Shown here: positions 1-64,000 of the stretch, piece after piece
Position numbering within the stretch: the first letter of the stretch is position 1
Layout: each line of letters begins with the position of its first letter
NCBI GenBank assembly: GCA_002086835.1
Contig: MVIG01000001.1
Span: forward strand, 124,001-188,000
Reading direction: 5' to 3'
From: Mycolicibacterium porcinum
Lineage (GTDB): Bacteria; Actinomycetota; Actinomycetes; Mycobacteriales; Mycobacteriaceae
DNA length: 64,000 nt
Translations under genes and position numbers: made by a program
Notes under the pieces: model-generated
What the model was told of the DNA's origin: nothing
Database searches by the model: none
Seen by the model: only the letters and a program-made list of their open reading frames with translations

Positions 1-111
1 CCCCGATACCTGCCGCATGAAACCCGCCCTTCCATTTGTGCACTCGATGCCATATTCTTGCGACTCAGGTCACAATTGTCGAGACCCACAGTTGCAGGAA
101 AGGTGCGATTC
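1..111 (+). promoter_or_regulatory. Upstream region of the mycofactocin operon
   Basis: Non-coding stretch before mftA. A weak promoter-like pair is visible: TTCCAT at 30-35 and TATTCT at 53-58, separated by 17 bp. An 8-bp palindrome ACAATTGT lies at 72-79 and an AGGAAAGG ribosome-binding site lies about 5 bases before the mftA ATG. The TetR-type regulator MftR normally lies upstream of mftA and would be outside the window. The promoter call is tentative. Confidence 0.35.
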
Positions 112-207
112 ATGGATCAGAACCCGCAGGTTGAAACCGAAACCCAGCTCGTCACCGAGACGCTCGTCGAAGAGGTCTCGATCGACGGTATGTGCGGGGT
201 CTACTGA
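112..207 (+). CDS. mftA: Mycofactocin precursor peptide MftA
   Basis: This 31-residue peptide is the ribosomal precursor of the redox cofactor mycofactocin. It has an acidic leader rich in Glu and Thr and ends in the signature IDGMCGVY. In this family the C-terminal Val-Tyr dipeptide is oxidatively decarboxylated and cross-linked by MftC, then released by MftE. The ATG is preceded by an AGGAAAGG ribosome-binding site. The stop lies just before the proposed GTG start of mftB, so the two are translationally close. The C-terminal motif and the mftB-G neighbours make the call very secure. Confidence 0.97.
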
Positions 208-209
208 CA

Positions 210-524
210 GTGTCCGCAGAGGTGACCGATATGGCTGGGCGCACCGGCGTCGTATTCGACCCTGATGTCAGCTGGCGGTTGCACCACCAGGTGGCGGTGC
301 GGCCCGAGCCGTTCGGTGCCCTGCTGTATCACTTCGGAACCCGCAAGCTGTCGTTTCTGAAGAACCGGACGGTCGTCGAGGTGGTCAACTCTCTGGCCGA
401 TCACCCCGACGCCCGGTCCGCGTGCCGCGCGGCCGGTATCGCGGATTCCGACCAAGGCCCCTACCTGCATGCCCTGAGCGTGCTGGTGTCCTCGAAGATG
501 CTCATCCCCGGGAACTCACAATGA
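210..524 (+). CDS. mftB: Mycofactocin peptide chaperone MftB (RRE domain)
   Basis: A small protein of about 104 residues that binds the MftA leader and presents it to the radical SAM enzyme MftC; it has the PqqD-like RRE fold in this family. It has the expected length and position, between mftA and mftC. The GTG at 210 is 2 bases after the mftA stop; GTG at 222 or ATG at 231 are alternatives, and an upstream GTG at 192 would overlap mftA. The stop overlaps the mftC start (ATGA). Recognised mainly by context and the family-like segment around LLYHFGTRKLSFL. Confidence 0.93.
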   Translation: MSAEVTDMAGRTGVVFDPDVSWRLHHQVAVRPEPFGALLYHFGTRKLSFLKNRTVVEVVNSLADHPDARSACRAAGIADSDQGPYLHALSVLVSSKMLIPGNSQ

Positions 525-1699
525 CTTCTGTTGCCCCTGTTCCGAGGCTTGTCGAACAGTTCGAACACGGACTCGACGCCCCCATCTGCCTGACCTGGGA
601 GCTCACCTACGCCTGCAACCTGGCGTGCGTGCACTGCCTGTCCTCGTCGGGCAAGCGGGACCCGCGCGAGCTCTCCACCGAGCAGTGCAAGGACATCATC
701 GACGAGCTGGAACGGATGCAGGTGTTCTACGTGAACATCGGCGGTGGCGAACCCACTGTGCGCCCGGACTTCTGGGAGCTGGTCGACTACGCGACCGAGC
801 ATCACGTCGGGGTCAAGTTCTCCACCAACGGTGTGCGGATCACGCCGGAGGTGGCCGCGAAGCTCGCCGCCAGCGACTACGTCGACGTGCAGATCTCGCT
901 GGACGGGGCCAACGCCGAGGTCAACGACGCGGTGCGCGGCAAGGGCTCGTTCGACATGGCCGTGCGCGCGCTGGAAAACCTTGCCGCGGCAGGCTTTTCC
1001 GATGCCAAGATCTCGGTCGTGGTCACCCGCCACAACGTCGGCCAGCTCGACGAGTTCAAGGCGCTGGCCGACCGCTACGGGGCCACGCTGCGGATCACCC
1101 GGCTGCGCCCGTCGGGCCGCGGTGCCGACGTCTGGGACGAGCTGCACCCGACCGCTGACCAGCAGCGCCAGCTGTACAACTGGTTGGTCGCCCACGGTGA
1201 GCGGGTGCTGACCGGCGACTCGTTCTTCCACCTGTCGGGGCTGGGCGAGCCCGGCGCGCTGGCCGGGCTGAACCTGTGCGGGGCCGGCCGCGTGGTGTGC
1301 CTGATCGATCCGGTGGGTGACGTCTACGCCTGCCCGTTCGCCATCCATGACAAGTTCCTGGCCGGAAACATCCTGGAAGATAACGGTTTCCAGAACGTCT
1401 GGCAGAACTCCACGTTGTTCCGCGAGCTGCGCGAGCCGCAGTCGGCCGGTGCGTGCAGCGGTTGCGGGCACTACGACGCCTGCCGCGGCGGCTGCATGGC
1501 GGCCAAGTTCTTCACCGGTCTGCCGATGGACGGACCGGATCCCGAGTGCGTCGAAGGCTGGGGCGAGCCCGCTCTGGCGGCCGAGCGCATCAAACCCAAG
1601 CCCAGCGGTGACCACTCCCGCGGTACCAAGCAGGGGCCGGTGGCACTCAAGTTGCTGACCAAGCCGCCCGCCCGCGCCTGTAATGAAAGTCCGGTGTAA
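521..1699 (+). CDS. mftC: Mycofactocin radical SAM maturase MftC
   Basis: A 392-residue radical SAM/SPASM enzyme. In the known pathway it decarboxylates the C-terminal Tyr of MftA and then forms a C-C bond between Val and Tyr. The radical SAM cluster motif CX3CX2C is visible at C32, C36 and C39 (ACNLACVHC), followed by the glycine-rich NIGGGEPT segment. The C-terminal SPASM region has many cysteines (CGAGRVVC, YACPFA, CSGCGHYDACRGGC) for auxiliary Fe-S clusters. The start overlaps the mftB stop by 4 bases and the length is that of the family. No anomalies seen. Confidence 0.98.
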   Translation: MTSVAPVPRLVEQFEHGLDAPICLTWELTYACNLACVHCLSSSGKRDPRELSTEQCKDIIDELERMQVFYVNIGGGEPTVRPDFWELVDYATEHHVGVKFSTNGVRITPEVAAKLAASDYVDVQISLDGANAEVNDAVRGKGSFDMAVRALENLAAAGFSDAKISVVVTRHNVGQLDEFKALADRYGATLRITRLRPSGRGADVWDELHPTADQQRQLYNWLVAHGERVLTGDSFFHLSGLGEPGALAGLNLCGAGRVVCLIDPVGDVYACPFAIHDKFLAGNILEDNGFQNVWQNSTLFRELREPQSAGACSGCGHYDACRGGCMAAKFFTGLPMDGPDPECVEGWGEPALAAERIKPKPSGDHSRGTKQGPVALKLLTKPPARACNESPV

Positions 1700-1702
1700 T
1701 CC

Positions 1703-2893
1703 ATGGCCCGTGATACCTGGTTCGAGACCGTCGCCATCGCCCAGCAGCGGGCGAAGAAGCGGCTTCCCAAGTCCGCCTACTCGTCGCTGATCTCTGCCAG
1801 CGAGAAGGGCGTGACGGTCTCCGACAACGTCGAGTCGTTCGCCGAACTCGGGTTCGCGCCGCACGTGGTGGGTGCCACCGAGAAGCGTGAGATGGCGACA
1901 ACCGTGATGGGGCAGGACATCTCGATGCCGGTCATCATCTCGCCGACCGGTGTGCAGGCGGTCGATCCTGACGGCGAGGTGGCCGTGGCCCGCGCGGCGG
2001 CGGCCCGTGGCACCGCCATGGGGCTGTCTTCCTTCGCGAGCAAGCCGATGGAAGAAGTCACCGCCGTCAATGACAAGATCTTCTTCCAGATCTACTGGCT
2101 CGGGTCCCGCGACGAGATCGCCGAGCGGGTGCAGCGCGCCAAGGACGCGGGCGCGGTCGGGCTCATCGCCACGACCGACTGGAGCTTCAGCCACGGCCGC
2201 GACTGGGGTAGCCCGAAGATCCCGGAGCGAATGGACCTGCGCACGATGCTGCGGATGTCCCCGGAGGTGCTCACCAAGCCCCGGTGGCTGTGGAGCTTCG
2301 GCAAGCACCTGCGTCCGCCGGACCTGCGCGTGCCCAACCAGGGCCGGCGCGGCGAGCCGGGGCCGACGTTCTTCGAGGCCTACGGGCAGTGGATGGGTAC
2401 CCCGCCGCCGACCTGGGAGGACATCGCCTGGCTGCGTGAGCAGTGGGGCGGTCCGTTCCTGCTCAAGGGCATGGTGCGGGTGGACGACGCCAAACGTGCG
2501 GTGGATGCGGGTGTTTCGGCCATCACGGTGTCCAACCACGGCGGCAACAACCTGGACGGCACGCCCGCGGCGATCCGTTGCCTGCCCGCCATCGCCGACG
2601 CGGTGGGGGACCAGGTCGAGGTTTTGCTGGACGGCGGCGTCCGCCGCGGCAGCGACGTCGTCAAGGCGGTCGCGCTGGGCGCCCGGGCCGTGATGATCGG
2701 CCGCGCCTATCTGTGGGGGCTGGCCGCGAACGGCCAGGCGGGCGTCGAGAACGTGCTGGATATCCTCAGCGGTGGCATCGACTCCGCGTTGCGCGGGTTG
2801 GGCAAGTCCTCGATCCATGACCTGACGCCGGACGACATCCTGGTTCCCGAGGGCTTCACCCGGACCCTCGGCGTGCCGCGCACCGACTCCTGA
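1703..2893 (+). CDS. mftD: Mycofactocin FMN-dependent dehydrogenase MftD
   Basis: A 396-residue member of the FMN-dependent alpha-hydroxyacid (lactate) dehydrogenase family. MftD oxidatively deaminates the AHDP intermediate released by MftE to give premycofactocin. Visible motifs include the C-terminal FMN/phosphate-binding part with SNHGGNNLDGTPA and LLDGGVRRGSDVVKA, followed by ALGARAVMIGRAYLWGL. It begins 3 bases after the mftC stop, consistent with one transcript. Length and position are typical of mycobacterial clusters. Confidence 0.97.
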   Translation: MARDTWFETVAIAQQRAKKRLPKSAYSSLISASEKGVTVSDNVESFAELGFAPHVVGATEKREMATTVMGQDISMPVIISPTGVQAVDPDGEVAVARAAAARGTAMGLSSFASKPMEEVTAVNDKIFFQIYWLGSRDEIAERVQRAKDAGAVGLIATTDWSFSHGRDWGSPKIPERMDLRTMLRMSPEVLTKPRWLWSFGKHLRPPDLRVPNQGRRGEPGPTFFEAYGQWMGTPPPTWEDIAWLREQWGGPFLLKGMVRVDDAKRAVDAGVSAITVSNHGGNNLDGTPAAIRCLPAIADAVGDQVEVLLDGGVRRGSDVVKAVALGARAVMIGRAYLWGLAANGQAGVENVLDILSGGIDSALRGLGKSSIHDLTPDDILVPEGFTRTLGVPRTDS

Positions 2894-2989
2894 CGGGCCG
2901 GCCCGGGCGCGTCGCGGCGTGGCGTGACAGGGGTGGCAGAAGAGACGTACGTGATGCTCATGGCGGGTCTCCGGAAAGCTAAGGCAAAT

Positions 2990-3016
2990 CAATTGCTGCT
3001 TGTGCTCCAACAATTG
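2990..3016. promoter_or_regulatory. Paired CAATTG motifs upstream of mftE
   Basis: The 134-bp gap between mftD and mftE is the largest inside the mft cluster. It holds two CAATTG sites at 2990-2995 and 3011-3016, 21 bp apart (about two helical turns). The same core occurs as ACAATTGT at 72-79 upstream of mftA. This could mark a binding site for a common regulator, but CAATTG is short and self-complementary, so the call is weak. Confidence 0.25.
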
Positions 3017-3027
3017 GCGCACAGTAG

Positions 3028-3771
3028 GTGAATACGGCCTACGATCGGCACGTGGCTTTCCCCAGCGGGCTCGGGAACTCAACGTCGAGGCAGCTACGCA
3101 GCATGTCGCCAATGTTGATCATCCCGGTGGGCTCTACCGAGCAACATGGTCCGCACCTGCCTCTGGACACCGACACGCGTATCGCGACGGCTGTCGCCCG
3201 CGAGGTCCTCGAGCAGCTCGACGATGCCTCGGCCGGCGCCCGGATGGTCGCGCCGGCCGTCCCGTACGGCGCCAGCGGCGAGCACGAGGGGTTCCCCGGC
3301 ACGGTGTCGATCGGCACCGCTGCTTTGCAGTCGTTGCTGGTGGAGTACGGACGCTCCGCATCGAGCTGGGCCTCGCGACTCGTCTATGTCAATGGTCACG
3401 GTGGAAATGTGGAGGCGCTGGCCGCTGCGGTGGCGCTGTTGCGCCAGGAGGGCCGCGACGTTGGCTGGGTTCCGTGTATCGCGGCGGGCGCCGATGCGCA
3501 CGCGGGGCATACCGAAACATCTGTATTGCTACATATTTCGCCCGGAGATGTCTGGACCGACGACCTGTCTGCGGGTAACACCGCCCCGCTGGCCGAGCTG
3601 ATGCCTGCGATGCGTAGTGGCGGGATCGCTGCGGTCAGCGAAGTCGGGGTGCTCGGTGACCCGACCACCGCGACGGCTGCCGAGGGGGAGCGTATCTTTG
3701 CTGAAATGGTCAACGGCTGCGGCGGTCGGATCAGGCGGTGGCAGCCCGACCGGAACGGATTGCTGACATGA
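3028..3771 (+). CDS. mftE: Mycofactocin peptidase MftE (creatininase family)
   Basis: A 247-residue metal-dependent amidohydrolase of the creatininase family that releases the cyclised Val-Tyr unit (AHDP) from processed MftA. Metal-ligand motifs of the family are seen: [25 protein letters not shown] and GHTETS. The GTG start at 3028 gives an N-terminus (MNTAYDRHV) like the M. tuberculosis homologue as I recall it; a GTG at 3052 is possible. The gene follows a 134-bp gap, so it may have its own promoter. Its stop overlaps the mftF ATG. Confidence 0.96.
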
Positions 3772-5180
3772 CCGGACCGAGGCTGCCCGACGGTTTCGCC
3801 GTACAGGTGGACCGCCATGTCAAGGTGCTCGGGGCCGGGGCGGCCCTGCTCGGCGGGTCACCGACCCGGTTGCTGCGGCTGGCGCCGACGGCGCAGACGA
3901 TGCTCAACGGCGGCCGCCTTGAGGTGCACGACGCCCAGAGCGCGCAACTCGCCCGGACTTTGCTCGACGCCACGGTCGCCCACCCCCGTCCGCCCAGCGG
4001 GCCGTCGCACCGTGACGTGACGGTCGTTATCCCGGTGCGGGACAACGTTTCCGGTCTGCATCGGCTGATCGCCGCGCTGCGGGGTCTGCGGGTGATCGTG
4101 GTCGACGACGGCTCGGCGGTTCCCGTCGCGCAATCGGAGTTCGCTGGGATGCACTGTGACGTTCAGGTGCTCCGGCACCTCCGCAGCAACGGTCCGGCGG
4201 CCGCCCGCAACACGGGCCTGGCGGCATCCGAGACGGATTTCGTGGCGTTCCTCGACTCCGATGTGGTGCCCCGCCGAGGGTGGCTCGAGGCGTTGCTCGG
4301 ACACTTCTGCGATCCGGCGGTGGCCCTGGTGGCGCCGCGCATCGTCGGACTGCACACCGCTGACAATGTGGTGGCGCGATACGAGGCGGTGCGGTCGTCG
4401 TTGGATCTCGGGGTGCGCGAGGCGCCGGTGGTGCCCTACGGTCCGGTGTCCTACGTGCCGAGTGCGGCCATCATCTGCAGGCGCTCGGCGCTGGCCGCGG
4501 TGGGTGGCTTCGACGAGACCATGCAGTCCGGAGAGGACGTCGACCTGTGCTGGCGCCTGGTCGAGTCCGGGGCCCGGCTGCGGTACGAGCCGATCGCCCT
4601 GGTGGCGCATGACCACCGGACAGATCTGCGAGAGTGGTTCAACCGCAAGGCTTTCTACGGCACATCGGCGGCGCCGCTGAGCGTCCGGCACCCGGGTAAG
4701 ACCGCCCCGGTGGTGATCTCGGGCTGGACGTTGATGGTGTGGCTGTTCCTGGCCATGGGGTCTTACGTCGGGTATCTGGGCTCCGTGGTGATCGCGATCT
4801 TCACAGGCCGCCGCATCGCCCGCTCCCTCAGCACCGTCGACACCGAGCCCACCGAGGTCGCCGCGGTCACCGCGCGCGGGCTGTGGTCGGCGGCTCTGCA
4901 GCTGTGTTCGGCGATCTGCCGGCACTACTGGCCCGTGGCCCTGATCGCCGCCCTGCTGTTCCGGCGGGCCAGACACGCGGTCCTGGTGGCCGCGGTGCTC
5001 GACGGCGTGGTCGACTGGGCGAGCCGGCGCGGCAACGTCGACGACGACACCAAACCGGTCGGTCTGCTGGCCCACATCCTGCTCAAGCGCCTGGACGATC
5101 TGGCCTACGGCATCGGCTTGTGGACCGGGGTGGTGCGGGAACGTCAGCTGGGCGCCCTCAAGCCGCAGCTGCGGAGTTAA
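3768..5180 (+). CDS. mftF: Mycofactocin glycosyltransferase MftF
   Basis: A 470-residue family 2 glycosyltransferase that decorates premycofactocin with a beta-1,4-linked glucose chain. GT-A motifs are visible: [33 protein letters not shown] (DxD-type) and [11 protein letters not shown] (ED acceptor motif). An N-terminal domain of about 80 residues precedes the GT domain, and at least one hydrophobic segment lies in the C-terminal part ([16 protein letters not shown]). The ATG at 3768 overlaps the mftE stop. The end of the gene contains a 12-bp palindrome CCGCAGCTGCGG at 5163-5174. Confidence 0.96.
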
Positions 5181-5213
5181 ACCCAGTTGCAGCGGTCCTC
5201 TTGTCCTCCTCGC

Positions 5214-6629
5214 GTGCGGGACGTCCTGATCGTCGGCGCCGGAAGCGCGGGTTCAATTCTGGCTGAACGCCTTTCCAGCGACCCGAGCTGCAATGTCACC
5301 GTCGTCGAGGCCGGCCCGGCGCCCAGCGATCCGCGGGTGGCAGCGCAGATCACCGACGGCCTGCGGTTGCCGATCGGCGCGGCCAGCTCGGTGGTCCGCC
5401 ACTTCGCGTCGGTGCTGACGGAGAACCCGCCGCGGCACACCGAGATCATCCGCGGGTCGGTCGTGGGTGGATCCGGGGCGGTCAACGGCGGTTACTTCTG
5501 TCGGGGGTTGCCAAGAGACTTCGACGACTGGGCGCTGCCCGGCTGGGGCTGGGGCGATGTGCTGCCGCACTTCCGCGCCATCGAGACCGACCTGGATTTC
5601 GACCCCGCGCTGCACGGGGACAGTGGCCCGATCACCGTTCGGCGGGTTCGCGAATTCGACGGCTGTACAGCGTCATTCGTCGACGCGGCGACCCGAGCCG
5701 GTTTTGGTTGGGTCGACGACCTGAACGGCTCGGACATCGGTGCGGCGCTACCGGCCGGGGTTGGCGCGGTTCCGTTGAACATCAACGGCGGCACCAGGGT
5801 TGGGCCCGGCGGTGCCTATCTGATACCGGCCCTGGGGCGGCCCAATCTCGAGGTGCGCACCGACACCAGGGTTCATCGGGTGCTGTTCCGGACGAACCGG
5901 GCCGTCGGGGTGCGGTGCGATGACGGTTCGACACTGTACGCTGATCGAATTGTGCTGTGTTCCGGCGCAATCGGGTCGGCGCATCTGCTGCTGCTGTCCG
6001 GTGTGGGTCCGCCGTCGGATCTCGAGACGCACGGCGTCGAGGTGGTGGCGGGGTTGCCGGTCGGCAGGCACACCGTGGACCACCCGGAATGGGTGATTCC
6101 GGTCTCCTGGGTGCCCACCCATGACCTGCCGCCGCTGGAGGCCGTGCTCACCACCGCTGACGGGATCGAGATCCGCCCGTACACAGCAGGATTCGCGGCC
6201 ATGGTGCACGGGCCTGGGCACGATCCGGCCGAGCTGCCCCACCTGGGGGTTGCGCTGATGCGGCCGCATTCGCGCGGGCGGGTCCGGTTGGCTTCGGCGG
6301 ACCCGGCGGTGGCACCGGTCATCGAGCACCGTTATGACACGGTCGCCGAGGATGTCGACGCGCTGCGCCGGGGTGCCGAGCTGGCCCGCGAATTGATCAG
6401 TCACACAGCGCAAGTCGGTGAGCCGTCATGGTCGACGTCGCAGCATCTGGCCGGCACCGCGCCGATGGGGACCGGGCCCTACGCGGTACTCGACCCGACC
6501 TGCCGGGTGCTGGGGGTCGAAGGTCTGTGGGTCGTGGACGGGTCGATCATGCCCGCCATCACCAGCCGCGGCCCGCACGCGACCATTGCCATGATCGGTC
6601 ACCGGGCTGCGGAGTTTCTCGCGACCTGA
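5214..6629 (+). CDS. mftG: Mycofactocin-associated GMC oxidoreductase MftG
   Basis: A 471-residue FAD-dependent GMC-family oxidoreductase. MftG is reported to re-oxidise mycofactocinol and pass the electrons toward the respiratory chain. The N-terminal dinucleotide fold DVLIVGAGSAGSILAERLS is followed by GSVVGGSGAVNGG, and the C-terminal part has HLAGTAPMG and RGPHATIAMIGHRAAEFL. GTG at 5214 is chosen because it places the Rossmann strand right at the N-terminus; an upstream TTG at 5187 is less likely. The 3' end overlaps the convergent MFS gene by 71 bp. Confidence 0.95.
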   Translation: MRDVLIVGAGSAGSILAERLSSDPSCNVTVVEAGPAPSDPRVAAQITDGLRLPIGAASSVVRHFASVLTENPPRHTEIIRGSVVGGSGAVNGGYFCRGLPRDFDDWALPGWGWGDVLPHFRAIETDLDFDPALHGDSGPITVRRVREFDGCTASFVDAATRAGFGWVDDLNGSDIGAALPAGVGAVPLNINGGTRVGPGGAYLIPALGRPNLEVRTDTRVHRVLFRTNRAVGVRCDDGSTLYADRIVLCSGAIGSAHLLLLSGVGPPSDLETHGVEVVAGLPVGRHTVDHPEWVIPVSWVPTHDLPPLEAVLTTADGIEIRPYTAGFAAMVHGPGHDPAELPHLGVALMRPHSRGRVRLASADPAVAPVIEHRYDTVAEDVDALRRGAELARELISHTAQVGEPSWSTSQHLAGTAPMGTGPYAVLDPTCRVLGVEGLWVVDGSIMPAITSRGPHATIAMIGHRAAEFLAT

Positions 6630-8190
6630 ATCGGCGGATGAAGCGCAGTTGTTCCCCGTCGCGACCGGGCGCCCAGATCCCTACGGATGCCGCAGCCACT
6701 GCCAGGACCGCTGCCATCACGAGCAGGGCCGAGTTCGTCGCATCGAGGAATGCCTGCTTGGCCAGGTCCGCGACGGCCGTACCCTGTGGGCCGAGCCGGG
6801 GCGCCACGGCAAGCGCTTCGGCCAGCGAGCCCAGGATGGGCTCGCGCACTTCGGCGGGTAGCCCGGTGAGCTTGGGCCCGAGGTGATTCTGGTAACTGGC
6901 GGCCAGGATCGAGCCGGCGACGGCGATGCCGAGCGCAGCGCCGACTTCGCGAGTGGTGTCGTTGACCGCGGACGCCACACCCTGCTTCTCGTCGGGGGCC
7001 GCGCCCATGATGGCCGACGTCGTCGGTGCGGTGCACATGCCGATACCGATGCTGATGATGATCAGCGGCCACGTGTAATCCAGGTACCCGGAATCGAGTT
7101 GGAGCAGCCTCATGCACATCATGCCGGCCGCGATCAGCAGCAGGCCGGTGGAGACGCACATCCTCAGGCCGAGTCTGGGTAGGTACCAGTGGGTGGTGAC
7201 ACTGAGGGCGAGTATCGGAAGCACCAACGGGCACAGGGTAATTGCGGTCTGGATCGGGCTGTATCCCATGACGAGCTGGATGTATTGCATGCTGACGAAG
7301 AAGTAGCCGAAGTTGGCGAAGAACAGGAACGTGATACCCACCGCGCCGGTGGCGAAGTCGGGTTGTCCGAACAACCGGACGTCCAGCAGCGGCTGCGGGC
7401 GTTTGAGTTGGACGACGGTGAACGCAGCGGCCAGGACGATGCCGCCGCCCATGCAGCCCCACACCAGCGGGTGCGTCCAGCCGCGCACCGGGGCCTCGAC
7501 CACCCCGAGCACGAAGACCGCGACTGCGCTGCCGATCAGGATGGCACCGATCCAGTCCAGCGGCGCCGCGTCTTCGTCTCGTGACGACGGCACGGTGCAG
7601 GTCAGGATGAACAACCCCGCTCCGGCGACCGCGAAGGTCGCGAAGATCGATTGCCAACCCCAAAAGTGCAGCAGGCCACCGGTGATCAGGAAGCCGAATA
7701 CGGCCCCCGACCCGACGACACCGGCCCAGATCCCGATGGCCTTGTTACGCTCCGACTTTGGGAAAGCAGCTGTCAGCAGGGACAGCGTGGCCGGCATGAT
7801 GAAGGCCGCGCCCGCCCCGGCCACCGCGCGCGCTGCGATGAGCTGGACCGGGTCGTCGAAGACCATCGGTGCTGCGGAGGCCAGGACGAACACCGCGAGG
7901 CCGGCCAACAGTGCGCCGCGCCTGCCGTAGCGGTCGCCGATGGCCCCGGCCGGCAGTAACAGGCAGGCCAGCACCAGGGTGTATCCGTCGACCACCCACG
8001 TCAGTTGAGCTTGGGTGGCGGTGGTCTGGCGGGCGATGTCCGGCAGCGCGGTATTCAGCGCCACCATCGATGCGATGACGATCGAGACGTCCATGCAGGC
8101 CACCGCGAGCAGCCAGTACCGCTGCCTGATCGACAGATAGGCCATGCCCGGGTCGATATCCTGGCTGGACTCGACGAGGGTGTGCGACAT
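6559..8190 (-). CDS. MFS drug exporter, DHA2 (EmrB/QacA-like) type
   Basis: A 543-residue membrane protein of the major facilitator superfamily with about 14 hydrophobic segments, as in proton-driven multidrug exporters. Typical motifs are the motif A loop LPAGAIGDRYGRRGALL and motif C-like GVVGSGAVFGFLITGG. A GAAGGAG ribosome-binding site lies 6 bases before the ATG at 8190. It is divergent from a TetR gene, and the shared 84-bp gap holds two matching palindromes, the usual layout of a repressor and the pump it controls. The last 20 or so codons lie over the end of mftG on the other strand. Substrate unknown. Confidence 0.92.
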   Translation of the reverse strand: MSHTLVESSQDIDPGMAYLSIRQRYWLLAVACMDVSIVIASMVALNTALPDIARQTTATQAQLTWVVDGYTLVLACLLLPAGAIGDRYGRRGALLAGLAVFVLASAAPMVFDDPVQLIAARAVAGAGAAFIMPATLSLLTAAFPKSERNKAIGIWAGVVGSGAVFGFLITGGLLHFWGWQSIFATFAVAGAGLFILTCTVPSSRDEDAAPLDWIGAILIGSAVAVFVLGVVEAPVRGWTHPLVWGCMGGGIVLAAAFTVVQLKRPQPLLDVRLFGQPDFATGAVGITFLFFANFGYFFVSMQYIQLVMGYSPIQTAITLCPLVLPILALSVTTHWYLPRLGLRMCVSTGLLLIAAGMMCMRLLQLDSGYLDYTWPLIIISIGIGMCTAPTTSAIMGAAPDEKQGVASAVNDTTREVGAALGIAVAGSILAASYQNHLGPKLTGLPAEVREPILGSLAEALAVAPRLGPQGTAVADLAKQAFLDATNSALLVMAAVLAVAAASVGIWAPGRDGEQLRFIRRFRSRETPQPGDRSWQWSRAGRGW

Positions 8191-8216
8191 GTCGTGCTCC
8201 TTCGTCGATGAAGTTT

Positions 8217-8252
8217 CGAGACTAACAGTCTCGGAGCGAGACGGTAAGTCTG
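8217..8252. promoter_or_regulatory. Tandem TetR operator between MFS exporter and its regulator
   Basis: Two copies of the same dyad are seen: GAGAC-N5-GTCTC at 8218-8232 and GAGAC-N5-GTCTG at 8238-8252, with centres 20 bp apart, about two helical turns. The first extends to CGAGAC...GTCTCG (8217-8233). They occupy the short region between the two divergent starts, so one bound TetR array could control both promoters, including its own gene. Confidence 0.82.
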
Positions 8253-8274
8253 CTTTTATGGAGGTGTGCGGCGA

Positions 8275-8904
8275 ATGACTGCCGAGAGCGGTGACCCGCG
8301 TCCGGCCCGGTCCCGGGCCCGGCTGCTGGAGGCGGCGACGGCGCTGTTGCGGTCAGGCGGGCCCAGTGCGGTCACCGTCGATGCGGTCACCAGGCACGCC
8401 AATGTGGCCAGGGCGACGCTGTACCGGCATTTCCCGAGCGGAAATGACCTGCTGGCAGCGGCATTTCGCGCGCTGATCCCAGCTGCCCCGATGCCGCCGG
8501 AGGGCGGCTCACTGCGGGACCGGCTGATTGCGCTGGTTCAGGCGCAGGCGGACTCGATCGCCGAGGCGCCGATCAGCATCACCGCGATGTCGTGGCTGGC
8601 GCTGGGCGGCGACCTGGAGAAGCTGCCATGGCGGACGGGCGACAGTGCCGAGGTGCGGACTCTGCGGGAGCGAGTCGCCGAGCACTACGCCGCGCCGTTC
8701 GAGGCGATCTTCGACAGTCCAGAGGCGGTCGCTGAACTCGGCGAGGTGGATCGTACGCAGGCGGCCGCCCTGCTCCTCGGCCCGATCGTGCTGGGCAAGC
8801 TCAGTACGTTGTCGGAATTCGACTACAGCGGCTGTGTGCGTGCCGCGGTGGACGGCTTTCTGGCCACCCACCGGCTGGTGCAGCAGCCTCAGCGTAGCGA
8901 GTAA
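8275..8904 (+). CDS. TetR family repressor of the adjacent MFS exporter
   Basis: A 209-residue TetR/AcrR regulator. The N-terminal helix-turn-helix is clear (ARLLEAATALLRSGG, then VTVDAVTRHANVARATLYRHFPSGNDLLAAAFRAL), followed by an all-helical ligand-binding domain. The ATG at 8275 is preferred over the GTG at 8266 because the GGAGGT ribosome-binding site at 8260-8265 is 9 bases from the ATG but touches the GTG. It is divergent from the exporter and probably binds the two dyads at 8217-8252. Its 3' end overlaps the P450 gene by 16 bp. Confidence 0.93.
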   Translation: MTAESGDPRPARSRARLLEAATALLRSGGPSAVTVDAVTRHANVARATLYRHFPSGNDLLAAAFRALIPAAPMPPEGGSLRDRLIALVQAQADSIAEAPISITAMSWLALGGDLEKLPWRTGDSAEVRTLRERVAEHYAAPFEAIFDSPEAVAELGEVDRTQAAALLLGPIVLGKLSTLSEFDYSGCVRAAVDGFLATHRLVQQPQRSE

Positions 8905-10142
8905 CGAATCGGCAGGTGCTTGAGCCCGCCGACGAATGTGGTCGCGGAAAGCTCTGGCGTTCCGGCCAATTCGATGGAGTCGAGCCGGCTCATCAGCTCG
9001 GTGAACAAGCTGTTCATCTCCATCCGGGCCAGCGCCGCACCCAGGCAGAAGTGCACGCCGTAGCCGAATGCCAAGTGCTTGTTCGGATCCCGCGCGACGT
9101 CGAAGCGGTGCGGATCGTCGAAGACATCCTCATCGCGGTTGCCGGAAACGTAGGCCAGGTAGACGGAATCGCCCTTGGCGATCGGGGTACCGCGTACGAC
9201 GGTGTCGGCCGTCGCCGTCCGCATGAACTCCTTGACCGGGGTGGACCAGCGGATCATCTCTTCTACCGCGGTGCCCATCAGCTCGGGCTGCGCCTGCAAT
9301 CTGGCTAGCTGTTCCGGATTCTCGATGAGGGCGTGCAGGCCACCCGAGATCGCGTCCTTGGTGGTGTCATGTCCGGCGCTCGCGACGATGACGTAGTACG
9401 AGGCGGTATCGACATCGGACAGCGGTTCCCCGTCGATGGTGCCGTTGGCGATGGCCGATGCCAGGTCCTCGGTCGGGTTGGCGCGGCGTGATGCGGTCAG
9501 TGTCGAGAAGTATGCGAAGAAATCCATCAGTACCGCGAGTTGGTCTTCCAGGGAGCCGCCGTCGCGTTTGTACTCGTCGTCGTCACCGCCGAACATCTCC
9601 TGGGTCAGCATGTGCATGCGGGCGAAGTCCTCTTCGGGCAGTCCGAGCAGCGACATGATCACGTACAGGGGGAAGTCGACGGCGATCGCGGTGACGAAAT
9701 CACACTCGGGACCGATGTCGCGCATCTTGTCGACGTAGCGCTTGGCGAGCTCGTCGACGCGGACCTTCAGGTCACGCATTGCCTTGGGGCGGAACCAATC
9801 TGCGCCGATGGCCCGGACCTTGCGGTGGTGCGGATCGTCCATGTGGATCAGGGTGCGCAGGCCCATGCCGGCCTCAAGCTGCTGTTTGGCGAGGTCGTCG
9901 GCGGCCGCGGTGGCCAGCAATGGCCGCGGCTCGCTGATGAAGAGTTCGTTGTCCCGCTCGACGGCCATGATGTCGGCGTGTTTGGTGATCGCCCAGAACG
10001 GCCGGTAGGGCGCGTTGTCCACCCAGGCCACCGGATTGTTGGCGCGCAAATGGGTCAGTGCGGTGTGCAGGCGTACGTCGTCGGCATAGGCCGTCGGGTC
10101 GGCGAGCACCTTCGCGGCGTCATCCATCGTCGGCGCGCTCAT
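8889..10142 (-). CDS. Cytochrome P450
   Basis: A 417-residue soluble bacterial-type P450 monooxygenase. The heme-ligand loop is FGYGVHFCLG with Cys366; the I-helix oxygen-activation motif is ASAGHDTTKDA; an ExxR motif appears in EEMIRW. A GGAGGAG ribosome-binding site precedes the ATG. No ferredoxin or ferredoxin reductase gene lies beside it, so redox partners must be elsewhere. It is convergent with the TetR gene and divergent from the esterase. The CYP family and substrate cannot be assigned by eye. Confidence 0.95.
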   Translation of the reverse strand: MSAPTMDDAAKVLADPTAYADDVRLHTALTHLRANNPVAWVDNAPYRPFWAITKHADIMAVERDNELFISEPRPLLATAAADDLAKQQLEAGMGLRTLIHMDDPHHRKVRAIGADWFRPKAMRDLKVRVDELAKRYVDKMRDIGPECDFVTAIAVDFPLYVIMSLLGLPEEDFARMHMLTQEMFGGDDDEYKRDGGSLEDQLAVLMDFFAYFSTLTASRRANPTEDLASAIANGTIDGEPLSDVDTASYYVIVASAGHDTTKDAISGGLHALIENPEQLARLQAQPELMGTAVEEMIRWSTPVKEFMRTATADTVVRGTPIAKGDSVYLAYVSGNRDEDVFDDPHRFDVARDPNKHLAFGYGVHFCLGAALARMEMNSLFTELMSRLDSIELAGTPELSATTFVGGLKHLPIRYSLR

Positions 10143-10165
10143 ACAGACTCCTCCCGGACGGGTTC

Positions 10166-10179
10166 TTGACGGGCGTCAA
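10166..10179. promoter_or_regulatory. Inverted repeat TTGAC-N4-GTCAA upstream of the P450
   Basis: A perfect 5-bp-arm inverted repeat lies 24 bp upstream of the P450 start, in the 108-bp gap shared with the divergent esterase. It could be an operator, or TTGACG could be a -35 element on the minus strand, but no well-spaced -10 is evident. Short arms keep the confidence low. Confidence 0.35.
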
Positions 10180-10250
10180 TTTCCACCATATGTGATCGGC
10201 GCCACGTGGGGGAGGGGATTTTCGGAGATCTGGCCCGTACGCTCACAGCC

Positions 10251-11876
10251 ATGCGATCGGGGCGGGGCGCCATCGCGTTGCTGGCAGTGCTGGCGATGCT
10301 GGTTGCAGGCTGTGTGCGTGGTGGCGGGCAGGCGCTGGCGCCCTCGAATCCGTCAGCGCCTGCTGAGGGGCACGTCCAGGGCCCGGACTCGGCGCTGGTC
10401 CGCACCAGTGCCGGAACCCTGCGCGGGGCAGTGGTATCCGATCACCGGCTGTTCGCCGGCATCCCCTACGCCGCCGCGCCGGTGGGGCCGTTGCGGTTCG
10501 CCGCACCGGTCCCCGCTCCGGGCTGGACAGGGGAGCGCGATGCGACCCGGCCCGGGCCCCGCTGCATCCAGGATCCCGATTCGGACCCCGAACGAGGAGC
10601 CAACACCGCGGAGGACTGCCTGAATCTGAACGTCTGGACGCCGCCGGTCTCGGGGGAGAAGCGGCCCGTGATGGTGTGGATCCACGGCGGCGCGTTCGCC
10701 GGCGGCAGCAGCGGCATCTACGACGCGGGGCGGCTGGCCGCGCGCGGCGACATCGTCGTGGTCACGATCAATTACCGGCTCGGCACCCTGGGGTTCCTCG
10801 CCCACCCGGCGCTGGGGGTCGACGGCAACGTCGGCAACTACGGCCTGGCCGACCAGCAGGCGGCCCTGCGATGGGTGCGGGACAACATCGCCGACTTCGG
10901 CGGCGATCCGGAAAAGGTCACTGTCGCCGGGGAATCCGCCGGAGGCATGTCGGTGTGCGACCACCTGGTGTCGCCCGGCTCGGCGGGGTTGTTCCACGCC
11001 GCGATCTTGATGAGCGCGCCGTGCCAGGCCCAGGCGGATCTCGCCGCCGCGACCGGGCGCTCGCTCGAGTACGCCGCATCCGCCGGATGTCGCGACCCCG
11101 CCACCGCTGCCATCTGCCTTCGGGCGCTGCCGGTGGATGGGCTGCGGAAACCGGTGTGGTACTTCAACATCGGCAGTGACGAGTTGACGGGTCCGGTCAC
11201 CGGATCGGCCGTGATTCCGCAGGCGCCCCTGGTGGCCTTCGGTGCCGGACGGGTCGAAGGCGTGCCGATCCTGATCGGCACCACCCGCGACGAGTTCACG
11301 TTGTTCGTGGCGCTGCGGTATCTGCGACTGGGGCAGCGTTACGTCGCGGCGGACTACCCGCGGCTGCTGGCCGAGACCTTCGGTGCCGATGCCGCGGCGG
11401 TCGAGGCGCACTATCCGATCGCTCGGTATGGCGGTGTGGCGCAGGCATATTCGGCGGCCGTCACCGACGGTGCGTTTTCCTGCGTATCGGACCGGATCGC
11501 CGGTGAGCTGTCCCGTGCCGCTCCGGTGTACGCCTACGAGTTCAATGACCGCGCCGCGCCTGCGCCCGAGGTCATGCGGACCCTGCCCTTCCCGGTCGGG
11601 GCCAGTCACTCACTGGAACTTCGCTATCTTTTCGATGTCGGCGGAGCACCGCCGTTGAGCCCGGCGCAGCAACAGCTCTCGGACCAGATGATCAGCTACT
11701 GGAGCGCTTTCGTACGCACCGGTGATCCCGCCGTCGAGGGTCAGCCTGGCTGGCCCGAGTTCGACGGCGCGGGGACGCCCGCCCGAATGTCGTTGCAGGC
11801 CGACGGCAGTCGCGTCGACAATGACTTCGCGCATGTTCATCAATGCCCGTTCTGGGCGGGGCTGAAGGAGAAGTGA
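10251..11876 (+). CDS. Lipoprotein carboxylesterase, type B (alpha/beta hydrolase)
   Basis: A 541-residue carboxylesterase of the acetylcholinesterase/type B family, predicted to be exported and lipid-anchored. The N-terminus is a lipoprotein signal peptide with lipobox LVAGC (Cys21). The family signature EDCLNLNVW and oxyanion-hole motif HGGAFAGG are present, and the nucleophile elbow GESAGG places the catalytic serine at about residue 229. The ATG at 10251 is chosen because it gives an intact signal peptide; in-frame sequence upstream lacks one. It is followed closely by the NTF2-like gene, so the two are probably co-transcribed. Substrate unknown. Confidence 0.93.
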   Translation: MRSGRGAIALLAVLAMLVAGCVRGGGQALAPSNPSAPAEGHVQGPDSALVRTSAGTLRGAVVSDHRLFAGIPYAAAPVGPLRFAAPVPAPGWTGERDATRPGPRCIQDPDSDPERGANTAEDCLNLNVWTPPVSGEKRPVMVWIHGGAFAGGSSGIYDAGRLAARGDIVVVTINYRLGTLGFLAHPALGVDGNVGNYGLADQQAALRWVRDNIADFGGDPEKVTVAGESAGGMSVCDHLVSPGSAGLFHAAILMSAPCQAQADLAAATGRSLEYAASAGCRDPATAAICLRALPVDGLRKPVWYFNIGSDELTGPVTGSAVIPQAPLVAFGAGRVEGVPILIGTTRDEFTLFVALRYLRLGQRYVAADYPRLLAETFGADAAAVEAHYPIARYGGVAQAYSAAVTDGAFSCVSDRIAGELSRAAPVYAYEFNDRAAPAPEVMRTLPFPVGASHSLELRYLFDVGGAPPLSPAQQQLSDQMISYWSAFVRTGDPAVEGQPGWPEFDGAGTPARMSLQADGSRVDNDFAHVHQCPFWAGLKEK

Positions 11877-11881
11877 CCTCG

Positions 11882-12235
11882 ATGTCGACACCGGACCCGG
11901 AGGCTTTTGCGCAAGAGTGGGTGACGGCGTGGAACGCGCACGACGTCGACGCGGTGCTGGCGCATTTTCACGACGACGTGGTGTTCAGTTCGCCGGTCGC
12001 GGCGCGCGTGCTGCCCGAGACCGGAGGCGTGGTGCGCGGCAAGGACGCGTTGCGGCACTACTGGACGACGGCGTTGGCCGGCATGCCGGACCTGCATTTC
12101 GAGGTGCTCGGCACCTATCGCGGCGAGTCGGCCCTGGTGATCCACTACCGCAATCAGCGGGGCGGCTTGGTCAACGAGGTGCTGCTGTTCGACGGCGCCC
12201 TGGTGCGCGAAGGCCACGGCACCTACCTGGACTAG
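11882..12235 (+). CDS. NTF2-like (SnoaL-type) small protein
   Basis: A 117-residue protein with the SnoaL/NTF2-like pattern: FAQEWVTAWNAHDVDAVLAHFHDDVVFSSPVA near the N-terminus and a following ALRHYWTTAL helix, ending in beta strands. Members are small cone-shaped enzymes or ligand-binding proteins. The ATG at 11882 is 11 bases after a GAAGGAG site that lies inside the end of the esterase gene; a GTG at 11873 overlapping the esterase stop is an alternative. It is probably translated from the esterase transcript. No catalytic role can be assigned. Confidence 0.85.
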   Translation: MSTPDPEAFAQEWVTAWNAHDVDAVLAHFHDDVVFSSPVAARVLPETGGVVRGKDALRHYWTTALAGMPDLHFEVLGTYRGESALVIHYRNQRGGLVNEVLLFDGALVREGHGTYLD

Positions 12236-12238
12236 GGC

Positions 12239-12727
12239 CTAGGTCGGCGTGACCCACGTGGTGATGTCGGCGTGTACGACTTCGACGCCGTTGCGGTCGG
12301 TGATGCTGACGGGAACGACGACGTCGGTGCCCTCGGTGATCGTGGTGAAATCCGGCGGCGCGAGTTCTGCGGTGGCCCGCAGGGAGGTGGTGGCCTTGGC
12401 GAGGTACTGCACGTTCATGGCCTTGGGGATCCAGCGGTGCGTCGTGGGCACGGTGGCCTCCATCAACATGCCCATCGCCATCTCGGCGGCGTTGCACGAC
12501 GCGATGGCGTGCACGGTGTGCAGGTGGTTGTAGACGTAGAACCACTTGGGCACCGTCACCTCGGCCAGCCCCGGTTCCATGCGCACCACGTGCGGCAGGA
12601 TCGACGCGAAGTAGGGGACCCGGGCCATGGCGGCGGCGGAGAACGCCCAGGTGCCGCCGGGCAGCGATGACAACTTCTTCCACGCTCTGAAGGTGGGGCT
12701 GGGCTGCGTCACAGGTGACTGCGTCAT
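12239..12727 (-). CDS. Hotdog-fold protein (DUF4442/thioesterase-like)
   Basis: A 162-residue protein resembling the DUF4442 hotdog-fold family, whose members often act on acyl-CoA or bind acyl groups. The central helix region HTVHAIASCNAAEMAMGMLMEA and the strand pattern RWIPKAMNVQYLAKATTSL fit the fold. The ATG at 12727 is preceded, 8 bases upstream, by a TAAGGT -10-like hexamer, so the mRNA may be leaderless. A clear dyad covers this promoter. It converges on the NTF2-like gene with a 3-bp gap. Confidence 0.82.
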   Translation of the reverse strand: MTQSPVTQPSPTFRAWKKLSSLPGGTWAFSAAAMARVPYFASILPHVVRMEPGLAEVTVPKWFYVYNHLHTVHAIASCNAAEMAMGMLMEATVPTTHRWIPKAMNVQYLAKATTSLRATAELAPPDFTTITEGTDVVVPVSITDRNGVEVVHADITTWVTPT

Positions 12728-12735
12728 GAGGCCAT

Positions 12736-12753
12736 ACCTTACTCAAAAGTAAG
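12736..12753 (-). promoter_or_regulatory. Promoter with overlapping dyad for the hotdog-fold gene
   Basis: The dyad CTTACT-N4-AGTAAG lies at 12738-12753. It overlaps a minus-strand -10-like TAAGGT (12736-12741) that sits 8 bases before the ATG. An operator over the -10 would block a leaderless transcript. No regulator gene is adjacent, so a distant TetR- or MarR-type repressor is likely. Confidence 0.6.
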
Positions 12754-12782
12754 TTCCGAGCCCCGAGTGTGAGCGGGTCGCG

Positions 12783-12834
12783 TTCGTAACGTGGTGGCGC
12801 TCGGCGGCGACATTCTCCGCCCTCACGTTACGAA
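12783..12834. repeat. Long inverted repeat upstream of the S10 operon
   Basis: Perfect 11-bp arms TTCGTAACGTG (12783-12793) and CACGTTACGAA (12824-12834) flank a 30-bp centre that itself contains GGCGG and CCGCC arms. The element lies in the 524-bp region between the hotdog gene and rpsJ, about 106 bp upstream of the S10 promoter. There is no T-run after it, so it is not a standard terminator. It could be an operator, a mobile palindromic unit or a cruciform-type element. Confidence 0.7.
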
Positions 12835-12939
12835 TGCGGCCGGGAGCCCGGAGGCGCGCCGAGATCCCCTGGAAAGCCGGAACTCGGACACCGTTTTTCC
12901 TGGCGGCATCGACGGCCCCCGACCTGCTCGATCGCGGAT

Positions 12940-12968
12940 TTGGAGGACGCCCCGATCTAAGGCATACT
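12940..12968 (+). promoter_or_regulatory. S10 operon promoter
   Basis: TTGGAG at 12940-12945 and CATACT at 12963-12968 are separated by 17 bp, a good match to a mycobacterial housekeeping promoter. Transcription would start near 12975 and leave a leader of about 275 bases before rpsJ. The gene-free region 12728-13251 holds this promoter, the inverted repeat at 12783-12834 and the hotdog promoter; I see no other gene in it. Confidence 0.7.
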
Positions 12969-13251
12969 GTTCGGGTTGCCTTGCGCCGGGTATTCCTGGC
13001 CGGGCATACGACCGGCGCCCCCACGGGCGCATCCGGTTCCAACATTAGATCGCGACTGATTTTCAGGGCGAGAAAATGTGCGCGAGGGCGACACGCCCGA
13101 CCGCGGGGGCCGGTGGACCACAGACAGGTAAACAGCGGCGGCAATACTCGGCGCATCCGCGCGGGGGTACCAGGCCCGACGGGTTTCGGTGGGTTATCTC
13201 ACCGAGGCTCCGATACGGCCGGCCGATGAACGAAGTAGAGGTAGGAGAAGC

Positions 13252-13557
13252 GTGGCGGGACAGAAGATCCGCATCAGGCTCAAGGCCTACGACCATGAGG
13301 CCATTGATGCCTCGGCGCGCAAGATCGTCGAGACGGTCACCCGTACCGGTGCCAGTGTGGTGGGCCCCGTGCCGCTGCCGACCGAGAAGAACGTGTATTG
13401 CGTCATTCGGTCGCCGCACAAGTACAAGGACTCGCGGGAGCATTTCGAAATGCGCACCCACAAGCGACTGATCGACATCCTCGACCCGACGCCGAAGACG
13501 GTTGACGCGCTCATGCGCATCGATCTGCCGGCCAGTGTCGACGTCAACATCCAGTAG
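13252..13557 (+). CDS. rpsJ: 30S ribosomal protein S10
   Basis: The first gene of the S10 ribosomal operon, 101 residues, the usual actinobacterial length. S10 sits in the head of the small subunit and, as NusE, also serves in transcription antitermination. The sequence starts [19 protein letters not shown] and contains the family block [19 protein letters not shown]. The GTG start at 13252 is preceded by GTAGGAGAAG. The next gene, rplC, follows after 14 bases. Confidence 0.98.
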
Positions 13558-13571
13558 GAGACCCGAGAAAA

Positions 13572-14222
13572 ATGGCTAGAAAAGGCATTTTGGGCACCAA
13601 GCTGGGCATGACGCAGGTGTTCGATGAGAACAACAAAGTCGTCCCGGTGACGGTCGTCAAGGCCGGCCCCAACGTGGTGACCCTTATCCGTACCCCCGAG
13701 CGCGACGGCTACAGCGCCGTGCAGCTCGCCTATGGCGAGATCAGCCCGCGCAAGGTCAACAAGCCCGTCACCGGTCAGTACGCCGCCGCGGGTGTCAACC
13801 CGCGCCGCCACCTGGCCGAGCTGCGGGTCGACGAGGCTGCTGCCGCCGAGTACGAGGTGGGCCAGGAGCTGACCGCCGAGATCTTCGCCGACGGTGCTTA
13901 CGTCGACGTGACCGGCACCAGCAAGGGCAAGGGCTTCGCCGGCACCATGAAGCGTCACGGCTTCGCCGGCCAGGGCGCCGCGCACGGTGCCCAGGCGGTG
14001 CACCGTCGCCCCGGCTCGATCGGTGGCTGCGCCACCCCGGGCCGCGTGTTCAAGGGCACCCGGATGTCGGGCCGCATGGGCCACGACCGGGTGACCACGC
14101 AGAACCTCAAGGTTCACAAGGTCGATGCCGAGAACGGCGTGCTGTTGATCAAGGGCGCCATCCCCGGACGCAACGGTGGTCTGGTGGTTGTCCGCAGCGC
14201 AATCAAGCGAGGCGAGAAGTAA
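13572..14222 (+). CDS. rplC: 50S ribosomal protein L3
   Basis: A 216-residue L3, an early-assembly large-subunit protein near the peptidyl transferase centre. Family features include the N-terminal [15 protein letters not shown] and the central [14 protein letters not shown] ... [23 protein letters not shown] region. Its stop codon TAA shares one base with the rplD start, indicating coupled translation. Confidence 0.98.
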
Positions 14223-14878
14223 TGACTTTGAAGATTGACGTCAAGACCCCGGCAGGCAAGAAGGACGGCTCCATCGAGCTGCCCGCCGCGCTGTTCGACG
14301 TCGAGCCCAACATCGCTCTGATGCACCAGGTCGTCAACGCTCAGTTGGCCGCCAAGCGCCAGGGCACCCACTCGACGAAGACCCGCGGTGAGGTCTCCGG
14401 TGGCGGCAAGAAGCCGTACCGGCAGAAGGGCACCGGCCGGGCGCGTCAGGGCTCGACCCGCGCACCGCAGTTCACCGGTGGTGGCATCGTCCACGGCCCG
14501 CAGCCGCGCGACTACAGCCAGCGGACCCCGAAGAAGATGATCGCCGCCGCCCTGCGCGGTGCGCTCTCGGACCGGGCCCGCAACGAGCGGATCCACGCGA
14601 TCACCGAACTGATCGAGGGTCAGACCCCGTCGACCAAGAGCGCCAAGGCGTTCCTGGGCAGCCTGACCGAGAACAAGAAGGTTCTCGTCGTCATCGGCCG
14701 CACCGACGAGGTCGGCGCCAAGAGCGTCCGCAACCTGCCTGGTGTGCATGTGATCTCGCCGGATCAGCTGAACACCTACGACGTGCTCAACGCTGACGAC
14801 GTGGTGTTCTCGGTCGAGGCCCTGAACGCTTACATCTCGGCGAGCACCAAGGACCAAAAAGAAGGAGCGTCGGTCTGA
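14222..14878 (+). CDS. rplD: 50S ribosomal protein L4
   Basis: A 218-residue L4, which lines part of the peptide exit tunnel with its extended loop; that loop is visible as [24 protein letters not shown]. In E. coli L4 autoregulates the S10 operon; whether that applies here cannot be judged. It overlaps rplC and rplW by one base each. Confidence 0.98.
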
Positions 14879-15180
14879 TGGCAACGATTACAGACCCCCG
14901 CGACATCATCCTGGCCCCGGTCATCTCGGAGAAGTCGTACGGGCTGATCGAGGACAACGTGTACACGTTCATCGTGCACCCGGACTCCAACAAGACGCAG
15001 ATCAAGATCGCGATCGAGAAGATCTTCGACGTCAAGGTGAGCTCGGTGAACACCGCCAACCGGCAGGGCAAGCGCAAGCGCACCCGCTCGGGCTTCGGCA
15101 AGCGCAAGGACACCAAGCGCGCCATCGTGACCCTGGCCGCCGGCAGCAAGCCGATCGAACTGTTCGGAGCCCCGGCCTAA
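14878..15180 (+). CDS. rplW: 50S ribosomal protein L23
   Basis: A 100-residue L23, located at the exit of the peptide tunnel where it contacts trigger factor and SRP. Recognised by [20 protein letters not shown] and the basic loop [22 protein letters not shown]. It begins on the last base of the rplD stop and is followed by rplB after 29 bases. Confidence 0.98.
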
Positions 15181-15209
15181 TCGCCGGGAACTAAGAGGAT
15201 TTAACTGAT

Positions 15210-16046
15210 ATGGGAATTCGCAAGTACAAGCCGACGACCCCCGGTCGTCGCGGTGCCAGCGTCTCCGATTTCGCCGAGATCACTCGTTCGACTCCGGAGA
15301 AATCGCTGATTCGCCCGCTGCACGGCAAGGGTGGACGTAACGCCCACGGCCGCATCACCACCCGGCACAAGGGTGGCGGCCACAAGCGTGCCTACCGCGT
15401 CATCGACTTCCGTCGCCATGACAAGGACGGCGTCAACGCCAAGGTCGCGCACATCGAGTACGACCCCAACCGCACCGCGAACATCGCGCTGCTGCACTTC
15501 CTGGACGGCGAGAAGCGCTACATCATCGCGCCCCAGGGTCTGAAGCAGGGCGACGTGATCGAGCAGGGTCCGAACGCCGACATCAAGCCTGGCAACAACC
15601 TGCCGCTGCGCAACATCCCCGCCGGCACCGTGATCCACGCTGTGGAGCTGCGGCCCGGTGGCGGTGCCAAGCTGGCCCGCTCGGCCGGCGTGAGCATCCA
15701 GCTGCTGGGTAAGGAAGGCAGCTACGCCTCGCTGCGTATGCCGTCCGGTGAGATCCGTCGCGTCGACGTGCGCTGCCGCGCCACCGTCGGCGAGGTGGGC
15801 AACGCCGAGCAGGCGAACATCAACTGGGGCAAGGCCGGCCGTATGCGGTGGAAGGGCAAGCGCCCGACCGTCCGTGGTGTCGTGATGAACCCGGTTGACC
15901 ACCCGCACGGTGGTGGTGAAGGCAAGACCTCCGGTGGCCGTCACCCGGTCAGCCCGTGGGGCAAGCCCGAGGGCCGCACCCGCAAGCCCAACAAGCCGAG
16001 CGACAAGCTCATCGTCCGTCGCCGGCGCACCGGCAAGAAGCGCTAG
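15210..16046 (+). CDS. rplB: 50S ribosomal protein L2
   Basis: A 278-residue L2, needed for subunit association and peptidyl transfer. It starts [18 protein letters not shown] and has the highly conserved C-terminal block [16 protein letters not shown], including the essential His region, followed by a basic tail. Length and order are standard. Confidence 0.98.
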
Positions 16047-16067
16047 GCCGCGGAAGGAGTAGCAGCG

Positions 16068-16345
16068 ATGCCTCGTAGTCTTAAAAAGGGTCCGTTCGTC
16101 GACGACCATCTGCTCAAGAAGGTCGACGTTCAGAACGAGAAGAACACCAAGCAGGTCATCAAGACCTGGTCGCGTCGGTCGACCATCCTCCCCGACTTCA
16201 TCGGGCACACGTTCGCGGTGCATGACGGCCGCAAGCATGTCCCGGTGTTCGTCACCGAGGCGATGGTCGGGCACAAGCTCGGCGAATTCGCCCCGACGCG
16301 CACCTTCAAGGGTCACATCAAGGACGACCGGAAGAGCAAGCGGCG

Positions 16346-16349
<4 letters not shown>
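16068..16349 (+). CDS. rpsS: 30S ribosomal protein S19
   Basis: A 93-residue S19 in the small-subunit head. The sequence [19 protein letters not shown] and [27 protein letters not shown] is fully typical. It is preceded by GGAAGGAG and overlaps the rplV start (ATGA). Confidence 0.98.
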
Positions 16350-17643
<1,294 letters not shown>

Positions 17644-17645
17644 TC

Positions 17646-18062
17646 ATGCTGATTCCCCGCAAGGTCAAGCACCGCAAGCAGCATCACCCTCGGCAGCGTG
17701 GCATCGCCAGCGGCGGCACGTCGGTGAGCTTCGGTGACTACGGCATCCAGGCCCTCGGCCATGCCTACATCACCAACCGGCAGATCGAGTCCGCTCGTAT
17801 CGCCATCAACCGGCACATCAAGCGTGGCGGCAAGGTGTGGATCAACATCTTCCCGGACCGCCCGCTGACCAAGAAGCCCGCCGAGACCCGCATGGGTTCC
17901 GGTAAGGGTTCGCCGGAGTGGTGGATCGCCAACGTCAAGCCGGGACGCATTTTGTTCGAGATCAGCTACCCCGACGAGAAGATCGCCAAGGAAGCCCTGA
18001 CTCGCGCAATCCACAAGCTGCCGATCAAGGCACGCATCGTGAGTCGAGAGGAGCAGTTCTGA
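17646..18062 (+). CDS. rplP: 50S ribosomal protein L16
   Basis: A 138-residue L16 that contacts tRNA in the large subunit. Recognised by [19 protein letters not shown] and the block [31 protein letters not shown]-like sequence. The stop overlaps the rpmC start. Confidence 0.98.
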
Positions 18063-18295
18063 TGGCAGTGGGAACTACGCCTGGTGAACTGCGCGAACTG
18101 TCCGACACCGAGTTGAAGGACAAGCTGCGCGAGTCGAAGGAAGAGCTGTTCAACCTGCGCTTCCAGATGGCGACCGGTCAGCTGGCCAACAACCGTCGGC
18201 TGCGCACTGTGCGCCAGGAGATCGCACGGGTCTACACCGTGCTGCGTGAACGTGAGTTGGGTCTGGCTTCCGGGCCCGGAGGTGAGGAAAGCTAA
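18062..18295 (+). CDS. rpmC: 50S ribosomal protein L29
   Basis: A 77-residue L29 at the tunnel exit, a docking site for trigger factor. Family pattern [28 protein letters not shown] followed by [23 protein letters not shown]. The ATG at 18062 overlaps the rplP stop; the stop overlaps the rpsQ start (TAATGG). Confidence 0.97.
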
Positions 18296-18591
18296 TGGCG
18301 GAGACTAAGGGCCCCAAGCACACTCCGCGCACCGAAGAGACCCGTGGCCGTCGCAAGACCGCCATCGGCTACGTGGTGAGCGACAAGATGCAGAAGACCA
18401 TCGTGGTCGAGCTGGAAGATCGTAAGAGCCACCCGCTCTACGGCAAGATCATCCGGACCACCAAGAAGGTCAAGGCGCACGACGAGAACGGTGACGCCGG
18501 CATCGGCGACCGCGTCTCGCTGATGGAGACCCGGCCGCTGTCGGCCTCCAAGCGCTGGCGCCTGGTCGAGGTGCTCGAGAAGGCGAAGTAG
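18295..18591 (+). CDS. rpsQ: 30S ribosomal protein S17
   Basis: A 98-residue S17, an OB-fold small-subunit protein and the last gene of this operon. Typical sequence [46 protein letters not shown] strong hairpin terminator follows within 40 bases. In many bacteria rplN follows directly; here unrelated genes follow, and rplN is not present in the window. Confidence 0.98.
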
Positions 18592-18629
18592 CGAAGGCTC
18601 CTTCTCTTTCTCCGGCGCGAGCAGACATC

Positions 18630-18663
18630 AAAGTGCCCCAAACCTTCGGGTTTGGGGCACTTT
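18630..18663 (+). terminator. Intrinsic terminator of the S10 operon
   Basis: A perfect 15-bp stem (18630-18644 with 18649-18663) is closed by a TTCG tetraloop, GC-rich in its centre and running into a short T stretch. It lies 38 bases after the rpsQ stop. This is a textbook hairpin and cleanly separates the ribosomal operon from the exopolysaccharide-type genes. Confidence 0.92.
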
Positions 18664-18719
18664 GCGTTCGATCGACAACGAATTTCGAGTTTGCAGAGGC
18701 GAGGCACGGAACTCGCCCC

Positions 18720-18732
18720 TAGTCTGTTTCGA
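18720..18732 (+). promoter_or_regulatory. Leaderless-type promoter of the BcsB-like operon
   Basis: TAGTCT at 18720-18725 fits the mycobacterial TANNNT -10 element and is followed 7 bases later by the GTG start codon at 18733. This spacing is typical of leaderless mRNAs, and it supports the chosen start. Confidence 0.6.
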
Positions 18733-20661
18733 GTGACTGTCCGAATCTCTCGGCTGTTTGCCGCCGCTCTCGTCGTCACTGCGGTCACGGTCATGCCGGG
18801 GACGGCTGTGGCCGCCCCGGGAGATGACCCGTCGTTGGTGAGTTCACCGACGCTGAATCTACGAACGCTCGGGGTCCCTCCGGATATCGCGCTGTACGGC
18901 GTCAACGGCTCCCAGACCCTGACAATTCCGGTGCCGCGCGGACTCGTTCCCGCGGAGCTGGCCGCCACGGTGCAGCTTCCCGTGAACGTCCGCGGGGGCA
19001 CTCTCGAGGTGACACAGGATCAACGGGTCGTGTCGCGCGTTCCGCTGCCGCCGGACCAGGCGCCGATCACCATTCCGCTGGCCGGAGCCCGGGTGGTCGA
19101 GAATGCCGTGACGGTGCAGCTGACCAGTTATCTGACCGTGCCCGACGGATATTGCGCATATGATCCGACGAACCCGCTGCGGTTGATCGACAGCGACGTT
19201 CGATTCACCGGCATCGAACAGTCGCCGACGGTGATTGCCGACTTCTTGCCTCCCGTACTGAGCAAGCTCACGCTGTTCGTCCCGCCCGATCCGTCGCAGT
19301 CGGAATCCGACGCCGCACTTCGGATCTCGACGGCAGTGGTGGCGCGTTACGGCGCCCAGCGTCCGGCCATCGACATCGTCACGACCGACGGCGGGCCGGT
19401 CGCGCCGCCGCAACCGTTGGAGCGCCAGGTCATCGTGCGGGAGGGAGATCCGGCCGGGTTGAGCCTTCAGGGGCCCAATGTGGTTCCTGCTCTACTGATT
19501 TCGGGCCCTGCCGGTGAGGTGACGAACCAGGCCCGGTTGCTCTCTAGTGACATATCGCAGCTGGCCGTGCAGTCGAAGGCCGTTGTGGGGCCGCTGTCCA
19601 ACACGCCTCAACTGCCGAGTGACCACACCACGATCCGACAGCTCGGCCAGCCGGGCGTCAACGCGACCGCGCTGGTCAATCCGCGGGTCACCGTACCGTT
19701 GGATCAGACCCGATTGGGTCGAGCGGCCCACAACGTCCGGATCCACCTGCAGGGCTCGTACACCCCATTGCCTGCGAGCATCGCAGGCCAGGTGGTGGTC
19801 GGCATCGGCGGCCAGACCATCGACCGCTGGCCGACCGAGGCCAGCGGCCGGATCGACCGCTGGATCGACGTTCCTGACCGGCTCCTGCAGCGCTACACCA
19901 ACGTGGACATCGCAGTGCAGGCGGCAGGCAACACCGGTCGATGTGGTGAGTTCCAGCCGATCACGCTGACGATCGACGGGGAGACCCCGGTCGAGAGCAC
20001 ACTCGCGAAACCCCCTGTCCCGGCGGGCTTCCAGTCCTTGCCGCAGGCTTTGATGCCACGGGTCGTGGTGGGTATGGACCCCGGATTCGCCAACCTGCGG
20101 CGTGCGGTGCAGATTCTGACGGGGCTGCAGCGGCTGAGCTCACGGCCGTTCGACGCCGAGGTCCGTTCGATCCCCGATGCCGTCGCGTCCGCCAACCCCG
20201 CGCTGCTGATCAGTCCCGACGGCTGGGATGACGCGCGGATCGCGCTGCCCGTTGCGGTGGATGCCGATGGCGTGATCACCGTCGAGAACGTTGACGGATC
20301 GGGTAATTCGTCCACATTGACGCTGGATCCCAAGGTGGGTTTCGGATCGCTCCAGACCGTCTACACCGGTGGCCGTTCGGTGCTCGTCGCCACGTCGAGC
20401 AAGGCTCCCCAAGAATTGGACCGGCTGCTGAGCTGGTTGGGCGGCGACGTGTCGCGTTGGTCGGGTCTGTCAGGAAATGCCGCGCTCGCGATGCCGGGCC
20501 GCGACCCCTTCACGCTGACTACGCCTGCCGCCGAGCCGGAAACCGCTACCGGACCGGAACACAAGTCGTTGCGGTTGTGGGCCGGAGCCGGTGCCGTGGT
20601 GCTCGCGGCGCTCGGCGCCGGGTTGGTCGCGTGGCGTGGGCGGTCCCGGGGCACGTCGTGA
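18733..20661 (+). CDS. BcsB-like cellulose synthase subunit (exported, membrane-anchored)
   Basis: A 642-residue protein with the layout of BcsB, the periplasmic/extracytoplasmic partner of cellulose synthase. An N-terminal signal peptide (about residues 1-30, ending near AVAAP) is followed by a large beta-rich region with carbohydrate-binding-like features, including LTSYLTVPDGYCAYDPTNPLRLID, and a single C-terminal transmembrane helix (LWAGAGAVVLAALGAGLVAW) with a basic cytoplasmic end. The GTG at 18733 is preferred because it starts just before the signal peptide. It is the first gene of a four-gene operon with a BcsA-like glycosyltransferase. The actual polymer is unknown. Confidence 0.83.
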   Translation: MTVRISRLFAAALVVTAVTVMPGTAVAAPGDDPSLVSSPTLNLRTLGVPPDIALYGVNGSQTLTIPVPRGLVPAELAATVQLPVNVRGGTLEVTQDQRVVSRVPLPPDQAPITIPLAGARVVENAVTVQLTSYLTVPDGYCAYDPTNPLRLIDSDVRFTGIEQSPTVIADFLPPVLSKLTLFVPPDPSQSESDAALRISTAVVARYGAQRPAIDIVTTDGGPVAPPQPLERQVIVREGDPAGLSLQGPNVVPALLISGPAGEVTNQARLLSSDISQLAVQSKAVVGPLSNTPQLPSDHTTIRQLGQPGVNATALVNPRVTVPLDQTRLGRAAHNVRIHLQGSYTPLPASIAGQVVVGIGGQTIDRWPTEASGRIDRWIDVPDRLLQRYTNVDIAVQAAGNTGRCGEFQPITLTIDGETPVESTLAKPPVPAGFQSLPQALMPRVVVGMDPGFANLRRAVQILTGLQRLSSRPFDAEVRSIPDAVASANPALLISPDGWDDARIALPVAVDADGVITVENVDGSGNSSTLTLDPKVGFGSLQTVYTGGRSVLVATSSKAPQELDRLLSWLGGDVSRWSGLSGNAALAMPGRDPFTLTTPAAEPETATGPEHKSLRLWAGAGAVVLAALGAGLVAWRGRSRGTS

Positions 20662-22184
20662 CGACGACGGCCCCGGACACTCGCGGCGAGTGGGACCGGC
20701 TGGCGGCGTGGTGGTTTTCACTGAATCCAGTGGTCCGCCTGACGGCTCGCTGGGCGCTCATCCTCACGCTCACGGCGGTGGCGTTCCGGAACAGCCTGGT
20801 CAATCTGTGGCAGACGACGTTGGCCGGCGGCCTGATCGGTTATATGTGGATGGTTCCGGTCGCGGCCGCACTGGCCGCTGTGGGGACCAATTTCCGGCGC
20901 CGCACGGAGCTGCCCATCCATGACCGGCAGACCGATGTAATCGTCGGTGTCATCGGCCTCGGTCTGGCGCTGATGGTCCAGGGCGTCCTGCTCAAGCGGT
21001 ATTCCGAGTTCTTCCATCTGGTGCGCCTCGACATCTTCGCGATGTGGGTGTTCGCACTGAGCAGCGCATTGGTGTTGTTCGGCATTCGTCCGGTGGCCCG
21101 CTTCGGCTGGGTCTGGGCGCTGATGGGGGCGTCCTCCGCGCTGCCGTATCAGGTGGTCGTCATCCTGCTCGGTGGCGGGAAGTTCGCCGCTGGGATCGGG
21201 ACGTTGTTGATCGCCGCGGCCGCGTCCGCGATCGCGGTGGGCCGTACCCGCAGGCGTGCGGCCATCGGTGCGGCGGTGTCGTTCCTGATCGGCCTGGTCA
21301 TCCTTGTGGGCATGGAGTTTCTGGCTCCTGATCTGCCGATCCTGGCCTTTCAGATGATTCCCTCGCTGACCTCGATCGTGGTCGTCGGCGTTGCCGCGTT
21401 GGTCTTCCGACGCCGCAACCCGACCAAGGAGCTGTTCAGCCGGAAGGTCGAACCGCTTGCTGCCAAACAGATCTGGTCGGCCATCCCGGTGGTGGTGGCA
21501 GTTGCGGTGGCATTGGCGTTCATGCCGCTGCCGACACAGACGAGCACGACGGTGATCAGTCGCACCGTCCCCTTCGATCTGGTGCCCGGCCGGCCGATGG
21601 CGGCACCGCCGGGTTGGACGATGACCGAGGAGCACACCGTCACCGATGTGTCCCGGTACTACGGTGACGACGCGCAACTCGTCCGGCAGAAGCTGACCGC
21701 CGATGTCGGCGACCCACGGTTCGACAAGTTGTCGGCGCCACGCACCGTCGTGGTGGACAGCATCGTCAGTGACCTGCCGTTCTCCTTCGACGCCTATCCC
21801 GGGCAGGTGCTCTATGACACCACGGCCGCCCGGTTGAGCAGTCAGCTGTCGATCGACCTCGGGTACGGGGTCACCGGGAAGCTGGTCTCGGCCGTCGACG
21901 ACCGTCTACTGGTCACGTGGGATGTGTTGCGGTTCGCCTGGGGCGACCAGGACGAGGAGCAGGTTGTCGACATCTTCGCCGTCGACAACCATCTGCCGGA
22001 CGCGCCGTTCCCGATCCCGCAACGCGGTCTGGTGTCCACCCTCCGCAACCTGCTGACCGTGTTGTTCCGCGGCAACGCGGTCCTGGTCCAGAGCCGGCCG
22101 TCCTTCAAAGATGAGGAGCTGCTGACGGAGTTCGGCCGCGCATTCGTCGCCGCTCAGTTCGGGAATGCGAAGGCCGCGCAATGA
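20658..22184 (+). CDS. Polytopic membrane protein of the exopolysaccharide operon, unknown function
   Basis: A 508-residue protein with about 8-9 transmembrane segments in the first 320 residues (for example LILTLTAVAFRNSLV, VIGLGLALMVQGVLL, AIPVVVAVAVALAFMPL) and then a hydrophilic domain of about 180 residues, probably outside the membrane. The GTG at 20658 overlaps the stop of the BcsB-like gene and its own stop overlaps the glycosyltransferase start, so translation is coupled. The layout recalls exosortase/EpsI fusions, but I do not see the exosortase Cys/Arg/His catalytic pattern. A role in polymer export or modification is inferred only from the operon. Confidence 0.85.
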   Translation: MTTTAPDTRGEWDRLAAWWFSLNPVVRLTARWALILTLTAVAFRNSLVNLWQTTLAGGLIGYMWMVPVAAALAAVGTNFRRRTELPIHDRQTDVIVGVIGLGLALMVQGVLLKRYSEFFHLVRLDIFAMWVFALSSALVLFGIRPVARFGWVWALMGASSALPYQVVVILLGGGKFAAGIGTLLIAAAASAIAVGRTRRRAAIGAAVSFLIGLVILVGMEFLAPDLPILAFQMIPSLTSIVVVGVAALVFRRRNPTKELFSRKVEPLAAKQIWSAIPVVVAVAVALAFMPLPTQTSTTVISRTVPFDLVPGRPMAAPPGWTMTEEHTVTDVSRYYGDDAQLVRQKLTADVGDPRFDKLSAPRTVVVDSIVSDLPFSFDAYPGQVLYDTTAARLSSQLSIDLGYGVTGKLVSAVDDRLLVTWDVLRFAWGDQDEEQVVDIFAVDNHLPDAPFPIPQRGLVSTLRNLLTVLFRGNAVLVQSRPSFKDEELLTEFGRAFVAAQFGNAKAAQ

Positions 22185-23668
22185 TGTTCCGTGAGACCTT
22201 CGATCCGGAGACCGTCACCGAGGAACAGCGCGCGTACGCGCTCGACCGGGCGATCAACGGTCTCCGCGAGGACGAGCCCATGCATTCGGCGTCCAAGCCC
22301 CTGATGGGTTGGCAGCGGCCGGTGATCGTGGCCGTTCTGGTCGTCGTCGCCGCCCTCGGGATCTGGAAGCCGCTGGAAACCGTGGTGGTGCTGATCGGGT
22401 TGTGTACGCTCGCTTATCTTTTGACACTCGGCGACCGGGTGTTGATCTTCAAGCGCGGCCTCGCGTCACGGCCCATCGTCATTCCCGACGACGTGGCGCG
22501 TGCCATTCCGGACGACGAGCTGCCGCCGTACACCATCCTGGTGCCGGCCTACAACGAGCCGGAAGTGGTGGCCGACCTCATCGCGGCCATGGATGCTCTG
22601 GAGTATCCGCGGGACCGGTTGCAGGTACTCCTGCTGTTGGAGGCCGACGACCACGTCACCATCGAAGCGGCGAGGGCCTGCGGGGAATCCGAGGTCATCA
22701 CGATTCTTCTGGTTCCGCCCGCGGATCCGCGGACCAAACCCAAGGCGTGCAACTACGGTCTGCATTTCGCGACGGGGGAGATCGTCACGATCTTCGACGC
22801 CGAGGACCTGCCTGAGCCGTTGCAGTTGCGCCGGGTGGTCGCGGCGTTCCGCGACCTTCCCGACGAGGTGGCCTGTGTGCAGGCCAAACTGGTGTATCAC
22901 AACGGCCACCAGAACCTGCTGACCGCCTGGTTCACGGCAGAGTATGCGTTGTGGTTCGGCTACCTGCTGCCCGGCATGATGGTGAGCTCATCACCGATTC
23001 CGTTGGGCGGCACGTCCAACCACCTGCGTCGCGACATTCTGCGCGAGATCGGCGCCTGGGACCCGTTCAACGTCACCGAGGATGCTGATCTCGGCCTGCG
23101 CATCGCGTCGTACGGATATCGCACCGCTGTGATCGACTCCTACACACTTGAGGAGGCCAACAGCGACGCGATCAACTGGGTCCGTCAGCGGTCACGGTGG
23201 TACAAGGGTTACCTGCAGACCTGGCTGGTCCATATCCGCGAGCCGCTGAAGCTGTACCGCACCTTGGGGTTACGCAGTTTCGTCCGGTTCAACCTGGTGC
23301 TCGCCGGAACCCCGATCATCGCGGTACTCAACCTGCTGTTCTGGTTCATCACCGTGTTGTGGTTCCTGGGCCAGCCCGGGGTTGTCGCGCAGGTGTTTCC
23401 ACCACTGATCTACTTCCCGGCGCTGATCGCGATGATCATCGGCAATGTGACGGTGATGTACATGAACATGATCGCGCTGCGTGAGGACGACCGGTCCGAT
23501 CTGCTGCTGGCGGCGCTGAGTGTGCCGTTGTTCTGGCTGATGATGAGCATCGCCGCGGCCAAGGGCCTGTATCAGTTGATTCGCCAGCCGTCGTACTGGG
23601 AGAAGACATTTCACGGGCTGGCCGGGCGTCCTGACGAGGCGGCCGCTGACGCCAAGGCCGCAGCGTGA
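22181..23668 (+). CDS. BcsA-like processive family 2 glycosyltransferase
   Basis: A 495-residue membrane glycosyltransferase. The catalytic pattern of processive beta-glycan synthases is complete: LLEADD near 152-157, DAED at 206-209, TED at 299-301 and QRSRW at 336-340. Two transmembrane segments precede the GT domain (about 47-85) and several follow it, forming the usual translocation channel. It lacks the long C-terminal PilZ c-di-GMP domain of many BcsA proteins. The start overlaps the upstream gene (ATGA). With the BcsB-like partner it probably makes and extrudes a beta-linked polysaccharide; the sugar is not known. Confidence 0.9.
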   Translation: MMFRETFDPETVTEEQRAYALDRAINGLREDEPMHSASKPLMGWQRPVIVAVLVVVAALGIWKPLETVVVLIGLCTLAYLLTLGDRVLIFKRGLASRPIVIPDDVARAIPDDELPPYTILVPAYNEPEVVADLIAAMDALEYPRDRLQVLLLLEADDHVTIEAARACGESEVITILLVPPADPRTKPKACNYGLHFATGEIVTIFDAEDLPEPLQLRRVVAAFRDLPDEVACVQAKLVYHNGHQNLLTAWFTAEYALWFGYLLPGMMVSSSPIPLGGTSNHLRRDILREIGAWDPFNVTEDADLGLRIASYGYRTAVIDSYTLEEANSDAINWVRQRSRWYKGYLQTWLVHIREPLKLYRTLGLRSFVRFNLVLAGTPIIAVLNLLFWFITVLWFLGQPGVVAQVFPPLIYFPALIAMIIGNVTVMYMNMIALREDDRSDLLLAALSVPLFWLMMSIAAAKGLYQLIRQPSYWEKTFHGLAGRPDEAAADAKAAA

Positions 23669-25353
23669 CCAGCGCTGTGCTCGGCGGTTCGGATCGTCGA
23701 CTGAAGATCACGGTCTACTGCGCGTTCCTGGTCCTCTATCTGGCCGTCGGCTACTGGCTACAGGTCAGGCACGACTTCATCATGGGCGACACCCTGTCCC
23801 GCGTGGTCGCCACGCAATCGGTGTTGTTCAGCCGCGATCCGCACCTGGCGGCGTTGGGTTTCATCTTCACGCCGGTGTCGGCCATGGTGCAGATTCCCGG
23901 GGTTCTGCTGAGCCCGTGGTGGCCGGATATCGCGGTCCGCGCCTTCGCGGGCACGATCATGTCCTCGTTGTTCATGGCCGGCGCCGCCGTGCAGGTCTTG
24001 AGCATGGGCACGGATCGCGGTCTGCCGCGGGCATATTCGGTGACCATCACGCTGTTGTTCGCGCTGAACCCGATGATCGTCTTCTACGGTTCCAACGGGA
24101 TGAGTGAGGCGCCGTTCATCTTCTTCATGACGTGGGCGGTGCGCCGGCTCATCATGTGGATGGTCGATGACGATGTGCACCATCTCATCACCGCCGGCGG
24201 CATCGCGATGGGCCTGGCCTATCTGACCCGCTACGACGCGCTGGCCTCGGTCGGATCCGCGGGGTTGCTCGTGGGGATCACCACGTATCTGCGGGCCAAG
24301 CCGGCGCCCAGGATGCGGCGGGCCGTCTTGGACATGCTGATCGTGAGCGGTCCGGGTGTCCTGGCATTCTTCGGGTGGGCAGCCGCGGGCTGGTTGATCA
24401 CCGGTGAGGCGTTTGCGCAATTCACTTCGCAGTACGGCAACACCGCCATCCTCGAGCAATCCGGGCAGACGGCGCCCAACTTCGGCAACGGGGTCGAGTT
24501 CGCGATGGTCTGCATCATGCTGCTGGCGCCGACCATGCTGCCCCTGGCGTTGTGGGTGGCGATGCAACGCTGGGGCCGCCCGAACTGGCAGGTCCTCGTC
24601 GTCCCGCTGACGATGTTCGGTGCCGTGCTGGCATTCCAGACCTACAGCTATGCAACCGGTTCGACGTTCCCGTTCCTGAGGTTCTTCATCATCGCCATTC
24701 CGCTGACCGCGTGCCTGGCGATGCTCGCGGTGCCAGACGGCGTGCTCAGAGAGCCGACGCGGCGCGGTAGGTATGCGCCACCCGTGCCGCCCGAAACGCC
24801 GCAGCGCGGTTCCACGGCGCGCTACGTCGCCGTCGCTGCGACGGTTGCCGTGGGCATCCCTCTGACGTTGTTCGGCATGGCGCAACCCACATATGCGCCA
24901 CAGGAATACGGGCTCGGAGCCATACTGAACCCCGACCCATACAACGTCACCGATCGCAAGGCCACCGAGCACCGCATCGCCAGGACATTCGGCACCGAGC
25001 GCAAGATCGCCGAGTACCTGGAGAAGCTGAATCTCCCGGACAGTTCGGTGATCACCGATACCGTCTACGGTTTCGGCATCCTGGCCGCATCGAACCGGCC
25101 GCGGGTCTTCGTGATCCCGTCAGACCCTGATTTCACCGAGCTGCTCAACGATCCGCCCGCCAACGGCATCCGGTATCTGCTCGCAGTGCCCCGGACCGGC
25201 CGGGGCACAGCAGACGCCCTCAACGTTCGCTACCCGACGCTGTATGACACCGGGGCCGAGGTTGCGACGCTGGAGTTGGAGATCCCCAATGACGGTGACG
25301 GTCAGCCGGATTGGCGGCTGTACCGGGTGAACGAGCCGGTCGCCCGCAGATGA
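23665..25353 (+). CDS. GT-C-like polytopic membrane protein
   Basis: A 562-residue membrane protein with about 11 transmembrane segments and a C-terminal soluble domain of about 150 residues. The first extracytoplasmic loop has acidic residues (RHDFIMGDTLSR), and later segments such as FYGSNGMSEAPFIFFMTWAVRRL resemble GT-C/GT39-type transferases that use polyprenyl-phosphate sugars. The GTG at 23665 overlaps the GT2 stop. It would suit modification of the polymer or of a cell-wall acceptor. The fold assignment is by pattern, not by search. Confidence 0.75.
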   Translation: MTSAVLGGSDRRLKITVYCAFLVLYLAVGYWLQVRHDFIMGDTLSRVVATQSVLFSRDPHLAALGFIFTPVSAMVQIPGVLLSPWWPDIAVRAFAGTIMSSLFMAGAAVQVLSMGTDRGLPRAYSVTITLLFALNPMIVFYGSNGMSEAPFIFFMTWAVRRLIMWMVDDDVHHLITAGGIAMGLAYLTRYDALASVGSAGLLVGITTYLRAKPAPRMRRAVLDMLIVSGPGVLAFFGWAAAGWLITGEAFAQFTSQYGNTAILEQSGQTAPNFGNGVEFAMVCIMLLAPTMLPLALWVAMQRWGRPNWQVLVVPLTMFGAVLAFQTYSYATGSTFPFLRFFIIAIPLTACLAMLAVPDGVLREPTRRGRYAPPVPPETPQRGSTARYVAVAATVAVGIPLTLFGMAQPTYAPQEYGLGAILNPDPYNVTDRKATEHRIARTFGTERKIAEYLEKLNLPDSSVITDTVYGFGILAASNRPRVFVIPSDPDFTELLNDPPANGIRYLLAVPRTGRGTADALNVRYPTLYDTGAEVATLELEIPNDGDGQPDWRLYRVNEPVARR

Positions 25354-25357
25354 CCCG

Positions 25358-26551
25358 TCAGCGCGGGTGAGCTGCCAGGAATGCCTGGCAGTCATTGGCC
25401 GCCGGAATGGATTTCATGCGGTCGTTGAGCCACCCCAGCGCTGCGACAGGTTCGACTGCATCGCGGGCGGAGTCGGGCCAGAAGGCGATCTGGATGCCGT
25501 CGCCCATCTTGCAGGCTTTGGTGAGCGCGCGCTCCGTCGATGCGGCGGGTACCACCGAGTCCCTCCCGGCGTAGATGACGTACATCGGCGCCGCGGTGGG
25601 TCCCTGTGGCAGGTTCGTCTTCTGGAGGTAGCCCCGTAGCGTCGTCAGCGCCTCGGGGCCGGCTGGGCGCAGGTCATCGGCGCTGAGCTTGTCTGCCAAT
25701 GCGGTCCGTTGTGCGGCGTCACCACAGGCGAGCAGCGCGTCCCAATTCTCCTGTGCCGCGCCACGCCGATAGTCGTCGAGTTCGAAGTCGTAGTAGTACT
25801 GATCTTTCAACGCGGCGAGGTAGGCGATGTAGGCCAGTTTCTGGTCGGCGTTGAGCGTGCCGGCCATCGCGGCATCCGCGAGGTTGTCGATATCCGCAGT
25901 CGGCGCGAGCGACGCGGTGGCGACCAGATTGAGGTCGTAACCGTAGTTGTCGATGAGTTCGTTTGCGGCCCAGGCAGCTTGGCCGCCTTCGCGGGCCCCC
26001 AGCGCCACCCAGGACGTCGACGTATCGGGCACCATGGTCCGGGCGGCCCGCACGGCGTCGATCATGTTGTAGCCGGCCGTGGTCGAGTCGAGGTACGGGT
26101 GGAAGTCGTACTCGTCGGGTTCACTGGGCTGGCCCAGCCCCTGATAGTCGGGCACCGTGACCACGTACCCGGCTTTCAGCAGCGCCACCACAGAGCTGGC
26201 TTCGCCGCGCAGGTCGGGCGACAGGGACGGCGCGCAGTCGGCCGCGGTCCCGGCCGTTCGGTGCCCCAGCGCGACCACCGGGAATCCGTCTTTCGGCGGA
26301 GTGCCCTTGGGCACGAACACCGTCCCGGTCACGTGTGAGACCGCGTCATTGACACCGTTGCGAGAGGCGTACGTGATGGTTCTGGCCGACGAGCTGGCGT
26401 CGCGCAGCGCCGGGACCAGATTCTTCAGCGGCGATTCGGAGAGAACGCGGCCGGCGTCGTCGGGACGCTCGGTCCGGGCCTGGTCCGACGATCCACCGCA
26501 CGCGGTGAGGACGGTGAGAGCGAATGCGAGCGCGACGACGATTCGAATCAT
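25358..26551 (-). CDS. Lipase-fold lipoprotein lacking catalytic Ser and His (predicted pseudoenzyme)
   Basis: A 397-residue lipoprotein with a signal peptide and lipobox LTAC (Cys18). The body resembles the secretory lipase (LIP) family: PVVALGHRTAGT, TVPDYQGLG and a late YAGRDSVVP segment with the acid residue Asp331. The nucleophile elbow, expected as G-x-S-x-G, reads G185-A-R187-E-G: the serine is Arg (codon CGC). The usual catalytic His segment near the C-terminus (around 358-366) also has no His. It is therefore probably a binding or structural protein. The ATG at 26551 starts the signal peptide directly. It converges on the exopolysaccharide operon with a 4-bp gap. Confidence 0.85.
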   Translation of the reverse strand: MIRIVVALAFALTVLTACGGSSDQARTERPDDAGRVLSESPLKNLVPALRDASSSARTITYASRNGVNDAVSHVTGTVFVPKGTPPKDGFPVVALGHRTAGTAADCAPSLSPDLRGEASSVVALLKAGYVVTVPDYQGLGQPSEPDEYDFHPYLDSTTAGYNMIDAVRAARTMVPDTSTSWVALGAREGGQAAWAANELIDNYGYDLNLVATASLAPTADIDNLADAAMAGTLNADQKLAYIAYLAALKDQYYYDFELDDYRRGAAQENWDALLACGDAAQRTALADKLSADDLRPAGPEALTTLRGYLQKTNLPQGPTAAPMYVIYAGRDSVVPAASTERALTKACKMGDGIQIAFWPDSARDAVEPVAALGWLNDRMKSIPAANDCQAFLAAHPR

Positions 26552-26654
26552 CTGACGTCCCCTAGCTGGTGATCCGGTTGCGGTGGGCAGACTCCATCCT
26601 TTCACCGCGGGCCGGGTGGCTACGCCGGATGGCCGATCGAACGACCGTCATCGG

Positions 26655-26670
26655 TAATAGATTGGGCAGT
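26655..26670 (+). promoter_or_regulatory. Leaderless-type promoter of the beta-helix gene
   Basis: TAGATT at 26658-26663 (inside the AT-rich TAATAGATT) is followed after 7 bases by the ATG at 26671, the arrangement of mycobacterial leaderless transcripts. It supports choosing this start. Confidence 0.55.
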
Positions 26671-27957
26671 ATGGCTGTCATCGATGTGACGACGCACGGT
26701 GCCACCGGAGACGGGACGACGGACGACCACGCAGCCGTGATGGCCGCGATCCGGCAGGCCGCCGGGGGTGGTGGCGGCACCGTCTTCTTCCCTGCGGGTG
26801 AGTACGCGTTGTCGGATTCGATCGGAAACGGAGCCGACGGGTTCTCCGGTGTCTGGCTGCTCGGTGACGGTGAACGCGCCGCGCGGCTGCGGGTCACCAC
26901 GAATGTCGCACCGATCAGCGGACGCTGGGTCGAGAGCCGCATCGAGAACCTGAAGGTGGATGCGAACTTTCAAGGATCCTCTGGGTTCGATGTCGACCTC
27001 GACAAAAGCTATGTCAGGCATTGCTGGGTGGTGGGATGGACCGGCTGCGGCATCCGACTCAATGCCAACACCGAGGGCCTGCTGAATTGGATCGACGACA
27101 ATTTCATCGAACAGGCCACCGGCTACGGCATCTACACCACATACCGGTTCTACGACTCGTGGATCGTCAACAACAACATCGGCTCGACGGGGCCCAACCT
27201 GTCGATCGAGGCCGGCCCGGTGCGGGTGCTCGCCAACCACCTCGACGGCGAGCCCCAGCACAACATCGAGTTGCGCGGCAACAAGCAACTGACGATCATC
27301 GGCAACATCTGCGAAGGCGCGCGCCGGGAGGCCATCGTTTTCACCATGCCGTCGTGGCTGGAGTCCGATGACGAGCAGGTGGCGATCATCGGGAACAACA
27401 TCACGAATGGCGGCAAGGGCGCACCGAATGCCTATCCCGCGATCGGCATCTACTCGATCGACGCCGAGCGCCGCGCCAAAGGGTTCAACGTCACCGGCAA
27501 CTTCATCGCCAATACCGACGACGGGGCGGGCTGGAGCTACGCGGTGGACGCGCGGCATGTCGACGACATCGCGATCGCCGGAAACCAGTGGGACAACAAC
27601 GGATACAGCATCGCCCCCGTGCGGGCGGAAGGTCGCAACGTAGGGATCGCTGGCAACACATCGGGTAATCGGGCGTCGCCGGTGCGCCGTACAGTTGCCA
27701 CGTTGTCCGCGGGCGACACGTTCGAGGATTCGCCCGGAGCCGAGTACGTCTACCTGCTCGCCCCGGGAGTTACGGGCGTCGCACTGCCCACTGCGGCGGG
27801 AAACACCTGCCGGTACACCGTCAAGAACATCTCCGGCGCTGCCGTGACGCTGAGGGCCGCACGGGAGCAGAAGGTCGACGGGAAACCCGATTTCGCCATT
27901 GCGGACGGTGCATCCGCCGGGGTGATCTCCGATGGTGCGAATTGGTGGACACTGTGA
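26671..27957 (+). CDS. Parallel beta-helix protein, pectate lyase superfamily type
   Basis: A 428-residue protein. The N-terminus (MAVIDVTTHGATGDGTTDDHAAVMAAIRQA ... GGTVFFPAGEY, split here) is the hallmark of the pectate-lyase-3/GH55-like superfamily. The middle consists of repeated short strands with Asn-rich turns (IGNICEG, IIGNNITNGG, VTGNFIANT, IAGNQWDNNG), as in right-handed beta-helices. The last 70 residues resemble the small domain at the end of phage tail fibres and tailspikes, ending in DGANWWTL. No signal peptide is seen from this start or from in-frame upstream starts, which is odd for a polysaccharide-acting protein. It is divergent from the lipase-like lipoprotein. Confidence 0.85.
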   Translation: MAVIDVTTHGATGDGTTDDHAAVMAAIRQAAGGGGGTVFFPAGEYALSDSIGNGADGFSGVWLLGDGERAARLRVTTNVAPISGRWVESRIENLKVDANFQGSSGFDVDLDKSYVRHCWVVGWTGCGIRLNANTEGLLNWIDDNFIEQATGYGIYTTYRFYDSWIVNNNIGSTGPNLSIEAGPVRVLANHLDGEPQHNIELRGNKQLTIIGNICEGARREAIVFTMPSWLESDDEQVAIIGNNITNGGKGAPNAYPAIGIYSIDAERRAKGFNVTGNFIANTDDGAGWSYAVDARHVDDIAIAGNQWDNNGYSIAPVRAEGRNVGIAGNTSGNRASPVRRTVATLSAGDTFEDSPGAEYVYLLAPGVTGVALPTAAGNTCRYTVKNISGAAVTLRAAREQKVDGKPDFAIADGASAGVISDGANWWTL

Positions 27958-27983
27958 CGCGCATCGGTGGGAATTCGCTGTTT

Positions 27984-28008
27984 CAACTCACCCATTTTGG
28001 GTGAGTTG
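27984..28008 (+). terminator. Hairpin after the beta-helix gene
   Basis: A perfect 10-bp inverted repeat, CAACTCACCC (27984-27993) and GGGTGAGTTG (27999-28008), with an ATTTT loop, lies 26 bases after the stop. No T-run follows, so it is a terminator of the U-less type at best. The rest of the gene-free stretch 27958-28309 shows a TGTACGA direct repeat at 28140 and 28149 and a promoter at its end, but no gene. Confidence 0.6.
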
Positions 28009-28295
28009 CAACAGCGCAGTGAGGTGTGCCCGCTGTCAGCCGGCCTGCTCGCCGCCACCACGATGGTCTGCCCCTGGCCGTCGACACGATTATCGAAACC
28101 GATGGATTGACAAGCATTTCCGGCTGAGTGCCCGCCTTGTGTACGACGTGTACGATGAGTCGCCCCCCATGCCGACGCGATGTCCGTTTGCTTGCTGGAT
28201 AATTCGAGAATCCGGTAACGGGCCGGAAGGGGTCGGATGAGCGAATTGAATATAGTTGCTCCGGTGATTCGCGCGAAAACAAGAACCGTCGGCGG

Positions 28296-28309
28296 CATAA
28301 TTGACCCGC
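28296..28309 (+). promoter_or_regulatory. Leaderless-type promoter of the alkylsulfatase gene
   Basis: CATAAT at 28296-28301 is a near-consensus -10 and lies 8 bases before the ATG at 28310, consistent with a leaderless or very short-leader transcript. Confidence 0.5.
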
Positions 28310-30391
28310 ATGGATCCCAATTCGAAGTCGTATCAAGCAGATAAGCTTCACGAATTGCGTGCGCAGCTGCCGCGGCGCAGGATGCTGGGTGGGCTGGCAG
28401 TAGCAGGCGTCGCGACCACGCTGATCGCTGCGTGTGACGACAATTCCGGCGGCGGATCAACCGGCGGCGGTGGTGATCTGAACACCGACAACAAGGTGAA
28501 GGGCGCGACCGAGGCCACCAAGGCGGCCAACAAGAAGGTGCTCGACACTCTGCCGTTCAACGACAGATCCGACTTCGAAGACGCCAAGCGCGGGCTGCTC
28601 GAGCGGCCGGACACCCTGACGATCAAGAATGCCAACGGTGACGTGATCTGGGACCTAGAGCAGTACAAGACCTATATCGCCGACGACAAGGCAGCGCCCG
28701 ACACCGTTAATCCGAGCCTGTGGCGCAACGCGCAACTGTGCATGGAGTACGGCCTGTTCGAGGTGGTTCCCGACAAGATCTACCAGGTCCGTGGGTATGA
28801 CCTGTCCAACGTCACCTTCGTCAAGGGCGACACCGGCTGGATCGTGGTCGATACGGCGATCTCACCCGAGACCGCCAAGGCCGCTTTGGATCTGGCGAAT
28901 CAGAAGCTCGGAGCCCGGCCGATCGTCGCGGTGATCCACAGCCATTCGCACGTCGATCACTACGGTGGCGTCCGCGGCATTGTCAACCAGGCCGACGTCG
29001 ACTCCGGCAAGGTGAAAATCATTGCTCCACAAGCTTTCGTGGAGGATGCGGTCAGCGAGAATGTGATCGCAGGCAACGCGATGTCGCGTCGCGCCGTCTA
29101 CATGTACGGGGCGCTGCTGCCCCGCAATGCCGAGGGCGGCGTCAACGGCGGCCTCGGGATGACCGTGTCGGCGGGTGTACCCACGCTGATCATTCCGACC
29201 GACATCGTCAGTACAACGGGCACCAAGATGACCATCGACGGTGTGGACATGGAGTTCCAGATGACTCCGGGCACCGAGGCGCCCACCGAGATGAACACGT
29301 TCTTCCCGCAGTTCAAGGCCATGTGGATGGCGGAGAACACCACCAACACGATGCACAACCTGCTGACGCTGCGTGGTGCCCAGGTGCGCGATGCACGCAT
29401 CTGGGCGAAGTTCCTCGACGACACGATCAGGGTGTACGGACCGAACACCGAGGTGAAGTTCCAGAGCCACCACTGGCCCATGTGGGGCCACGACAAGATC
29501 ATCGACTACTGGAAGCGGCAGCGTGACATGTACAAGTACATGCACGACCAGTCGGTGCGGATGATGAACCAGGGGTTGGTCGGCTCGGAGATCGCCGAGG
29601 AGATCTCCTTCCCGCCGGAGATCAACAATTTCTGGCCTGACCGCGGCTACTACGGCACGCTCAAGCACAACTCGCGGGCCGTCTATCAGCGCTATATGGG
29701 TTGGTACGACGGCAATCCTTCCGACCTCGACGACCTGCCGCCGGCGGAGGCGGCCAAGAAGTACGTCGAGTACATGGGTGGCGAAGACGCCATCCTGGAC
29801 AAGGCCAAGAACGATTTCGACAACGGCAACTACCGCTGGACCGCGATGGTGCTCAAGCAGGTCGTGTTCGCCAACCCCGACAGCGTCAACGGCAAGAACC
29901 TCCTGGCCGACAGCTACGAGCAACTCGGCTACCAGGCGGAGTCCGGGCCGTGGCGCTCGGTGTACCTCCAAGGCGCATACGAGCTGCGCAATGGGGTGCC
30001 GACGGCCGGCGGGACGGATACGGCCAGCCCGGACACCATCGACGCCATGCCGCCCGAGATGATGTTCGACTACCTCGGGGTACGGCTGAACGGCCCGAAG
30101 GCCGCCGGTAAGAACATCAAGCTCAACGTCACGTTCGATGACCTGAAGCAGGACTACACCCTGTTCGTCGAGAACGGCGTGCTGAACTATGCCCCGGGCA
30201 AGATCGGCGATGCCAATGCCAGCCTGACATTGTCCAAAGCGACGATGAACGAGATCCAGATGGGCAAGCTGAAACTCGACGACGGCATCAACCAGAACAA
30301 GGTGAAGGTCGATGGGAACCGGGATTCGGTCAGCGAGTTCATCGGACTGATGGACACTTTCCCGTTCTGGTTCAACATCGTCACTCCGTAG
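28310..30391 (+). CDS. Class III alkylsulfatase (SdsA1-like metallo-beta-lactamase fold), Tat lipoprotein
   Basis: A 693-residue protein. The N-terminus has twin arginines followed by a hydrophobic stretch and a lipobox-like LIAAC (Cys42), suggesting Tat export and lipid anchoring. The metallo-beta-lactamase core carries the zinc motif H212-x-H214-x-D216-H217 and later FFPQFKAMWMAENTTNTMHN. A helical dimerisation domain and a C-terminal SCP2-like domain (LNVTFDDLKQDYTLFVENGVL) complete the SdsA1 architecture. The family cleaves long-chain primary alkyl sulfates such as SDS to alcohol and sulfate. A MalT-like regulator follows in the same direction. Confidence 0.93.
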   Translation: MDPNSKSYQADKLHELRAQLPRRRMLGGLAVAGVATTLIAACDDNSGGGSTGGGGDLNTDNKVKGATEATKAANKKVLDTLPFNDRSDFEDAKRGLLERPDTLTIKNANGDVIWDLEQYKTYIADDKAAPDTVNPSLWRNAQLCMEYGLFEVVPDKIYQVRGYDLSNVTFVKGDTGWIVVDTAISPETAKAALDLANQKLGARPIVAVIHSHSHVDHYGGVRGIVNQADVDSGKVKIIAPQAFVEDAVSENVIAGNAMSRRAVYMYGALLPRNAEGGVNGGLGMTVSAGVPTLIIPTDIVSTTGTKMTIDGVDMEFQMTPGTEAPTEMNTFFPQFKAMWMAENTTNTMHNLLTLRGAQVRDARIWAKFLDDTIRVYGPNTEVKFQSHHWPMWGHDKIIDYWKRQRDMYKYMHDQSVRMMNQGLVGSEIAEEISFPPEINNFWPDRGYYGTLKHNSRAVYQRYMGWYDGNPSDLDDLPPAEAAKKYVEYMGGEDAILDKAKNDFDNGNYRWTAMVLKQVVFANPDSVNGKNLLADSYEQLGYQAESGPWRSVYLQGAYELRNGVPTAGGTDTASPDTIDAMPPEMMFDYLGVRLNGPKAAGKNIKLNVTFDDLKQDYTLFVENGVLNYAPGKIGDANASLTLSKATMNEIQMGKLKLDDGINQNKVKVDGNRDSVSEFIGLMDTFPFWFNIVTP

Positions 30392-30467
30392 CTGGGACAA
30401 TGGTGTGCCGCCTTGCGGCCCGCAGGGCAGCACAGCCTGCCCGGGACAGTGATCGATAGGAACCAAC

Positions 30468-33059
30468 GTGCAGCCCTCCGGAACATCGTCGATGCAGCCG
30501 GTGCCGTGGTTTCTCGCTACCATCCCGTCGTCGAGCCCCGGGATGCTGCCGCGTCCGGCCATCGGCCGCACCCTGAACGAGCGCAACACCGGCAGACGGG
30601 CTGTGCTCGTCGCCGCTCCGTCGGGGTTCGGCAAGACCGTCTCCGTCGCGCAGTGGGCTCACGCGCGTCAACGTGCCGAACCCGGCTCACTGGCGTGGCT
30701 GACGCTGACCGAGCGGATCAACGACCGCAGGGATGTCCTGCGCGGCATCTTGACCGCATTGCTGAACAGCGCACGTGCTGCGGGTGACGCCTCGCTGGAC
30801 CAGTCCTTGTCCGGGGCGTTCGACTCGGCCTCCTACGATGCGGCGGTTGCCGCCCTGATGGTCATCGACCCCCGCCGCACCGTGACCATCGTGATCGACG
30901 ACTTCCAGTTCGCACGGTCGGTATGGGGCGATGACGATGTGGTGGAGCTGGTGGAGAACGGGCCGCAATGGTTGCGGTTCGTGCTGATCACGACGGACCC
31001 GGTCAGCCCGTCGTGGGCTCGGTTGCGGGTACACGACAAGGTGGCGGTCATCGGTTCGGCCGAACTGGCCTTCACCCGCGACGACGTGCAGGCGCTCGTC
31101 GAACAACGCGGCGCGCCCGCGCAGCCCGAGGACATCGACCGAATCATGACCGCGAGCGGCGGCTGGCCCGGTGCCGTTCGCCTCATCCTGGTCAGTGGTG
31201 ACGAAGCCGCCGCCTTCTCCGGCGATGTCGACCTCACCGATTACATCGGCACCGCGGTGCTGGCCCGGATGCGGCCGGACCTCGCCGATTTCGCGCTGAA
31301 GGCCACCGTGTGCCCACGGGTGGACGAGCAGCTGGCCCGCGCACTCACGGACCGGCCGGACAGCGGCGAACTGCTTGACGACTGTGTCGCGGCGGGGCTG
31401 TTCCTCGAGCGCATCGGTTCGGGAGACAGCACGGTTTTTCAATGGCATTCGATCTTCGTCAAGCACTGCCAGGAGATACTGAGGCGACGCCACCCCGAGG
31501 AATGGACGCGGCTCAACCGGTTGGCGGCGGCCGAGCTTGCACAGCAGTACCCGCTGGAGGCTGTCGAGCTCGCGATCCGCGGTGACGACCGTTTCGGGTA
31601 TGACGTCGTTGCCGAGCATTGGCTCGAGCTGCTGCTGCAATCTCGTTCGGGTGCACTGGATCTGGCCTGCGTGCGGCTTGCCGAGGCCTTCGGGGAGAAT
31701 CCCGAGATCCTGATGATCAGGTCCAGCTGCCGAGCCATGGCCGGTGACGATGTCGCGGCGGCGCTGCTGTTCGACCGGGCCGAGCGGATGTCGCAGTCGG
31801 AGCAGAGGCCGGGGCGGCTCGACCTCATCGCGGATCTCACGCAGCTGCTGATCTCTGACGACCGAGACGTGATGGACCGGGCCGCAGGACGTGTCGAGAT
31901 CGCGCTGTCAGACCGTGAACTGGTCGCACCGCGTGTCTATGCCTGTGCGCTGTTCGTACTCGGCTGGGCGGATTCGCGGATGCGGCGCAGTCCGACCCGA
32001 GGTTCGGAGTATCTGGAGGCCGCAGTGCACGAGTGCGCGGCCCTCGGGCTGCCGGAGGTGGCTTACCGGGCCCGGCAGAGCCTGGCGTTTGCCCTGGCCC
32101 ATTCGGGTGAACTGGGCCGTGCGCAGCAGGCACTGCACCTGGCCGTGTCATCCGGCGAATCCACACCCGAGCTCTGGCTGGCGCACGACGGTGACGGCAT
32201 CGAACGCTTCACGGCAGGGTGGATTCACTTCTGGCATGGTGAGATCGCCGCGGCGGTCGAGGATTTGATCCCGTCGAGCGGCACAGTCGGCGTCGGATAC
32301 CCCGACACGTCGCGGATGTTCCTGGCGTTCAGTGCGGCCACCCTCCGCGACAACCGGGTGCTGGCCGTCGCCGAGGCTGCCGTGGCCCGGATGCCCGACG
32401 CCGATACCCATGGCGTGCCGTGGGTCAACTACAAGACAGGCAGCCGCGCACGGTTGGCCGAAGCGCGCGGCGATCACGGGCTGGCGCTCGAGCTCGCTTC
32501 CGGAGTCGTTGGGGCCGTGCACCTTCCGATGGTGTCGGCCGTACTTTCCGGGATGTGCCGGCGGTTGGGTGCGCCGGAGCTGGCCGACCGACTGGCCCGT
32601 CAGGCATTGGAGCCGCGGCTACCGGGGTACATCGCCGCGTACGCGCTGTACACGCTGGCGTTGCTGGCCTGGCAGGACGGGCACGCTGAGCGGGCTCACC
32701 AGCGGATGGAGGAGATGCTGGCCGCCGCATGCCCGGAGCATGTGCGGTACCAGTTCGTCGACAACCCGGATTCGGTCTGCCAGGAACTGCTGGCCGCCCA
32801 CCGCTCCTACACCGCGTACCCCGATTTCGTCGAGCAAGCCCTGCTGGCGAGCGAGCATCGCCGGTCGGATTCCGGTGCGGCCGGCCTGACACCGCGTGAG
32901 CGGGAGATCCTGGCTTTCCTGCGGACGCCGATGACGATGCAGGAGATCGCCGACAAGATGTCCATCTCGGTGAACACGCTCAAGACCCACCAGCGCGCGG
33001 TCTACCGCAAACTCGGTGCGACCAACCGCCGGGAAGCCATCAACCGGGCGGCCCGCTAG
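30468..33059 (+). CDS. Large ATP-binding LuxR (MalT-like, LAL) transcriptional regulator
   Basis: An 863-residue regulator. The N-terminal NTPase has a Walker A motif near residues 49-57 (AAPSGFGKT) and a Walker B-like TVTIVIDDFQF. A long helical region resembling TPR repeats follows, and the last 58 or so residues form a LuxR helix-turn-helix (LTPREREILAFL ... MSISVNTLKTHQRAVYRKLGA). Such proteins activate transcription on binding an inducer and ATP. It is 76 bases after the alkylsulfatase gene, a likely target. GTG at 30468 follows a weak AGGAAC site; ATG at 30492 is an alternative. Confidence 0.92.
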   Translation: MQPSGTSSMQPVPWFLATIPSSSPGMLPRPAIGRTLNERNTGRRAVLVAAPSGFGKTVSVAQWAHARQRAEPGSLAWLTLTERINDRRDVLRGILTALLNSARAAGDASLDQSLSGAFDSASYDAAVAALMVIDPRRTVTIVIDDFQFARSVWGDDDVVELVENGPQWLRFVLITTDPVSPSWARLRVHDKVAVIGSAELAFTRDDVQALVEQRGAPAQPEDIDRIMTASGGWPGAVRLILVSGDEAAAFSGDVDLTDYIGTAVLARMRPDLADFALKATVCPRVDEQLARALTDRPDSGELLDDCVAAGLFLERIGSGDSTVFQWHSIFVKHCQEILRRRHPEEWTRLNRLAAAELAQQYPLEAVELAIRGDDRFGYDVVAEHWLELLLQSRSGALDLACVRLAEAFGENPEILMIRSSCRAMAGDDVAAALLFDRAERMSQSEQRPGRLDLIADLTQLLISDDRDVMDRAAGRVEIALSDRELVAPRVYACALFVLGWADSRMRRSPTRGSEYLEAAVHECAALGLPEVAYRARQSLAFALAHSGELGRAQQALHLAVSSGESTPELWLAHDGDGIERFTAGWIHFWHGEIAAAVEDLIPSSGTVGVGYPDTSRMFLAFSAATLRDNRVLAVAEAAVARMPDADTHGVPWVNYKTGSRARLAEARGDHGLALELASGVVGAVHLPMVSAVLSGMCRRLGAPELADRLARQALEPRLPGYIAAYALYTLALLAWQDGHAERAHQRMEEMLAAACPEHVRYQFVDNPDSVCQELLAAHRSYTAYPDFVEQALLASEHRRSDSGAAGLTPREREILAFLRTPMTMQEIADKMSISVNTLKTHQRAVYRKLGATNRREAINRAAR

Positions 33060-33068
33060 CGTGATGCC

Positions 33069-33593
33069 GTGACCGAAGAACTCGTCACGGTGTATGACGC
33101 CGACGGCAATGTGATTGGCGCGGAGCCACGTTCACGTGTCTACGCCGAGGGGCTGTGGCACGCCAGTGCCGGTGTGCTGGTGCGTTCTGCCGACGGGGCG
33201 CGCATCTATGTCCACCGCCGCACCATGACCAAGGCGGTGTTCGCCGGCATGCACGACTGCCTGGCCGGCGGGGTCGTCGACCCGGGGGAGACACCGCTGC
33301 AGGCCGCAACCCGGGAACTGGCCGAGGAACTCGGCATCAGCGGCCCGCCCTTGACGGCGCTGGCCTCGGTGGCCTGGGACGGGCAGTGGGCGGGAAAACC
33401 CATGCGGTGTCACCTGTTCGCCTACGAGGCACGCTGGGACGGTCCGATCCGCCACCAGCCCGAGGAGATCGTGGACGGCTGGTGGTGGACCGACGAGGAG
33501 CTGGCAAGCCACCTGGCCGACCCGGACTGGCCGTTCGTGCCGGATACCCGGGTCCTGATCCCGCACCTGCTGCGCTTACGTCAACACCCTTGA
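33069..33593 (+). CDS. NUDIX hydrolase
   Basis: A 174-residue NUDIX-family pyrophosphohydrolase. The Nudix box is complete: G-x5-E-x7-REL-x-EELG in GGVVDPGETPLQAATRELAE followed by ELGI. The N-terminal segment (LVTVYDADGNVIGAEPRSRVYAEGLWHASAGVLV) resembles the YfcD/IPP-isomerase-like subgroup. The GTG start is 9 bases after the LuxR stop. Substrate cannot be deduced. Confidence 0.92.
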   Translation: MTEELVTVYDADGNVIGAEPRSRVYAEGLWHASAGVLVRSADGARIYVHRRTMTKAVFAGMHDCLAGGVVDPGETPLQAATRELAEELGISGPPLTALASVAWDGQWAGKPMRCHLFAYEARWDGPIRHQPEEIVDGWWWTDEELASHLADPDWPFVPDTRVLIPHLLRLRQHP

Positions 33594-33649
33594 GGTAGTG
33601 CGAGCGGTGGTCCTTACTGGGTGGTACCTCACCATCCAGGAAGATCACC

Positions 33650-35074
33650 GTGCAAACCGTCTTCGAACGACACACCCCCGCAAGCAGCCTCATCGACCGC
33701 TCGTTGGCCACGTCGGCGCTTCAGCCTTTCTGGCTCGACGACATGCCTGATCAGCCCGACTATCCGGTGCTGACCAGCGCGTCGTCGCACTACGACCTCG
33801 TCGTGGTCGGCGGCGGGTATACCGGGCTGTGGTCGGCCTTGCTGGCGAAGCAGCGCGACCCGGGAATCCGGGTCGCCCTCGTCGAGGGGCAGACCATCGG
33901 ATGGGCCGCCTCAGGACGCAACGGCGGTTTCGTCGAGGCGTCGTTGACCCACGGTGCCGAGAACGGCCGCAGCCGCTGGCCGGATGAGATCGAGACCCTC
34001 GAGCGGCTCGGGCTGGAGAACCTCGACGGTATCGAGCAGACCGTCGATTCGCTCGGCCTCGACTGTGACTTCGAGAGGACCGGCTCGATCGCGGTCGCGG
34101 TCGAGCCCTACCAGGCTGCCGAACTGGCCGCCGCCGCGGCGCGGCCGGATCAGGTCTACTTCGATCAGCAGTCCATCCGCGCCGAGGTGCATTCACCGAC
34201 ATACCTGGCCGGGGTGTGGTCGAAGGACGGCGCGGCGCTGGTTCATCCCGCCAAGCTCGCGAGCGAACTTGCCCGCGCCGCAGGTGCTCTCGGTGTGGAC
34301 ATTTATGAGCACAGCAAGGTGCTCGGACTCGAACAGCCTCGTCGCGGCGGATCACTCTCGGTCCGTACCGAACGCGTGTCCATCCGCGCCGACCGAGTCA
34401 TCTTGGCGACGAACGGTTTTCCGTCGCTGTTGAAGCGCTACCGCTACCACACCGTGCCGGTTTACGACTACGCCTTGATGACCGAACCGCTGACCGATTC
34501 CCAGCTGGCCGAAATCGGTTGGAGCAACCGGCAGGGCATCAGTGACATGTCGAACCAGTTCCATTACTACCGGTTGTCGAAAGACAATCGGATCCTGTGG
34601 GGCGGGTACGACGCGATCTACCACTTCGGCGGTCGGATCAGGCCTGAGTACGAGGATCGCGACACCACCTATCGGCGCCTCGCCGGCCACTTCTTCACGA
34701 CCTTCCCGCAACTGGAGGAGGTCAGGTTCAGTCACCGCTGGGCCGGGGTGATCGACACGTCGACGCGGTTCTGCGCCTTCTTCGGCTCGGCATACGGCGA
34801 TAGGGTCGGATACGCCGCCGGATTCACCGGGCTCGGTGTCGCTGCGACCAGGTTCGCTGCCGAGGTCATGCTCGACCGGTTCGCCGGTGAGCCTACGGCC
34901 CGCACAGAACTCGAAATGGTCAAGTCCATCCCCATGCCGTTCCCGCCGGAACCGTTGGCCTCGGCCGGAATTCAGGCCACCCGGTGGTCACTCGACCGCG
35001 CCGACCATCATGAGGGACGCCGCAACGTGCTGCTGAAGGCGCTCGATTCCGTTGGCCTGGGGTTCGACTCGTGA
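33650..35074 (+). CDS. FAD-dependent amine/amino-acid oxidoreductase (DAO family)
   Basis: A 474-residue flavoprotein of the DAO family, similar in layout to the gamma-glutamylputrescine oxidase PuuB. The FAD-binding motif DLVVVGGGYTGLWSALLAK starts near residue 49, followed by EGQTIGWAASGRNGGFVEAS, and the C-terminal FAD-contacting strand has GYAAGFTGLGVAATRFAAEVM. The reaction would be oxidation of a secondary or primary amine to an imine/aldehyde with H2O2. GTG at 33650 follows an AGGAAG site. The stop overlaps the cupin gene start by 4 bases. Confidence 0.9.
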   Translation: MQTVFERHTPASSLIDRSLATSALQPFWLDDMPDQPDYPVLTSASSHYDLVVVGGGYTGLWSALLAKQRDPGIRVALVEGQTIGWAASGRNGGFVEASLTHGAENGRSRWPDEIETLERLGLENLDGIEQTVDSLGLDCDFERTGSIAVAVEPYQAAELAAAAARPDQVYFDQQSIRAEVHSPTYLAGVWSKDGAALVHPAKLASELARAAGALGVDIYEHSKVLGLEQPRRGGSLSVRTERVSIRADRVILATNGFPSLLKRYRYHTVPVYDYALMTEPLTDSQLAEIGWSNRQGISDMSNQFHYYRLSKDNRILWGGYDAIYHFGGRIRPEYEDRDTTYRRLAGHFFTTFPQLEEVRFSHRWAGVIDTSTRFCAFFGSAYGDRVGYAAGFTGLGVAATRFAAEVMLDRFAGEPTARTELEMVKSIPMPFPPEPLASAGIQATRWSLDRADHHEGRRNVLLKALDSVGLGFDS

Positions 35075-35418
35075 GCGAGCCCACCCTGCACAGCGGCGCT
35101 GTCGACGCCTCAGCGTTGGTGCTCGACCACACCCCGCTGCCCGATGAACTGGTGGTGCAGGGAGCGCCGACGGCCGGCCATCGCGACCTGACCACATTGT
35201 CGGACGTGACGATCGGGATCTGGGAACACACTCCCGGGGTGTCCCGAGATGTGGAGGCCGACGAGGTCTTTGTCGTTCTCAGCGGCGACGCGACCATCTC
35301 TTTCGACGACGGTGGTCCGGCGCTCGATCTCCGCCCGGGCAGCCTGGTCCGGCTCCGCGAAGGGCAACGCACCACCTGGACGGTTCGCGAGACACTGCGA
35401 AAAGTCTTCGTCGCATAG
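35071..35418 (+). CDS. Small cupin-domain protein (DUF861-like)
   Basis: A 115-residue single-domain cupin. The core pattern GIWEHTPGVSRDVEADEVFVVLSGDATISFDDGGPALDLRPGSLVRL (in parts) fits the DUF861/EutQ-like cupins, but the His residues of metal-binding cupins are largely missing: the first motif has EADE rather than HxHxxxE. It is translationally coupled to the FAD oxidoreductase (GTGA overlap) and probably works on the same substrate. Function unknown. Confidence 0.87.
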   Translation: MSEPTLHSGAVDASALVLDHTPLPDELVVQGAPTAGHRDLTTLSDVTIGIWEHTPGVSRDVEADEVFVVLSGDATISFDDGGPALDLRPGSLVRLREGQRTTWTVRETLRKVFVA

Positions 35419-35430
35419 CGTTCCGCCCGC

Positions 35431-35459
35431 GCCGTTGTGCGGTGACGCCGCACAATGGC
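35431..35459. terminator. Hairpin between the cupin and TetR genes
   Basis: An inverted repeat with TTGTGCGG (35435-35442) and CCGCACAA (35448-35455) around a TGACG loop extends by 4 further pairs, one of them G-U, to a 12-bp stem. It starts 12 bases after the cupin stop. It may end the oxidoreductase/cupin transcript, or it may be an operator for the following TetR gene; there is no T-run. Confidence 0.5.
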
Positions 35460-35493
35460 ACCAGGGTGTTGACGTAAGCGAGAAGGCATGCGG

Positions 35494-36201
35494 ATGGGCA
35501 GAACACTGAAGTCCGAATCGCCGAAGCGGCGGCGGCGACAGACCAAGCAGGGCGTGGTGCTGTCCGAGGAGCTCATCGTCGAGGCCGCGCTGCGGGTCTT
35601 GCAGTACCACGGCGCTGCCGGCTTGAGTGTGCGGCGCCTCGGCCTCGCTCTCGGAGCCGACCCGACCGCGCTGTACCGCTACTTCCGCGGCATCGAGGAT
35701 GTGGTGCTGGCGATCACCGACGAACTCCTGCGCCGGGTGGTCGAGGGATGGGAACCGACCGGGCACTGGCGCGACGACATGCGGGAACTCGGGTTACGCG
35801 TGCACCGCGTCTATCTCGAGCACCCGCAGGCCGGAGTGCTGGCCGCGAGCCGGGTGACCGGCGGTGCCCACGAGATCCAGATCATCGAGACGGTTCTGGG
35901 ATTGCTCCGGTCGGCCGGATTTCCCGACCAAGAAGCCGTCGACGTGTATCACGCTTTCATCGACCAGATGCTGGGGTTCGCCGCGCTCGACGCCGCTTTC
36001 GAGGCGTTGCCGGCCGAACACCGTGAGCGCGACGACGAGACGTGGCGGGACACCTACTCGCAGTTGCCGGCCGAGACGCATCCGAACATCGCCGCCACCA
36101 GTCGGTTTCTCGACGAGTCGATGAGACGGAGTGGCTGTGAATCGGCCCTGGAGTTGCTGCTCGACGGCATCTCGCTGCGGCTGGAGGCCTACCGGTCCTA
36201 G
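35494..36201 (+). CDS. TetR family regulator next to the FAD oxidoreductase/cupin pair
   Basis: A 235-residue TetR regulator. It begins with a strongly basic extension (KSESPKRRRRQTK) before the DNA-binding domain (ELIVEAALRVLQYHGAAGLSVRRLGLALGADPTALYRYFRGIEDV, in parts); the basic arm could add minor-groove contacts. The ATG at 35494 is 7 bases after AGAAGG and is preferred over the ATG at 35488, which is only 1 base away. It may regulate the upstream oxidoreductase genes. It converges on the next TetR gene with a 4-bp gap. Confidence 0.9.
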   Translation: MGRTLKSESPKRRRRQTKQGVVLSEELIVEAALRVLQYHGAAGLSVRRLGLALGADPTALYRYFRGIEDVVLAITDELLRRVVEGWEPTGHWRDDMRELGLRVHRVYLEHPQAGVLAASRVTGGAHEIQIIETVLGLLRSAGFPDQEAVDVYHAFIDQMLGFAALDAAFEALPAEHRERDDETWRDTYSQLPAETHPNIAATSRFLDESMRRSGCESALELLLDGISLRLEAYRS

Positions 36202-36205
36202 CGCG

Positions 36206-36907
36206 TCAGACGGCCCTGACCGCGATGCCGTCGAGCAATTGACTCAGCCCGGAATGGAATTCGGCCTTCTGGTCGTCATCGGGCTGATCGAGGGCGCCCG
36301 CGTCGATCGCGGCGGCCAGGGCCGGAAAGCGCGCCGGGGTGACCAGCCGGCGCAGCAATGCGGGGTACTCGCTGTCGTCGACGTCGCGGGCCTCGATGGC
36401 CAGTGCCGCCGAGCCACGCGTGAAGATCAGCACGGCGAGGACCGCGCTGAGCTTCTCGCGTTCGGTCAGTGCCGTGCCGGACAGGGTGGCCAGCCCGGCG
36501 TCCAGCCAGGCGAGCTGGCCGGGGTCAGCGGGCAGACCGGCAGCCGCGGTCTGCAATATCCATGGATGGCGGTGGTAGACGCCCCACAGCTCGTCGGCCC
36601 AATGTGACAGTGCCGCACGCCAATCCGCGCCATCGGGTGCCGAAGGCGGTGGGCCCGGGCCGGTGGCGAGCATGAACGTCACCAGCTCGTCCTTGTTGGC
36701 CACGTGCCGGTACAGCGACATGGTGCCGCACCCGAGCCGCTCGGCCAGCCGGGCCATCGACAGGGCCGCGAGGCCGTCGGTGTCGGCCAGTTCGACGGCG
36801 GCGGCGACGATGGCCTCCCGGGTGAGCCCGCGGGATCGGCGCGGCGCCGCGTCTGGTTGCCAGAGCAGGCGCAACACGCGCGGGAGCGGGGTATCCGGGG
36901 CGGTCAT
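36206..36907 (-). CDS. TetR family regulator, divergent from a DUF2306-type membrane protein
   Basis: A 233-residue TetR regulator with N-terminal helix-turn-helix (LTREAIVAAAVELADTDG ... LSMARLAERLGCGTMSLYRHVANKDELVTFML) and a TetR_C_1-like sensor domain with the typical HPWILQTAAAG segment. The ATG at 36907 follows an in-frame GTG at 36910; either could be used. It is divergent from the membrane protein gene, with a long palindrome between the two that covers the latter's start, so it probably represses that gene and itself. Confidence 0.92.
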   Translation of the reverse strand: MTAPDTPLPRVLRLLWQPDAAPRRSRGLTREAIVAAAVELADTDGLAALSMARLAERLGCGTMSLYRHVANKDELVTFMLATGPGPPPSAPDGADWRAALSHWADELWGVYHRHPWILQTAAAGLPADPGQLAWLDAGLATLSGTALTEREKLSAVLAVLIFTRGSAALAIEARDVDDSEYPALLRRLVTPARFPALAAAIDAGALDQPDDDQKAEFHSGLSQLLDGIAVRAV

Positions 36908-36936
36908 CACCGCTCAGAGTAGTCAGTGACATCCGT

Positions 36937-36974
36937 ATGCGTATGCCATACCCTTGTGCGTATGGCATACGCAT
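36937..36974. promoter_or_regulatory. Double palindromic operator covering a leaderless start
   Basis: Perfect 15-bp arms ATGCGTATGCCATAC (36937-36951) and GTATGGCATACGCAT (36960-36974) flank an 8-bp spacer. Each arm itself contains a smaller dyad GTATG-N-CATAC, so the element looks like two TetR dimer sites. A TANNNT -10 (TACCCT, 36949-36954) lies across the left arm and spacer, and the ATG of the membrane protein (36962) lies inside the right arm. A bound repressor would cover the -10, the start site and the start codon. Confidence 0.85.
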
Positions 36975-37633
36975 CAAGGCGGTCGGCGGGGCTGGCGGTG
37001 GCGCTCGCACTGATCGTCGTGGCGTTTCTCGGATACTCACTGCCGCCCTACCTCACCGGCGGAACCCGGGTGCAGTCCACGTTCGGGCTGCACTACCCGC
37101 TGCTGGTCGCCCACGTCCTGTTCGCGAGCGTGGCGATGGTGTGCGCGGTCGCGCAGATCTGGCCGGGCCTGCGCCGTCGGCACCCGGTGCTGCATCGGCG
37201 CACCGGACGTGTGTACGTGGCGATGGCGATCCCAGCTGCCGTCTGCGCCATGGTGATCGGCGCGGCGACACCGTTCGGCCCGATCCTGAGGGTCAGCGAC
37301 GTCGCGCTCGGGGCGCTGTGGTTGTGGTTCACCATCGACGGCTTCGTGGCGGCGCGGCGCAGGCGCTTCGATGTGCACCGCCGTCAGATGCTGCGCAGCG
37401 CGACTCTGGCGCTGTCGATCATCACCAACAGAATCTGGTCGCCGGTGCTGTACCTGAGTTTCGAGCCGTTGCGCGACAGCGTCTTCGGCGGGAGCGAAGA
37501 GAAATTCGTCTGGGCGGTGGCGGGTGTGGGCGGCTGGTTGGGCTGGACGATTCCGCTGCTGGTGCTGCAATTGTGGATGGGGCGACGGGCAGCGCGCACC
37601 GATTCGCGGTCGGAGTCACTGAGCCGGGTCTGA
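36962..37633 (+). CDS. DUF2306-type polytopic membrane protein
   Basis: A 223-residue membrane protein with about 6 transmembrane segments (ALIVVAFLGYSLPPYL, LLVAHVLFASVAMVCAVAQIW, MAIPAAVCAMVIGAATPFG and others). The motif LRRRHPVLHRRTGRVYV with conserved His, and RRRFDVHRRQMLRSA, are typical of DUF2306 proteins, which may bind heme. The ATG at 36962 is 7 bases after a TACCCT -10, so it is probably leaderless, and it sits inside the operator of the divergent TetR gene. The 3' end overlaps the next TetR gene by 18 bp on the other strand. Function unknown. Confidence 0.85.
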   Translation: MAYASRRSAGLAVALALIVVAFLGYSLPPYLTGGTRVQSTFGLHYPLLVAHVLFASVAMVCAVAQIWPGLRRRHPVLHRRTGRVYVAMAIPAAVCAMVIGAATPFGPILRVSDVALGALWLWFTIDGFVAARRRRFDVHRRQMLRSATLALSIITNRIWSPVLYLSFEPLRDSVFGGSEEKFVWAVAGVGGWLGWTIPLLVLQLWMGRRAARTDSRSESLSRV

Positions 37634-38161
37634 GGTGGCGGTGATGCGATCGATCACCGCCAGTAGGCCGTCGTCCAGGTCGGCCTTGACGACATGGCCG
37701 CCGAGTGCGCGGTGCAGGGCGCTGTAATACAGGCCGTCGCCCATGAGCTTCACCGCCCGGGCCACATCGAGGTCGCCGAGGGCGTCGTGCAGGACGTTCA
37801 GCCAGTCGGCTGAAACAGTCTCGATGACCGTCCGTGCGTGACTGTCACCTGCCTGCTGCAGCCGGGACACCGCCACCAGGGTCCGGTCGAGCGGTGTGCC
37901 CGCATAGTGCGAGGACCGGATGTAGTAGCGCGCCGGACCTTCCTCGGCTGTCCGCATCGCTTGTACATCCTCGGCCGCCAGCGTCAGGAGCCGTTCGCAC
38001 ACTGCGGCGGCGAGGCGATCTTTGGACGGAAAGTGGTAGAGCAGGCCGCCTTTCGACACGCCCGCTTTGGCGGCCACCGCGTCGAGGGTGGCATAGCGCT
38101 CACCTTCGACGGCGAGGACATCCTCGTAGGCGTCGAGGATGCGGTCCCGCGACGAAGCCAT
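37616..38161 (-). CDS. TetR family repressor of the divergent MFS transporter
   Basis: A 181-residue TetR regulator: RDRILDAYEDVLAVEGERYATLDAVAAKAGVSKGGLLYHFPSKDRL is a clear N-terminal HTH (in parts), with the SKGGLLYHF variant common among efflux-pump repressors. The gap to the divergent MFS gene is 78 bp and holds a perfect palindrome over the MFS -10 box. It probably represses the transporter and itself until a toxic ligand binds. Confidence 0.93.
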   Translation of the reverse strand: MASSRDRILDAYEDVLAVEGERYATLDAVAAKAGVSKGGLLYHFPSKDRLAAAVCERLLTLAAEDVQAMRTAEEGPARYYIRSSHYAGTPLDRTLVAVSRLQQAGDSHARTVIETVSADWLNVLHDALGDLDVARAVKLMGDGLYYSALHRALGGHVVKADLDDGLLAVIDRITATSDPAQ

Positions 38162-38192
38162 GTCGAGAGCTTACGACAACGCTGTCGAACTG

Positions 38193-38212
38193 TACCGTCT
38201 GGACGGTATAGT
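38193..38212 (+). promoter_or_regulatory. Operator over the MFS promoter
   Basis: The palindrome TACCGTC-TG-GACGGTA (38193-38208) has perfect 7-bp arms, and one more arm base pair set with a single mismatch. It overlaps the -10 hexamer TATAGT (38207-38212) of the MFS gene; TGTCGA at 38183-38188 is a possible -35 with an 18-bp spacer. The position fits direct repression by the divergent TetR. Confidence 0.8.
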
Positions 38213-38239
38213 TTGGGCTCGTCACGTCGGTCGAGTCAC

Positions 38240-39496
38240 ATGGAGAAGCTGGTCATGCGGGTGTATCGCGACGTGCTCCGGGCGCCGGGAGTACTGAACG
38301 TGACAGCTTCGCAGCTGTTCGCCCGCCTGCCGCTGGGCATGCTCAACCTGGCGATCCTGCTGCACGTCCAGTCGAAGACCGGGTCCTACGCATTGGCCGG
38401 CGCCGCGGTGGCATGCGTCAGCATCGGGGAAGCGCTGGCCATGCCTGTCACCGCGCGCCTCGCCGGCCGTGCCATGGTGGTGACCCTGGTCGCTGCGGCC
38501 CTGACGAACAGCGCCGCCATGCTGGCGTTGGCATTCGCCGGTGCCGCTCCGGCGCTGGTACTGGTTCTCGGAATGCTCATCGGCGCATCCGTGCCGCCGC
38601 TGATGCCGGTGGTTCGAGCGCTCTACCCGCAGCTGGTGCCCCGCGACGGGGTCCGCGCATTGTTCGCGTTCGACACCACCGCGCAGGAACTGATCTGGGT
38701 GGCCGGCCCGGTGGCCACGACCTTCCTCGCCTCTGCCTTGTCGACCGCGATGCCGCTGGTGGCCTCCGCGGTGGTGACGGTGGTCGGAACCGGGTGGTTT
38801 CTGCTGGGCGCCAGGAATCTTCGGCCGCCCACAAGCAAAGGCGCTTCCGCCTTCGGCCGGGTGATCGCCAACCGCACGGTCATCCTCGCGATGGCCACCA
38901 GCCTCGCCCTGGTCGCCTCGTTCATGGCCCTGGAAGTGGGCATCGTCGCCGCCTTCGGACGCACCGGTGTCACCGCCGGCCTCGCGATCGCAGTGGCCAG
39001 CGTGGGATCTCTCCTCGGCGGCTTGGTGTTCGGGCATCGGCGATTTGGGCTCGCCGGGCTCGTGGCCGCGTTGGGAATCGTGGCCGCCGGTACCGCCGTC
39101 TTCGGCCTTGTCGACAACCTTTTCCTGCAGTTCTGCGCACTGTTCGTGTCGGGCTCGGGCTTTGCCCCGGCGATGTCCGCGTTGTATCTGATGGTGTCGC
39201 GGGAGATCGAAGAGCACGCGGCGGCAGAGGCGTTCGGTTGGCTCAACAGTGCGGCACTGGGGGGCGGGGCCGCGGGCACCGCATTCGCGGGCGTGGCCGC
39301 CGACGCGCACGGCGCATCTGGTGCTGTGGTGGTGTCGGCGGTGCTGGCGACCCTGGCCGTCTGCAGCCCGGTGGTGGCCCGAATCGCCGGTCCGCTGAGA
39401 GGTCTCGTGGACCCACCCGCAGCGGATGATCTTCGGGGAACCCACGAACCCGACCCGATGTGCAGCAGCCCCGGTCCGGTCACCAAATGCCGATGA
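38240..39496 (+). CDS. MFS transporter
   Basis: A 418-residue membrane protein with about 12 transmembrane segments, related to the sugar/drug-efflux type MFS proteins. Segments such as LFARLPLGMLNLAILLHVQSK at the N-terminus and the SVGSLLGGLVFGHRRFG loop are typical of this branch. The ATG at 38240 is chosen as the first start after the palindrome-covered promoter. Control by the adjacent TetR suggests efflux of a toxic compound. The 3' end overlaps the dicarboxylate transporter gene by 17 bp on the other strand. Confidence 0.9.
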   Translation: MEKLVMRVYRDVLRAPGVLNVTASQLFARLPLGMLNLAILLHVQSKTGSYALAGAAVACVSIGEALAMPVTARLAGRAMVVTLVAAALTNSAAMLALAFAGAAPALVLVLGMLIGASVPPLMPVVRALYPQLVPRDGVRALFAFDTTAQELIWVAGPVATTFLASALSTAMPLVASAVVTVVGTGWFLLGARNLRPPTSKGASAFGRVIANRTVILAMATSLALVASFMALEVGIVAAFGRTGVTAGLAIAVASVGSLLGGLVFGHRRFGLAGLVAALGIVAAGTAVFGLVDNLFLQFCALFVSGSGFAPAMSALYLMVSREIEEHAAAEAFGWLNSAALGGGAAGTAFAGVAADAHGASGAVVVSAVLATLAVCSPVVARIAGPLRGLVDPPAADDLRGTHEPDPMCSSPGPVTKCR

Positions 39497-40931
39497 GTTT
39501 CATCCAGCCTCCACCGATGAGCGTCCAGATCAGGATGATCACGATGCTCATCAGGAAGCCGATCCGGAACAGCTCGCTGGTCTTGACGTACCCGGAACCG
39601 TAGATCACACCGGCCGGACCGGACGAATAGTGGGCCAGACCTCCGAACAGGTTGCCGATGAACCCGAACACCAAGGCGGAGAACAAGGGCGGAGCGCCGG
39701 TGGCGATCGCGGCGCCGACGAACACCGCGTACATCGCGACGACGTGCGCCGTGTTCGAGGCGAAGAGGTAGTGCGAGTAGAAGTAGACCAGGGTCAGGAT
39801 CGCGAACGCCGCGAGCCACGGCAGGGAACCCACCGCCCCGGCGACCGAGTCGCCGATCCAATCGATCACGCCCAGTTCGTTGAGTTCGTTGGCCATCCCG
39901 ACGAGCACGCCGAAGAACACCAGGGTGCTCCAGGCCGAGGTGTTGTCCGCCAGGTCCTTCCACGACAACACACCGGTGATCAGAAGGATGGCGATTCCGG
40001 TGAAGGCGGCCGTCGTCGCGTCGACCCGCAGCAGATCGGTGAGGCACCACAGCACCAGCAGCAGGATGAAGGTGGCCGCCATGATCCATTCCTTGCGCGA
40101 CATCGGGCCCGCCTCGCGCAACTGGTCCCGTGCCTGCTGCGGCGCGTCCGGGGTCTTGGTGACCGTCGGCGGATACACCTTGGACATCACCCAGGGCACT
40201 GCCACCAGGCTCACCACGCCGGGGACGATCGCCGCCAGCGCCCACTTGCCCCAAGAGATTTCGACCCCCAGCTTTCCCGCGGCCTCCTGCGCGACGGGAT
40301 TGCCCGCCATCGCGGTGACGAACATCGCCGAGGTGATGACGTTGACCTGCAACGCCGTGAGGGTCAGGTAGGCGCCGAGGCGTTTGCGCGACTCCTCAGG
40401 TTCAGGATGCGAATCCTCGAGATGGCTCAGCGAAGCGACGATCGGGAACACCACACCGCCGCAGCGTGCGGTGTTCGACGGTGTCGCCGGCGCGAGTATC
40501 AGGTCCGTCAACGCCATCCCGTACGACAGTCCGAGCGTGGAGCGACCCAGCCTGGTGACGAACATCAGCGCGATGCGCCGCCCGAGTCCCGTGATCAAGA
40601 ACCCCTCGGCGATGAAGAACGCCGCGACGATCAGCCACACCGTCGTATTCGCGAATCCGGACAGGGCACGCGCCGCTGTCTCGGTCTTGGTCAGCATCGC
40701 CGCGGTCATGCCGATCAGCGCCACCGCACCGGTGGGAAGGGGCTGCAGGATCAATGCCAGGATCGTGCCGAGGAAGATCCCGAACATCCGCATGCCGGTG
40801 GGTTCCACGCCCGAGGGCACCGGCAGGAAGTACACCACCGCCGCCACCAGGACCGGGATGCCGGCCTTCCACAGGTACGGAACCCAGGGTGGGGTCTCGG
40901 ACGCCGTGGCGGACTCTGCGGTGGAGGTCAT
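39480..40931 (-). CDS. DASS/SLC13-type di- or tricarboxylate transporter
   Basis: A 483-residue secondary transporter of the divalent anion:Na+ symporter (DASS) family, most like the plant/bacterial 2-oxoglutarate/malate translocator branch. About 12 hydrophobic segments are seen, with the substrate-site loops LAPATPSNTARCGG and FASNTAHV (the paired S-N-T motifs). It lies 21 bases after sdhB on the same strand, so uptake of C4-dicarboxylates and their oxidation by succinate dehydrogenase are probably co-expressed. A GAAGGGA site precedes the ATG. Confidence 0.9.
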   Translation of the reverse strand: MTSTAESATASETPPWVPYLWKAGIPVLVAAVVYFLPVPSGVEPTGMRMFGIFLGTILALILQPLPTGAVALIGMTAAMLTKTETAARALSGFANTTVWLIVAAFFIAEGFLITGLGRRIALMFVTRLGRSTLGLSYGMALTDLILAPATPSNTARCGGVVFPIVASLSHLEDSHPEPEESRKRLGAYLTLTALQVNVITSAMFVTAMAGNPVAQEAAGKLGVEISWGKWALAAIVPGVVSLVAVPWVMSKVYPPTVTKTPDAPQQARDQLREAGPMSRKEWIMAATFILLLVLWCLTDLLRVDATTAAFTGIAILLITGVLSWKDLADNTSAWSTLVFFGVLVGMANELNELGVIDWIGDSVAGAVGSLPWLAAFAILTLVYFYSHYLFASNTAHVVAMYAVFVGAAIATGAPPLFSALVFGFIGNLFGGLAHYSSGPAGVIYGSGYVKTSELFRIGFLMSIVIILIWTLIGGGWMKLIGIW

Positions 40932-40952
40932 CGGCGTAGTCCCTTCGCTGAT

Positions 40953-41702
40953 TCAGTTCCTGGGCCCGCGCAGTCGCGCCCGCACCACTTCGCGATTGAC
41001 CGCTGCGACCGCGGTGAGCGGAATGCCCTCGGGGCAGACTTCGGAGCATTCGCCGTAACTGGAGCATGGCCCGAATTCGCGTTCCATCTGCCCGACGAGT
41101 CTGGTGGCCCGGCGCGACCGTTCCTGCCTGCCCCGGGTGACGGTGCCCAGATGCAACAGCTTGGCCCCCGCGAACAGGTGTGCCGCTCCGTTGGGGCACG
41201 CCGCCACACATGCTCCGCACCCGATGCAGGCCGCGAAATCCAAGGCGTACTCGGAGTCGTCGTGCGGCAGCGGCTCGGCGTCGGCATCGGCGGCCGTGCC
41301 CGCGTCGACGGCGATGTGCCCGCCCGCGGCGATCATCCGGTCCAGTGCAGAGCGGTCCACTACCAGATCGCGCACCACCGGATAGGCCGCCGAACGGAAC
41401 GGCTCGATACGGATGCGCGCGCCGTCGCGGTAGGACCGGACGTGTTGTCGGCAGGCGGGTGTCTTGGGTACCGGCCCGTGCGGTCGTCCGTCGACGGTGA
41501 TCCCGCAGGATCCGCACACGCCTTCGCGGCAGTCGGAATCGAAGGCCACCGGATCCCGGCCGGCTGCCACCAGGGTGTCGTTGAGCCGGTCCAGCAGCTC
41601 CAGCAGCGACATCTCGGGCGTCGCGTCGTCGACGACGTAGTCCTCGAATCGGCCCTCCGAGGCGGCATCGGGTTGGCGCCAGATCTGCAACGTCAGCCTC
41701 AT
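40953..41702 (-). CDS. sdhB: Succinate dehydrogenase/fumarate reductase iron-sulfur subunit
   Basis: A 249-residue SdhB carrying electrons from FAD to quinone. The [2Fe-2S] motif is C58-x4-C63-x2-C66-x17-C84. The C-terminal ferredoxin-like part has C159-x2-C162-x2-C165-x3-C169 and C213-x5-C219-x3-C223 for the [4Fe-4S] and [3Fe-4S] clusters. The ATG at 41702 overlaps the sdhA stop (ATGA). Similar to the mycobacterial Sdh1 type (Rv0247c family). Confidence 0.95.
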   Translation of the reverse strand: MRLTLQIWRQPDAASEGRFEDYVVDDATPEMSLLELLDRLNDTLVAAGRDPVAFDSDCREGVCGSCGITVDGRPHGPVPKTPACRQHVRSYRDGARIRIEPFRSAAYPVVRDLVVDRSALDRMIAAGGHIAVDAGTAADADAEPLPHDDSEYALDFAACIGCGACVAACPNGAAHLFAGAKLLHLGTVTRGRQERSRRATRLVGQMEREFGPCSSYGECSEVCPEGIPLTAVAAVNREVVRARLRGPRN

Positions 41703-43675
41703 ACGTAGTTCCTCGTCTGCAGTGGAACGGCCGCGAACGTCAGGGGCTCGTCGTGACGGACCGGCAGGCCGTCCGGCCGGTGCTCCCAGGCCGAGACGAA
41801 ACACCACCTGTCGTCGTCGCGTTCGGCCTCACCGTCGGGACTCTGGTGCTCGACGCGGAAGTGCGCGCCGCACGACTCGTCCCGGTCCAGCGCATCGATA
41901 CACATCAGGCGGGCCAGGCCGAGGAAATCGGCCACCCGCCCGGCCTTTTCGAGTTCCTGGTTGAACTGGGTGCCGGATCCGGCCACCCGTAGGTCCGACC
42001 AGAACTGCGTGGTCAGCTCGTCGATGGCCGCGATCGCGGCGGTCAGTCCCTGTGCTGATCGGGACACTCCGCAACCGGTGTAGAGCACGTCGCCGAGCCT
42101 GCGGTGGAACCGGTCGGGTCCCTGAGTGCCGCCGACCGCCAGTAGCCGCTCGATGCGCTCGCTCACCTGCGCCAGCGTGCGGGTCACCGCCGGATCGTCG
42201 GCACCTGGCGGCGTCGTGCCGAGCAGGCCGGCCAGGTAGTCGGGTACCGAGTACGGCAAGGTGAACCATCCATCGACGCAGGCCGACAGCAGTGAGTTCG
42301 CACCGAGGCGGTTGGCGCCGTGGTATCCCCAGCCGGCCTCACCCGCGACGAAAAGACCTGGGATGGAAGTCATCTGATCGAAATTGCTCCACAGGCCACC
42401 CATCGAGAAGTGGGCACCGGGCGCGATCCGCATCGGCACCCGATAGGGGTCCTCGCCGGTGGCGTCGCGGTACATCGAGAACAGGTTGCCGTACCGTTCG
42501 GCGATCTTCTCGGAACCCAGGCGGGCCAGCGCATCTCGGAAGTCCAGGTAGACGCTGTTCTTCAACGGCCCGACGCCGCGCCCGGCTTCGATCTGGGTGC
42601 GGGCGGCCCGCGACGAGACGTCGCGTGGGGAGAGGTTGCCGTACGACGGGTACATCCGCTCGAGGTAGTAGTCCCGTTCGTCTTCGGGGATGTCGTTGGG
42701 GTCGCGGTCGTCACCCGCGCGCACCGGCACCCAGATTCGGCCGTCGTTGCGCAGGGACTCGCTCATCAGAATGGTTTTCGACTGCCACTCGGAGTTCACC
42801 GGCAGCGCCGTGGGATGGAACTGGATGAACGCGGGGGAGGCGAACAAGGCGCCCCTCAGGTGGGCCCGCCACGTCGCGCTCGCGTTGGAGTTGCGAGCCA
42901 GGGTCGAGCGGAAGAATACGTTGCCGTAGCCGCCCGTGGCCAGCACCACCGCATGGCCGGTGGTGGCCCGGATCTCCCCGGTCACCAGATTGCGGGTGAC
43001 GATTCCGCAGGCGCGACCGTCTTCGACGATGACATCGAGCATCTCGGTGCGGGTGTGCAGGGTGACACTGCCGGCCGCGACTTGCCGCAGAAGTGCCTGA
43101 CTGGACGCGATCTGGAGTTGCTGGCCCGTCTGCCCGCGGGTGTAGTAGGTGCGTGACACCTGTACGCCGCCGAATGAGCGGGTCGCCAGGCTGCCTCCGT
43201 ACTCCCGTGCGAACGGTGCGCCGATGGCGTTCATGTGGTCGATGACGCGGGCGGATTCACGTGCCAGACGGAAACAATCCGCCTCGCGGGCCCGAAAGTC
43301 ACCTCCCTTCACGGTGTCCTTGACGAACCGTTCCACGCTGTCGTTGTCGACCTTGCGGGCCCGGGCCGCGTTGATGCCGCCCTGGGCGGCCACACTGTGC
43401 GCCCTGCGGGGTGCATCGTGGAAGGTGAAACATTCGACGTGGTAACCGAGTTCGCCGAGCGCTGCGGCGCAGCCCGCACCGGCCAGGCCGGTCCCCACCA
43501 CGATGACGGTGAACTTGCGCCGGTTCAGCGGGCTGACCAGCCGATAGTCCAGGGTGCGTCGTTGCCAGGCCGCGGCGGGGGCACCGTCGGGTACGCCGCC
43601 GCTGATCTGGCCACCCACTGTGCGTAGCCCCGCGAGTGGGTCGTTCGATCCGGTTTCGGCCTCGCGCTGGGTCAT
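41699..43675 (-). CDS. sdhA: Succinate dehydrogenase/fumarate reductase flavoprotein subunit
   Basis: A 658-residue flavoprotein that oxidises succinate to fumarate (or the reverse). The dinucleotide-binding motif VIVVGTGLAGAGCAAALGELG is at about 57-77; the covalent-FAD His is His93 in RAHSVAAQGG; the substrate-site HPTALP and the C-terminal GANRLGANSLL are also present. The start at 43675 overlaps the sdhC stop; an in-frame extension upstream lies inside sdhC and is rejected. Length and order match the mycobacterial Sdh1 operon. Confidence 0.95.
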   Translation of the reverse strand: MTQREAETGSNDPLAGLRTVGGQISGGVPDGAPAAAWQRRTLDYRLVSPLNRRKFTVIVVGTGLAGAGCAAALGELGYHVECFTFHDAPRRAHSVAAQGGINAARARKVDNDSVERFVKDTVKGGDFRAREADCFRLARESARVIDHMNAIGAPFAREYGGSLATRSFGGVQVSRTYYTRGQTGQQLQIASSQALLRQVAAGSVTLHTRTEMLDVIVEDGRACGIVTRNLVTGEIRATTGHAVVLATGGYGNVFFRSTLARNSNASATWRAHLRGALFASPAFIQFHPTALPVNSEWQSKTILMSESLRNDGRIWVPVRAGDDRDPNDIPEDERDYYLERMYPSYGNLSPRDVSSRAARTQIEAGRGVGPLKNSVYLDFRDALARLGSEKIAERYGNLFSMYRDATGEDPYRVPMRIAPGAHFSMGGLWSNFDQMTSIPGLFVAGEAGWGYHGANRLGANSLLSACVDGWFTLPYSVPDYLAGLLGTTPPGADDPAVTRTLAQVSERIERLLAVGGTQGPDRFHRRLGDVLYTGCGVSRSAQGLTAAIAAIDELTTQFWSDLRVAGSGTQFNQELEKAGRVADFLGLARLMCIDALDRDESCGAHFRVEHQSPDGEAERDDDRWCFVSAWEHRPDGLPVRHDEPLTFAAVPLQTRNYV

Positions 43676-44445
43676 GACACCAACCCGGTCCACACGGCGA
43701 TCGGAATCGTCATGTTGCCAAGCATCACTGCCAGTGCGAGTGCGCCCCCGAGAACCACGCCCACCTGGCGGGCCCGGGCTCCGGTGACCCCGAGATCGTT
43801 GACGGCGGTCCACAATCCGTGCAGCAGATGGGCGCCCAGAACCGCCATCGCCAGGAGGTAGAACACCGCCACACCGGGCCGGCTGAAGCTCGCGATCAGA
43901 TTGTCGTATGCGTGACTGGTGGACTCGGTGGCGCCGGCGAAGGACGCACTGGCGAAGGGCCGGGTTCCCACCGTCAGGTCGAGGATGTGGAACACGATGA
44001 ACAGCAACAGGACCAGCCCGCTGACCAGCATGGTGCGTGCTGTGAACGACCGCAGTCCCAACCCTCTCCTACGGAACCGCCCCCGTGCCACGTGCGCACG
44101 CCGGGTCAGCAGTACCGCGCATCCGACATGGGCGATCAAGCAGCTCGCCAGCACCACCCGGAAGATCCACAGTGCCCCCTCATAGGGCAGCAACGGTTCG
44201 AGCAGCGTGCGCAACCAGACCGCGTAGTCGTCGAAATGTTGCGCGCCGGTATACACCTTGAGGTTGCCGATCATGTGCACGAGGACGAAGAGGGCGAAGA
44301 CGATCCCGGTGCCGGCCATGACGAGTTTGAGCGTGACCGAGGACGGCTCGACGCGCCAGGCCCAGTGCGGGCGAGCGACAACGGGACCCCGGGGTACTTC
44401 GTGCCCGGCGTCGGGGTCGGAAACGGTCTCGGCGTTGGCAGTCAT
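43672..44445 (-). CDS. sdhC: Succinate dehydrogenase cytochrome b subunit (diheme, single-subunit anchor)
   Basis: A 257-residue membrane anchor with five transmembrane segments, the type B anchor that holds two hemes in one subunit. Candidate heme-ligand histidines include those in VLVHMIGN (His57), LIAHVGC (His106), IVFHILD and LGAHLLHG. No separate sdhD gene is seen, in line with this type. The ATG at 44445 gives a hydrophilic N-terminus of about 35 residues. First gene of the sdhC-sdhA-sdhB-transporter operon. Confidence 0.92.
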   Translation of the reverse strand: MTANAETVSDPDAGHEVPRGPVVARPHWAWRVEPSSVTLKLVMAGTGIVFALFVLVHMIGNLKVYTGAQHFDDYAVWLRTLLEPLLPYEGALWIFRVVLASCLIAHVGCAVLLTRRAHVARGRFRRRGLGLRSFTARTMLVSGLVLLLFIVFHILDLTVGTRPFASASFAGATESTSHAYDNLIASFSRPGVAVFYLLAMAVLGAHLLHGLWTAVNDLGVTGARARQVGVVLGGALALAVMLGNMTIPIAVWTGLVS

Positions 44446-44553
44446 CGCATGCAGACCTCCTGCGGCTGCGACGCTACCGGGCCGCCGGTGAGGCTGCAGG
44501 CCAATTGGCACCCTCGTCAATGGGAAATCGGTTCCCGCCTGTCGCGCGTTGAA

Positions 44554-44569
44554 CAGGAGTAATCTCCTG
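44554..44569. promoter_or_regulatory. Palindrome upstream of the arylsulfatase
   Basis: The perfect dyad CAGGAG-TAAT-CTCCTG lies 48 bp before the arylsulfatase start, in the gap shared with the divergent sdh operon. Its centre contains TAATCT (44560-44565), a TANNNT -10 for the sulfatase gene. It may be an operator that controls the sulfatase promoter. Confidence 0.5.
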
Positions 44570-44617
44570 CGCGATCAGTCGTACCGGTGCTGAATCGCCA
44601 ACCGGAGTGAGGTCGCC

Positions 44618-46981
44618 ATGGCTACCACGTTCAATTCAGCGTTCAACGGCAATATCGAACTGGACATCAGGGATTCCGAACCGGACTGGGGACCTTACGC
44701 GGCGCCCACCGCCGTCGAGAACGCCCCGAACGTCCTCTATTTGGTGTGGGACGACACCGGAATCGCCACCTGGGACTGTTTCGGTGGTCTGGTGGACATG
44801 CCCGCGATGAGCCGGATCGCCGAGCGCGGAATTCGGCTGTCGCAGTTCCACACCACGGCGCTGTGCTCGCCCACCCGCGCCGCACTGCTCACCGGACGCA
44901 ACGCCACGACCGTGGGAATGGCCACCATCGAGGAGTTCACCGACGGGTTCCCCAACTGCAACGGCCGGATTCCGTACGAGACCGCGCTGCTGCCGGAGGT
45001 GCTCGCCGAGAACGGCTACAACACCTACTGCGTGGGCAAGTGGCACCTGACTCCGCTGGAGGAGTCCAACCTCGCTGCGACCAAACGGCATTGGCCGTGC
45101 TCACGGGGGTTCGAGCGGTTCTACGGATTCATGGGCGGTGAGACCGACCAGTGGTATCCGGACCTGGTGTACGACAACCATCCGGTCGACCCGCCTGCCA
45201 CGCCCGAGGAGGGCTATCACCTGTCACGGGACCTGGCCGACAAGACCATCGAATTCATCCGGGATGCCAAGGTGATCGCCCCGGACAAACCCTGGTTCAC
45301 CTACCTGTGCCCGGGAGCCGGCCACGCTCCGCACCACGTGTTCAAGGAGTGGGCCGACCGGTATGCCGGGCGGTTCGACATGGGCTACGAGGCGTACCGC
45401 AACATCGTGCTGGAGAATCAGAAGCGGCTCGGTATCGTGCCGCCCGACACCGAGCTGTCACCAGTGAACCCCTATGCGGATGTCAAGGGGCCCAACGGCG
45501 AACCGTGGCCCGCACAGGACACCGTCCGGCCGTGGGACTCGTTGTCGGCCGACGAGAAGCAGCTGTTCGCCCGGATGGCCGAGGTGTTCGCCGGCTTCCT
45601 GTCCTACACCGACGCCCAAATCGGCCGGATACTGGATTTCCTCGAGGAGACGGGACAGCTCGACAACACCATCATCGTGGTGATCTCCGACAACGGGGCC
45701 AGCGGCGAGGGCGGGCCGAACGGCTCGGTCAACGAGACCAAGTTCTTCAACGGCTACATCGACACTGCCGAGGAGGGGCTCAAGTTCATCGACCGGCTGG
45801 GCTCACCGGAGACGTACAACCATTACCCCATCGGATGGGCGATGGCGTTCAACACGCCCTACAAGCTGTTCAAGCGCTACGCGTCCCACGAGGGCGGAAT
45901 CGCCGACACGGCAATCATCTCCTGGCCCAACGGAATTCGCTCCCACGGTGCGGTCCGCGACAACTACGTCAACGTCTGCGACATCACCCCGACGGTCTAC
46001 GACCTGCTCGACATCACCCCTCCTGCGAGTGTGCGCGGGGTTCCGCAGAAGCCGCTGGACGGCGTGAGCTTCAAAGTGGCACTGGACAATCCGGAGGCGC
46101 CGACGGGCAAGGAGACCCAGTTCTACACCATGCTCGGCACGCGCGGTATCTGGCACAAGGGCTGGTTCGCCAACACCGTTCACGCCGCCACCCCGTCGGG
46201 ATGGTCGCACTTCGACGCCGACCGCTGGGAGCTCTTCCACATCGAAACCGACCGCAGCCAGTGCCACGACCTGGCCGACCAAGAACCGGACCGGCTCGCC
46301 GAGCTGAAAGAACTGTGGTTCAGCGAGGCCGGCAAGTACAACGGCCTGCCACTGGCCGACCTCAACATCCTCGAGACGATGACCCGGTGGCGGCCGTACC
46401 TGGTCGGGGAGCGGTCCCGCTACACCTACTACCCGAACACCGCGGAAATCGGGCTGGGCGCGGCCGCCGAGCTGCGCGGGCAGTCGTTCACCGTGGTCGC
46501 CGACGTCACCGTGGACAGCGCCGACACCCAGGGCGTGTTGTTCAAACAGGGCGGGGCACATGGCGGTCACGTGCTGTTCGTCGCCGGCGGGCACCTGCAC
46601 TACGTCTACAACTTCCTCGGCGAGCACGAACAGTCCTTGGTCTCACCAGATCCGATCCCGTCGGGACGACATCTCTTCGGTGTCCAGTACCAGCGGGCCG
46701 GCACGGTCGAGGGCAGTCACACGCCGGTGGGCGACACCACCCTGTACGTCGACGACATCGCGGTGGCCACGCTGGCCGGGATGCAGACCCACCCCGGCAT
46801 GTTCGCGCTCGCCGGGGGTGGCATCTGCATCGGCCGCAACACCGGATCGGCAGTGTCCCGGCAGTACCGGGCACCGTTCGCGTTCACCGGCGGCACCATC
46901 GAGAAGGTCACCGTCGACCTGTCCGGCGAGCCGTACCAGGACCTGGAACGTGAACTCGCCGTTGCGTTCTCCAAGGACTGA
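44618..46981 (+). CDS. atsA: Type I arylsulfatase (formylglycine-dependent)
   Basis: A 787-residue sulfatase, syntenic with M. tuberculosis atsA (Rv0711). The sulfatase signature C83-S-P-T-R-A-A-L-L-T-G-R is intact; Cys83 is converted to formylglycine by FGE. Metal-binding Asp45-Asp46 lie in YLVWDDTG, the motif GKWHL is present, and VISDNGASGEGG carries the later metal ligands. A C-terminal region of about 180 residues looks like a beta-sandwich (sulfatase plus concanavalin-like). No signal peptide is seen. A formylglycine-generating enzyme is two genes downstream. Confidence 0.95.
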   Translation: MATTFNSAFNGNIELDIRDSEPDWGPYAAPTAVENAPNVLYLVWDDTGIATWDCFGGLVDMPAMSRIAERGIRLSQFHTTALCSPTRAALLTGRNATTVGMATIEEFTDGFPNCNGRIPYETALLPEVLAENGYNTYCVGKWHLTPLEESNLAATKRHWPCSRGFERFYGFMGGETDQWYPDLVYDNHPVDPPATPEEGYHLSRDLADKTIEFIRDAKVIAPDKPWFTYLCPGAGHAPHHVFKEWADRYAGRFDMGYEAYRNIVLENQKRLGIVPPDTELSPVNPYADVKGPNGEPWPAQDTVRPWDSLSADEKQLFARMAEVFAGFLSYTDAQIGRILDFLEETGQLDNTIIVVISDNGASGEGGPNGSVNETKFFNGYIDTAEEGLKFIDRLGSPETYNHYPIGWAMAFNTPYKLFKRYASHEGGIADTAIISWPNGIRSHGAVRDNYVNVCDITPTVYDLLDITPPASVRGVPQKPLDGVSFKVALDNPEAPTGKETQFYTMLGTRGIWHKGWFANTVHAATPSGWSHFDADRWELFHIETDRSQCHDLADQEPDRLAELKELWFSEAGKYNGLPLADLNILETMTRWRPYLVGERSRYTYYPNTAEIGLGAAAELRGQSFTVVADVTVDSADTQGVLFKQGGAHGGHVLFVAGGHLHYVYNFLGEHEQSLVSPDPIPSGRHLFGVQYQRAGTVEGSHTPVGDTTLYVDDIAVATLAGMQTHPGMFALAGGGICIGRNTGSAVSRQYRAPFAFTGGTIEKVTVDLSGEPYQDLERELAVAFSKD

Positions 46982-46984
46982 GCG

Positions 46985-47701
46985 ATGAAGTCGGCACTGA
47001 TCCGGATGGGGGCAGGCACGCTCGCCGCCGCCGCTCTGTCAGGGTGTGCCACCAGCACGGTCGAGGGGTCCCGGCCCGCGACAACGATCCCCGCCACGAC
47101 GACGGCCGGCACGACGCAGCCTACGACCACGACGACGGCTGCGGACGGGACGTCGTCGGCGCCGTCATTCGAGATGCCGGTGTACGGCCTCGAGCCGACC
47201 GCCACGCGGGTGCTCGCACCCGGTGAGGTCACCTGCCCGCTTCCGTCCGGCCGCACCGTCACCGTCCACAGCGCGGTGCCGGGGTCGCCGACACTGACCG
47301 TCGGTGTCCCGGAAGGGTTCTCCGAGGTCACATCTCATGGTGATGGGGTGCGGCTGACCGGTCCCGCCGGAATGGCCGCGGAGATCACCCTCACGCCGAC
47401 GAGCCGCGACGCTCGCGACGACTTCGAGCGCTACAGCGACGACCGCGTGGCGAAATACCCGATCAACAGCGTCAGCGTGTTGCCCGGCGACCTGTGCGGT
47501 TACAGCGGTCAGAAGCTGATGGGCATGTTGGCCGAACAGCCGGGCAAGGCCACGGATTACGCCGATCGCATCGTTCATCTGTGGACCAACAGCGGCGATT
47601 TCCTGGCCGTCGTGCGTCTCGACGCACCGGGCAAAACCCCGGGTTTCGACGAAGCCCGGTCGGCGATGCTCGCCGACTTCGGGATCACGATGCCGGGCTG
47701 A
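46985..47701 (+). CDS. Secreted lipoprotein of unknown function
   Basis: A 238-residue lipoprotein with signal peptide and lipobox LSGC (Cys21), a Thr/Pro-rich linker (about 22-65) and a globular domain with two Cys (in EVTCPLP and GDLCGYSG) that could form a disulfide. It lies between the arylsulfatase (3-bp gap) and the FGE gene. I do not recognise the domain; it looks like one of the many mycobacterial Lpq/Lpp-type envelope proteins. Confidence 0.85.
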   Translation: MKSALIRMGAGTLAAAALSGCATSTVEGSRPATTIPATTTAGTTQPTTTTTAADGTSSAPSFEMPVYGLEPTATRVLAPGEVTCPLPSGRTVTVHSAVPGSPTLTVGVPEGFSEVTSHGDGVRLTGPAGMAAEITLTPTSRDARDDFERYSDDRVAKYPINSVSVLPGDLCGYSGQKLMGMLAEQPGKATDYADRIVHLWTNSGDFLAVVRLDAPGKTPGFDEARSAMLADFGITMPG

Positions 47702-47722
47702 ACGGGCGGTGGCCAGGAAGAC

Positions 47723-47735
47723 TAGCCTCGGTGCC
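47723..47735 (+). promoter_or_regulatory. Leaderless-type promoter of the FGE gene
   Basis: TAGCCT at 47723-47728 fits TANNNT and is 7 bases before the GTG at 47736. It supports that start over the upstream GTG at 47709 and suggests the FGE gene can be transcribed apart from the sulfatase. Confidence 0.5.
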
Positions 47736-48617
47736 GTGGCCACAGAACTCATCGAGCTTCCCGGCGGGACCTTCCAGATGGGTTCGACGGCGTTCTACCC
47801 CGAAGAGACGCCGGTGCACAGCGTGACCGTCGCCGGATTCGCGATCGAGAAGCATCCGGTCACCACCGCCCAGTTCGGCGCCTTCGTCGAGGCCACCGGG
47901 TACATCACGATCGCCGAACGGCCGATGGACCCGGCGCTGTATCCCGGGGTGGACGAGGCCGACCTGGTGCCGGGTGCCCTGGTGTTCAGGCCCACCGACG
48001 GCCCCGTGGACCTGCGGGACTGGCGCCAGTGGTGGGACTGGGTGCCCGGCGCGAACTGGCGTCGACCGTTCGGCCCCGATCGCGAGCCCGCCGGACCCGA
48101 CCATCCCGTCGTGCAGGTGGCCTACCCGGATGCCGCGGCGTATGCGGCCTGGACCGGGCGCCGGTTGCCCAGCGAAGCCGAGTGGGAGTACGCCGCGCGC
48201 GGGGGAGTCGAGGGCACCTATGCCTGGGGCGACGAGGTGACGCCCGGCGGACGGTTGATGGCCAACACCTGGCAGGGCCGGTTCCCGTACCGCAACGACG
48301 GTGCGCTCGGCTGGCGCGGCACCTCGCCGGTCGGAAGCTTTCCGGCCAACGCGTTCGGCCTCTCCGACATGATCGGCAACGTGTGGGAGTGGACCACCAC
48401 GCGGTTCACCGGCCGGCACCGATTGCAGGCCGATGCGCCGGCCTGCTGCCCGCCACCGGCCACCGCGGATCCCACGGTGAACCACGCGCTCAAGGGCGGT
48501 TCGCACCTGTGCGCCCCGGAGTACTGCCACCGCTATCGCCCGGCCGCGCGGTCACCGCAAGCGCAGGACAGCGCGACCACCCACATCGGATTCCGCTGCG
48601 TCGCCGATGTGGCCTGA
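47736..48617 (+). CDS. Formylglycine-generating enzyme (sulfatase-activating)
   Basis: A 293-residue FGE that oxidises the sulfatase active-site Cys to formylglycine using O2 and copper. The fold signature is visible (ELPGGTFQMGS-like start, RLPSEAEWEYAARGG, NTWQGRFPYRNDGALGW, GNVWEWT), and the copper-binding pair is Cys259 and Cys264 in HLCAPEYCHRYRP. The N-terminus from GTG 47736 matches the recalled Rv0712 homologue better than the GTG at 47709. It activates the arylsulfatase upstream. The 3' end overlaps the DUF1275 gene by 66 bp on the other strand. Confidence 0.95.
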   Translation: MATELIELPGGTFQMGSTAFYPEETPVHSVTVAGFAIEKHPVTTAQFGAFVEATGYITIAERPMDPALYPGVDEADLVPGALVFRPTDGPVDLRDWRQWWDWVPGANWRRPFGPDREPAGPDHPVVQVAYPDAAAYAAWTGRRLPSEAEWEYAARGGVEGTYAWGDEVTPGGRLMANTWQGRFPYRNDGALGWRGTSPVGSFPANAFGLSDMIGNVWEWTTTRFTGRHRLQADAPACCPPPATADPTVNHALKGGSHLCAPEYCHRYRPAARSPQAQDSATTHIGFRCVADVA

Positions 48618-49289
48618 ATCTCGATGCAACCGTAGGTGTCCGGCGATCACCACCACACAGGTGAGCGTGGCGGCCAGACCGAGTGGAACCGCGATGTGCA
48701 ATCGCAGCAGCACCGCACCGGCCACCGCGCCGAGGAAAATGACCAGAATGGCGGCCAGCCGGCGGTTGCACAGCGCCCCGCGCACACCGCCGGGCCAGGT
48801 CTCACCGGCCAGGCTGGCCAGCGTCGAGGTCACCACCACGGTGGTCATGTCCTTGACGGCCAGGGCACGGGCCACCATGGCTTGCTGTCCCATCACCGCG
48901 GCGACGGCGGTCGCGATGACCACCTGGCCGACGGCAGCCGGACTGTCCCCGGCGAATACGACGGCGACGGTGATCACCACCAGGCCCAGCGCCCCGGTGC
49001 CGAGCAGGACGGTGATCCGGGTGTCCCAACCTGTTGCCGGTCGGCCCCGCAACGCCAGACCCGCGGCGAAGGCACCCGCAGTGAAGCCGGCCAGCGCGAC
49101 GGCCGGGCCCAGTACCGGCAGGTCGTCGGCGCCGGCCACACCCATTCCGAGGATGACGATGTTGCCGGTCATGTTGCCGGTGAACACGCGGTCCAGTCCG
49201 AGGTAGCCGACCGCGTCGACGATGCCGGTGACGAACGTCAGCGTGATGGTCGCGAGCAGCCCGAGGCGGGCCCGATCAAGTCGCCGCAT
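48552..49289 (-). CDS. YoaK/DUF1275 family membrane protein
   Basis: A 245-residue protein with about 6 hydrophobic segments. The N-terminal pattern TFVTGIVDAVGYLGLDRVFTGNMTGNIVILGMG (in parts) is the hallmark of the DUF1275/YoaK family, proposed transporters of unknown substrate. It begins 3 bases after the stop of the permease gene on the same strand and is probably co-transcribed with it. It converges on the FGE gene with a 66-bp overlap. Confidence 0.9.
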   Translation of the reverse strand: MRRLDRARLGLLATITLTFVTGIVDAVGYLGLDRVFTGNMTGNIVILGMGVAGADDLPVLGPAVALAGFTAGAFAAGLALRGRPATGWDTRITVLLGTGALGLVVITVAVVFAGDSPAAVGQVVIATAVAAVMGQQAMVARALAVKDMTTVVVTSTLASLAGETWPGGVRGALCNRRLAAILVIFLGAVAGAVLLRLHIAVPLGLAATLTCVVVIAGHLRLHRDSGHIGDAAESDVGGRAVLRLR

Positions 49290-49292
49290 GAG

Positions 49293-50885
49293 CTAGAAGA
49301 TGACGATTGCGACGGTGGTGGCCAGGATCAACCCGGACATCACGGGTACGAAGCACTTGCGGGCCAGGCGCAGCACCGGCACCCGGGCGAAGCCTGCCAC
49401 AGCCACCAGTGAGGACCAGGCGACCAGCGTTCCGCCGCCGGACCAGATGTTGCCCATCTGCCCTATCGCGGCCAGTGTCGACGGATCCATGTCGACCACC
49501 GGGGCCAGCGCACCCGACAACGATCCGGTCAGTGGCAGCCCGCTGAAGCCCGAACCTTCCAAACCTGCGATGAGGCCGACGAACAGCACCGAGAACGCGG
49601 TGACAACCGGGTTCGGGGACAGGTGTGACTGGGCGGCGGTGATGAGGTCGAACAGGAAGGCCGGTCCGGGTGACCCGGAGGGCAGGCCGAGGATCGCTGC
49701 CGAGAAGTCACCGTTGCCGATGAAAAAGAACCCGGCGATCGGCAGCACGATCCCCATCGCCTTGAACGCGAACACCAGGCCATCGACCACGTGCTCCGAG
49801 GAGGTTTCCAGGAAATTGCGCTTGTCGTTGGTGGCCGATGCGGCGAACAGCAGGAGTGCGGCCAGGCCGCCGACGATGGCTGCCGCATCCCCGCCCTTGA
49901 GCCCGGGCACGATGTCGGTGAACTTGCCCAGCATCAGGTACACGATGAAACACAGGTAGACCAGCGGTACCAGCAGCGCGAACACTTTGGCCGAGAACAT
50001 GTTTCGGACCGGTTCGGATTCCTCGACCGGCCCGGGCAGCACCGCGGTGGGGGTGACGACGGCGGTCGCGGTGGCCGACCCGCCACCGTTGGTAGACGGT
50101 GCGGCGAGGGGTTGGGGCGGGACGACGCCGACGGTACCGCCCACGGCCGAACCCGCGCCAGGCTCGAGCTCGGGGTCCGCGGGCGAATCGGTCGGACGTC
50201 GGTCGGCCTCGTTCTCCCACTCCTGCAACAGGTCCGGGGAGGGCGTCCGCCAGCTACGTCGTTGCGTGACGAAGGTGATGGCCAGGGCGGTCAGTCCGAC
50301 GATGAGCGAGAGCACCATCGCCTTGTCGGCGACCGCGTCGGGATCCACTCCGGCGGCTTTCGCCGAGATACCCGGGGCGACTTTGATGATGTAGTCAGCG
50401 GACAGGGCCATCCCCTGTCCGCAGATCGCCATCACCATGCCGACCGACAGCGGGGCCAGACCGGCCCGGATGGCCACCGGTATGAGAACCGCGCCGACCA
50501 GAGGGACCGCCGGCGTGGGCCAGAAGAAGAGTGAGATCACGTACGTCACGATCGCCAGGACGACGAAGCTGCTGGTACCCGCCCGCATCACCCGGCGGAA
50601 CGGCGCGACCATCATCCGGTCGGCGCCCATCTGGCGCAGCGCCCCCAGCATGGCCGTGACGATCGCGATGATCAGGAAGATGTTGAACAGTTCCTTGGCC
50701 GCGGTGAGGCTGGCGTTGAAGATCGAGGACAGCCCGGTGATGAGGCTGCCGGAGAAGGCCCAGGCGGTGAGCAGGGTCGCGGTGACCGCTGGGACGACGA
50801 TGTTCTTGCGGATCGCCATTGTGGCCAGGATGACGAGGATGCCGGCCAGATAGATCCAGTGCGCCGCGGTCAGTGGGGTGTCCAA
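49293..50885 (-). CDS. DcuC/GntP-like permease, copy 1
   Basis: A 530-residue transporter with two blocks of transmembrane segments joined by a hydrophilic linker rich in Pro, Glu, Ala, Thr and Ser (about residues 215-300). The core FFWPTPAVPLVGAVLIP and GQGMALSADYIIKVAPG are shared almost position by position with the permease at 61468-63030, so the two are paralogues. The start is TTG at 50885, preceded by GAGAGG. The general family carries gluconate-, citrate- or dicarboxylate-like organic acids; the substrate here is unknown. It forms an operon with the DUF1275 gene. Confidence 0.85.
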   Translation of the reverse strand: MDTPLTAAHWIYLAGILVILATMAIRKNIVVPAVTATLLTAWAFSGSLITGLSSIFNASLTAAKELFNIFLIIAIVTAMLGALRQMGADRMMVAPFRRVMRAGTSSFVVLAIVTYVISLFFWPTPAVPLVGAVLIPVAIRAGLAPLSVGMVMAICGQGMALSADYIIKVAPGISAKAAGVDPDAVADKAMVLSLIVGLTALAITFVTQRRSWRTPSPDLLQEWENEADRRPTDSPADPELEPGAGSAVGGTVGVVPPQPLAAPSTNGGGSATATAVVTPTAVLPGPVEESEPVRNMFSAKVFALLVPLVYLCFIVYLMLGKFTDIVPGLKGGDAAAIVGGLAALLLFAASATNDKRNFLETSSEHVVDGLVFAFKAMGIVLPIAGFFFIGNGDFSAAILGLPSGSPGPAFLFDLITAAQSHLSPNPVVTAFSVLFVGLIAGLEGSGFSGLPLTGSLSGALAPVVDMDPSTLAAIGQMGNIWSGGGTLVAWSSLVAVAGFARVPVLRLARKCFVPVMSGLILATTVAIVIF

Positions 50886-51314
50886 AGTGGGACCTCTCGT
50901 TGAACTGCTGGTGGGCTGTGCAGTCTGATGGTGGAATGTTCGGCGTGACCGCGACCGGGGTCAACGACAACAGTGCACATCGGTTACTGCCTCACCATGT
51001 GCAATATGCTCTGGATTTGTCGGCGGGATGGCCCACGGTTTCCACGGCGTAACGTCTTGCTGTGACGTCGAACTCGTCGTCCCGGTGAGCAGTGCTTTTG
51101 TGCACCTTGCACATTCGCTGCCCGTGGTGGCTGTGCACCGTATCCCGTTGTGACCGGCCAAGTCGGGCCGTGGCGGTGAGACAGTGTTCTCTGAACGTAC
51201 GGGTGGCCGCGCATCACGAGATCGCGTCCGGAGACGCGTGCGTTGCCCGGGAGTTTCGGCAAACAGAGGAATCCGCAACGGGATTCGCCTGACACGAGGA
51301 TGGTTGAGCGCAGC
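50886..51314. promoter_or_regulatory. Divergent intergenic region with repeated ATGTGCAA motif
   Basis: A 429-bp gene-free region between the permease and the MFS gene. The octamer ATGTGCAA occurs at 50997-51004 (+) and 51107-51114 (-), and GTGCAC at 50973, 51100 and 51133. The same octamer is found at 54443-54450 upstream of the PucR gene. This suggests a binding site for the PucR regulator. No further gene is seen; open frames reaching into this area from the MFS gene lack a good start. Confidence 0.45.
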
Positions 51315-52712
51315 ATGACCGATGTCCGTGGCACCGCTCAACAGCCGGCCGGCTGCCTGGAGGGCGACATCGGCGGCAGCGACGATCGCACCGGCACGCC
51401 GCTCGGGCTGGCTGCGCTGCTGGCGGGCACACTGGTGGGTACCGTCAGCAACAACGTCGTGAATGTGCCACTCGGCGTCATCATCGACGAGTTCGACGCC
51501 CCACTGGGCAACGGAGTTTTCGTCGTGGTCGGCTTCCTGGTCTGCTTCGCCGCGACGATACCGCTGGCCGGCTGGTTCGGTGACCGGTTTGGCCGAAGGC
51601 GCATCTACTGCGCGGCGCTGCTGGCGACGGCGGTCTGCGCGGTAGGGGCTGCGACGGCGCCGTCGCTGCCGTTGTTGATCGCCTGGCGGTCCCTGGGCGG
51701 GGTGGCCGCCGCCGCATTCGCCCCAGCTGTGATGGGGTTGATCGCCTGGATGTTCTCCGGTCCGCGACGGGGCCGGGCGATGGGGGCCTGGGCCTCGGTC
51801 AACGGCATCGGGCAGGCCGTCGGTCCCAGCCTGGGCGGCCTGGTCGCCGACCACTGGGGCTGGCGCTGGGTATTCGTCCCGCTGGTGCCGGTGGCGTTGG
51901 CCGGCTTCGTTGGGACGCTGCGATACGTCCCCCGCTTCCCGGGCGTGCGGATGCCCTTCGACCTGGCGGGTGCGGCGGCACTGACCATCGGCTCGGCATT
52001 GCTGATGCTCGGCCTGGCCCTGGTATCCCAACCCGACATGCCCGGCTGGCTGGTGGCCGCCGCGGTGACGGCTGCGGTCGCCGCGCTGGCCTGGTTCGTC
52101 TGGCACTGCGCGCACACGCGAGCCCCGTTCGTCGATGTCCGACTGGTCACCGAATCACGGTTCGTCCGAAGCTGTCTGGCGGCGTTCGCGCAGATGTTCT
52201 GCCTCGGAGCGACGTTGCTGGCGGTACCGCTCTACCTGGTGGGGCAGTCGGTGTCGATCTCGGCGGCCGGGATGATGCTCTTCGTGGTGCCCGCGACAAT
52301 GGCGGTGCTCGGACCCCTGGTCGGACGTTGGCAGGACAGGTTGGGGCCGCGGCGGGTGCTGCGCAGCGGCCTGGTACTGCTGCTGATCGCCCAGGTCGGC
52401 ATGACTGTCACGGTGGGCCACGACCGGTTGGTGCTCGGTGCACTGATCGTCGTGCTGGTGATCGGCGGGGTGGGGATCTCCCTGGTGCAGACCCCGGCGG
52501 CCACCGGCGCCACCCGCTCGCCGGCCGGCGAACAGGGGACCGGCTTGGGGTTGTTCAACCTGCTGCGCTTCGGCGGGTCGGCGTGTGGCGCGGCATCGGT
52601 TGCGGTCGCTCTCGACCTGTCCGGTTACCCGGCCGTGTTCATCGCCTGTGCGGTGATCGTGGCGCTGGGGCTGGCCGGCTCGTTCGTCGGTCCCGACCCG
52701 CAGCCGGTGTGA
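51315..52712 (+). CDS. MFS transporter (DHA2-like)
   Basis: A 465-residue membrane protein with about 14 hydrophobic segments. Motif A appears as PLAGWFGDRFGRRRIYCAAL and the motif C region as ASVNGIGQAVGPSLGGLVADHWGWRW (in parts). ATG at 51315 is chosen because it directly precedes the hydrophilic start and first membrane segment; ATG at 51300 is possible. Its stop abuts the stop of the convergent PucR gene with no gap (TGATCA). It may import or export a compound linked to the catabolic locus. Confidence 0.88.
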   Translation: MTDVRGTAQQPAGCLEGDIGGSDDRTGTPLGLAALLAGTLVGTVSNNVVNVPLGVIIDEFDAPLGNGVFVVVGFLVCFAATIPLAGWFGDRFGRRRIYCAALLATAVCAVGAATAPSLPLLIAWRSLGGVAAAAFAPAVMGLIAWMFSGPRRGRAMGAWASVNGIGQAVGPSLGGLVADHWGWRWVFVPLVPVALAGFVGTLRYVPRFPGVRMPFDLAGAAALTIGSALLMLGLALVSQPDMPGWLVAAAVTAAVAALAWFVWHCAHTRAPFVDVRLVTESRFVRSCLAAFAQMFCLGATLLAVPLYLVGQSVSISAAGMMLFVVPATMAVLGPLVGRWQDRLGPRRVLRSGLVLLLIAQVGMTVTVGHDRLVLGALIVVLVIGGVGISLVQTPAATGATRSPAGEQGTGLGLFNLLRFGGSACGAASVAVALDLSGYPAVFIACAVIVALGLAGSFVGPDPQPV

Positions 52713-54380
52713 TCAGCGGAAGCTGGCCTCCCGGTCGATGGCCGAGTGCACCTCGTCGAGCAGGTCGAGCCGGATCGCCAGCCACACCGTGAACTGGTTC
52801 TCCGGCACCCGGATGTCCATCCCGAGCAGCCGCGAGATCCGGTCCAGCTTGGCCAGCATGGTGTTGCGGTGCACGTTGAGCATCCGCGCCGTGGCATTCA
52901 CATTGCCGCCCTCGGCCAGGTAGGCGCTCAGGGTCTCCAACAGGTCGGGGCTGGACCGCAACGGGCCCAGCACCTCTCGCACCAGCTGGCGGCTTTGTTC
53001 GGCCTCGGTGACCTGGGCCAGCACGGTGAAACCGCGCAGTTCCTGGTAGCAGGTGGCGCCGGTGCGGTGCAGCCGGCGGGCGATGCCGAGGGCGACGCGG
53101 GCCTCCCGGTAGCTCTCCCGCACCTCACTGGCGCCGCGCGCGGGCCGGCCGTAGGCCACCGGGGCGCGCAGGCCCCGGCGTCGCTCCAGCTCCAGCGACA
53201 TGGCCTCGGCGTACTCGGCCATCTCCTGGCGCATACCGGCGGGTTCTTCGGCGCGCAACGTGCGCACCACCACCAGGACATCGCCGATCACGGTGACGTA
53301 GGCGTGCACCGACGGGTGTGGGGCCAGACCGGCTGCGTAGCGGGCCAGTCGCACCATGCCCGCCGCGGGATTGTCCATCCGGCGCGGCAGTACCCCGGGA
53401 GCGACGAACACCGCGAACCGGGCGTCGAGTTCGATGTCGTGGTGCTCGGCGCGGGCGCGCATATCGTGCTCGCTGGAGAAGCTGCCGTGCACCAGGGCCT
53501 GGACGAAGTCGCCTCGGGCCCGTTCCTCGGCCTCGTCGACGCTGCGTTGGCGCAGCATCTCCGACCCCACGATGGCGGTGGCCTGGTCGGTCAGCACCTG
53601 GTATCGGGCCAGGTCATGGGCGCCCGGTGCCGGGTCTGCGACCAGCACCGCGACCCAGCCCTCGAAAGACTTGCCCAGCCGGATGGCGCTGGCCACACAG
53701 GTCCAGGTGCTCTCGTGCGGCCCGGGGATCGGTTGGACCCGGATGTCGTGACCGTCGGATCGCCGCTCGGCAGCGGGGACGTCGGCGTTCACCATCTCGA
53801 CGATCGAATCTGACAGCGGAGCAAGCATTTCCGGAACCAGCCCGTTGTGGGCCACCACGTGGCCGCGAGCGTCGAGCGCGACCGCCGGATTGCAGGCCAG
53901 ATTGGAGACCTCGCGGATCAGGATCTGCAATCCGGCGCCGCGGTGGAACAGCCCGGCCAGTGACGCGTGAACCTGGGTGGAATACCGCATCACGTGCACT
54001 TCCTGGCTGAGCGCGCGCTCGGCGAGCAGGCGGTTCAGCGCGGCGAAACCGACCGGTATGCCCAACTCGATGATCACCAGCCGATCCGGCACCGGACCCA
54101 GATCCGGCGGCACCACACCGTCCACCAACAGCGTGGTGGCGCCCCGGGCAGCCAGGGCCGAGAGCGCGGCAGTGCCGGCGGCCAGCGATTCCGGGCGAGC
54201 GTAGACGGCTACCGCGTCCAGCGGATCATGCTGGGAGAGAACCTCGTTGAGGGGAAGGACCCAACTCAACTCCAGATCGAGACGGTCGGTGCCGGTGACG
54301 ATCCTGGCGTCGGACATCAGGGCCTCGTCGAGAAGCCCCTGAATGGTCATCCGCCCGGTGTCGGCTGGTGGTGCGCTCAT
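52713..54380 (-). CDS. PucR family transcriptional regulator
   Basis: A 555-residue regulator with the PucR layout: an N-terminal PucR domain (IQGLLDEALMSDARIVTG ... LELSWVLPLNEVL), a central GGDEF-like/CdaR region (PSVHAYVTVIGDVLVVVRT and AYGRPARGASEVRESYREARVALGIA), and a C-terminal helix-turn-helix (LAEGGNVNATARMLNVHRNTMLAKLDRI). Such regulators often control purine, amine or amino-acid catabolism in response to a metabolite. It is divergent from the GlcG-HDO-Rieske operon and probably activates it. The ATG at 54380 gives the full domain. Confidence 0.94.
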   Translation of the reverse strand: MSAPPADTGRMTIQGLLDEALMSDARIVTGTDRLDLELSWVLPLNEVLSQHDPLDAVAVYARPESLAAGTAALSALAARGATTLLVDGVVPPDLGPVPDRLVIIELGIPVGFAALNRLLAERALSQEVHVMRYSTQVHASLAGLFHRGAGLQILIREVSNLACNPAVALDARGHVVAHNGLVPEMLAPLSDSIVEMVNADVPAAERRSDGHDIRVQPIPGPHESTWTCVASAIRLGKSFEGWVAVLVADPAPGAHDLARYQVLTDQATAIVGSEMLRQRSVDEAEERARGDFVQALVHGSFSSEHDMRARAEHHDIELDARFAVFVAPGVLPRRMDNPAAGMVRLARYAAGLAPHPSVHAYVTVIGDVLVVVRTLRAEEPAGMRQEMAEYAEAMSLELERRRGLRAPVAYGRPARGASEVRESYREARVALGIARRLHRTGATCYQELRGFTVLAQVTEAEQSRQLVREVLGPLRSSPDLLETLSAYLAEGGNVNATARMLNVHRNTMLAKLDRISRLLGMDIRVPENQFTVWLAIRLDLLDEVHSAIDREASFR

Positions 54381-54442
54381 GTGAAACCCCGTGCTCTGTG
54401 GATGCTCCTGTATCGATTACCGGATTCGATCGCCCAGCGGTT

Positions 54443-54501
54443 ATGTGCAACTTAACCTGAATTTGCCGATAGTTCAGGTCATATTGACCATCCCGCCTGA
54501 A
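54443..54501. promoter_or_regulatory. Candidate PucR binding region
   Basis: In the 185-bp gap between the PucR gene and the GlcG-like gene lie ATGTGCAA (54443-54450), an inverted repeat ACCTGAA-N11-TTCAGGT (54455-54479), and a third CCTGAA half-site (54496-54501). ATGTGCAA recurs near the permease/MFS pair. These are candidate operator sequences for the divergent regulator. Confidence 0.5.
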
Positions 54502-54565
54502 CCCGCACGTTGATAGACATTCCAGCGTCAGCCGATACCGACTGCCGCAAGAGAGCGAGCTATCA

Positions 54566-55018
54566 ATGCACCGAATTCACCGCATCACCCTTGATGACGC
54601 GTTGCCGCTGCTGGCCGCGGGCCGGGCCAAGGCCGAGGAGATCGGCGTCAAGCAAACGCTGTGCGTTTGCGATGACGGCGGCAATGTCCTTGCGCTGCAC
54701 CGGTTGCCGGGCGCCCGGCTCACCGGCGTGGACATCGCCATCGCCAAGGCGTTCACCGCGGCCGGCCACGAGCGCGCCACCCACCTGTTCAACGAGCCGC
54801 CCAACGGACCGGCCCTGCCCGGCAACGAGGCGTTCGGCATCAGTCACATGCTGCCCGGCAAGTTCGCCATCTTCGTTGGCGGATTCCCCCTGGTCTTCGA
54901 CGGCCAGATCGTCGGCGGCGTGGGGATCAGCGGCGGCAACGGTGAACAGGACAAGGCCGTGGGCGCGGCGATCCTGTCCGAGTTCGAGGCGCTGACCGCC
55001 TCGGTGGCCCGGGCCTGA
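54566..55018 (+). CDS. GlcG/HbpS family protein (DUF336)
   Basis: A 150-residue GlcG/HbpS-like protein. The fold signature is clear: TLDDALPLLAAGRAKAEEIGVKQTLCVCDDGGNVLALHRLPGARLTGVDIAIAKAFTAA (in parts) and the glycine-rich IVGGVGISGGNGEQDKAVG. Members bind heme or cobalamin-like ligands or have obscure roles beside catabolic operons, often next to oxidoreductases. It is the first gene on the plus strand after the PucR region, with a 123-bp gap to the diiron oxidase gene. Confidence 0.9.
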   Translation: MHRIHRITLDDALPLLAAGRAKAEEIGVKQTLCVCDDGGNVLALHRLPGARLTGVDIAIAKAFTAAGHERATHLFNEPPNGPALPGNEAFGISHMLPGKFAIFVGGFPLVFDGQIVGGVGISGGNGEQDKAVGAAILSEFEALTASVARA

Positions 55019-55141
55019 CACCCGGCCGGTGTGCATCCTGACCCGTCCGGGAGCTGAGCGCCGGTGATTGTGACCATGGTCTGCGCCGAGCGCCCTAGTT
55101 AATCTCCTTGGCACCCAAGCTAATTCAAGAAAGGGCGAATC

Positions 55142-55861
55142 ATGACTCAACTTCTGGGACGCGACGAGTTCCGTGCCGAACTCGAGAATGCGATCAAAGG
55201 CCGAGAAGCCAAGAACGCGTCGTTCTCCAAGGCCTGGGCTGAGGGCAAACTCAGCAAGGAGCACTTCGCCCGGTGGGCGGAGAACCACTACCACTACGTC
55301 GGTCCGTTCGCCGACTACCTGGCCAACATCTACTCCAACACCCCCGACGAGTTCACCGGCGCAAAGGATTTCACACTGCAGAACATGTACGAGGAGGAGC
55401 TGGCCGACATCCGGCACACCGATCTGCTGATCAAGTTCGGTGAGGCCTGCGGGACCACCAAGGAACGCATCGAGGATCCGGCCAACATGAACGCGATCAC
55501 CCGCGGGCTACAGGCCTGGTGCTACGCGGTGTCGCAGCGCGAACACTTCGTGGTGGCCACCGCGGCCCTGGTGGTCGGACTGGAATCACAGGTACCCAGC
55601 ATCTACACCAAGCAGATCGTGCCGCTGCGGGAGGTGTACGGGTTCACCGAGGACGAGATCGAGTTCTTCGATCTGCACATCACTTCCGATGTGGTGCACG
55701 GTGAGCGCGGCTACCAGATCGTGCTCGATCACGCCGACACCCCGCAGTTGCAGCAGCGCTGCCTGCAGCTGGTGCGCTGGGGAGCCGAGATGCGGTTCTC
55801 CTACACCAAGGGTCTCTACGACTACTACGTCGCACCCGATCTCGAACCCGTTTCCGCCTGA
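55142..55861 (+). CDS. Heme-oxygenase-like diiron oxidase (HDO; CADD/TenA/PqqC-like fold)
   Basis: A 239-residue all-helical protein of the TenA/PqqC/CADD superfamily. It carries what looks like a full diiron site: Glu85-x6-His92 in EELADIRH, Glu148 in VGLESQVP, and His179-x3-Asp183-x2-His186 in LHITSDVVH. These match the six metal ligands known for CADD in order and spacing, whereas PqqC is metal-free. HDOs use O2 to oxidise amines, amino acids or fatty acids. Rieske ferredoxin and reductase genes follow at once, suggesting dedicated electron delivery. An AAAGGG site precedes the ATG; a small CTTGG/CCAAG repeat at 55107-55119 lies upstream. Substrate unknown. Confidence 0.85.
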   Translation: MTQLLGRDEFRAELENAIKGREAKNASFSKAWAEGKLSKEHFARWAENHYHYVGPFADYLANIYSNTPDEFTGAKDFTLQNMYEEELADIRHTDLLIKFGEACGTTKERIEDPANMNAITRGLQAWCYAVSQREHFVVATAALVVGLESQVPSIYTKQIVPLREVYGFTEDEIEFFDLHITSDVVHGERGYQIVLDHADTPQLQQRCLQLVRWGAEMRFSYTKGLYDYYVAPDLEPVSA

Positions 55862-55896
55862 TTCCCGATCCGCCGCCTCGACAGAAAGGTAACGCC

Positions 55897-56247
55897 ATGA
55901 CCACGCAGTGGATCGCGGTGGCGAGCACCAAGGACCTCACCCGCCGCCGCAAGCTCCGGGTCGAGATCGACGGTCTGGCCATCGCATTGTTCGAGGCGGC
56001 GGGACGGGTATATGCGTTCGCCGACACCTGTATTCATCAAGACCGGTCCCTGGCCAAGGGCACCCTGCTGCACGGCAAGGTGATCTGCCCGGGCCATCAG
56101 TGGCAGTTCGACCTGGAGACCGGGTACGAGGAGAGTCAGGACCGCTGCCAGCCCACGTACCCGGTCCGGGTCGAGGGAGAAACCATCTACGTCAACCCAA
56201 CGGCCCCGCTGGGCGCCGTGACCGCGGGAAGGGAAGCGCAGGCATGA
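55897..56247 (+). CDS. Rieske-type [2Fe-2S] ferredoxin, copy 1
   Basis: A 116-residue small Rieske protein. The cluster ligands are Cys45-x-His47 and Cys64-x2-His67 (CIHQDRSL ... CPGHQWQFD). Such proteins shuttle electrons from an FAD reductase to an oxygenase. AAAGG precedes the ATG. The stop overlaps the start of the reductase gene (ATGA), so the two are coupled. The most obvious acceptor in the cluster is the diiron oxidase. Confidence 0.95.
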   Translation: MTTQWIAVASTKDLTRRRKLRVEIDGLAIALFEAAGRVYAFADTCIHQDRSLAKGTLLHGKVICPGHQWQFDLETGYEESQDRCQPTYPVRVEGETIYVNPTAPLGAVTAGREAQA

Positions 56248-57500
56248 CCGGTCGGACTCTCGTGACCGTCGGGGCGGGGCAGGCAGCCGCGGTGGCCGCC
56301 CGCACCCTGCGCCGGCGCGGTTTCGACGGGCGCATCGTGCTGGTGGGCGACGAGCCGCATCTGCCCTATCAGCGACCCCCACTGTCCAAAGAATTCCTTT
56401 CCGGCGCTGACGGTTTCGAGTCGCTAGAGATCCTGCCCGAGAAGTGGCGGGCCGACAATGATGTGGAGATCCGCACCCGCGCCGAGGTGATCCGGGTCGA
56501 TGCGGCCGGGCGCCGGGTGGAGCTGGCCTCGGGGGCGCCGATCGAGGCTGACGCCGTGCTGTTCGCCACCGGCGGGCGACCCCGGGTTCTGCAGGTGCCG
56601 GGCCCACGCCCGGAACTCGTGCACTACCTGCGCACCGTCGACGATGCGATCGCCCTGCAACGCTCACTCACCCCCGGTAGCCGGTTGGCCATCATCGGTG
56701 CCGGCTTCGTCGGGCTGGAAACAGCCGCCACCGCACGGAGTCTGGGTACCGAGGTGACCGTGCTGGAGGCCGCGCCGGTGCCGCTGGCCAACGTCATCGG
56801 CGCCCGGCTGGGTGCTGAACTCGTGCGCATCCACCGTGACCACGGCGTCGACGTGCGCACCGGCGTCACGGTCGAGCAGTTGAGTACCACCGCCGAGGGC
56901 GTGGTGGTGGACTGTGCGGACGGCGGTCGACTGGAAGCCGATGCGGTGCTGATCGGAATCGGCATCGTCCCCAACACCGAGGTGGCCGCGGCCTCTGGCC
57001 TGCAGGTGCGCGACGGCATCGTGGTCGACGCGCAGGGCCGAACCTCGACGCCGCACATCTACGCCGCAGGTGATGTGGCGCAACGCTACTCGGCTCGGGC
57101 CGGCGGTCACGTCCGGTTCGAACACTTCGACAACGCCAACCGGCAGGGTGCCGCGGTGGCCAACGCCATGCTCGGTCGCGATGCGGTCAGCGACGACGCC
57201 CCGTGGTTCTGGTCGGACCAATACGACCACAACCTGCAACTGCTCGGCGAAGCCACCACCGACCTGGTGATCCGCGGCAATCCCGATGACAACGACTTCA
57301 CCGCCTTCTACCTCGACGGCGACCTGCTGCGCGGAGTGTTCACCGCCGATCGGGGCGAGGACGTGATGGTGGGCCGGGAATTGCTGGGACGCCACATCGA
57401 ACGGGCGGTGCTCGCCGACGAGGACACCGACCTGTGGGACCTGGTGGAAACCGAGGAGGCGGTGTCGTGTTGCCCGAGCACACGAGGAACGAAACAGTGA
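56244..57500 (+). CDS. FAD-dependent ferredoxin reductase
   Basis: A 418-residue NAD(P)H:ferredoxin reductase of the putidaredoxin/rubredoxin reductase type found with Rieske and P450 oxygenases. It has an N-terminal FAD motif (LVTVGAGQAAAVAARTLRRRG), the signature LPYQRPPLSKEFL, a central NAD motif (RLAIIGAGFVGLETAATARSLG) and the second FAD motif STPHIYAAGDVA. ATG at 56244 overlaps the Rieske stop; the stop overlaps the proposed ALDH start (GTGA). It would pass electrons from NAD(P)H to the Rieske proteins. Confidence 0.95.
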   Translation: MTGRTLVTVGAGQAAAVAARTLRRRGFDGRIVLVGDEPHLPYQRPPLSKEFLSGADGFESLEILPEKWRADNDVEIRTRAEVIRVDAAGRRVELASGAPIEADAVLFATGGRPRVLQVPGPRPELVHYLRTVDDAIALQRSLTPGSRLAIIGAGFVGLETAATARSLGTEVTVLEAAPVPLANVIGARLGAELVRIHRDHGVDVRTGVTVEQLSTTAEGVVVDCADGGRLEADAVLIGIGIVPNTEVAAASGLQVRDGIVVDAQGRTSTPHIYAAGDVAQRYSARAGGHVRFEHFDNANRQGAAVANAMLGRDAVSDDAPWFWSDQYDHNLQLLGEATTDLVIRGNPDDNDFTAFYLDGDLLRGVFTADRGEDVMVGRELLGRHIERAVLADEDTDLWDLVETEEAVSCCPSTRGTKQ

Positions 57501-58936
57501 TCGAAGGAACGAATTTCATCGACGGCCAGTGGGTGCCCGCGGTGTCCGGCCGGACCTTCCGGCGGTGCAATCCCGCCGACCCCGACGACGTGATCGGGGT
57601 CTTCCCGGCGTCAGAGGCCGCCGATGTGAGTGCCGCGGTCGAGGCACTGGAGAAGGCCGGCCCGGAATGGGCGGCCACCGCACCCGAACACCGCGCCGCG
57701 ATCCTGGAATCGGCTGCCGCGCAGTTGGAATCGCGCGCACCAGAGCTGATCGCCGAGCTGATCCGGGAAGAGGGAAAGACCACCGCCGAGGCCACCATGG
57801 AGGTCAGCCGGACCCCGGCCAACCTGCGCTTCTACGCCGGGGAGGCCACCCGGACCACCGGAAGCACCTATCCCGCGGCCGGCGACGGACTGGTCTACAC
57901 CCTGCGAGAACCAGTCGGCATCGTCGGCGCGATCACCCCGTGGAATTTCCCGTTCAACATCCCGTCGCGCAAGATCGGACCTGCGCTGGCCGCCGGTAAC
58001 CCGGTGTTGTTCAAACCCTCCGAGATCACCCCGCTGATGGGGCAGCGTCTGGTCGAAGCCCTGCTGGACGGCGGCTTGCCGCCCGGCGTCATCGCACTGG
58101 TGCAGGGCGAGGGCGCCGCGGGGGCTGCGGTCGCCGCCGAATCCCGGGTAGCGGCCGTCACCTTCACCGGTTCCACCCAGGTCGGCCGGGCCATCCACCG
58201 CGTCGTCGGACCTCAGCGCCGCGTGCAGTTGGAGATGGGTGGGAAGAACCCGGTGGTGGTCGCCGAGGACGCCGACCTCGACGGCGCCGCGGCTCTGATC
58301 GTCAAGGGCGCCTTCGGGCTCAGCGGTCAGGCCTGCACCGGTACCAGCCGGGTGATCGCGGTGGACGCCGTGCACGACGCGCTGCTGGAACGGGTGGTCG
58401 CGAAGGCAGACACGCTTCGGGTCGGCCCAGGGGACCAGCCCGGGGTGAACATGGGCCCGCTGGCCAGCGCTGCCCAACTCGACAAGTTCTTGCACTACGT
58501 GCAGACCGGTGTGGCAGAGGGGGCCAGCCTGCGCTGCGGCGGCACCACCGTCGGTGATCACGGATTCTTCGTCCGTCCCACCGTTTTCGCCGATGCGCTA
58601 CCCACCATGCGAATTGTCACCGAGGAGGTCTTCGGGCCGTTGATCGCCTTCCAGCGGGCCGGCTCGCTGGACGAGGCGGTGGATCTGGCCAACGCCACCG
58701 AGTTCGGGCTCAGCGCGGCGATCGTCACCGGTGACCTCGCCGCCGCCACCCGGTTCGCGCACCGGTCCAGGACGGGCCTGGTCAAGGTCAACCAGCCCAC
58801 CACCGGCATGGCGATGAACGCCCCGTTCGGCGGTTACAAGGCCTCCAGCACCCAGACCTACAAGGAACAGGCCGGCGCCACGCTCATGGAGTTCTACACG
58901 CTGGAGAAGACCGTCTACCTGACCCCGTCCGTTTGA
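57497..58936 (+). CDS. Aldehyde dehydrogenase (NAD(P)+)
   Basis: A 479-residue ALDH-superfamily enzyme. Catalytic residues are Glu246 in QLEMGGKNP and Cys280 in SGQACTGTS; the coenzyme motif FTGSTQVGRAI and the oxyanion Asn in PWNFPFN are present. The C-terminal KEQAGATLMEFYTLEKTVY resembles the alpha-ketoglutarate semialdehyde dehydrogenase branch. GTG at 57497 overlaps the reductase stop by 4 bases; a GTG at 57467 is an alternative. It probably oxidises an aldehyde made in this pathway. Confidence 0.94.
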   Translation: MIEGTNFIDGQWVPAVSGRTFRRCNPADPDDVIGVFPASEAADVSAAVEALEKAGPEWAATAPEHRAAILESAAAQLESRAPELIAELIREEGKTTAEATMEVSRTPANLRFYAGEATRTTGSTYPAAGDGLVYTLREPVGIVGAITPWNFPFNIPSRKIGPALAAGNPVLFKPSEITPLMGQRLVEALLDGGLPPGVIALVQGEGAAGAAVAAESRVAAVTFTGSTQVGRAIHRVVGPQRRVQLEMGGKNPVVVAEDADLDGAAALIVKGAFGLSGQACTGTSRVIAVDAVHDALLERVVAKADTLRVGPGDQPGVNMGPLASAAQLDKFLHYVQTGVAEGASLRCGGTTVGDHGFFVRPTVFADALPTMRIVTEEVFGPLIAFQRAGSLDEAVDLANATEFGLSAAIVTGDLAAATRFAHRSRTGLVKVNQPTTGMAMNAPFGGYKASSTQTYKEQAGATLMEFYTLEKTVYLTPSV

Positions 58937-58948
58937 ACAGGAGCTGCA

Positions 58949-59302
58949 ATGGAATTCACCCGAGTCGCCCGGTCGGGGCAGGTGCCCGAAGGGATCGTGC
59001 GGCGGTTCTTCGCCGGCGAGCACGAGTTCGCGGTGGCTCGCCTCAACGGCAAGGCCTACGCCACGTCCAACTACTGCACCCACCTGGACTGCATGTTGTC
59101 CTCGGGCAAGCTCGTCGACGACGGGATCGGATGTTCCTGCCACGGAAGCGCATTCGACCTGGAGACCGGTGAACCGATCTGCCCGCCCGCCACCGTCGCG
59201 ATCAAGACCTACCCGGTGCAGGAACGCGACGGGGAGATCTTCGTCGGTGTGGAACCCGGCGAGATCCCGGTCGGTCCGCGCCGTCGGCGCAAGGGAGCGT
59301 GA
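58949..59302 (+). CDS. Rieske-type [2Fe-2S] ferredoxin, copy 2
   Basis: A 117-residue Rieske ferredoxin with ligands Cys43-x-His45 and Cys62-x2-His65 (CTHLDC ... CSCHGSAFD), plus extra cysteines at 48 and 64. It differs clearly from copy 1 (more NirD/biphenyl-dioxygenase-ferredoxin-like). AGGAG precedes the ATG. Its stop shares a base with the next gene's ATG. No Rieske oxygenase alpha subunit is present in the window, so its acceptor is open. Confidence 0.94.
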   Translation: MEFTRVARSGQVPEGIVRRFFAGEHEFAVARLNGKAYATSNYCTHLDCMLSSGKLVDDGIGCSCHGSAFDLETGEPICPPATVAIKTYPVQERDGEIFVGVEPGEIPVGPRRRRKGA

Positions 59303-60900
59303 TGGACCCCGAAGCGCGCCCGTCGGCGCTGTCGCTGGGTGGCATGGTCAGCTCCAGCCATCCCGCGGCCAGCTTCGCCGGGGCCCGGGTGCTGGCGGCG
59401 GGCGGCAACGCCATCGACGCCACCTTGGCCATGGCCGCGCTCACCTGGCTGGTGCTGCCCGGCCAATGCGGGATCGGCGGCGACGCGTTCGCGGTGGTGC
59501 GCGAACCCGACGGCCGGGTGTGGACGATCGGCGGATCGGGATTCGGCCCGGACGGCGGGACCACCCCGTTCTATCGCGACCAGGGGCTGAGCACCATCCC
59601 GCTGTACGGGGCGCTCGGTGTCGCCGTCCCCGGTGCACCTGCGGCGCTGGCGGCCCTGCACACCCACGGGGCCAGCCGCGGGCTGCCCGAACTGTGGGAG
59701 CCCGCGGCCCGGATCGCCGAGACCGGTCTGGCCTGCTCGGCCAAGACCGCCGCCGACGTACGCGAGGCGCTCACCGCCATCCGCCGCGATCCCGGCCTGG
59801 CCGCGGTCTATGCACCCGGCGGGGACGCGGCCCGGGTGGGGGACCGGATCGCGCAACCCGATCTGGCGCGCACCATTCGCCGGCTGGCCCACGACCCGAC
59901 CGATTTCTACACCGGCGAATTCGCCGAACGTGCCGTCACGATGTTGTCTGCGGCCGGCGCGCCGTTCAGCGGTGATGAGTGGGCGGCCGGGGCCGCCGCC
60001 GCGCCCGAGACCGCGATCACCGGCGGCTACGCCGGCGCCACGATCCACCAGACCCCGTTGCCCACACCCGGCTGGATGGTGCTGCACCAGGCCGCACTGT
60101 GCGACGGCGTCCTCGGCGACCGGCCCTGGCTGGGCGCCGAGGCGATTGACCGGATGGCGCGGGCAGCCCGGCTGGCCTTCGCCGACCGGCTGGCGCTGTG
60201 CGGCAGCGACAACACCGGATGGCGAGACATCCTGGATCCCAACCGGATTGCGCGCCAACGTCAGGACCTGGCACACGCCAGCGAGGACCGCTTGGCGTTT
60301 TCGGTGCGCGGCGGGGACACCACCTGCACCGCTGCCGTGGATGCTGCCGGTCGTGCGGTGTCATTCATCCACTCGCTGGGTTTCACCTTCGGAGCGACTC
60401 TCACCGTGCCCGGTACCGGGGTGGTGCTCAACAACCGGCTGGGCCGCGGTGCCTACCTGATCCCAGGTCACCCCAACGAAGTCGTGCCGCGACGTAGACC
60501 GCTCAACACCCTCAATGCCTGGATCGCCACCGGAGCGCGCGAGGAGCTGCTGGCTCTTGGCAGCATTCCCGGCGGGGACGGGCAGGTGCAATGGAACATG
60601 CAGCTGCTGTCGCATCTGTTCGACCATGGGCTGGACCCGGCCGCCGCGGTGGCCGCGCCCCGGTTCACCGTGTTCCCCGGGTCCGACGCCGAGGTGATCG
60701 ATCAACCAGCCGAACTGCGCGTCGAGGATCGGATCGACGAGCGGGCCCGGGAACGGTTGCGCGCCAACGGTCACCGGGTCGTGGTGCAAGGGCCCTACGG
60801 CGCAGGCGGCAGCGCCCAGGTGATCTGCCGCGACGAACGTGGGGTACTGCGCGGCGCCGCCGATCCGCGCCAGGAAGGAGTGGCGATCGGTGTCGACTGA
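59302..60900 (+). CDS. Gamma-glutamyltransferase family Ntn hydrolase
   Basis: A 532-residue GGT-like protein. The autoprocessing/nucleophile Thr is Thr340 in GGDTTCTAAVD, in place of the usual TTH motif (here T-T-C), followed by GTGVVLNNRLGRGA. The N-terminal half begins with the family pattern GGMVSSSHPAAS ... AGARVLAAGGNAIDATLAMA. No signal peptide is seen, unlike most GGTs, so it is probably cytoplasmic. It could cleave gamma-glutamyl or other amide bonds. ATG at 59302 follows AAGGGAG; a GTG sits one codon before it. The stop overlaps the ridA-like gene. Confidence 0.9.
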   Translation: MDPEARPSALSLGGMVSSSHPAASFAGARVLAAGGNAIDATLAMAALTWLVLPGQCGIGGDAFAVVREPDGRVWTIGGSGFGPDGGTTPFYRDQGLSTIPLYGALGVAVPGAPAALAALHTHGASRGLPELWEPAARIAETGLACSAKTAADVREALTAIRRDPGLAAVYAPGGDAARVGDRIAQPDLARTIRRLAHDPTDFYTGEFAERAVTMLSAAGAPFSGDEWAAGAAAAPETAITGGYAGATIHQTPLPTPGWMVLHQAALCDGVLGDRPWLGAEAIDRMARAARLAFADRLALCGSDNTGWRDILDPNRIARQRQDLAHASEDRLAFSVRGGDTTCTAAVDAAGRAVSFIHSLGFTFGATLTVPGTGVVLNNRLGRGAYLIPGHPNEVVPRRRPLNTLNAWIATGAREELLALGSIPGGDGQVQWNMQLLSHLFDHGLDPAAAVAAPRFTVFPGSDAEVIDQPAELRVEDRIDERARERLRANGHRVVVQGPYGAGGSAQVICRDERGVLRGAADPRQEGVAIGVD

Positions 60901-61327
60901 ACAGATGCCTGCAGTCGTCCCGCAGGGCGACTACCGGCCGGCGGTGCTGCATGACGGTGTGGTGTACACCGCGGGTGTGACGCCTCGGGTGGGCGGCGAG
61001 CTGAGGGTGCGCGGTGTGGTCGGGCAAACACTGTCGGCGGAGCAGGCCCGGGCCGCCGCGCAGATCGCGGCTGCGAATGCGCTCGCGGCGGTGCGGTCAG
61101 TTCTGCCCGCCGACGCCGAGAGGATCCGGTGCCTGCGGATGACGGTCTACATTGCCTGTACGCCAACATTTCACGATCTTTCCGCAGTCGCCGACGGTGC
61201 CTCGGCGCGGATCCGGTCAGAACTCGGGGATGCTGCGTTGCCGGTGCGGGCCGCCATCGGGGTGCAGACCCTACCGTCCGGCGCCCCGGTCGAAATCGAC
61301 TTGATTGCAGCGGTTTCGAGACGGTGA
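60890..61327 (+). CDS. RidA (YjgF/UK114) family protein
   Basis: A 145-residue RidA-type protein; family members hydrolyse reactive enamine/imine intermediates made by amine and amino-acid enzymes. The C-terminal block LPVRAAIGVQTLPSGAPVEIDLIAA carries the conserved Arg and the trimer-forming strand. The GTG at 60890 lies 9 bases after GGAG and overlaps the end of the GGT-like gene. Its presence suggests that the pathway forms an enamine or imine. Confidence 0.92.
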   Translation: MSTEQMPAVVPQGDYRPAVLHDGVVYTAGVTPRVGGELRVRGVVGQTLSAEQARAAAQIAAANALAAVRSVLPADAERIRCLRMTVYIACTPTFHDLSAVADGASARIRSELGDAALPVRAAIGVQTLPSGAPVEIDLIAAVSRR

Positions 61328-61467
61328 GGAGCAATCGGACCGGATAGCGCACGGCGCGTCGGAATGTGCGCTATTGATTGTAGTGCGTCTGACGTTCGGT
61401 CAGCTGAAGCGAAACCGACTGAACACCAGAGTGTTACGACAACAGCCCGAAGAACTATGTGGATTGG

Positions 61468-63030
61468 ATGGTGACGCCTTTGTCTGCGGCACACTGGGTC
61501 TACCTGATCGGTCTCGCTGTACTGATAGCGACCGTGGTGGCCAAGAAGAACGTGATCGCCCCGGCTCTCGTCGCCACCTTCCTCACCGGCCTGGTCTATC
61601 AGGGCAGCTTCACCATGGGGCTGGGCTCGATCTTCAACGCTGCCATCGCCGGGACCCGGGAGCTGCTACCGGTTTTCATCATCATCGCTCTGGTGACCGC
61701 GATGCTCGGGGCGATGCGCGCACTCGGTGCCGACGTCTTGATGGTCCGCCCGTTGAGCGGGTTCTTCCGCAACGGCCACATCTCGTATGTGCTGCTCGCG
61801 GTGGTGACCTTCCTGCTGTCGCTGGCGTTCTGGCCCACCCCGGTACTGCCACTGATCGCTGCGATCCTGCTGCCCGCCGCGCTCCGGGCCGGTCTGTCGC
61901 CGTTGGGCGCGGCGTTGGCGATCGCCATCGCCGGGCAGGGGATGGCGCTGAGTTCGGACTACATCATGGGGGTGGCTCCGGCGCTGTCCGCCGAAGGTGC
62001 CCACGTCTCGGCCCGGATGATCGCCGACCGCGCTACCGTCATCGCCCTGATCGCCGGGGTGATGGCGTTGGTGGTGGCCTACTTCCGCGACGTACGGACC
62101 AAGATGTCCAACCCGGCCGAGGCTGACGAAAGCCCCTCGTCCGGCTCCGGTCAGGCCGAATCGAGTTCCGGTCGCACAGTCACTTCGGGCCCCACCCCGG
62201 GGACTCCGGCCGCTGCCGCTGACCCGGTGCCGGCCGGGCCCGGGGCCGCGAACCGAGGCGCCACCGCGACCCTGGCCGTCGCCCCGGCCTCCGAAACTGC
62301 CACCGCCGAATCCGATCGGCCCTCGCCCAAGGCGCTGATCGTCGCCGTGTGCGTACCTGCGTTGTTCGGGGCCCTGCTGGTTTTCATGCTGCTCGGCCGT
62401 TTCACCTCGCTGATCCCCGATATCGACGAGGGATTGGGTGCACCCCTGGTCGGTGGCACCGCCGCGCTCGCGCTGGTGGCAATCGCCTTGATCGCCAAGC
62501 GAAACGACTGGCTGGGTGAAGTCGGCACCCACTTCACCGACGGCATCACCTTCTCGTTCCGCACGATGGGGATGGTGATTCCGGTGGCCGGCTTCGTCTA
62601 CATCGGGCTGGCCGACTACTCCGGGGGAATTCTGGGTCTGCCCGAGGGTGCGGATGCACCGGCATTCCTGTTCGACGCCGTCGAGCGGGTGCAACCGCAC
62701 ATTCCACAGGTGCCGGTGTTCGCGGCCTTCGCGATGCTGCTGATCGGCATGCTGATCGGGCTGGACGGAAACGGTTGGCCAGGCTTGCCGTTCACCGGAT
62801 CGATGGCCGGGGCGCTCGGGGGTGACAGCACCGATGTGGCCACACTCGCCGCCATCGCGCAGAACGGGGCCAGCTGGACCGGCGGTGGCACGCTGGTGAT
62901 CTGGTCGTCGCTGATCGTGGTCGCCGGCCTGACCGGGGTTCCGGTCGTCGACCTGGCCCGTCGGTTGTTCATCCCGGTCGTGACAGGACTGGTGGTGGCC
63001 ACTGCGATCGCCGCGGCGGTCATGCTGTGA
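61468..63030 (+). CDS. DcuC/GntP-like permease, copy 2
   Basis: A 520-residue transporter, paralogue of the permease at 49293-50885. Shared blocks include LFWPTP-type LAFWPTPVLPLIAAILLPAA, AGQGMALSSDYIMGVAPAL and SWTGGGTLVIWSS. A Pro/Ser/Ala/Glu-rich linker of about 75 residues separates the two membrane halves. The ATG at 61468 is chosen by comparison with the start of copy 1 (TPL-AAHW-YL); GTG at 61459 or 61471 is possible. It is the likely importer for the catabolic cluster, since its stop overlaps the amidase start (GTGA). Confidence 0.87.
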   Translation: MVTPLSAAHWVYLIGLAVLIATVVAKKNVIAPALVATFLTGLVYQGSFTMGLGSIFNAAIAGTRELLPVFIIIALVTAMLGAMRALGADVLMVRPLSGFFRNGHISYVLLAVVTFLLSLAFWPTPVLPLIAAILLPAALRAGLSPLGAALAIAIAGQGMALSSDYIMGVAPALSAEGAHVSARMIADRATVIALIAGVMALVVAYFRDVRTKMSNPAEADESPSSGSGQAESSSGRTVTSGPTPGTPAAAADPVPAGPGAANRGATATLAVAPASETATAESDRPSPKALIVAVCVPALFGALLVFMLLGRFTSLIPDIDEGLGAPLVGGTAALALVAIALIAKRNDWLGEVGTHFTDGITFSFRTMGMVIPVAGFVYIGLADYSGGILGLPEGADAPAFLFDAVERVQPHIPQVPVFAAFAMLLIGMLIGLDGNGWPGLPFTGSMAGALGGDSTDVATLAAIAQNGASWTGGGTLVIWSSLIVVAGLTGVPVVDLARRLFIPVVTGLVVATAIAAAVML

Positions 63031-64000
63031 GCTTCGCGCTGACAGCTCAGGGGAACACAGCCGTTGAGATCGCGGACGCGGTCAGGGCGGGGGAGATCTC
63101 TGTCGTCGAAACGGTCCGCGCAGCATTGGGCCGGGTCGAATCTCACGACGATGAGATCGGTGCATTCGTCCACGTGGACGTCGAGGGTGCGCTCGCACGG
63201 GCCGAGGCGTTGGACCGGCTGGTGTCCCGCGGCGTCGATCCCGGTCCTCTTGCCGGAGTTCCCTTGGGCGTCAAGGAACTTCACCCGGTGGCCGGTTGGC
63301 CTTTCGCCATGGGTAGCGCGCTGTACGCCGACCGGGTCGCCGACCATACCTGCACTCTGGTGAACCGTGCCGTGGCCGCCGGGGCGGTGCCGATCGGCCT
63401 GACCGCCTCGCCCGAGTTCGGCAGGGCGTCCTATACCGCATCGGAACTGCACGGCGTGACCCGTAATCCGTGGAATCCGCGCCTCACTCCGGGCGGATCG
63501 AGCGGAGGATCGGCAGCCGCGGTGGCCGCGGGCATGGTGCCGATCGCCACCGGCACCGACGGGGCTGGTTCCCTGCGAATCCCGGCCTCTTACTGTGCGC
63601 TGGTCGGATTCAAGACCACTTACGGTCTGGTTCCGCGCGGTCCGCGCCACCGCGGTGCCGCCGACAACGACCATTACGGTGCCCTCACCCGAACCGTCCG
63701 CGACACCGCCCGGTTCCTGGACTGTGTGTGCGGGCTCGATCCTTACGATCGGGCGTCGCTGCCTGCACCCGGCAGCTTCGAGAATGGGCTGAACATCGAC
63801 CTGCGTGGGCTGCGCGTGGCGTTCGCCGCGGACCTCGGCAACGCTCCGTGCGACCCGGCGGTGGCCGAGGTCGCTCATGGGGCGGCCGAGAGGTTCATCG
63901 CCGAAGTCGGGGCGGCGCGGGTATCCGCTCGCTTACGCGTGGACCCGGCCTGCGGCACGGCCTATCGGATTCTGTCGGCCCCAGACGTCTATTCGCAGGT
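63027..64000 (+). CDS. Amidase signature family hydrolase (3' end beyond window)
   Basis: The gene starts with GTG at 63027, overlapping the permease stop, and runs out of the window after about 324 codons without a stop. The Ser-cisSer-Lys triad of amidases is visible: Lys83 in [10 protein letters not shown], the cis-Ser in GGSSGGS (156-162), and the nucleophile Ser182 in [13 protein letters not shown]. It would hydrolyse an amide to acid and ammonia or amine. Together with the GGT-like and RidA proteins it points to breakdown of a nitrogen compound. Confidence 0.93.

Follow-up and report, generated by a model that had tools for sequence, protein, structure and literature searches.

A candidate multicomponent oxygenase built around a heme-oxygenase-like dimetal protein in Mycolicibacterium porcinum

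Comparative analysis leads us to propose that an operon of Mycolicibacterium porcinum encodes a multicomponent oxygenase for catabolism and, with a probability of about 0.8, that its electron chain serves a heme-oxygenase-like oxidase (HDO). A first-pass annotation had suggested that this HDO has its own Rieske ferredoxins and reductase, and the suggestion is well supported by synteny in 80 loci, a phylogenetic profile, natural gene fusions within the electron chain, and the different chain found beside the HDO in Burkholderiales. The window, as we call the whole stretch that was analyzed, comprises 64,000 nucleotides (forward strand, 124,001-188,000, of contig MVIG01000001.1 in assembly GCA_002086835.1). 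Every gene that the annotation had listed is in the expected place and matches the expected Pfam family (Table 1), but the conserved unit is longer than it had supposed and also includes the transporter Trp1, the MFS gene, and the PucR gene. Several genes overlap: Rieske ferredoxin 1 (Rieske 1) and the ferredoxin reductase (FdR) at ATGA (56244), FdR and the aldehyde dehydrogenase (ALDH) at GTGA (57497), where the ALDH start lies over the FdR stop, Rieske ferredoxin 2 (Rieske 2) and the GGT-like gene at 59299, and the GGT-like and Rid genes by 11 nt. Given its conservation in 80 loci, the arrangement cannot be due to chance.

Table 1. Features of the locus, in window coordinates
Feature	Position	Strand	Basis
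Trp1, membrane transporter without known family	49293..50885	-	homolog counts in related loci
MFS transporter	51243..52712	+	PF07690
PucR-type regulator, divergent from HbpS	52713..54380	-	PF13556 + PF17853
ATGTGCA block, PucR-HbpS spacer	54443..54449	+	aligned spacers
HbpS-like (DUF336) protein	54566..55018	+	PF03928
HDO	55142..55861	+	PF14518, 118.9 bits
Rieske ferredoxin 1	55897..56247	+	PF00355
FAD- and NAD(P)-binding ferredoxin reductase (FdR), HcaD/AndAa-like	56244..57500	+	PF07992 + PF14759
Aldehyde dehydrogenase (ALDH)	57497..58936	+	PF00171; GTG start inferred
Rieske ferredoxin 2	58949..59302	+	PF00355
GGT-like hydrolase	59299..60900	+	PF01019
Rid-family protein	60890..61327	+	PF01042
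Trp2, second transporter, optional	61459..63030	+	paralog of Trp1
Amidase, optional	63027..64000, beyond window to contig position 188421	+	amidase models, below cut-offs

The putative dimetal oxygenase

The six diiron ligands that had been assigned to the HDO (E85, H92, E148, H179, D183, and H186) align in sequence with those of CADD, whose numbering we assume. The annotation had raised the question of whether homologs keep them. This set of three histidines and three carboxylates is invariant in 42/42 aligned sequences, drawn from the 81 HDO sequences at hand (window plus 80 loci), and in 23/23 HDOs from two phyla; a mechanical count found it complete in 78 of 79 rows, the exception (L110) being an ORF read in the wrong frame. 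Structure prediction, which had been proposed as a check, gave the heme-oxygenase-like helical fold that defines the superfamily. Two further glutamates are invariant in the HDO and are candidates for an auxiliary Glu (3H/4C); by DSSP, the end of helix 72-102 holds E101, and helix 107-111 holds E108. The HDO is presumably an O2-activating oxygenase with two metals, probably a diiron rather than an Mn/Fe pair.

The closest relative of the HDO is CADD, and PqqC belongs to the nearest matches in both sequence and fold. A CADD-type pABA synthase was considered and rejected: Tyr27 and Lys152, the self-sacrificed residues of CADD (PMC11965152), correspond to Ser29 and Gln158 in the window HDO, invariant in 23/23, and NCBIfam TIGR04305 scores 93.7 bits against a cut-off of 200.

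Genes for the proposed electron supply

Both small iron-sulfur proteins combine the CxH...CxxH motif of Rieske ferredoxins with PF00355. Alignments of relatives show C45, H47, C64, and H67 of Rieske 1 to be near-invariant, as are C43, H45, C48, C62, C64, and H65 of Rieske 2, which thus carries the extra cysteines Cys48 and Cys64. Rieske 1, which we propose as the direct donor to the HDO, matches the ferredoxins of biphenyl and naphthalene dioxygenases and T4moC. FdR fits an oxygenase-type, HcaD-like reductase by its two Pfam domains, although it falls short of the HcaD equivalog cut-off (355 versus 450).

A gene-neighborhood search, also suggested by the annotation, revealed consistent co-occurrence. 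The 80 loci are the best 80 of 497 relatives, those highest in similarity, and every one has an actinobacterial title. In them, Rieske 1 directly follows the HDO without exception (80/80), FdR is present in 79 (the remaining locus, L097, ends 319 bases past the HDO), and Rieske 2 in 76. The HDO occurs in 11 of 148 related genomes, exactly those 11 with a Rieske 1 homolog of at least 52% identity and a Rieske 2 homolog of at least 58%; the best homologs listed in HDO-less genomes reach 42% and 41%, respectively (E<=1e-15). The control set consisted of 29 loci with a different PF14518 protein, namely this genome's second one and 28 distant relatives of the family. In flanks of about 1.5 kb or less, none of these loci matched any non-HDO protein of the cluster (E<=1e-3). 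Natural fusions were found in one assembly each: a single 737-aa ORF for Rieske-FdR-Rieske (L110) and a single 520-aa ORF for FdR-Rieske (L149), the Rieske domain fused to FdR including, in both, the Rieske 2 homolog. L117 was left out of this count because its FdR frame breaks after joining Rieske 1 and FdR. As a point against the proposed chain, L055 and L148 combine the HDO with a Fer2 ferredoxin and Rieske 1, with no FdR match in 15 and 18 kb.

A different chain is present in four Burkholderiales loci (L136-L139; gene names in L137 and L138 as annotated in their records). Their HDOs are 65-69% identical to that of the window and lie beside ALDH, HbpS, a same-family transporter (44-48%), and an ornithine-cyclodeaminase-family gene; no match to Rieske 1, FdR, Rieske 2, GGT, or Rid was found there (E<=1e-4). 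Their reductase has Fer2, FAD_binding_6, and NAD_binding_1 domains; Pfam identifies it for L136 and L137, tblastn for L138 and L139. Each locus also encodes two Fer2-type ferredoxins, identified with Pfam for L137 and with tblastn for the other three. The expected co-occurrence of HDO and Rieske genes holds in the 80 actinobacterial loci but fails, taken literally, in these four, where another reductase and ferredoxins replace the Rieske genes. In our view, this other chain beside the HDO speaks for the HDO as the electron acceptor.

Rieske ferredoxins usually serve Rieske oxygenases, and it could be argued that those of the window, with FdR, supply such an enzyme encoded elsewhere, the HDO being an unrelated neighbor. 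The genome does have 11 matches to the alpha-subunit family PF00848, and thus Rieske oxygenases to which these ferredoxins might in principle pass electrons, and in Caballeronia a ring-hydroxylating dioxygenase alpha/beta pair lies about 10 kb from the HDO. However, no PF00848 alpha accompanies the ferredoxins: none of the 11 lies inside the window, as the annotation had stated, and this contig has just one, at a distance of about 507 kb. Just downstream, where the annotation had allowed for an alpha subunit, inspection by eye of 18 kb found the amidase and then ribosomal-protein genes but no alpha. No alpha was seen by eye either among 35 unmatched ORF families (common to at least 2 of 82 loci with a crude ORF caller, each judged by 90 N-terminal residues of a single member), and the Caballeronia alpha has no match in two Cupriavidus loci. 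Given also the unbroken synteny with the HDO in the best 80 of 497 relatives, the exact profile over 148 genomes, and the Burkholderiales HDO standing with another chain, we regard this explanation as very unlikely.

Proposed chemistry and its rivals

In the proposed system, electrons would pass from NAD(P)H through the FAD ferredoxin reductase and the Rieske ferredoxin(s) to the diiron HDO, if the presumed direction of flow is right. The HDO would activate O2 and oxidize a small nitrogen-containing compound, be it an amine, an amide, or an N-heterocycle, that the linked transporter brings in; tentatively, we place the attack at the carbon next to nitrogen. The oxidized product, an imine or enamine plus aldehyde, would then be handled by Rid, the GGT-like amide hydrolase, and ALDH, with PucR controlling the pathway. 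The earlier suggestion of a route from amine or amide to imine, aldehyde, and acid is compatible with the presence of Rid, ALDH, and a GGT-like protein; in that route as in ours, every step on the substrate is inferred.

The best NCBIfam models for ALDH, below cut-off, are 2,5-dioxovalerate/ketoglutaric-semialdehyde dehydrogenases, and its C289 and E255 (numbered from a start at 57470) are near-invariant. The PF01019 protein, in which T341/T342 are near-invariant among aligned relatives, scores 222 bits against the 357.85 required for gamma-glutamyltransferase (TIGR00066); we class it as a putative GGT-like hydrolase and claim no true GGT activity. Similarly, the PF01042 protein reaches 30.4 of 106.25 bits for archetypal RidA (TIGR00004) and is assigned to the Rid family only; its nearest solved structure is PA0814 (9bk9), and its R120, presumably the counterpart of the RidA arginine, is near-invariant among aligned relatives. 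Homologs occur in 75 (ALDH), 69 (GGT-like), and 69 (Rid) of the best 80 loci out of 497. Among loci with the full 8 kb to either side of the HDO, five lack GGT and three lack Rid, which means that the downstream chemistry we propose cannot be universal. The amidase, whose model scores refer to the window part of its ORF, is present in 12 of these 80 loci, as a whole ORF in L004. An SDR gene is not core, since of the loci searched none but L107, L149, and L146/L142 have a related one. A gamma-glutamylamide route, requiring GGT and a glutamine-synthetase-like ligase, was considered, but inspection by eye recognized no such ligase among the same 35 unmatched ORF families.

Other chemistries have to be weighed. 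It is conceivable, if somewhat doubtful, that the HDO is an N-oxygenase or cleaves C-C bonds, like HrmI, BesC, and UndA, while Rid and ALDH clear by-products; Rid and a semialdehyde-type ALDH would, however, better suit an imine/enamine-to-aldehyde route, and an ornithine-cyclodeaminase-family gene in the Burkholderiales loci, which have no Rid match, also speaks against it. An unlikely special case of our preferred explanation is the oxidative opening of an N-heterocycle, after which the GGT-like protein and Rid would act on an N-acyl enamine. The HDO would then replace the flavin monooxygenase that occupies the ring-opening place in uracil and pyridine pathways. In line with this, an Arthrobacter plasmid that encodes a Trp1 homolog has genes for a luciferase-like monooxygenase, a flavin reductase, an amidase, an ALDH, and a TetR-Rid protein; but it is the one such locus, its Rid has no blastp match to that of the window (E<=1e-5), and identity to the window's proteins is just 36-39% for its ALDH and amidase. 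The plasmid has no HDO match, and this occurrence of the transporter apart from an HDO counts against our preferred explanation. The kinship with PqqC might instead point to a metal-independent oxidase, which is very improbable given a PqqC (TIGR02111) score of 45 bits, where the cut-off is 240, and the invariant metal-ligand set. Less probable still is heme breakdown, with HbpS binding heme and the HDO acting as a ferredoxin-fed heme oxygenase: the fold name, the HbpS family name, and the ferredoxin/reductase supply would fit, but the six ligands and the closeness to CADD do not, and ALDH, the GGT-like protein, and Rid would have no place.

Known systems and flanking genes

To our knowledge, very few HDOs have a known physiological electron donor. 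The annotation's statement that donors are unknown for most stands, apart from one update: full conversion by the HDO MboA needs MboB, a flavin/Fe2S2 reductase (PMC13185094, April 2026). MboA/MboB thus resembles the window system in joining an HDO to a dedicated redox partner, here by genomic linkage only, and the Burkholderiales version shares with MboB a Fer2/FAD/NAD reductase. However, MboA/MboB is a biosynthetic peptide desaturase/acetylenase (mangotoxin) with a single reductase, whereas the window adds to FdR a pair of Rieske ferredoxins and genes of catabolic type; this comparison is one of gene content. CADD and NePabS are self-sacrificing pABA synthases, in contrast to an HDO in a catabolic-type operon with an electron chain. 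HrmI, UndA, BesC, PolF, and FlcD are natural-product HDOs for which the portion of review text consulted mentions no dedicated donor. The chains of toluene-4-monooxygenase and biphenyl/phenylpropionate dioxygenases resemble that of the window, whose Rieske 1 matches ferredoxins of such systems and whose FdR is HcaD/AndAa-like, but they end in a ferritin-like diiron hydroxylase or a Rieske oxygenase, where we propose the HDO.

No published description of this operon was found in the open-access literature searched. It is reasonably likely that this HDO is the first to be recognized as catabolic and the first whose multi-protein supply chain is complete, making the system the HDO counterpart of toluene-4-monooxygenase. 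That chain would comprise an FAD reductase, a dioxygenase-type Rieske protein, and a second Rieske protein with bc1-like extra cysteines; the Burkholderiales would have swapped to a BenC-type chain, and L110 would encode a single-chain Rieske-reductase-Rieske donor. With the gene set in at least 80 actinobacterial genome records, an operon-encoded, widespread HDO and chain would make reconstitution, interface mapping, and steady-state turnover testable with defined partners, the natural fusions offering ready single-protein donors, and an unrecognized catabolic pathway could be traced through its regulator and transporter.

The flanking genes are also well conserved, with homologs of HbpS in 70, PucR in 69, MFS in 66, and Trp1 or its paralog in 66 of the best 80 of 497 relatives. 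The HbpS-like protein (mean column identity 0.86 among rows kept), whose PDB relatives include EfgA (6bws), is possibly an aldehyde or substrate binder. Trp1 probably imports the substrate; it has no match in NCBIfam or the PDB, and Pfam gave none for Trp2 and one Cupriavidus homolog. Trp2 is 44% identical to Trp1 and best matches the slot in 15 of those 80 loci. Seven plasmid-collection records hold a Trp1 homolog, 6 of them together with the HDO. Spacers were aligned for the window and 16 chosen loci. No common block was found in the 17 spacers upstream of the HDO, and the PucR-HbpS spacer motifs are absent from them (ATGTGCA in 0/17) except for TTGACC in 1/17. Between PucR and HbpS, the ATGTGCA block is present in 13 of 17 and may be an operator or promoter element.

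Linkage of the HDO gene to its proposed carriers

The first-pass annotation had described an operon in which the heme-oxygenase-like diiron oxidase (HDO, PF14518) is accompanied by Rieske ferredoxins and a reductase. That observation is confirmed and extended here, and the interpretation that the two Rieske proteins and the FAD ferredoxin reductase (FdR) would form the electron chain of HDO is strongly supported by comparative genomics. Inspection of the sequence shows start/stop overlaps joining Rieske 1, FdR and the aldehyde dehydrogenase (ALDH), and likewise Rieske 2, the gamma-glutamyltransferase-like (GGT-like) hydrolase and the Rid protein.

Genes of the cluster and its flanks (window = C1:124001-188000 of the source contig, in a 7-Mb genome)
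Feature	Position	Strand	Remark
FGE-sulfatase-family gene (PF03781)	47709-48617		upstream of cluster
DUF1275 membrane protein	48552-49289		
Transporter (Trp1)	49293-50885	-	
MFS transporter	51243-52712	+	
PucR regulator	52713-54380	-	
HbpS (DUF336)	54566-55018	+	
HDO	55142-55861	+	
Rieske 1	55897-56247	+	
FdR	56244-57500	+	
ALDH	to 58936	+	start probably GTG at 57497
Rieske 2	58949-59302	+	
GGT-like	59299-60900	+	
Rid	60890-61327	+	
Second transporter	61459-63030	+	
Amidase		+	extends 421 bases beyond window end

Synteny was sampled in the best 80 of 497 relatives from a scan of genome contigs, all 80 with actinobacterial titles. Rieske 1 directly follows HDO at every one of these loci and FdR is present at 79, the sole locus without it (L097) stopping 319 bases past HDO. 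Among the same best 80, Rieske 2 was found at 76, ALDH at 75, HbpS at 70, GGT, Rid and PucR at 69 each, and the MFS transporter and a same-family transporter at 66 each. Some absences of these other genes reflect incomplete contigs; GGT was not found at L101, L104, L110, L111 and L118, nor Rid at L111, L118 and L129, despite 8 kb of sequence on either side. The order of the remaining genes differs among genera, so that HDO, Rieske 1 and FdR are kept as a unit amid rearranged surroundings.

HDO is present in 11 of 148 related genomes searched whole (E<=1e-10). Exactly the same 11 carry a Rieske 1 match of at least 52% identity and a Rieske 2 match of at least 58%; elsewhere there was one 42% match to Rieske 1, and 12 other genomes matched Rieske 2 at 37-41%. 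Within the phylum the distribution of HDO is patchy: 36 of 396 genomes match at E<=1e-10, and just one of them besides the source genome exceeds 70% identity. At E<=1e-30, HDO was found in 5 of 394 genomes of its own class and 3 of 296 of a second class. The control was a set of 29 loci whose PF14518 protein is a different one (28 distantly related, plus the second of the source genome); in flanks of about 1.5 kb or less, no cluster protein except HDO was matched. That second protein lies at about 570 kb on the same contig (10846-12195 of locus L005), and the other operon proteins were unmatched in the flank searched.

By the tally of a 2026 HDO review, about a dozen HDOs have had their function validated, and it places them in biosynthesis. 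The open-access literature searched yielded no description of this operon.

Fused and differing electron carriers

In Streptomyces sp. HNM0575 (L110), a single 737-aa ORF (8804-11014) comprises Rieske, Pyr_redox_2, Reductase_C and Rieske domains, and at L149 a single 520-aa ORF (6323-7885, minus strand) joins FdR to a Rieske domain; both adjoin HDO. These fusions tie both Rieske proteins to the reductase, each in one genome, where assembly error is possible. HDO was fused to nothing in the loci tested. In Pseudonocardia sp. CNS-139 (L117, 4214-6319), Rieske 1 and FdR share a frame and the FdR frame is then broken, by sequence error or decay.

In a plasmid collection, HDO had six relatives with 65-69% identity, which all come from Cupriavidus or Caballeronia, and one PqqC-type match from Azospirillum. 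At the four of these six loci that were examined (L136-L139), HDO stands with ALDH, HbpS, a Fer2/FAD/NAD reductase, two small ferredoxin genes, a conserved small protein, an ornithine-cyclodeaminase-family gene, a GntR regulator and a transporter of the same family as the window's (44-48% identity); Pfam identified the L136 and L137 reductases and the L137 ferredoxins, and tblastn the remaining reductases and ferredoxins. No Rieske 1, FdR, Rieske 2, GGT or Rid was matched there at E<=1e-4. The first-pass annotation had held that a failure of HDO and Rieske genes to co-occur would refute its reading. Taken literally, they do not co-occur in these Burkholderiales loci, but other carriers stand there, and an HDO retaining its neighbors alongside different electron carriers is expected if the carriers serve HDO. 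At L055 and L148, from another actinobacterial class, a Fer2 protein lies between HDO and Rieske 1, and an FdR match was not found.

Some further features of these loci were observed. Compared by eye with their Burkholderiales homologue, the small Fer2 ferredoxins of L055 (9633-10184) and L148 (9432-9797) have Asp in place of the third cluster cysteine. Between the two ferredoxin genes of L137, a 116-aa conserved protein (11078-11428; Cupriavidus homologues 36% identical) matched no Pfam or NCBIfam family and is possibly a further component. In Caballeronia, a ring-hydroxylating dioxygenase pair lies about 10 kb from HDO.

Rieske 1 is of the dioxygenase type, whereas Rieske 2 carries the motif CTHLDC...CSCHGS, with C43, C48, C62 and C64 near-invariant in the alignment, which we take to resemble the loops that carry the disulfide in bc1-type Rieske proteins. 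We infer that the two would be carriers of different potential.

Associated proteins, candidate chemistry and flanks

HDO and HbpS were the most conserved among the rows kept (mean column identity 0.90 and 0.86, against 0.65-0.78 for the other six proteins), a ranking that is only indicative since we applied protein-specific identity floors, with the highest ones set for these two. Sequence relatives of HbpS include EfgA, a formaldehyde-binding protein, so HbpS may bind an aldehyde.

The best scores of ALDH are with semialdehyde dehydrogenases, and the GGT-like protein retains its Thr pair in the alignment. Rid proteins hydrolyze imines and enamines, and ornithine-cyclodeaminase-family enzymes act on imines. 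Together, these four features suggest an imine, enamine or N-acyl enamine as the product of HDO. On an Arthrobacter sulfonylureivorans plasmid (L150, 12568-24645), a homologue 41-44% identical to the window's two transporters neighbors a luciferase-like monooxygenase, a flavin reductase, an amidase, an ALDH and a TetR-Rid protein. To us this gene set resembles the oxidative opening of N-heterocycles, a lead only, from a single locus.

Of 17 aligned PucR-HbpS spacers, from related loci picked in genera with the same layout, 13 share an ATGTGCA block (window 54443-54449) and 15 share TAGA[ACT]AT; neither occurs in 17 spacers upstream of HDO. A PucR operator or promoter would be our guess.

The FGE-sulfatase-family gene has a homologue at 14 of the 80 loci, and a recurrent unmatched ORF family containing the DUF1275 protein, assigned by its sequence, occurs at 34 of 82 loci examined. 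Past the window's end and ribosomal-protein genes, the contig's continuation (L004, 8836-15449) encodes, by eye, an MFS transporter, a GntR regulator, two Asp/Glu-racemase-like proteins, a 2-hydroxyacid dehydrogenase and a second amidase.
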